Below are positions 1 to 22,924 of a DNA stretch of 22,924 nt, in pieces. Source of the DNA: Desulfobacterales bacterium (lineage in GTDB: Bacteria; Desulfobacterota; Desulfobacteria; Desulfobacterales; JAHEIW01); NCBI GenBank assembly GCA_030145015.1, contig JAQYWI010000079.1, forward strand, positions 1-22,924, written 5' to 3'. The notes below the pieces were generated by a model, which was given only the letters and a program-made list of their open reading frames with translations, did not search any database and was not told the origin of the DNA. Positions within the stretch are counted from its first letter, which is position 1. The number at the start of each line of letters is the position of its first letter. The position numbers and the translations under genes are program-made.

Positions 1-87
1 GAACATGATATCGTCCTGACTCAGGACATCATTTTTGATTATCTAAAATCCGGTAAGATCAGCCCCGTGCTGAATCTTAATTATTGA
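1..87 (+). CDS. C-terminal end of an unidentified protein (partial)
   Basis: Frame 1 is open from the window edge and stops at TGA 85-87, leaving 28 residues that end in SPVLNLNY. The composition (acidic then hydrophobic, no low complexity) is coding-like, but too little is present to assign a family. It is convergent with the response-regulator gene that ends at 193. The spacer 88-192 is AT-rich and shows no clear terminator hairpin. The frame could be open by chance, so this is a moderate call. Confidence 0.45.
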   Translation, partial: EHDIVLTQDIIFDYLKSGKISPVLNLNY

Positions 88-192
88 ACAGGCTCTATTT
101 GTGAATTGGTGCTTGGAATTTTCTAAATTAAAGAACTCAACTGAACTAAAATATACTAAACGACTTTTGTAACATTTTTGTGGGACACTACA

Positions 193-1560
193 CTAGTTTA
201 CGCCATAGGATTCAAGCTTTCTTCTCAGGGTGTTTAAACCGATACCCAACGCCCGGGCGGTGCGGGATTTGTTGCGATCCATCTGGTCGTAAACGCTCAG
301 GATGTGATTTTTTCCCACCTGGTCGAAGGTAGGAATCGTATCGGCGGTCGCAGGGTTCGCGGTCTTGGATTTCGATCTTCGTTTTCTCAGATTTTCCGGG
401 AGATGTTTTGGAGAGATGGGTCTTCCCTGAGCCATGTTCACCGACGACTGCACGATGGACCTCAATTCCCGGATGTTTCCGGGATAATCGAAGTTGAGCA
501 GCAAAGATACCGCATCTTCTTCAATGTTGGTACCGTGCGAACCGCAATATTCTTCCAGGAATTTGCCCATCAGCAGGGGAAGGTCAGCGTGCCTCTCCCT
601 CAGCGGCGGAAGGTGCAGCCAACCGCCTTTGAGGCGGTAGTACAGATCCTTGCGAAACTGCTTGGTAACAATCATGCGATCCAGATCCGAATTGGTGGCG
701 GCAATAAAACGCACGTCCACTTTGCGGGGTTTGGCTGTGCCGATCTTGATAAATTCACCGTCTTGCAGAACACGCAGCAATTTCCCCTGCAGCTCGAAGG
801 GCAGGTTGCCGATTTCGTCCATAAACAAAGTGCCCCGGTGGGTGCTTTCCAGGTAGCCCACGCGATCCTCTCTTGCACCGGTAAAGGCGCCTTTGGTGTG
901 ACCGAAAAACTGGGATTCGAAAAGCTGGGGGTTCAGCGATTCCATGTTGATAGGGGTAAAGGCGTTTCCGGCCCTGGGACTGGCCGCATGAACGGCCCGG
1001 GCCAGCAGCTCTTTGCCGGTGCCGGTTTCGCCGGTGATCAGAATGGGAATATTGCTGGCGGCGTGCAGTTCGGCTTCTTTCAGCACCCGCATCACATCGG
1101 GTGTGCGGGTAAGAATCGGCTTAAAAGCTTTTTCATTGATGAGCCTGGGCAGGGTTGTGCTTTTTCGGAGATCCAGGATTTCAATCAGGCGCCGGCGCTC
1201 CAGAGCCCGGTTGATAGCAGAGACCAAATCCTCCTTGGATATCGGTTTCACCAGGTAATCGTAGGCTCCTTTTTTGAGGCAGTCGATGGCCACCCGGGCC
1301 TCGTCCACTGCAGTGACCATGATACATTCGGTGGCCGGGCTGGTGCTTTTGATCACTTCAAGCAATTCGATTCCATTCATGTCCGGCATGGTGACGTCAA
1401 TCAAGGCGATGTCGAATTCTTCCCCCTCCTCGAAGGCGGCCGCTGCTTTGCGGGGGTCCTCTTCGGTGCGAACATTTTTGATACCGGAGGTGATCAGCCC
1501 CCGTCGAACGCTGTCCAAAAAATCCCGCTCGTCATCGACCACAAGGATGCTGCTGCTCAT
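193..1560 (-). CDS. Sigma-54-dependent response regulator, NtrC/AtoC type
   Basis: 455 aa with the classic three-domain layout. The receiver domain is at about residues 4-120, with acidic pocket D9/D10, phospho-acceptor D55, T83 and K105. The AAA+ sigma-54 activation domain is at about 148-375: Walker A GETGTGKE (177-184), the sigma-54-contacting GAFTGA loop (224-229) and Walker B GTLFMDEI (243-250). A Fis-type helix-turn-helix lies at about 415-455. When phosphorylated, such proteins oligomerise at upstream sites and drive open-complex formation by RNA polymerase with sigma-54. The start has a strong AAGGAGA site just upstream on the minus strand. It lies 123 bp downstream of the histidine kinase in the same direction, so that kinase is the likely partner. 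Its targets are unknown; no convincing -24/-12 sigma-54 promoter was seen in the spacers of this window. Confidence 0.95.
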   Translation of the reverse strand: MSSSILVVDDERDFLDSVRRGLITSGIKNVRTEEDPRKAAAAFEEGEEFDIALIDVTMPDMNGIELLEVIKSTSPATECIMVTAVDEARVAIDCLKKGAYDYLVKPISKEDLVSAINRALERRRLIEILDLRKSTTLPRLINEKAFKPILTRTPDVMRVLKEAELHAASNIPILITGETGTGKELLARAVHAASPRAGNAFTPINMESLNPQLFESQFFGHTKGAFTGAREDRVGYLESTHRGTLFMDEIGNLPFELQGKLLRVLQDGEFIKIGTAKPRKVDVRFIAATNSDLDRMIVTKQFRKDLYYRLKGGWLHLPPLRERHADLPLLMGKFLEEYCGSHGTNIEEDAVSLLLNFDYPGNIRELRSIVQSSVNMAQGRPISPKHLPENLRKRRSKSKTANPATADTIPTFDQVGKNHILSVYDQMDRNKSRTARALGIGLNTLRRKLESYGVN

Positions 1561-1683
1561 AGAGTCTCCTTTCAGGGCACCGGGGCAAAATTTTTAATTT
1601 CTAAGAAAAGTTTAACAGGTAATCTAAATTTGAATATTTCCATACAGCGCTTAAATCATCCGGTTCGCAAACCATTTGGCAAA

Positions 1684-3927
1684 TCAGACTCTTGCCTTAC
1701 TCCTGCGTTCCTTGTCGGGCAGAATAACTCTGAAGGTGCTGCCCTGATCGAGTGTGCTTTCTACCTCGATATGCCCTCTTAGGCTCTCGACCAGATTGTG
1801 GGTCACGTACAAACCCAGGCCGGTTCCCTCCGCGGCTGACTTGGTGGTAAAAAAAGGATCAAAAATTTTCTGCATGGTTTTCTCATCCATCCCGCAACCG
1901 TTGTCCCGTACTTCCAATATAATACGATCCAGCCAGCTGTCACGAACCTCCACGTTTAGCTCTACCCGGGAATCTTTTTTTTCTGCGGCCTGGGCGGCAT
2001 TGACCAGAAGATTCAGCAGGATTTGCTCCAGGGCGTGAGGATCGGACCAGATGCGTGGCGGATCCTGCGGAATATCCTTGATGAAGGATTTGACATTTTT
2101 TTTGAGTTGGACGTGACAGATGGAAATCACCTTTTCGATTACCGAATTCAGATCGATCCATTCTTCTTTAACCTTATCTTTGAACTGGCTGAATTCCTTT
2201 AGATTCGATACGAAGCTATTAATCCTTTCAGATCCATGCGCAATGTTGTCCAGCAGATTGGAGATATCTTTGCGGAACTCAGGGTACGCCATACGGCCGA
2301 TTTCCAGATTCGGGTGTGTTTCGGCATAGGTGTCCGCAATGGGCATCAGTTCTTTAATGTAATCTTTTAAGATTGGAATATTAAAACTGATAAAGCTGTT
2401 GGGGTTGTTGATCTCGTGGGCGATGCTGGAGACCAGGATCCCGAGCGAAGCCAGTTTTTCACTCTGAATGAGTTGCTTTTCAAACATGCGCTGCTCGGTG
2501 ATGTCACTGATGCGCAAGAGCACATCGTTGCCATGGCTATTCTTTCCTTTTACAGGATAGACAAAAACATGCTCCAGTCTGTCCGGATCCATAAATCCCG
2601 GGCGCTCGAAGGAAATGTTTTTGCGGCTGGAGATGGCCGCGGAAACCTCACATTCTTCGCAGGGATCCAGCCTTTGCCTGAATACCAGATGACAGACCTC
2701 TTCGATCAGGTCTTGAGGTTGAGACAGGCCGTAATAGTCAGCGGCGGTCCAGTTGACCATTTTGACCTTCATGTTGGCATCCATCAGAATCAAGGGATCT
2801 GAAATGCCATCAAATATCGCCTGCAGCATAGCCTTGCTTTGTTCGATTTGTTCCTGAACCCGGATGCGCTCGTTGATTTCAGCCATCAGGCTGGTGTTGG
2901 CCTGCGCCAGTTCGCCCGTGCGCCCCTCAACCCGTTTTTCCAATTCATCTTTTGCTCTCTGCAGGGCTTCTTCTGCCCTGCTGTGCTGAATGGCCAGGGC
3001 ATAAAACTCAGCCACCCGTCCGATGGCTTCCAGATCCTGGTCGGTATAATCCGCGCCTTTATTGGCCAGCGCAATTTGACCCACCGGTGCTTCATCCAAT
3101 ATCACCGGGACTGTCAAAAGGCGTTCGACTGGAATATGGCCGCGAGGTACTCCGGCGCTGGCAAAGTGATTCTGCGGTGAATTGGTATAAAACGGTTTTA
3201 AGGTATTCAAAGAGTGCCCCCAGAGGCCATGATAGAGGCCGTCTGCCCCTATGGGAAAGACAACCTTATTGTCATCAGATACCTGGCATTGATCTTTCAG
3301 CATTTCGGTAAGGGTGTGACCGATGGCATCGCCGGTTATAGGATCAATAGAGGACACATAACCGTGTTCGCTCTGGGTTAGACTCTTGGCTTTATCCAGG
3401 ATGGTGGAAGCGATATCATCGATTGTAGCCGACGGAGAAATCAAGGGCTTGTATAGCTCTGAAAGCGCGGCATCTAACTCCAATTCCCGTTTGAGTTCAT
3501 CCTCGGCCCGCTGGCGTTCAGTAATCTCCCACTTAAGTATTGTATTGACTGCGCTTAGATCCGCGGTGCGTGCCATAACCTGCTTGTCCAAAGAGTCACG
3601 CTGCTTTATAATCGTTTCTTCGGCCCGCCGCAGTTCAGAAATATTCCGCACCAGGGTTCGAAAAAGACCAAAGTAAAGCACCGGTGATAACAAAACCACC
3701 AGCAAAGTGGCGTCAAAAAGCGCATGAAACCAGATGGAAAAGGAAGGCAGGTAGGATAAAATAAACATGACCAGGGTTTGGCCAACAAATACCGTAAATG
3801 CAATCAAAAGGACAAGTTGCACATGCGGCCGGCTGCCGGTTGATCGGCTTAATGCCATTTGCCCTGAAGACCCGATCCCCGTTCGGTTGAAAATGCTAGT
3901 GAGAATTTTTTTTGGGGAATTTTTCAC
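1684..3927 (-). CDS. Membrane sensor histidine kinase with GAF and PAS domains
   Basis: 747 aa starting at GTG (3925-3927), preceded by AGAGGAG at about 8 nt spacing. Two membrane segments lie at about residues 36-60 and 66-92. They are followed by a coiled coil (95-155), a GAF domain (about 165-315), a second coiled coil (315-365) and a PAS domain (about 365-480). The dimerisation helix has the phospho-acceptor H504 in AHEINNP. The ATPase core shows the N-box (NAAQAA, about 643), G1 box DNGCGM (675-680), F-box FDPFFTTK (689-696) and G2 GTGLGL (701-706). The periplasmic part is very short, so sensing is probably cytoplasmic, through GAF/PAS or within the membrane. The PAS domain carries C412 and C423xxC426. 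It is expected to phosphorylate the adjacent sigma-54 activator. The ligand is unknown. Confidence 0.95.
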   Translation of the reverse strand: MKNSPKKILTSIFNRTGIGSSGQMALSRSTGSRPHVQLVLLIAFTVFVGQTLVMFILSYLPSFSIWFHALFDATLLVVLLSPVLYFGLFRTLVRNISELRRAEETIIKQRDSLDKQVMARTADLSAVNTILKWEITERQRAEDELKRELELDAALSELYKPLISPSATIDDIASTILDKAKSLTQSEHGYVSSIDPITGDAIGHTLTEMLKDQCQVSDDNKVVFPIGADGLYHGLWGHSLNTLKPFYTNSPQNHFASAGVPRGHIPVERLLTVPVILDEAPVGQIALANKGADYTDQDLEAIGRVAEFYALAIQHSRAEEALQRAKDELEKRVEGRTGELAQANTSLMAEINERIRVQEQIEQSKAMLQAIFDGISDPLILMDANMKVKMVNWTAADYYGLSQPQDLIEEVCHLVFRQRLDPCEECEVSAAISSRKNISFERPGFMDPDRLEHVFVYPVKGKNSHGNDVLLRISDITEQRMFEKQLIQSEKLASLGILVSSIAHEINNPNSFISFNIPILKDYIKELMPIADTYAETHPNLEIGRMAYPEFRKDISNLLDNIAHGSERINSFVSNLKEFSQFKDKVKEEWIDLNSVIEKVISICHVQLKKNVKSFIKDIPQDPPRIWSDPHALEQILLNLLVNAAQAAEKKDSRVELNVEVRDSWLDRIILEVRDNGCGMDEKTMQKIFDPFFTTKSAAEGTGLGLYVTHNLVESLRGHIEVESTLDQGSTFRVILPDKERRSKARV

Positions 3928-4044
3928 AGCTAAATCTCCTCTGCGGTCGAAATTCTTGCAATCAACTCCCTAACCGTAGGTTGCAATTCGTATGATTTGA
4001 TTTTCAAGACCTGGGCGAATTGGTTTTTTTTTGATAGGGCGGGC

Positions 4045-4073
4045 TTTATAAATAGGGTCTAATTTCCAGTCAA
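4045..4073 (-). promoter_or_regulatory. Sigma-70-like promoter for the two-component operon
   Basis: Read on the minus strand, TTGACT (4068-4073) is followed after exactly 17 nt by TATAAA (4045-4050); each hexamer matches 5 of 6 consensus bases. Transcription would start near 4038, about 110 nt before the kinase GTG. This is a sequence match only. Confidence 0.5.
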
Positions 4074-4169
4074 ATGCCTCAGTTGTCAAGACCTTTATCA
4101 TCTGAGATTTATGTTCCGTAGGGTTTTTTTAGCGGGGATTGAACGCATAGCAGAACACCTATGAGGCTG

Positions 4170-5078
4170 CTAGGGAAAAGCTGCCAGGGCTGGTGACCAT
4201 TCCAATACCCGAAAGGTTTGCCGGTATTTGTCAAAAACTGCTTTCGGCAAGTTTAATTGGGTTTCATAATCTACCTTAACTTTGGTGAGTATGGTACCCT
4301 GCATATCGTTATTTTTCAGTTTGGCACCATATAGATCTGCCTTGGTTAACTTGGCGCCTTTGAGGTTGGCGCCTTCCAGGTTGGCGAATCGAAGGTTGGC
4401 GCCTTCCATTTTAGTGCCCTCAAGGTTGGCCCATCGCAGATCAGCCCCCTGAAAAGAAGCTCGCTGAAGTTTGGCCCCATCAAGACTTGCCCATTCAAGG
4501 ATGGTATTGTCCAGGTTGGCGTCCTGAAGATTGGCCCCATACAAATCGGCCTCGGACAGGTCGGCGCCCTGAAGATCTGCACCCTGAAGATTTATGCGCG
4601 AAAGGCAGGCCGCATAAAGATCGGCCTTCTTAAGCTTTGCATAGGCTAAATTCGCTCTTTTCCCCTTTTGCCCCTCGGATTTGAGCCAGCGTCTGTGATC
4701 ATTTAAAATCTTGTTGAGTTTATCCGGCGTTATCAGGCGCGCAGGGGTTGTACGAACTGTCGATTGCGAAAGTTCACTTTTTTCAAGGCCCCCGGGTTCC
4801 GCATTGAGTCGGTCTTTCAACCTTTTAAAACTTTTAAACGTCACCACCCGTCTGGGGGGCAGCATTATTTCAGCTCCGGTAAAAGGGCTGCGCCATCTGC
4901 GTGCTTTTTTTTCTCTAATATCGAATTTGCCGAAATGATTGATTTTAATATTCTCGCCCGATTCGAGGGTGCTTTTGATGATCTCGATGAGGGTATTTAC
5001 ACTGTGGCGGGATTTTTTCCTGGAGAATCCCGTACGGTTGGACACGGCCCCGATGATATTTGCTTTTATAAGGGTCAT
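4170..5078 (-). CDS. IHF/HU-type DNA-binding domain fused to a pentapeptide-repeat domain
   Basis: 302 aa in one uninterrupted frame. Residues 1-94 are a full-length IHF-alpha/HU-like domain. They contain the conserved HFGKFDIREKKAR strand (49-60), the beta-arm tip R-S-P65-F-T-G with the proline that intercalates into DNA in this family, and PPRRVVTFK. A linker (95-141) has the H-x2-W-L-x-S-x-G-x2-G-x-RA pattern often found ahead of pentapeptide repeats. Residues 142-266 are 25 consecutive A(D/N)LxG-like pentapeptides, enough for about six turns of the right-handed quadrilateral beta-helix, with a short cap (267-302). IHF/HU bends DNA, and some pentapeptide proteins (Qnr, MfpA) mimic DNA and bind gyrase; what the fusion does is unknown. 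Only a weak TAGGT site precedes the ATG. The gene is divergent from the T2SS operon across a 570-bp spacer. Both halves are clear; the function is not. Confidence 0.9.
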   Translation of the reverse strand: MTLIKANIIGAVSNRTGFSRKKSRHSVNTLIEIIKSTLESGENIKINHFGKFDIREKKARRWRSPFTGAEIMLPPRRVVTFKSFKRLKDRLNAEPGGLEKSELSQSTVRTTPARLITPDKLNKILNDHRRWLKSEGQKGKRANLAYAKLKKADLYAACLSRINLQGADLQGADLSEADLYGANLQDANLDNTILEWASLDGAKLQRASFQGADLRWANLEGTKMEGANLRFANLEGANLKGAKLTKADLYGAKLKNNDMQGTILTKVKVDYETQLNLPKAVFDKYRQTFRVLEWSPALAAFP

Positions 5079-5280
5079 GACGGTACCTATTTTAGTTGGC
5101 TATAGGTATGAATGGCTGGTAGTTGCTCGTGCCGGTAAGAACCCCCCTGGCTTTTCCTTCATAGTAAACTCGCTATCATCAATCAACAAGTTTTTTAAGG
5201 CCAACCGAATTTAATTCAAACCGCCGGCCAATCTCACCGGTGCAATTAAATATAAAGTTAATGATTGGGTGTTTTCAAAC

Positions 5281-5391
5281 CGGGTGCTGCACCCGCTTAC
5301 ACCGTGTTGCTTGCACCGATTAAGGCAATGCCGTGCCTTTGTTTTTTCCCGCCTATGGCGGAAAAATCCAAGCCACCCGCTCCGCGGGTGG
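5281..5391. repeat. Cluster of three short palindromes
   Basis: Perfect inverted repeats: CGGGTG-CTG-CACCCG (5281-5295), CCGCC-TAT-GGCGG (5349-5361, flanked by T-rich and A-rich runs) and CCACCCGC-TCC-GCGGGTGG (5373-5391). All have 3-nt loops. They could be REP-like units, operators, or a terminator for transcription entering from either side. No tail of T's typical of a strong terminator follows the last stem. Confidence 0.6.
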
Positions 5392-5530
5392 TTGGTGACT
5401 CCAAAATATTATTTACATAACTTCAGCAATAATTTATTCTATGAATTGGCGGCAAAATAAAACGACCGGATCCGGAACCACACCGATAGATAATCGGATG
5501 ACAGACGTTATCAAACCTGTTATTCTTTTG

Positions 5531-5559
5531 TTGAATAATGGCATCACTTGCTTTAAAAT
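5531..5559 (+). promoter_or_regulatory. Sigma-70-like promoter candidate for the T2SS operon
   Basis: TTGAAT (5531-5536) is followed after 17 nt by TAAAAT (5554-5559), matching 4/6 and 5/6 of the consensus with ideal spacing. Transcription would start near 5566, giving a leader of about 83 nt before gspG. This is a sequence match only. Confidence 0.4.
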
Positions 5560-5648
5560 TTAAGATTGTGCGAAATCAGGAATCCGTCAGCGAATCCATT
5601 TATACCGAGCTTTTAACCCTATCAAAATTCTGAAGGAGCAGGAAATCG

Positions 5649-6098
5649 ATGGTTCTAAAAATTAAAAATGGCAACCGTGGATTTACCTTAATTGAATTAA
5701 TGGTTGTTGTGGTCATTCTGGGCATCCTGGCGCTTTACATCGGGCCTAAGATAATGGGGGAACCGGAGAAAGCAAAACGGGTAAAAGTGAAAATGGATAT
5801 TGCCAGCCTGGAAACCGCTTTAAAGATGTATAAACTCGACAACGGCGTGTATCCGTCAACCGAACAGGGGCTTCAGGCTTTAGTCGAAGCACCTGAAAGC
5901 GGTGTTATACCGAAAAAATGGCGCAAGGGCGGATATATTGAAAAAAATAAAGTCCCCAAAGACCCCTGGGGAAATGAATTTGTATACATTTCTCCCGGCG
6001 TGAATGGGGACTTTGACATTATTTCTTATGGACTCGATGGTGTTCCCGGAGGCGAAGGTGATGATAATAAGGATATTAATAACTGGGAAATAGAATAA
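5649..6098 (+). CDS. gspG: T2SS major pseudopilin GspG
   Basis: 149 aa. It has a short prepilin leader ending at G11, then FTLIE with the conserved Glu at +5 (E16) and a hydrophobic helix, so prepilin peptidase would cut between G11 and F12 and N-methylate F12. The globular part has the family hallmarks: the [15 protein letters not shown] helix-loop, PKDPWGNEF, and an Asp-rich C-terminal loop that in GspG binds calcium. GspG polymerises into the periplasmic pseudopilus that pushes substrates through the secretin. The start is fixed by AAGGAG at 5633-5638. It is the first gene of the operon here; gspF, which often precedes it, is missing. The length is normal for the family. Confidence 0.97.
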
Positions 6099-6106
6099 GG
6101 AATTTT

Positions 6107-6136
6107 GTCAGTCGCCCGTTGTTTGTTGTCCGTTGC
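6107..6136. repeat. 7-bp repeat array, GTCCGTT type
   Basis: Just after gspG the sequence reads as 7-bp units GCCCGTT, GTTTGTT, GTCCGTT plus partial flanking units. The same unit occurs inverted at 6328-6364, so the two arrays face each other across about 190 bp. Confidence 0.6.
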
Positions 6137-6292
6137 ATTTAACAAATTGAATGTAATTGGGTGCAAAAAACATAATGGCAATTCTATCAACTCTGAAGTC
6201 CTATGAATTGCTCATCTTATAGCATGTGTCAATACAAATTCATGTACCGGCAACTCCCGTTTCTACGATGTCAATTTTATAATTTTATAAAA

Positions 6293-6850
6293 ATGCTTTT
6301 AGGATATTGTAAATCCCAAGTAGCGCTCAACAACGGACAACGGACGACTAACGACGGACATGAGAGCGGTTTTACGCTACTCGAGCTGATTGTGGTCATA
6401 ACGCTGCTGGGTATCATGCTTGTTTTTACCGTCCCTCGCTTCCATGACACCCTTTTTTTAGACGAAGGCAAAAAAAGCGCCCGCTGGATTATCGGCAAGG
6501 TTCGGGCCTTAAAAGAGGCGGCCATCCGAAATCAAAAACACTATACCCTGCACATCGATCTGGATACTCAGCGGTACTGGGAAACCGATGAATCCATGTC
6601 GGCCGAGGATCGTGAGAGCGCCGCCCTGAGTGCCGTTTCTCTGCCGGGCGATCTGAAAATAGCCGACATTGAATACCCAATCCGTGGAAAAATTAATTCG
6701 GGCCAGGCGGATATAATGTTTTACAAGACCGGTTTTACGGATAAACTCCTCATTCATCTTCAAGATGATGCGGAATATATATCATTTCTGATTGAGCCGT
6801 TTCTCTCAGAGGTGACAAGATATGAAACCTACGCCAGTTTTGAAAATTAA
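6293..6850 (+). CDS. gspH: T2SS minor pseudopilin GspH
   Basis: About 185 aa from ATG 6293. An upstream in-frame ATG at 6203 would add 30 residues and give an implausibly long leader. No start has a good ribosome-binding site, so the start is uncertain. The prepilin motif is G|FTLLELIVVITLLG, with the cut after G26 and Glu at +5. The globular region fits GspH/FimT-like minor pseudopilins that sit near the pseudopilus tip. About ten leader residues (NNGQRTTNDG) are encoded by a 7-bp repeat array. It follows gspG by roughly 190 bp and precedes gspI. Identity rests on the motif plus operon order G-H-I-J. Confidence 0.88.
   Translation: MLLGYCKSQVALNNGQRTTNDGHESGFTLLELIVVITLLGIMLVFTVPRFHDTLFLDEGKKSARWIIGKVRALKEAAIRNQKHYTLHIDLDTQRYWETDESMSAEDRESAALSAVSLPGDLKIADIEYPIRGKINSGQADIMFYKTGFTDKLLIHLQDDAEYISFLIEPFLSEVTRYETYASFEN
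6328..6364. repeat. 7-bp repeat array inside the gspH leader region
   Basis: On the minus strand the units read GTCCGTC, GTTAGTC, GTCCGTT, GTCCGTT, then a partial unit. This is the inverted partner of 6107-6136. The array is in frame with gspH and codes for the Asn/Gly/Thr/Arg-rich stretch of its leader peptide. Confidence 0.6.
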
Positions 6851-6937
6851 ACTACGGGTCCAAACAAAACGACCCAATCAATTGTGCCTAGATATTTTTC
6901 TCTGATCAGTATGTATCCTCCTTTTTTTAAAAAAATA

Positions 6938-6990
6938 TTGTATAATGAGTGTTAAATTTTGTATAATAATACAAACCGGGCTTGTATAAA
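6938..6990 (+). promoter_or_regulatory. Three phased TTGTATAA direct repeats upstream of gspI
   Basis: TTGTATAA occurs at 6938, 6959 and 6982, with spacings of 21 and 23 bp, about two helical turns. The second copy is also part of a hairpin with ATACAA (6969-6974). Copies one and two contain a perfect TATAAT (-10 type), but no good -35 lies 16-18 bp upstream. It may be an internal promoter or operator for gspI and later genes, or chance in an AT-rich spacer. Confidence 0.3.
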
Positions 6991-7004
6991 AAAGTGCACA
7001 ATTA

Positions 7005-7430
7005 ATGGTTTATTCAATTTCTCGATATCGCAAAACGCAACCTAAGGTTCCAGGATTCTCATTCGGTTTCACCCTGCTTGAAGTCATGGTCGCCCTGGCC
7101 GTTATGTCCATCGTACTGGTCAGCGTATATCGCATGCATTCCCAGAGCCTGGCCATGAACACCGCTGTCCGGTTCTATACCCAGGCGCCCATGCTGGCTC
7201 AGAGCAAGATGGTTGAGATAGAGGCCCTTTCCTCAAACGCATTCCCGGAGGATTCGGGCGATTTCGGAGAAGAATTCCCCGGCTATGGATGGAAGGCCGC
7301 GATAACCGATGTCACTTCTGAGATATTGGGTGAGGTGGCCGAGGATCTAAAGCAAGTGGATATCACGGTATCGCTTAATGAAAATCAATTTATCTATAAC
7401 CTGCGTACATATAGATTCCAAAGAGATTAG
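7005..7430 (+). CDS. gspI: T2SS minor pseudopilin GspI
   Basis: 141 aa. A 21-residue basic leader ends in FSFG, followed by FTLLEVMVALAVMSIVLV with the +5 Glu. This is the typical GspI prepilin cleavage site and hydrophobic helix. The body matches GspI in size and in its early AQSKMVEIE-like segment. GspI joins J and K in the tip complex that starts pseudopilus assembly. No clear ribosome-binding site precedes the ATG; the spacer upstream (6851-7004) holds the TTGTATAA repeats. gspJ begins 18 bp downstream. Confidence 0.9.
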   Translation: MVYSISRYRKTQPKVPGFSFGFTLLEVMVALAVMSIVLVSVYRMHSQSLAMNTAVRFYTQAPMLAQSKMVEIEALSSNAFPEDSGDFGEEFPGYGWKAAITDVTSEILGEVAEDLKQVDITVSLNENQFIYNLRTYRFQRD

Positions 7431-7440
7431 GCCCAAAACA

Positions 7441-7503
7441 GAGGACAGATGTCAGAAATCAGAAGACAGAAATCAGCAGCCAGAAGCCGGCAGGCAGCCA
7501 CAG
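7441..7503 (+). repeat. Nine-unit 7-bp array that forms the start of gspJ
   Basis: The units run without slippage: GAGGACA, GATGTCA, GAAATCA, GAAGACA, GAAATCA, GCAGCCA, GAAGCCG, GCAGGCA, GCCACAG. The first supplies the AGAGGA ribosome-binding site (7440-7445), the second contains the gspJ ATG (7449-7451), and the rest encode its leader peptide up to the T before the cleavage Gly. GCAGCCAGAAGCC (7476-7488) recurs inverted at 17153-17165. Confidence 0.85.
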
Positions 7504-8159
7504 GCTTTACGCTGATGGAAGTCCTGGTGGCAATCGCGATATTGGCTGTCGTGGTGACAACCATTCTGGCATCGTTTAATGCCGTGTTTTCGACGACGGA
7601 AGTTTTAGACGAAAGCGCGGATATATATGCAATGGCCAAAAATTGTATGAAGCGCATGGTGCTTGACCTCGAATCGATCCATATCGCTCAGCGGCCGATA
7701 TACAAGCCACCGGAACTTGATCAACCGCCGGATCCGTACCGCATTGTCGCAACCACCAAAGATATCGGTGGCACGGGATTTGCACAAATTAGATTTGCCA
7801 GCAGGGCCCACGTAAGTCTGGAAAAAAGCCCCCGAGAAGGAATTGCTGAAATCATATATTACGTTCAGCCCGGAGATGAAGGGCATCCGGTCCTAAAACG
7901 CGCGGATAACCTTTACCCGTATCCGGATTTTGAAGAAAGAGGCAGCGATCCGGTATTGTCTAAGTACGTCAAATCCTTGGCGTTTAAGTTTTATGACGCG
8001 GAAGGATCAGAATACGATGTCTGGGACTCGGATTCGGATGAATCCGGTTATGCCACTCCAAAGGTCATTGCAATTCGACTGGAATTAGCAAACAATTCCA
8101 CCTCGCAAACCTTTGAGACCCGAGTATTTTTGCCTATATTGCGGGAGAAAACCGAGTAA
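7449..8159 (+). CDS. gspJ: T2SS minor pseudopilin GspJ
   Basis: 236 aa. A 19-residue basic leader ends in ATG (Ala-Thr-Gly), then FTLMEVLVAIAILAVVVTTI with Glu at +5: a prepilin peptidase site and transmembrane/assembly helix. The larger globular domain is as expected of GspJ, which pairs with I and K at the pseudopilus tip. The leader is entirely made from a 7-bp repeat array, and the AGAGGA site upstream is part of the same array with an unusually short spacer of 3 nt. gspK starts 2 nt after the stop. Identity rests on the motif, length and I-J-K order. Confidence 0.9.
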   Translation: MSEIRRQKSAARSRQAATGFTLMEVLVAIAILAVVVTTILASFNAVFSTTEVLDESADIYAMAKNCMKRMVLDLESIHIAQRPIYKPPELDQPPDPYRIVATTKDIGGTGFAQIRFASRAHVSLEKSPREGIAEIIYYVQPGDEGHPVLKRADNLYPYPDFEERGSDPVLSKYVKSLAFKFYDAEGSEYDVWDSDSDESGYATPKVIAIRLELANNSTSQTFETRVFLPILREKTE

Positions 8160-8161
8160 GT

Positions 8162-9244
8162 ATGTTAAGAATGGCAAAAACGATTCGTAACAATCGGGGC
8201 ATCGCCCTTTTGTTGACGATTTCCGTGACGACAATTCTTGTGACCCTTGCTCTGGAGTACAATCGCCGGGCACGCTTTGCGGTTGTGTCAACCGCCGTTA
8301 CAAGGGACCGTCTGACCCTTGCGCACATGGCATCTTCCGGCATTCATGCGGCCATGGCATTGCTGGCAAAAGATCGGGCGGAATCAAATATCGATTCTTT
8401 CCAGGAAGACTGGGCAAATTCAGACAAAATCAATGAATTGCTGAAAGAAATTCCTTTTGATGACGGAACACTTTCGGTCACCATTGCCGATGAAATGGGC
8501 CGAATTCAGATAAATGCCCTGGCAAAATTTCCCGATAGCCGGAATTTCAACGAATCCCAGCGCCTGCTTCTGGAGCGCTATTTAAACTATTTCAAAGATG
8601 ACACTGAAGAAACACCGGAGGATAGCCAGCCGCCGGCGATTATCAATTCACTGAAAGACTGGCTCGATTCCGGCGACGATGAGGCCATTACCGGATTAAG
8701 CGGGGCCGAATCCAGCTATTATCAGGATTTAAGTCCGCCTTACAGCTCCCGCAACGGTCCGATATCCGACATCAATGATTTATTGCTGGTCAAGGGTATT
8801 ACCCCGAAATTATTTTACGGCAGCACCGAAAAGCCTGGAATCGCGGGCTTTTTAACCGTATACGGCATGGCACCGGGAACCGGTACCTCGTTTAACTTTC
8901 CCGGAAAAATTAACGTCAACACCGCCGAACTTCCGGTGCTGGTCGCCATGCTGCCTTCTGAAAACGTGGACATGGCCCAGGCCTTTTTCGATTTGCGCCA
9001 GGAAGCCGCCTCGGATAAAGATGCCCCTGACTTATCAGACGCAACGTGGTATAAAAACATCGCAGGAATTAGCGGGATCAATCTGGATACAAATCTGATC
9101 ACCACCGCAAGTGACATTTTCAGGATTGAATCAGCGGCAAAGGTGAACAATACAGGGTTGACCGTCACAGCGGTGGTCCAACGAACCCAAAATGCAAAAA
9201 CCGGCAAATGGACCTGCAAGATCCTAAGCTGGCAAACAATTTAG
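8162..9244 (+). CDS. gspK: T2SS minor pseudopilin GspK
   Basis: 360 aa. The leader ends NNRG13, then IALLLTISVTTILVTLALEYN. As usual for GspK the +5 Glu is lacking, which fits its place at the very tip. The long body is the helical-insert GspK type: a DEMGRIQINALA motif, an NSLKDWLDSGDDE helix-hairpin region and INVNTAELPVLVAML. These match the GspK core, where two SAM-like helical domains are inserted. M4 (8171) is an alternative start. It begins 2 nt after gspJ, so translation is probably coupled. In known systems GspK caps the pseudopilus and is involved in substrate contact and assembly initiation. Confidence 0.93.
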   Translation: MLRMAKTIRNNRGIALLLTISVTTILVTLALEYNRRARFAVVSTAVTRDRLTLAHMASSGIHAAMALLAKDRAESNIDSFQEDWANSDKINELLKEIPFDDGTLSVTIADEMGRIQINALAKFPDSRNFNESQRLLLERYLNYFKDDTEETPEDSQPPAIINSLKDWLDSGDDEAITGLSGAESSYYQDLSPPYSSRNGPISDINDLLLVKGITPKLFYGSTEKPGIAGFLTVYGMAPGTGTSFNFPGKINVNTAELPVLVAMLPSENVDMAQAFFDLRQEAASDKDAPDLSDATWYKNIAGISGINLDTNLITTASDIFRIESAAKVNNTGLTVTAVVQRTQNAKTGKWTCKILSWQTI

Positions 9245-9251
9245 AGAATCT

Positions 9252-10703
9252 ATGAGCAGAAAAGTCCTCGGCATTGATATCCGAAATCACTTCCTAAGCG
9301 CGGTGATTTTAAACAGCAGCCTGCGGGAATACCGGGTGGAGGATTATATTCACCTGCCCTTTTCCGGTTCCGACGACCCTGAAAAAGGACTGGCAGCCGC
9401 TTTGGAAACCCTCGCGGGAAAAATGGATTTAGCCGGCAGCGACTGTGTCGTTTCCATTCCGGCGGGTCTTTTTACCTTCCGAAATCTTCAAGTCCCCTTC
9501 AACAATTCCAAAAAAATCAGAATGGTTCTTCCATTTGAACTTGAACCGACACTGCCCTATGCGGTGGACGACCTGGTTGTGGATTTTCTCCCCTTAAATG
9601 GCTCCCCTGACGGTGAGCAGACCGAACTCATTGCCGCGGCTATTGAAAAAAACCGACTAACGCCGTACATTGAAGCCCTGGCATCGATTGAAATCGATCC
9701 CGAAAAGCTTACATTCAGTGGTTTACCCACCGCCCTGTGTCTGGCCCATCAGGCAGATCTGGAGGAAGACCAGCTATTTATCGAAGTTGACGAGGCCTCC
9801 GGCACCCTTTTCATGCTTGCCGGCGATCGTTTGCAGCTAATTCGATCGTTTCCATTGCCGACTGCCAGCCCCTCCAAGGCAAAAATGCTTAGTACGCAAA
9901 TCCAGCAAACGCTGGCAGCCTTCCAGGAATCCTCAGAATTGAATCTTCTGCCCCTTGAGGTGCTGGCAAGCGGAATCGGGCTGGATGAGGCCAATATGGC
10001 CGCAGATATCAGCAAGGCGCTGGATATACCGGTTAAGGCTGCCTCGATGGCCGACCGTCTGGGCATCCCGGTGGAAAGCTACACGGGAAACCCCTGGATC
10101 CCGGCACAAATGGACAATGCCCTGGCATTGGCGCTGATGGAGATCGAGGGCTTCGAGGCGCTCAATTTCCACAAAGGCCAGTTTGCAGCCCAGAAATTTT
10201 TAACCAAACACAAAACCCCTCTGATAAAAGCCGGCATACTGGCAGCAGCCGTATTGGCATTGATGTTTTTTAATGTCCTGATGCAAACCTATACCGTAAA
10301 CAAACAGGTCCACGGGATCGAACACCAGATGACTCAGATCTTTAAGGCCACTTTTCCGGAAGTGAAGACGGTCCGTTATCCCTATCCGGAGATGCAGGCC
10401 AGGATGCGGGAAATAAAGAAAAACGCAGCCTTTCAGGCCGAAGCCGGTCCCCATATACGCAGCATCGATATTTTAAACAGCATCAGCGAAAAAATTCCGG
10501 ATAATATCAAGGTGGATTTTAACCGGTTGGTCATTCAGCCGGGAAATGTGATAATCTCCGGTACCACGGACGCATTCAATTATGTGGACGACATTAAAAG
10601 CCGCCTGGAACAAATCCCGTATTTTAAAAAAGTCGCCATCAGCTCATCCAACATGGATCGCTCGGGAAATGAAGTTCGTTTTATGTTAAAGGTCACATTA
10701 TAA
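9252..10703 (+). CDS. gspL: T2SS inner-membrane assembly protein GspL
   Basis: 483 aa. The cytoplasmic part (1 to about 318) has the actin-like/PilM-like fold signature: KVLGIDIRNHFLSAVIL at the start, VVSIPAGLFTFRNLQVPF and FIEVDEASGTL. One membrane span lies at about 324-346. The periplasmic part ends in a small ferredoxin-like domain (about 400-483). GspL recruits the ATPase GspE to the membrane and binds GspM. It follows gspK by 7 bp and precedes gspM by 21 bp. The cytoplasmic part resembles PilM enough that the protein can be read as a PilM/PilN-like fusion, as known for GspL. Confidence 0.93.
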   Translation: MSRKVLGIDIRNHFLSAVILNSSLREYRVEDYIHLPFSGSDDPEKGLAAALETLAGKMDLAGSDCVVSIPAGLFTFRNLQVPFNNSKKIRMVLPFELEPTLPYAVDDLVVDFLPLNGSPDGEQTELIAAAIEKNRLTPYIEALASIEIDPEKLTFSGLPTALCLAHQADLEEDQLFIEVDEASGTLFMLAGDRLQLIRSFPLPTASPSKAKMLSTQIQQTLAAFQESSELNLLPLEVLASGIGLDEANMAADISKALDIPVKAASMADRLGIPVESYTGNPWIPAQMDNALALALMEIEGFEALNFHKGQFAAQKFLTKHKTPLIKAGILAAAVLALMFFNVLMQTYTVNKQVHGIEHQMTQIFKATFPEVKTVRYPYPEMQARMREIKKNAAFQAEAGPHIRSIDILNSISEKIPDNIKVDFNRLVIQPGNVIISGTTDAFNYVDDIKSRLEQIPYFKKVAISSSNMDRSGNEVRFMLKVTL

Positions 10704-10724
10704 AAAGTAGTAAACTTACTTACG

Positions 10725-11276
10725 ATGGAATTCATCAAAAAATACCTGAATCTTAAAAAGCTCAACCGGCGCGAAAAATTTATTATATACGCTGCCGGCG
10801 GTGTTGTAGGATTGCTGATCCTGGTCCACTTTGTGGTCACACCCTTTTTTGAAAGCAGAAAACAGATGCAGCGAAGCCTGCAGACCAAAAAGGGAGAGCT
10901 TGAAGAAATGCGACGCCTTCAAGCGGAACATGGTGCCTTGCAGGAAAACCTGCAGGTATCAAAAATCCGCTTTAGCAAAAGAGAAAAGGGGTTTACCCTT
11001 TATTCGTTCCTGGATCAACTGGCCGGCCAGGCCGGAATCAAAGACCGTATCAGCTCTATGAAGCCGACAAAAACGATCCAAAAAAACAGCAATTATAAAA
11101 TTTCACGGGTGGAAATGAAATTAGATAATATCACCCTGGAACAGCTCGCCAATTACCTGTACAGCGTTGAAACATCAAAAAATATGGTCATGGTGAAGAA
11201 GGTTTCCATTTCAAAACAAGACAAAAAGCAGGGCCTCATTAACGTAATTTTGCAAGTTGAAACTCTGGAGGCCTAA
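10725..11276 (+). CDS. gspM: T2SS inner-membrane protein GspM
   Basis: 183 aa. A short basic cytoplasmic N-terminus (KKLNRREKF) leads into one membrane span (about 19-39), a coiled-coil stalk (about 42-85) and a small alpha/beta periplasmic domain, which is the GspM/PilO layout. It stabilises GspL in the inner-membrane platform. Sequence conservation is low in this family, so the call depends on layout and its place directly after gspL. It is followed by a 262-bp repeat-rich spacer. Confidence 0.88.
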   Translation: MEFIKKYLNLKKLNRREKFIIYAAGGVVGLLILVHFVVTPFFESRKQMQRSLQTKKGELEEMRRLQAEHGALQENLQVSKIRFSKREKGFTLYSFLDQLAGQAGIKDRISSMKPTKTIQKNSNYKISRVEMKLDNITLEQLANYLYSVETSKNMVMVKKVSISKQDKKQGLINVILQVETLEA

Positions 11277-11280
11277 AACA

Positions 11281-11479
11281 AAGAAGTGACTAAAGTGAAC
11301 TAAAGTTTGAAGTGACTAAAGTTACGGTGTCGCTACGCTCCATCTTTTTTATTTATTATATAATGATCGTTCGACCCAGTCGTTCGACCCAGAGGCTCTC
11401 GACGGGAGGCTCTCGACGGGAGGCTCTCGACGGGTAGAATTCCTCAACTTTAGGCACTTTAGATCACTTCCAACTTTAG
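11281..11479. repeat. Inverted ACTTTAG-motif arms flanking the gspM-gspN spacer
   Basis: The left arm has CTAAAGT at 11290, 11300 and 11316, inside two exact copies of GAAGTGACTAAAGT. The right arm has ACTTTAG, which contains the complement, at 11447, 11456 and 11473. The arms could pair around a core that holds the 13- and 14-bp tandem repeats. A TATAAT at 11359-11364 lacks a -35 partner. Confidence 0.65.
11368..11434 (+). repeat. Tandem repeats, 2 x 13 bp then 3 x 14 bp
   Basis: CGTTCGACCCAG(T/A) occurs twice (11368-11380, 11381-11393). It is followed at once by GGCTCTCGACGGGA at 11394-11407 and 11408-11421, and a third copy at 11422-11434 lacking the last base. The copies are exact or nearly so, suggesting recent expansion. 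No coding role is seen. Confidence 0.9.
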
Positions 11480-11538
11480 CGCACACGCTTTAAAGAATTT
11501 TTGATATAGATTCTGGTTATTGGTTAATTGTGTAAAGA

Positions 11539-12402
11539 ATGCAAATTTTTAAAACCCGGATTGCATGGGCGATATACATCATTTGTGCGGCCCTGTTCTT
11601 TTTTTATTATCTTTTCCCGTCCGATGCGATAAAAGACTACCTGGCGGATCAGATCCGTCAGGCGCAGCCGAATCTGACGGTGAACATTAGTCGCGTAAAA
11701 CCTGCTTTTCCACCGGGTTTAAAACTTTATAATGTCAGCGTATATCATCTGGGTCAGACTATCGCCGGTCTTGACATTTTAAAAATATCTCCGGATATTT
11801 TATCATTATTTTTGGCCACAACCCATCTAACGTTTGAGGGCAACGGCTATGGCGGAATTCTAAAGGGTCGTGCGGACATCATCAAAAACACTGCGGGCCG
11901 GGAGGTGATGATTGATGCTGATCTTACCGGAATACAGGTGAATCAAATAGAAGCATTAAGCGCCGCAACGACACACAAAATCTCAGGGAATTTGGAAGGC
12001 ACACTGACATTTAAATCGAAGAGGCCCGATCAGGCGCTAACCGGGGATCTGATCCTTACGGGCGGTCAAATCGAATTTTCACCCCCGGTATTGAATCAAA
12101 ATGTGATAACATATGATACGATCGAAGCCGAGTTGGCGCTCAAGGGTGGCTCTTTGACCATTAACCGCTTTCAGCTCGAAGGGAATCAATTGGAGGCCGA
12201 TGTCGCCGGAACGATAAAATTTAGCGATCGATCAGCCAGAAAAATTCTAAATTTATCCGGAACCGTAAAGCCGAATGCGGAACTGCTCGCCAGGCTGAGC
12301 CGGAATGCCCCGGAACTGCTCAAAGGCAGCAATCTGGAAAATCAGGGCTTTCCTTTTAGGATAAAAGGTCCCCTGGATTCACCCCAATTTTCATTTTATT
12401 AA
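11539..12402 (+). CDS. gspN: T2SS protein GspN (AsmA-like form)
   Basis: 287 aa. One membrane span near the N-terminus (about 7-27, rich in Phe/Tyr) is followed by a periplasmic beta-rich domain. Features such as FPSDAIKDYLADQI and a central repeat-like strand pattern resemble the GspN family seen in Deltaproteobacteria and Leptospira T2SS operons, which is related to AsmA-type proteins. GspN is absent from many T2SS and its role is unsettled; an accessory envelope function is likely. It comes after the repeat-filled spacer and ends 4 bp before gspC. No strong ribosome-binding site is seen. Family identity is supported mainly by this layout and its place between M and C. Confidence 0.78.
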   Translation: MQIFKTRIAWAIYIICAALFFFYYLFPSDAIKDYLADQIRQAQPNLTVNISRVKPAFPPGLKLYNVSVYHLGQTIAGLDILKISPDILSLFLATTHLTFEGNGYGGILKGRADIIKNTAGREVMIDADLTGIQVNQIEALSAATTHKISGNLEGTLTFKSKRPDQALTGDLILTGGQIEFSPPVLNQNVITYDTIEAELALKGGSLTINRFQLEGNQLEADVAGTIKFSDRSARKILNLSGTVKPNAELLARLSRNAPELLKGSNLENQGFPFRIKGPLDSPQFSFY

Positions 12403-12406
12403 TCAA

Positions 12407-13291
12407 ATGATAATGACGGCTAAAAAATACTTTATGATCGTCAATGTGCTGCTGATTACCGCAGGCGTTTATTTTGGCGTCAGCGCTTTTTACACCATCG
12501 GCACGGGTTGGTTGAGCCCCGGGGAGGCGCCGCAGGCATCTTCCAGAAAGGTGGCTTTTAAACAACAAGACGATCATCCGCCTTTGTCGCGTTATGGTGC
12601 CATTACGAAACGAAATCTATTCAATACGAACCCGGATATCGAAGTTCCTGCCCGGGCGATTAATGTTGATAATCTGAAGGAAACGGACTTAAAGCTAAAG
12701 CTTTGGGGAACGGTAACGGGACAGGATCGCAAGGCCTATGCCGTTATTGAGGATACGAAGACCAGAAAACAGGAACTGTATCGCATCGGAGATAGCATTC
12801 AAGATGCAACCGTAAAATTGATTTTAAGGCAGAAGGTGGTTCTTAGTGTAAGCGATCGCGATGAAATATTGGGGATGGAAGAAATCGGAGCTGCAAAGGG
12901 GGGTAGAGAAAGCCCGCGTGTTGCCAGCAAAGCGGCGGCCGAGCCTCCCAAAATGCCCGTATCTTCCTATCCGCGGCAGCTAACGTTGAAAAGTGATCAG
13001 ATTCAAAGTGCTCTGGAAAATCTGGATCAACTTATGGACCAGGCCCGGATCCGGCCGCATATCGAAGATGGCAAACCATCGGGAATTTCCATCACGGGGA
13101 TCAAGCCCGATACGATCTTCAGAAAAATGCGGTTGCGCAATGGAGACATTATCACGGGAGTCAACGGCGACCCGATCGAAACGGTGGATGATGCCATGAA
13201 AATCTTTGGTGACCTATCATCGACTCCCGAGGTGCAGGTCGAAATAAAACGGCGCGGACGAAAGCGGGTCCTTAATTATAAAATTGAATAG
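12407..13291 (+). CDS. gspC: T2SS inner-membrane/periplasmic connector GspC with PDZ domain
   Basis: 294 aa. One span at about 8-30 is followed by the homology region (about 62-155), which contains the RYGAITKRNLFNT motif and KLKLWGTV-like strands and contacts the N0 domain of GspD. A linker (160-200) leads to a C-terminal PDZ domain (about 205-294) with PSGISITGIKPDTIF and LRNGDIITGVNG. GspC links the inner-membrane platform to the secretin and can select substrates through the PDZ domain. ATG 12413 is an alternative start. The stop codon TAG (13289-13291) is formed by a TA dinucleotide plus the first base of a MITE-like insertion, so the original C-terminus may have differed by a few residues. 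Confidence 0.93.
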   Translation: MIMTAKKYFMIVNVLLITAGVYFGVSAFYTIGTGWLSPGEAPQASSRKVAFKQQDDHPPLSRYGAITKRNLFNTNPDIEVPARAINVDNLKETDLKLKLWGTVTGQDRKAYAVIEDTKTRKQELYRIGDSIQDATVKLILRQKVVLSVSDRDEILGMEEIGAAKGGRESPRVASKAAAEPPKMPVSSYPRQLTLKSDQIQSALENLDQLMDQARIRPHIEDGKPSGISITGIKPDTIFRKMRLRNGDIITGVNGDPIETVDDAMKIFGDLSSTPEVQVEIKRRGRKRVLNYKIE

Positions 13292-13432
13292 AAGTGGCCT
13301 CAAAACCCCATCTGAGGCCCAATGGCTGCGTTGCAGGCCTCCGATAAATGCTCACATACCCATGTATGCTGCGCGTTATCGATCGGTCTGCGCCTTGCCC
13401 TTGAACCTCATCTGAGGTTTTGAAACCACTTC
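13291..13432. mobile_element. MITE-like palindromic element with TA target duplication
   Basis: A 142-bp element. The ends are perfect 7-bp inverted repeats (GAAGTGG / CCACTTC) within longer imperfect arms of about 34 bp that contain TCAAAACC and TGAGG blocks. The inner part is also palindromic around ACATAC-CCAT-GTATGC, with CCGATAA facing TTATCGATCGG. TA dinucleotides flank it at 13289-13290 and 13433-13434, as expected for Tc1/mariner or IS630-type insertion at TA. It has no coding capacity, so it would be non-autonomous. It fills the gspC-gspD spacer. Confidence 0.7.
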
Positions 13433-13454
13433 TAAAAACAATGGTTAAAAAAAA

Positions 13455-15383
13455 ATGAAGATATATTTCAAATTTCGCTTAATGCCAACTATCGCAGCCC
13501 TGGCGGTAATTTTAACCTTTCAGTTCAGCCAGATGAAATTCAGCATGGCTCAGGAGGTCAAGTCAGGGGCACACAAGCCTGCAAACGCGGAGCAGTTTGT
13601 GTCGATTGATTTCAACAATGTGGATATCAACGTTTTTATCAAGTTTATGAGCGAGCTGACCGCAACCAATTTTGTCGTCGATCAACGCGTGAAAGGCAAA
13701 GTGACGATTATATCTCCCTCAAAAATATCGCTCAAAGAAGCCTACAAGGTATTTGAGTCCGTACTGGAGGTCCACGGCTATACCACCGTAAAAGCCGGGG
13801 ATATCGTTAAAATTGTCCCCTCACCTGATGCACGTTCGAAAAATATAAAAACCCTGCTGCGCGAGGAAGCGGCCAGCCCTGAAGATAAGGTCGTCACCCA
13901 GCTGATCCCGTTAAAATACGCCAATCCGGTTGACATAAAGCGGTTGTTCACTCCCATGGTATCCAAAAGCAGCGTGATCCTGGCCTATGAGCCGACCGGT
14001 ACGATGATTATCACGGATGTGCATTCAAACATCCGGCGACTGCTTAAAATCCTAAGGCAAATTGATATCCCGGGCATCGGGCAGGAGATTACGGTGATAC
14101 CAGTTCAATATGCGGATGCAACCAAAATGGTGAGCCTTTTAAGCACCGTTTTCAAACCCACGCGCAAGCCGGCCAAAGGTGCCCCGCAACAGGCAGTCGC
14201 CATGGTTGCCGACGAGCGCACCAACATTATTGTCCTGTTAGCCAATAACCTAGACACCCTGCGGGTCAAGCAGCTGATTGCCATGATTGACAAGGAAACC
14301 CCCCGGGGTAAGGGAAAAATCCATGTCTACTATTGTGAGAACGCAATAGCCGAAGAACTGGCCAAGGTGCTTCAAGATGTGCCGACCCAGGAAGCCGGCG
14401 CCGCTAAGGGCAAAAAGGCTGCCCCGGTGGTCTCCGGTAAAGTAAGGATCTCCGCCGATAAGGCCACCAACAGCCTGATTATCACGGCCGATCAGGAAGA
14501 CTATATGGTCCTGGAAGAAGTTATCAAAAAACTCGATATCCCGCGCTCCATGGTTTTTATCGAATCGTTGATCATGGAAGTCGACATGGATAAAAGCCTT
14601 GACATCGGTGTCGACTGGCAGGCATTCGGGGAAACCTCGATTTCCGGAAAAGAAACTGCGATTGGCGGCCAGTTTAATAGTTCACAGGGCCTCATCGATC
14701 CCGGCGCTCTGGCCCAGGGCGGCTTAACGGTCGGCTTGATCACCGAGCCAACGAATATTGCCGGGCTCATGCTTTCCAATATTGCCGCCATTATAAACGC
14801 CGTTAAAACCGACGATGAATTTCGCATTCTATCCACACCCCAGGTGTTAACCACCGATAACGAAGAGGCCCGCATCACGGTGGGGGAAAACCGGCCCTAT
14901 CAGACCCGTTCGACCACCGATCCTTCCGGCGGAACATTTGAGTCTTTTGAATACCGTGATGTGGGAAAAATATTAAAAATCACCCCGCACGTGACCGAAG
15001 GCCGTCTGGTTCGCATGCAAATTTCGTTGGAGGTGACCAACATCGATCTGGCCTCGACCTTGACGACCTCATCGACATTGCCCGTAACCCAAAAACGCAC
15101 CGTTGACACGACGGTTATCGTTAAAGACAACCAAACCGTCGTCATCGGCGGATTGATCGAGGACTCCGAGACAACAAACGAGACCAAGGTGCCCGTACTG
15201 GGCGACATTCCTGTATTGGGGTGGTTGTTTCGAGACCGGTCGGAAACAAGCACAAGAACCAACCTGTACATTTTTCTAACCCCGCGCGTGATCAAGAGTC
15301 CGGCAGAGGCACGCGAGATAATGCGGGATAAGAAAGGTCAGATGGATACCGTCCGAGAAGGCGAAATAAAATTATATAAATAA
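13455..15383 (+). CDS. gspD: T2SS outer-membrane secretin GspD
   Basis: 642 aa. A signal peptide (cut near SMA32|QE) is followed by an N0 domain (about 47-125, starting FVSIDFNNVDINVFIKFM), N1 (about 146-205), N2 (211-280) and N3 (287-362, with a K/A-rich loop at 314-330). The secretin barrel (about 363-620) ends in VPVLGDIPVLGWLFR and TNLYIFLTPRVI, the family signature. It forms a multimeric double-walled gate in the outer membrane. No lipobox is present; a pilotin gene is not seen here. No ribosome-binding site is visible upstream: the 20 nt before ATG are the edge of the MITE and an A-rich run, with a tiny MVKKK frame (13441) overlapping the ATG as ATGA. gspE follows after 4 nt. Confidence 0.97.
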   Translation: MKIYFKFRLMPTIAALAVILTFQFSQMKFSMAQEVKSGAHKPANAEQFVSIDFNNVDINVFIKFMSELTATNFVVDQRVKGKVTIISPSKISLKEAYKVFESVLEVHGYTTVKAGDIVKIVPSPDARSKNIKTLLREEAASPEDKVVTQLIPLKYANPVDIKRLFTPMVSKSSVILAYEPTGTMIITDVHSNIRRLLKILRQIDIPGIGQEITVIPVQYADATKMVSLLSTVFKPTRKPAKGAPQQAVAMVADERTNIIVLLANNLDTLRVKQLIAMIDKETPRGKGKIHVYYCENAIAEELAKVLQDVPTQEAGAAKGKKAAPVVSGKVRISADKATNSLIITADQEDYMVLEEVIKKLDIPRSMVFIESLIMEVDMDKSLDIGVDWQAFGETSISGKETAIGGQFNSSQGLIDPGALAQGGLTVGLITEPTNIAGLMLSNIAAIINAVKTDDEFRILSTPQVLTTDNEEARITVGENRPYQTRSTTDPSGGTFESFEYRDVGKILKITPHVTEGRLVRMQISLEVTNIDLASTLTTSSTLPVTQKRTVDTTVIVKDNQTVVIGGLIEDSETTNETKVPVLGDIPVLGWLFRDRSETSTRTNLYIFLTPRVIKSPAEAREIMRDKKGQMDTVREGEIKLYK

Positions 15384-15387
15384 GATC

Positions 15388-17148
15388 ATGATTCAGCGAT
15401 TAACTGAAATACTAAAAGACAAGTTCGGGTTAAATGACGAGCATCTGTCCGAAGCTGAGCGCGTCCGAACCGAAACAGGCGCAGCCATCGGTCAAATTCT
15501 GGTGGATCAAAAAAATCTGTCGGAAAACCATCTGCTCGAGGCCTTGAGCATCCAGTTTGATATTCCTTTCTGGACAAAACTTCCGTTTGAAAACATCGAC
15601 TCGGATTTCACCCAAAAGGTCTCCATCCAGTTTTTAAAAAAATATAACCTGGTCCCCCTGGAATACAGTCAGCCCATCGCCGCCAGAGATTGCGGCCTGA
15701 CACCCCAGCAGGCCCCTCAAACAGATGACGCCCGATTTCCGGCGGGATGCATTATTGCCATCAACGATCCCTTGAATTTTCAACCCCTGGATGACCTCGT
15801 GAAGACTTTAGGGGTAAGTGATTATCGCGTGGTTCTGTCCACGCAAGAGGCAATTCTTACGGCGATCAACCTGCAATACGATTTACGCCGGGATTCGGCC
15901 CAGCAGCTCGTCCAGAACATGGAGGAAAACGGCAGCACCATTATCAGTGAAATTGAAGAAACTGCCGATTTGCTGGATGACACCAGCGATGCGCCGATCA
16001 TCAAATTGGTGAATCATATCATTTCCCAGTCCATCAAAGCGCGTGCCAGTGATATTCATTTCGAACCCTACCAGAACAGTTTCACGGTCCGCTACCGGGT
16101 GGACGGCATCCTGTATGACCTGCTGGCACCGCCCAAGTGGATCCAGCCGGCTTTGATCTCGCGAGTCAAGGTCATGGCGAAAATGAACATCGCCGAAAAA
16201 CGACTGCCCCAGGACGGGCGCTTCGAGGTCAAAATCGGCGACCAGGATATCGATGTGAGGGTTTCAACGATCCCGACCGCATTTGGCGAACGCCTGGTTC
16301 TGCGCTTGTTGAATAAATCCGGATCCCTGCTTGAGCTGCCGGACATCGGCCTCACAACCGCGAGACTGAAGTTGCTGAAAAAGCTGGTGACATCACCCAA
16401 TGGCATCATTCTGAACACCGGGCCCACCGGAAGCGGTAAAACCACAACCTTGTATGCCGTGCTATCGTCTATCAATCAAGCGAACATCAATATTATTACG
16501 ATCGAAGATCCGATTGAATATCAGATCAAAGGTATCAGTCAGATACAGGTCAATCCCAAAATCGACCTGACATTCGCCCGCGGCCTCAGGTCCATCGTCC
16601 GCCAGGACCCGGATGTCATACTGGTTGGCGAAATCCGGGACAAAGAGACGGCCGATATCGCCGTTCAATCCGCCCTGACCGGACACCTGGTGTTCTCAAC
16701 CCTGCACACCAACGATTCTTCCAGCGCGATCACACGGTTGGTGGATATGGGGGTGGAACCGTTTTTGATTTCTTCATCGCTTTTGGCGGTGGTCGCCCAG
16801 CGGTTGGTGCGGGTGTTATGTGATGACTGCAAAATAGCCTATGTCCCGAACCCCATCTACTTGCAAAGCATTGGTTTTTCGCCGGATCATTTTAAAGAAA
16901 AACAGATCTATAAGGCCGTCGGATGTGAGAATTGTTTCAGCACCGGCTATCGAGGGCGAATCGGTATATTTGAAATCATGGTGCTCACCGAACGGTTAAA
17001 AAGCCTTATTCTTAAAACCTTTGATTCAAGCCGGATAAAAGCCGAGGCCGTGCGGCAAAAAATGAGAACCTTACGCGTCGACGGCATGCAGAAGGTTTTG
17101 GAAGGCACCACAACAACTGAGGAGGTACTGCGCGTTACTCAAAAATAA
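15388..17148 (+). CDS. gspE: T2SS secretion ATPase GspE
   Basis: 586 aa. N-terminal MshEN/N1E-type domains (about 1-160) bind GspL, with a loop insert around 95-120. The core has Walker A GPTGSGKT (345-352), the Asp box (around IEDPIEY), Walker B ILVGEIRD (411-418) and a His box HTND (440). The zinc-binding tetracysteine motif is C478xxC481 with C513xxC516. It hydrolyses ATP at the cytoplasmic face to drive pseudopilus extension. It is the last T2SS gene here; gspF, which in many operons follows gspE, is not found. Downstream lies an inverted 7-bp repeat array and a convergent gene. Confidence 0.97.
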   Translation: MIQRLTEILKDKFGLNDEHLSEAERVRTETGAAIGQILVDQKNLSENHLLEALSIQFDIPFWTKLPFENIDSDFTQKVSIQFLKKYNLVPLEYSQPIAARDCGLTPQQAPQTDDARFPAGCIIAINDPLNFQPLDDLVKTLGVSDYRVVLSTQEAILTAINLQYDLRRDSAQQLVQNMEENGSTIISEIEETADLLDDTSDAPIIKLVNHIISQSIKARASDIHFEPYQNSFTVRYRVDGILYDLLAPPKWIQPALISRVKVMAKMNIAEKRLPQDGRFEVKIGDQDIDVRVSTIPTAFGERLVLRLLNKSGSLLELPDIGLTTARLKLLKKLVTSPNGIILNTGPTGSGKTTTLYAVLSSINQANINIITIEDPIEYQIKGISQIQVNPKIDLTFARGLRSIVRQDPDVILVGEIRDKETADIAVQSALTGHLVFSTLHTNDSSSAITRLVDMGVEPFLISSSLLAVVAQRLVRVLCDDCKIAYVPNPIYLQSIGFSPDHFKEKQIYKAVGCENCFSTGYRGRIGIFEIMVLTERLKSLILKTFDSSRIKAEAVRQKMRTLRVDGMQKVLEGTTTTEEVLRVTQK

Positions 17149-17150
17149 AA

Positions 17151-17232
17151 CTGGCTTCTGGCTGCTTGCTGCTTGTCGCTGGCTACCCCTGGCCTGTCAA
17201 AATCTTTTTTGCCAGATGCCAGCAGCCAGAGG
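17151..17232. repeat. Inverted 7-bp arrays between convergent genes
   Basis: The left array is CTGGCTT, CTGGCTG, CTTGCTG, CTTGTCG, CTGGCTA (17151-17185). The right array is GCCAGAT, GCCAGCA, GCCAGAG (17211-17231), in the opposite sense, with a T-run (17205-17210) between them. A small stem GGCTA-CCCC-TGGCC (17180-17193) lies in the middle. The whole could act as a two-way terminator for gspE and the DUF1566 gene. GGCTTCTGGCTGC (17153-17165) is the exact reverse complement of part of the gspJ leader array. Confidence 0.75.
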
Positions 17233-17249
17233 CTCGTATCTGATTTTTG

Positions 17250-17741
17250 CTATTTTATGTTCCTCACCGGCAACGCGCGATAGGCTCGTTTGTGCGCTTT
17301 TCGCACGGTATAGTGATAAACGTTGTCGAAATTAAAAATACGCGCGGTGGGTGCAATCGCATCGGTTTCCGATGTCCAAACCCAGCCGCAACTCAATTCT
17401 ATTTCCGGAACCGTCTTAACCCACTGCCCGCAATCTGCCTCGTATCCTTTCGCCTTCTTATCTGCCAGCAGTATGCTCTGCAATTCCGACAGGGTCGGCA
17501 GGCGCCAGTTGTCATATTTCTTTTCAAGCGTATAGGGAAAGGTATATTTCACCCATTTATCGGCCTGTATCCAGTTGATATCGCCTTGATTATCCGTTTT
17601 AGACCACATCAGACCGAGTTTATGATCGGTAATGGTTCCATCGCCATTATCCGTAAAACGATCAGCGGCCTGAGCCGGATAAAAACAAACCAAAACCCCA
17701 ACGCTTAGGATAATGAGCGTCGCAGAAAGGTATCTGAACAT
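17250..17741 (-). CDS. Exported DUF1566-type protein
   Basis: 163 aa from the ATG at 17739-17741, placed 5 nt after a strong GGAAGGAGG site; the adjacent ATG (17742-17744) is too close to that site. A signal peptide of about 25 aa ends in PAQA|ADRF. The mature part has the DUF1566 signature: DNGDGTITDHKLGLMWSK, NWRLPTLSELQSI, and a closing VWTSE ... RALPV block. Two cysteines (in DCGQW and LSCGW) may form a disulfide. The biochemical role of this domain is not established; it is common in secreted or envelope proteins of Deltaproteobacteria. It lies convergent to gspE and is separate from the T2SS operon, but as an exported protein it could be a substrate. Confidence 0.82.
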   Translation of the reverse strand: MFRYLSATLIILSVGVLVCFYPAQAADRFTDNGDGTITDHKLGLMWSKTDNQGDINWIQADKWVKYTFPYTLEKKYDNWRLPTLSELQSILLADKKAKGYEADCGQWVKTVPEIELSCGWVWTSETDAIAPTARIFNFDNVYHYTVRKAHKRAYRALPVRNIK

Positions 17742-17872
17742 CATGCCCTCCTTCCAGGGTGCCGGCCCGAAATTGCTTAAGTGATGAGTGATCAACCGTC
17801 GTCTCAGCGCCTTGCCTTCGTACCGGTAGCGGGAATAGAATTGAGCGGCAACTAAATAAAACTTATAAACCG

Positions 17873-18367
17873 CTAAGAAAGATCGATATGTTTTCTCAAT
17901 CGTTCAGCATTCGCTTCATCCCGGTATGACAGGACTGGAATCGGGGAGCGGCGGAAAACTTTTTCAGCAACAGATCCTACAAAGATATACTCCAGATCCG
18001 TGCGGCCTTTAATGCCCATGACGATTAAATCAACATTTTCTTTAAGGGCAACTTTCAGCAATTCATCGCCGGGTTCGCCTGTTTTAAAAACCGTACGGAC
18101 GTTTTCAGGCGGGCGGGCCATCTTTTTCAGAATCTTATCGAGCTGCTGTTGGCGTTCTGCTATTATCCCCGCCACATAATTCCCACTATCCACGTCATAG
18201 CCCATGGCCGCGATGGTTCCCACGGCTGCAACGTCACGCGCATTGATAATGCTGGCAATAATCAGTTCAGCGTTCATGGATTCGGCAATTTCGACCGCAT
18301 AGTTTAACAGGTTTGGCGTGTACTGGCTAAATCCAATTGCTGCCAGAATTTTTTTTGCAGCACCCAT
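17873..18367 (-). CDS. Universal stress protein, UspA family, ATP-binding type
   Basis: 164 aa from ATG 18365-18367, which has AAGGA at a normal distance; the ATG 6 nt earlier overlaps that site. It is a single Usp domain starting KKILAAIGFSQYT. The ATP-binding motif is complete: G118-x2-G121-x9-G131-S132 (GIKG ... VGS). The Asp usual in the first loop (VDxS) is Gly here, which may weaken nucleotide binding. It is the last gene of the TAXI/TRAP operon, separated from the permease by a 141-bp spacer with a REP-like insert. In the TeaABCD ectoine TRAP system, TeaD is a Usp that regulates uptake, so a transporter-linked role is plausible here. Confidence 0.92.
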   Translation of the reverse strand: MGAAKKILAAIGFSQYTPNLLNYAVEIAESMNAELIIASIINARDVAAVGTIAAMGYDVDSGNYVAGIIAERQQQLDKILKKMARPPENVRTVFKTGEPGDELLKVALKENVDLIVMGIKGRTDLEYIFVGSVAEKVFRRSPIPVLSYRDEANAERLRKHIDLS

Positions 18368-18402
18368 AATCATTTCCTTTTCTGTTGTCTGTGACCTCTG
18401 TG

Positions 18403-18474
18403 AGCCCTGCCCGCCACCTTGCCCGCTTGTGCCTCGCGTGGCAGGCGGGTCGTCCGCCTGAGGCGGCGGGCGGG
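18403..18474. repeat. REP-like GC-rich palindrome cluster
   Basis: It contains CCCGC...TGCC / GGCA...GCGGG (18422-18449), the perfect CCGCC-TGA-GGCGG (18454-18466), and outer arms GCCCGCC / GGCGGGC that close over both. A 6-bp direct repeat TCTGTG flanks it (18397-18402 and 18475-18480). The flanks look like one 7-bp array interrupted by the insert. It lies between the permease and usp genes and may affect transcript stability or read-through. Confidence 0.6.
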
Positions 18475-18508
18475 TCTGTGGTGAATACTACATACAAAAA
18501 GCCCTGTC

Positions 18509-20584
18509 TCATGCCATGACCGCAGCGGTAGCTGTTTTTGAACTGCGCGGCCGCTGCATCAGATACAGGAGGCCGTAGACGGCCAGGCCGATAAGATACG
18601 TCCAATACCGTTGCCCGTGCGGAATTCCAATCCAGCTTGCAATCAAATCCGGCCGCATCAAATTTAGGGTGACAAATAGAAACAACGGGAGCTCGTAGAT
18701 TCTGTTTTTGGCCACAAACCAGCCCTGGGTTGCCGAAGCAAAGGCAAAGTTTCCGACACAGGCCATCGCAAAAATAAGCAGCCCCTGGGGCCAACTGCTG
18801 ATGTTATGTAAGATCAGATCGGAATTGAAAATGAACATGAACGGCAGGATCGCCGTACGAATGTCGTACATAAATCCCTGCAGGCCGGTCGGCACCGGCG
18901 GTGACTTGGCAATCGCGGCCGCCGCATACGCCGCCAGCCCCACCGGCGGGGTATCATCGGCCAGGATACCGAAATAAAAGCAAAAAAGATGCGCCGCCAT
19001 GAGCGGCACGATAAAGCCCTGTAACCCGCCGATGGTGACAATGGCAGGGGCTGTCAGCGATGCCATGACAATATAGGTAGCGGTCGTGGGCAGTCCCATT
19101 CCGATGACCAGACTGGCGAAGGCGGTAATGATCAGCATTAGAAAAATATTGCCGCCCGAAAGGGTATCGATGATCGCGGTGATCAGCTGACCCAGCCCCA
19201 GCGCTACCACGCCGACAATGATTCCGGCGGCAGCCGTCGCCAGTGCGACCGACATCATGTTGCGGCCACCGGCAGCCAATGCTGAAAAGATGTCGACAAC
19301 GCTCTTTTTAAATGCCGGCCCCAGCGGTTCCTTATTGATGAAAGCTTTCACCGGATTCTGGAAAAACATCACAATGGCCATCACCCAGATGGCATTAAAG
19401 GCGGCCAGTTCCGGCGAATGCCGCACGACGATCAGCTCATACAACAGGAAACAAAGCGGTAGCAGAAAATGGGCCCCGCTTAACAAGGTTTTAAAAAAGG
19501 GCGGCAATTCGGACCGTGCCATTCCCTTGAGACCCAGTTTTGATGCTTCAATATGGGTAATAAAAAACAGCGCGGCGTATGAAGCAAAGGCCGGAATGGC
19601 GGCTGCCTTGATCACCGTTATGTAAGGCACGTTGACGTATTCGGCAATAATAAAGGCGGCCGCCCCCATAATGGGCGGAGCCAACTGTCCGTCAGTGCTG
19701 GCCGCCACTTCAATGGCGGCCGCTTTGGTGGCGGGGTACCCGACCTTTTTCATCAGCGGTATCGTGAAAGTGCCGGTGGTCACAATATTGGCGATACTGG
19801 AGCCGGACACCAGCCCGGTCAATCCGCTGCCCATGACCGCCGCTTTGGCCGGACCGCCTTTAAATCCGCCCAGCAGCGCCAGCGCCAATTTTATAAAATA
19901 CTGCCCGGCCCCGGCCTTATCCAGCATCGAGCCGAAAAGGACAAATAGAAACACAATGGTCGCGGAAACATCCAGCGGAATCCCGTAGATACCTTCCGTT
20001 GACATGGTCATTTGCCCCATCAGGCGGTTGAGTGAAGTGCCTTTAAAAGCAATTAGGTCCGGCATATAGGGACCCAAAAACGAATACATCAGAAATACCG
20101 AGGCAATCGCCGGAAGGGCGGGTCCGATAACCCGGCGGGTGGCTTCGAGCAACAAAATGATCAGGATAAACCCGATAATGATATCACGGGGGATGGGCGC
20201 CCCGTAGCGGGTGATCAACCCGGCATAGTCAATCACAATATAAATCGCCGCTAACGCCGCAATGCTTCCGATAAGATAATCCAGTATGGGAATTCTGTCT
20301 TTAGCCGAAAAATACCTCAGGCCGAAGCGTGTTTTTTTGAAAAGTGGATAGTTTAAAAAGACAATTAAAAGGGCAAAGCCGAGATGGATGGCACGAATGA
20401 AGGTTGAATCCAGGATCAACCAGCTGGCAATGGACAGTTGAAAAAAACTCCAGATAACCGCAATGAAGGGAATGACATATTTTGGGAGGCCCTGGGGCCT
20501 TCTTGCGATGCCCTCTTCTTCTTCGGCCATCTGCCTTGCGATTTCAGTGCCCTCATCCTTTTTTTGGATTTCATGGTTACTCAT
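18509..20584 (-). CDS. TRAP transporter permease, fused 4TM/12TM (DctQM-type) subunit
   Basis: 691 aa from ATG 20582-20584, with AGGTG about 6 nt upstream; the GTG 9 nt earlier lies inside that site. An acidic cytoplasmic N-terminus (about 35 aa) is followed by four hydrophobic segments equal to the small DctQ subunit, then a large DctM domain of about 12 segments. The DctM part shows GSGLTGLVSGSSIANIVTTGTFTIPLMKKVGY and the late GMGLPTTATYIVMASL motif typical of the fused TAXI-associated permeases. It imports an organic solute using an ion gradient, supplied by the receptor encoded upstream. The substrate cannot be told from sequence. The C-terminal about 100 residues hold extra hydrophobic segments. 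Confidence 0.95.
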   Translation of the reverse strand: MSNHEIQKKDEGTEIARQMAEEEEGIARRPQGLPKYVIPFIAVIWSFFQLSIASWLILDSTFIRAIHLGFALLIVFLNYPLFKKTRFGLRYFSAKDRIPILDYLIGSIAALAAIYIVIDYAGLITRYGAPIPRDIIIGFILIILLLEATRRVIGPALPAIASVFLMYSFLGPYMPDLIAFKGTSLNRLMGQMTMSTEGIYGIPLDVSATIVFLFVLFGSMLDKAGAGQYFIKLALALLGGFKGGPAKAAVMGSGLTGLVSGSSIANIVTTGTFTIPLMKKVGYPATKAAAIEVAASTDGQLAPPIMGAAAFIIAEYVNVPYITVIKAAAIPAFASYAALFFITHIEASKLGLKGMARSELPPFFKTLLSGAHFLLPLCFLLYELIVVRHSPELAAFNAIWVMAIVMFFQNPVKAFINKEPLGPAFKKSVVDIFSALAAGGRNMMSVALATAAAGIIVGVVALGLGQLITAIIDTLSGGNIFLMLIITAFASLVIGMGLPTTATYIVMASLTAPAIVTIGGLQGFIVPLMAAHLFCFYFGILADDTPPVGLAAYAAAAIAKSPPVPTGLQGFMYDIRTAILPFMFIFNSDLILHNISSWPQGLLIFAMACVGNFAFASATQGWFVAKNRIYELPLFLFVTLNLMRPDLIASWIGIPHGQRYWTYLIGLAVYGLLYLMQRPRSSKTATAAVMA

Positions 20585-20627
20585 AGTGATCACCTAAACT
20601 GTCAACAATGATTGAAGGCAAAAACAA

Positions 20628-20643
20628 GTCTGGAATTCCAGAC
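20628..20643. promoter_or_regulatory. Perfect 16-bp palindrome upstream of the TRAP permease
   Basis: GTCTGGAATTCCAGAC has full two-fold symmetry and no loop, about 44 bp before the permease start. That shape suits a dimeric regulator's operator better than an RNA hairpin. No good promoter was found beside it, so the role is open. Confidence 0.4.
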
Positions 20644-20770
20644 CGGTATCCAATTTTGACAAATATCAGCAGATTAAGATGGCCACAAAGACCGGATAGA
20701 GAATACGCGCAACATGAGCGGCAAAATAGGCTTTGCTGCTAAACGCTAAAGGTTATCAGAACAAGTTAGA

Positions 20771-20795
20771 GGCGGCGGTTGTTGAAACCGCCGCC
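20771..20795 (-). terminator. Strong hairpin between TAXI receptor and permease (attenuator-like)
   Basis: A perfect 10-bp stem GGCGGCGGTT / AACCGCCGCC with a 5-nt loop begins 25 nt after the receptor stop codon. On the minus-strand transcript it is followed by TCTAACTTGT, which is not a full T-run. It more likely gives partial termination or protects the receptor mRNA 3' end, so that receptor exceeds permease. Confidence 0.6.
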
Positions 20796-20820
20796 CCGCA
20801 GGCAGGCTGGTTGTTATTGC

Positions 20821-21837
20821 TTACTTTAATCCGGCTTCTTTGTAATATTTTTCAGCCCCCGCATGCAAGGGTGCGGACAGACCCTCCATCATGTTTTCTT
20901 TGGTCAAAACCGCATAAGCCGGATGAAGTTTTTTGAACGCCTCAAAATTATCAAAAACTTCCTTTGTAATGGCGTAAACGACATTTTCCGGAACTTTGGC
21001 GGAGGTGATAAATGTGGCCTTTACCCCAAATGTTTCGACATCGGCATCATTTTGGGCACCCGGATAAAGCGCAACCGGAATTTTGGCTTTGGCATAGTAA
21101 GGATTGTCGGCGATGAGTTTGTCAATCCCGGAGCCGGTAACCGGCACAAATCGAACCTTGCGGGCCCCGGCGGTCGACTCTTTAATGGCGCCGCTGGGAT
21201 GTCCGACGGTGTAAAAGAAGGCATCAATTCGACCGTCCTGCAACAGACCGGGAGCTTCGGCGGCCTTGACACTTTCGGCCGTTATATCCGTTTTATAATC
21301 AATCCCCGCGGCGGTGAGCGCATCGATGGAATTCTGGCGCTGTCCGGAACCGGGGTTGCCGATGTTCACGCGTTTGCCTTTCAGATCTTCAATTTTTTCA
21401 ATACCGGCATCAACCGCGGCAACCAGGGTGATCGACTCCGGATGGACGCTGAATACCGCGCGCAGATCTTCCTGTTTGCCTTTGTCTTTCCACTCGGCCA
21501 GTCCGTTAATGGCCTGATACTGCCTGTCGGATTGGACCACGCCAAACTCCAGGTCGCCGGTCATAACGGCATTTACGTTAAACACCGACCCGCCGGTTGA
21601 TTCAACCGTCGCACGGATGCCGTATTCGTCTTTCTTCTTGTTGACAATTCTGGCAATCGCCCCACCGGTCGGATAATAGACACCGGTAATCCCGCCGGTG
21701 CCGATCGTGACAAAGGTTGTCTTGGCCTTCTCTCCGGCAGCTGCCTTTTCTTCAGTTTTGGCTTCTTCTCCAGGTCCACAACTGAGAAGGGAAAAACCGA
21801 AGATCAGGGCTAAAACAAGAATAGATACTTTTTTCAT
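20821..21837 (-). CDS. TAXI-family TRAP solute receptor lipoprotein
   Basis: 338 aa from ATG 21835-21837, with AAGGAGG 5 nt upstream; a longer frame to 21879 lacks a site. A lipoprotein signal MKKVSILVLALIFGFSLLSC puts the lipid-modified Cys at position 20, followed by an acidic, Ala/Lys-rich tether. The TAXI hallmark is clear: TFVTIGTGGITGVYYPTGGAIARI, then STGGSVFNVNAV and FGVVQSD. The later GKRVNIGNPGSGQRQN and DAFFYTVGHPSGAIKE also fit. It binds a small organic ligand outside the inner membrane for the fused permease downstream. It is the first gene of the operon. The spacer upstream has a small inverted repeat TTAACCTGTTAA (21855-21866) and no convincing promoter. Confidence 0.95.
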   Translation of the reverse strand: MKKVSILVLALIFGFSLLSCGPGEEAKTEEKAAAGEKAKTTFVTIGTGGITGVYYPTGGAIARIVNKKKDEYGIRATVESTGGSVFNVNAVMTGDLEFGVVQSDRQYQAINGLAEWKDKGKQEDLRAVFSVHPESITLVAAVDAGIEKIEDLKGKRVNIGNPGSGQRQNSIDALTAAGIDYKTDITAESVKAAEAPGLLQDGRIDAFFYTVGHPSGAIKESTAGARKVRFVPVTGSGIDKLIADNPYYAKAKIPVALYPGAQNDADVETFGVKATFITSAKVPENVVYAITKEVFDNFEAFKKLHPAYAVLTKENMMEGLSAPLHAGAEKYYKEAGLK

Positions 21838-22032
21838 CTGAACCTCCTTATGGGTTAACCTGTTAATGATTATGCTCAAACATTTTCCGCACGATTATCG
21901 CGTGCCTCCTTTCAATTTTGCTAATACATAATAGAAGTTGACACCATATATAAATCAATAATTCGGTTACATTAAGATTGCCTATCAAATCAGAATCGCG
22001 AATGCAAGAATTTTGTAATAAATTCGGTTTTC

Positions 22033-22067
22033 TTCTACTGCTTATCTTCTGTATTCTGTCTTCTATC
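22033..22067. repeat. 7-bp array, TTCTGTC type, overlapping the glycosyltransferase stop
   Basis: The units are TTCTACT, GCTTATC, TTCTGTA, TTCTGTC, TTCTATC. The reverse complement (GACAGAA) matches the unit phase of the gspJ array. The stop codon of the neighbouring gene (22063-22065) lies in the last unit. Confidence 0.65.
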
Positions 22068-22902
22068 GCAGGTATTTCCCGGCCAGCAGATGGAAGTATT
22101 TGGCCTCCTCTTCACGGCCGCGTTTGCGGCAGCCTCCGGCGTAAACTTCACATTTTTCTTTCAAAGTGATCACTGCTGCTTGATTTTGCCGGGGTGTCAG
22201 CAAATCGCTGTCGATTATTTTGGCCAGGGACTGGATTCTATATTTATCCAGCCCCGCCGCTTTGGAAAGCTGATCATCGTGTCCGCCACGCTTGATGATC
22301 AAGGCCGTCTCAATAAGATGCACCGGATAGCGGCAGCTGATTCGAAGCCACAGATCATAGTCCTCACAGGCCGGCAAATGTTCATCGAAAATACCCACAG
22401 TGCCAAAAAGGCTTTTTTTAATCATGACAGCCGAGGGACTTACCAGACAGAGGGCCAGGGATCTTTCAAATATCATTCCTGAAAATTTATGATGCTTCTT
22501 CTTCGGGTTTACGCGTACACCGTCTCGCACCCAGTGCTCCTGGGTTTGGTTGATGACGGCCTCCGGATGGTCTTTAAAAAATTTTACCTGGGCTGAAAGC
22601 TTCCGCGGCAACCACAGATCATCTGAATCCAAAAATGAAATCAGCCGGCCCGAGGCCGCCGCAATGCCGCGGTTTCTTGCAGCGCTGACGCCTTTGTTGG
22701 GTTGGTGCAAAACGGTAATCTTGTTCCCGTATGCTCTCAGAATCGCCGGTGTGTTATCATCGGACCCGTCATCAACCACAATCAGTTCATAATCATCGAA
22801 GTCCTGCTCTAAAACGGAATCAATGGCCTCCTTAACGATCCAGCCCCGATTGTAGGTCGGGATAATCACGCTCACGAGTGGTTTTTTTAAACGCTGTGTC
22901 AT
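22063..22902 (-). CDS. Family 2 glycosyltransferase
   Basis: 279 aa from ATG 22900-22902; a TTG start at 22914 is possible, and the frame stays open to the window edge, so the true start may lie outside. It is a GT-A fold: VSVIIPTYNRGW near the N-terminus, the nucleotide-binding VVDDGSDDNT, then QPNKGVSAARNRG and the metal-binding DSDD (about 92-95). A catalytic-type ED pair lies in ACEDYDLWLR. It transfers a sugar from an activated nucleotide donor, probably for surface polysaccharide or lipopolysaccharide; the acceptor is unknown. The C-terminal about 60 residues are basic and helical, without membrane segments. No neighbours of a polysaccharide cluster are visible on this side. Confidence 0.93.
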   Translation of the reverse strand: MTQRLKKPLVSVIIPTYNRGWIVKEAIDSVLEQDFDDYELIVVDDGSDDNTPAILRAYGNKITVLHQPNKGVSAARNRGIAAASGRLISFLDSDDLWLPRKLSAQVKFFKDHPEAVINQTQEHWVRDGVRVNPKKKHHKFSGMIFERSLALCLVSPSAVMIKKSLFGTVGIFDEHLPACEDYDLWLRISCRYPVHLIETALIIKRGGHDDQLSKAAGLDKYRIQSLAKIIDSDLLTPRQNQAAVITLKEKCEVYAGGCRKRGREEEAKYFHLLAGKYLR

Positions 22903-22924
22903 CTTTAAAAGCAATCGTGTAATT

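Follow-up and report, generated by a model that had tools for sequence, protein, structure and literature searches.

A conserved IHF-pentapeptide fusion protein encoded divergently from a type II secretion operon: a candidate local architectural regulator at gspG

A conserved and apparently undescribed protein, both halves of which are well-known folds, is encoded divergently from the type II secretion system (T2SS) operon in a 22,924-nucleotide stretch of Desulfobacterales DNA, the whole of which is hereafter termed the window. In this protein an IHF-alpha-like domain is followed by a rod of 25 pentapeptide repeats, and the evidence presented below suggests a local secretion regulator, not a protein that shapes DNA generally or shields a drug target. 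Tentatively, and at a likelihood that we place a little short of even, the fusion is interpreted as an architectural regulator specific to its lineage, one that would act on the T2SS operon and has a rod that is a candidate for docking a protein. Among the readings weighed, a local architectural regulator at gspG is the best supported.

Results

Architecture of the fusion protein

The first-pass annotation of the window had described a single frame joining an IHF/HU domain (residues 1-94, with a proline at position 65) to 25 consecutive pentapeptides (residues 142-266), and the coordinates, the Pfam matches, the repeat register and the alignment with IHF-alpha all agree with that description (Table 1). 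The same frame read on the plus strand over 4170-5078 is interrupted by stops. Bac_DNA_binding (PF00216) is matched over residues 5-92 with 86.8 bits against a gathering cut-off of 22.4, and Pentapeptide (PF00805) with 127 bits against a cut-off of 20.2. The best solved relatives of the IHF half are IHF chains (1ihf_A, E 3e-16), and in an ungapped alignment P65 of the fusion falls on position 65 of IHF-alpha (1ihf_A), which is a proline too. A search for defence systems returned a weak HU-type match alone (IHF-VHL_X, 19.7 bits).

The 25 pentads run in a single register and free of loops over residues 142-266, W196 and W216 being separated by one coil of the rod; a passage of PMC8145042 defines a pentapeptide repeat protein by at least eight contiguous repeats, a definition into which the window rod falls with its 25 repeats in register. 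An AlphaFold2 model of the fusion monomer, computed from a 33-row alignment, has a mean pLDDT of 76.5 and a pTM of 0.62. The rod is predicted with block means of 88-97, with a helix (118-133) preceding it and short helices behind, while confidence is low in the HU part (44-72 as block means for residues 1-90), as one might anticipate when an obligate dimer is folded as a single chain. Foldseek searches with the model placed pentapeptide proteins at the top of the list, IHF chains following at ranks 48-49, and gave low query-normalised TM-scores (up to 0.40) because each target spans a part of the model only. The two halves differ in net charge, which is 0 for the rod and +14 for the IHF half in the window protein, against means of -6.7 and +12.9 over 33 members.

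Table 1. Coordinates of the fusion gene, its parts and the neighbouring features. Positions are those of the window unless a locus (L) is given.
Feature	Position	Strand	Basis or remark
IHF-pentapeptide fusion gene, 302 aa, ATG start	4170..5078	-	Open frame, Pfam, at least 106 relatives
IHF/HU domain, IHF-alpha-like, residues 1-94	4797..5078	-	PF00216, IHF chains as nearest solved relatives, tree
Beta-arm tip W62-R63-S64-P65	4884..4895	-	Alignments
Capping helix, residues 118-133, with H128 and W131 nearly invariant	4680..4727	-	AlphaFold2 model, alignment
Right-handed beta-helix of 25 pentapeptides, residues 142-266	4281..4655	-	Register table, model, Foldseek
Stretch 196-216 with the most conserved rod surface (W196, R215, W216)	4431..4493	-	Face analysis, alignment
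C-terminal tail, short helices 271-275 and 279-288	4170..4280	-	Model; conserved in clade 1
NtrC/AtoC-type sigma-54 response regulator	193..1560	-	NCBIfam; no cut-off reached among the matches listed (25 of 113 families)
GAF/PAS histidine kinase, downstream of the fusion on the same strand	1684..3927	-	Pfam; neighbour of the fusion only in the window
gspG, major pseudopilin, divergent from the fusion	5649..6098	+	TIGR01710, 173.5 bits, cut-off 88.85
Remaining T2SS run gspH, I, J, K, L, M, N, C, D, E	6203..17148	+	NCBIfam, place, homologous operons
Conserved promoter-like block facing gspG, TCCAAAATATTA-TTTACA-N17-TATTCT	5400..5440	+	18 bp identical to the G532 spacer, also in G553
HTH-GspC copies	L164:10304-11812, L188:9283-11172, L203:2457-4499		Transposase-type HTH repeats before GspC
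HTH-GspC copies, BLAST only	L166:1286-3178, L189:7040-8455, L191:4238-6199

Family and phylogeny

In a search of 5.8 billion proteins both domains were found in at least 106 of the relatives listed (P0002-P0107), at identities of 45-91%; after P0107 the matches drop off to proteins that carry pentapeptides alone. Nearly all of these relatives (102 of the 106 listed) align over at least 88% of the query, and together with the window protein they are referred to as clade 1, in which a length of exactly 302 aa is found in 73 of 107 proteins. Organism labels among the listed relatives are Desulfobacterales (P0058, P0065), Desulfobacteraceae (P0073) and, for a partial protein, Calditrichae (P0088). 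A full copy and a gap-interrupted copy of the fusion are carried by genomes G553 and G532. Because of the two-domain relatives and these further copies, chance and assembly error are excluded and the fusion is real. A look at the domain architecture of relatives, as the first-pass annotation had proposed, therefore reveals no isolated artefact, the at least 106 listed relatives keeping both halves in one protein.

A second fused clade of at least 48 listed proteins was reached from a distant homologue in genome G534. With one exception, P0160, for which no precomputed pentapeptide domain is given, these proteins (47 of 48) are 255-297 aa long and have both Pfam domains. A tree of the IHF part was computed from 13 clade-1 and 11 clade-2 fusions, selected from those listed, together with 16 stand-alone proteins of seven genomes, G553d (L220), a further stand-alone protein that is cut by a gap, being omitted. 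The stand-alone proteins lie on one side of one branch (100/98) and the clade-2 fusions on one side of another (100/99). Clade 1 does not come out as a single group (2 changes), and there are several long branches, so that one fusion event would agree with this tree but is not proven by it.

Of 389 genomes belonging to the same order as G108, whose GspD was the closest (56%) among 395 genomes searched, three (G553, G532, G534) had the fusion; up to six candidates were scored per genome, so that misses are possible. None of the 395 genomes around a Desulfarculus genome gave a fusion match at 1e-50, the best 5-6 candidates per genome being scored, again with possible misses. An HU/IHF match was likewise found at 0 of 160 pentapeptide loci, which were drawn from genome contigs (80 of 548 relatives) and viral contigs (80 of 211).

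Conservation of the DNA arm and the rod surface

The two clades were compared at residues of the arm, the rod and the cap. The arm is retained in clade 1, with P65 in 105, R63 in 100 and R60 in 102 of the 107 proteins; in clade 2 it is mostly lost, P65 being present in 5 of 48 proteins and position 65 gapped in 10 of 48. The first-pass annotation had judged both parts of the window protein well preserved; in clade 2 the arm is degenerate or deleted. It had also named an IHF half degenerate in all homologues as grounds for giving up its reading, and the arm kept in the clade of the window speaks otherwise. Even in clade 1 the motif is altered: position 62 is Trp in 99 of 107 proteins, where the 16 stand-alone IHF-like proteins compared all show the Gly of a GRNP arm motif; one more stand-alone protein, a gap-cut 17th, has GRDP. 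Those 99 fusions, with W62 in place of this Gly, do not have the GRNP motif. This Trp may alter intercalation and not abolish it; it could also mean that DNA binding is lost, not merely altered. Given the degenerate or deleted arm in clade 2 and W62 in clade 1, standard IHF-like bending is not assured.

The rod and its cap are kept in both clades. On the rod, W196 is found in 105 of 107 clade-1 and 46 of 48 clade-2 proteins (151 of 155 overall), R215 in 106 and 46 (152 of 155) and W216 in 107 and 44 (151 of 155); on the cap, H128 is found in 105 and 48 (153 of 155) and W131 in 106 and 47 (153 of 155). Part of the clade-1 surface is lost in clade 2, where E220 is replaced by Arg in 39 of 48 proteins and R230 is retained in 20 of 48. 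At the outermost position (i+2) the entropy of rod face 2 averages 0.25 bits, the remaining three faces showing 1.15-1.70, and the most conserved outward positions cluster modestly (31 neighbour pairs, 22.2 expected, p about 0.02). Since W196, R215, W216 and the cap persist in both clades and the arm is mostly lost in one, what unites all members looks to be a face of the rod for contact with proteins and not the DNA arm.

Genomic context

The fusion is divergent from gspG in three of the four loci at hand, namely those of the window, G553 and G532, which bears out the divergent arrangement with the T2SS operon noted at first sight. On its other side lie the histidine kinase in the window, an HTH-bearing GspC gene (HTH-GspC, described below) together with gspF in G553, and genes that look metabolic by eye in G532. 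The fourth locus, that of the clade-2 fusion in G534, is a short contig that starts 391 bp before the gene; there gspG is not beside the fusion, whose arm is degenerate and whose neighbours are the tail of a GspC-like gene on one side and a longer HTH-GspC-like gene on the other. Among the T2SS genes of the window, gspG, L, N, C, D and E reach their NCBIfam cut-offs and gspI, K and M stay below them; gspH and gspJ have no NCBIfam match at 1e-8 and were named by place and homologous operons. The run from gspG to gspE (5649-17148) is without gspF.

No match spanning both fusion halves was found in genomes G507, G475 and G421, where the gap from the end of gspF to gspG is 43 bp (49 bp in G108). 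Absence of the gene at the gspG site is thus seen directly in these draft genomes, and its absence elsewhere in them is provisional on account of their draft state. Their T2SS proteins are mostly closer to those of the window than the proteins of G553 and G532 are: GspK identity is 72-80% against 60-63%, though GspG, at 79-83% in all five, gives no separation. Since these closer relatives are without the gene, the fusion is not needed for T2SS in general. The fusion itself is 56.5% identical to the window protein in G553 and 50.9% over 171 aligned residues in G532, and GspL and GspK range over 52-63%. By this resemblance its origin looks vertical, yet the closer relatives are without the gene and have gspF beside gspG.

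The spacer ahead of gspG

The spacer between the fusion and gspG extends over 5079-5648 (570 bp) in the window, the three carrier spacers being 570, 443 and 524 bp long. They are mostly dissimilar except for one block, AATATTA-TTTACA-N17-TAnnCT, which ends in TATTCT in the window (5405-5440), in TATACT in G553 and in TACACT in G532. It can be described as a sigma-70-like promoter with further conserved bases upstream and inside N17, and its -35 hexamer begins 95-271 bp ahead of gspG. The longest string common to the spacers of the window and G532 is 18 bp (0 of 300 shuffles as long), that of G532 and G553 is 15 bp (0 of 300) and that of the window and G553 is 13 bp (4 of 300). In eight genomes the exact core occurs once in G553 and once in G532, both times at gspG, and is absent from G534, G507, G475, G421, G569 and G108. 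With up to two mismatches there are 16 matches in these genomes (the two exact ones included) against 5 for a reversed control, and in G553 alone 5 against 4; with 16 against 5, looser copies are neither clearly special nor clearly absent. At the fusion-less T2SS loci of G507, G475, G421 and G108 the block was not found within seven mismatches. Only such absences are independent evidence, because the consensus was built from the three carriers. A simple promoter scan of 3800-5700 gave five promoter-like sites against 3.0 expected and did not single out the block, so that the case for it rests on conservation. The block could also be no more than the promoter of gspG, its conservation owing nothing to the fusion.

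Seven imperfect inverted repeats are present in the window spacer, which the first-pass annotation had called palindrome-rich. The description stands for the window; with the relatives, only the repeat at 5403-5438, overlapping the conserved block, is shared, the other six having at most 10 consecutive bases in common with the spacers of G553 and G532. Palindromes and terminator-like stems at 5209-5391 are likewise absent from those spacers, and no RNA element of Rfam was matched in the window. An IHF site in the spacer is not claimed, as matches to the consensus WATCAANNNNTTR in the window do not exceed chance: 36 were counted where 26.8 are expected, and 8 of 100 shuffles had as many. A sigma-54 promoter before gspG, looked for because of the NtrC-type neighbour, was also rejected, the best matches reaching 7 of 13 positions in the window, 5 in G553 and 6 in G532. 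Elsewhere in the window, which also has the NtrC-type regulator gene, a perfect sigma-54-type match, TGGCACGGGATTTGCA (13 of 13 scored positions), lies at 7769-7784 within the gspJ frame.

HTH-GspC, a linked GspC variant

Beside the fusion of G553 is a GspC with two N-terminal helix-turn-helix (HTH) repeats (HTH_32 and HTH_21 above cut-off), a long hydrophobic helix, T2SSC and weaker PDZ matches; the HTH-GspC of G507 also has HTH_32/HTH_21 repeats above the Pfam cut-offs. In P0240, a close relative of the G553 protein, IS481/IS3 transposase models match over the repeats, the IS481 score of 67.7 bits lying below the cut-off of that model (224), and the GspC models are slightly under theirs (126 of 150 and 100.7 of 101.6). 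A profile of 17 HTH-GspC relatives matches GspC PDZ structures, and one repeat matches Sleeping Beauty transposase (E 0.00033). In a structure model the repeats are predicted as helical bundles with good local confidence; among the 50 Foldseek matches listed for it there was no HTH protein, PDZ-containing proteins appearing instead.

The family comprises 286 relatives at E 1e-3, of which 120 were listed. When the 106 fusions were compared with these 120, at least seven pairs had exactly equal longest-contig sizes and a shared source, against a mean of 0.56 and a largest value of 5 over 200 other offsets; for contigs over 5 kb, there were at least six pairs against a mean of 0.085 and a largest value of 2. 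The counts are lower bounds, 166 of the 286 HTH-GspC matches lying outside the 120 compared, and the pair P0044/P0342 (3456), with no shared source, was excluded. One linked pair includes P0007, which is 83% identical to the window protein. In G553 the fusion and HTH-GspC are next to each other, as are the clade-2 fusion and its HTH-GspC-like neighbour in G534, where the genes beside the fusion resemble HTH-GspC by BLAST and reach no Pfam HTH cut-off. The window has no HTH-GspC, and G507 and G499 have one and no detected fusion. Among the nine genomes matched, HTH repeats were matched only in G553, G507 and G499 (and by BLAST in G534); in G446 and G488 it is the GspC part that matches, and the proteins of G416, G420 and G503 look like ordinary GspC.

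Several related HTH-GspC-like copies of variable size (about 470-790 aa) are present in G534. They adjoin genes of redox proteins that are putatively exported, namely Cu-oxidase_2 with fn3 and, twice, di-haem CCP_MauG (L166:3949-8313, L189:4256-6646, L191:6546-8096), as if each were paired with its own secretion substrate. A remnant of a clade-2 fusion, a broken C-terminal part with an internal stop, directly follows one of them (L191:3879-4214). An AAA ATPase with a SPOR domain, which we take to resemble the GspA/ExeA partner of type II secretion, adjoins HTH-GspC in G499 (L203:4894-6333) and a GspC-part match cut by the contig end in G488 (L204:1933-3315).

Discussion

Divergently transcribed local regulators of operons are a general pattern, and the position of the fusion relative to gspG is of this kind. 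We propose that the IHF-alpha-like half would pair either with a second copy or with a stand-alone IHF-like protein, and that it would contact the AT-rich DNA that separates the fusion gene from gspG, on or close to the conserved block, with a possible change of gspG transcription. The loop-free pentapeptide rod would then serve as a rigid arm that shows its conserved Trp/Arg face to a protein partner, not as a DNA mimic; the partner might be the cytoplasmic part of the genetically linked HTH-GspC, RNA polymerase or another regulator. The suggestion in the first-pass annotation of a regulator or scaffold at bent DNA gains from the conserved synteny and the promoter-like block; its bending component is less secure, for the reasons given with the arm. 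A more far-reaching version of our proposal, which we consider unlikely, is a secretion-coupled DNA-binding module of a hitherto undescribed kind: the rod would dock onto membrane-anchored HTH-GspC with its transposase-derived repeats in the cytoplasm, and through the periplasmic HR/PDZ part a T2SS would signal directly to promoter DNA, that of gspG in one clade and that of genes for putatively secreted redox proteins in the other.

On another reading of the linkage with HTH-GspC, the fusion could join with that membrane-anchored protein in tying T2SS, or its substrate genes, to the nucleoid, with position or secretion state and not promoter activity as the output. The excess of same-source contig pairs, the neighbouring genes in G553 and G534, the HTH repeats of G553 and G507 and, in P0240, the IS481/IS3 matches with the long hydrophobic helix and GspC/PDZ parts behind them would all fit such a tether. 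We consider it unlikely nonetheless: the window has no HTH-GspC, two genomes have HTH-GspC with no fusion detected, the G534 repeats are seen by BLAST only, equal contig size is an indirect sign of one contig, and a tether would not need the spacer at gspG. HU/IHF ancestry would also suit a nucleoid-associated protein of general function that bears an additional rod, has nothing to do with secretion and stands beside gspG by inherited chance. This is more improbable still, as the carrier genomes retain one or more stand-alone IHF-like proteins, the gene is rare yet found at gspG in the clade-1 loci seen, and the arm loss of clade 2 would be odd in a general bender. A slightly smaller chance is given to an IHF half that acts as a dimerisation module only, with DNA binding lost in every clade; the clade-2 arm and the W62 replacement agree with it, against which stand the P65, R63 and R60 of clade 1 and the strongly basic IHF half of that clade.

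The idea of gyrase protection by a DNA-mimicking rod, raised in the first-pass annotation, fared worst, and a gyrase or topoisomerase modulator of the Qnr/MfpA type seems to us very improbable. The fold class is the same, QnrB1 and MfpA chains appear in the Foldseek results from rank 14 on, the monomer model has C-terminal helices (271-275, 279-288) as in relatives that dimerise head-to-head, and by charge sums the rod is mildly acidic in most members; MfpA, in section 2.3.1 of PMC8145042, has a DNA-like electrostatic surface. Against this, Qnr-group models score 24.6-50.5 bits where their cut-offs are 240-500 (Qnr 40.9 of 240, and QnrC, best of the Qnr group, 50.5 of 500), the MfpA model scores 42.2 of 360, and the 13 best Foldseek matches are designed solenoids and cyanobacterial proteins, with no gyrase inhibitors. 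The window rod is neutral and loop-free, and only 3 of the 13 most conserved outward residues are acidic, outnumbered by Trp, Arg, Gly, Tyr and Asn. Gyrase mimicry is accordingly unlikely, and the local architectural regulator at gspG is the reading that we retain.

The fixed combination, its two clades, the Trp/Arg face and the ties to T2SS indicate a function beyond what either family accounts for. Should the rod prove to be a docking arm, pentapeptide repeat proteins would acquire a testable role in transcription, and if the link to HTH-GspC is functional, the secretion machine may act directly on DNA. A precise function is known for only a handful of pentapeptide repeat proteins, according to a passage of PMC8145042. 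Literature searches found no description of an IHF-pentapeptide fusion, in accord with the first-pass annotation, whose author knew of no described function for the architecture.

Comparison with known systems

With IHF-alpha and HU (PF00216) the fusion has in common the sequence family, the F49-G50 core and a basic two-strand arm with P65. It differs from them in its length of 302 aa and in W62 for Gly, its carriers keep stand-alone copies too, and it stays below the NCBIfam cut-offs of the IHF-alpha equivalogs (87.5 of 111 and 76.4 of 120.25 bits). The right-handed quadrilateral beta-helix and the C-terminal helices of its model are those of the solved pentapeptide proteins (Rfr32 2F3L, Np275/276 and HetL; MfpA, QnrB1 and AlbG), whereas its rod stands behind an IHF domain, is loop-free, bears a Trp/Arg ladder and falls outside the gyrase-inhibitor families. 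In HU-CCDC81 and HU-HIG of Pfam an HU domain is likewise part of a longer protein, but the fusion scores under their cut-offs (17.3 of 26.1 and 15.1 of 26.2 bits) and their descriptions are without a pentapeptide part. With divergent local regulators the fusion loci share the back-to-back order, the common spacer and the promoter-like block; no known regulator of this kind with the architecture of the fusion was found, and it is their arrangement that the gspG loci resemble.
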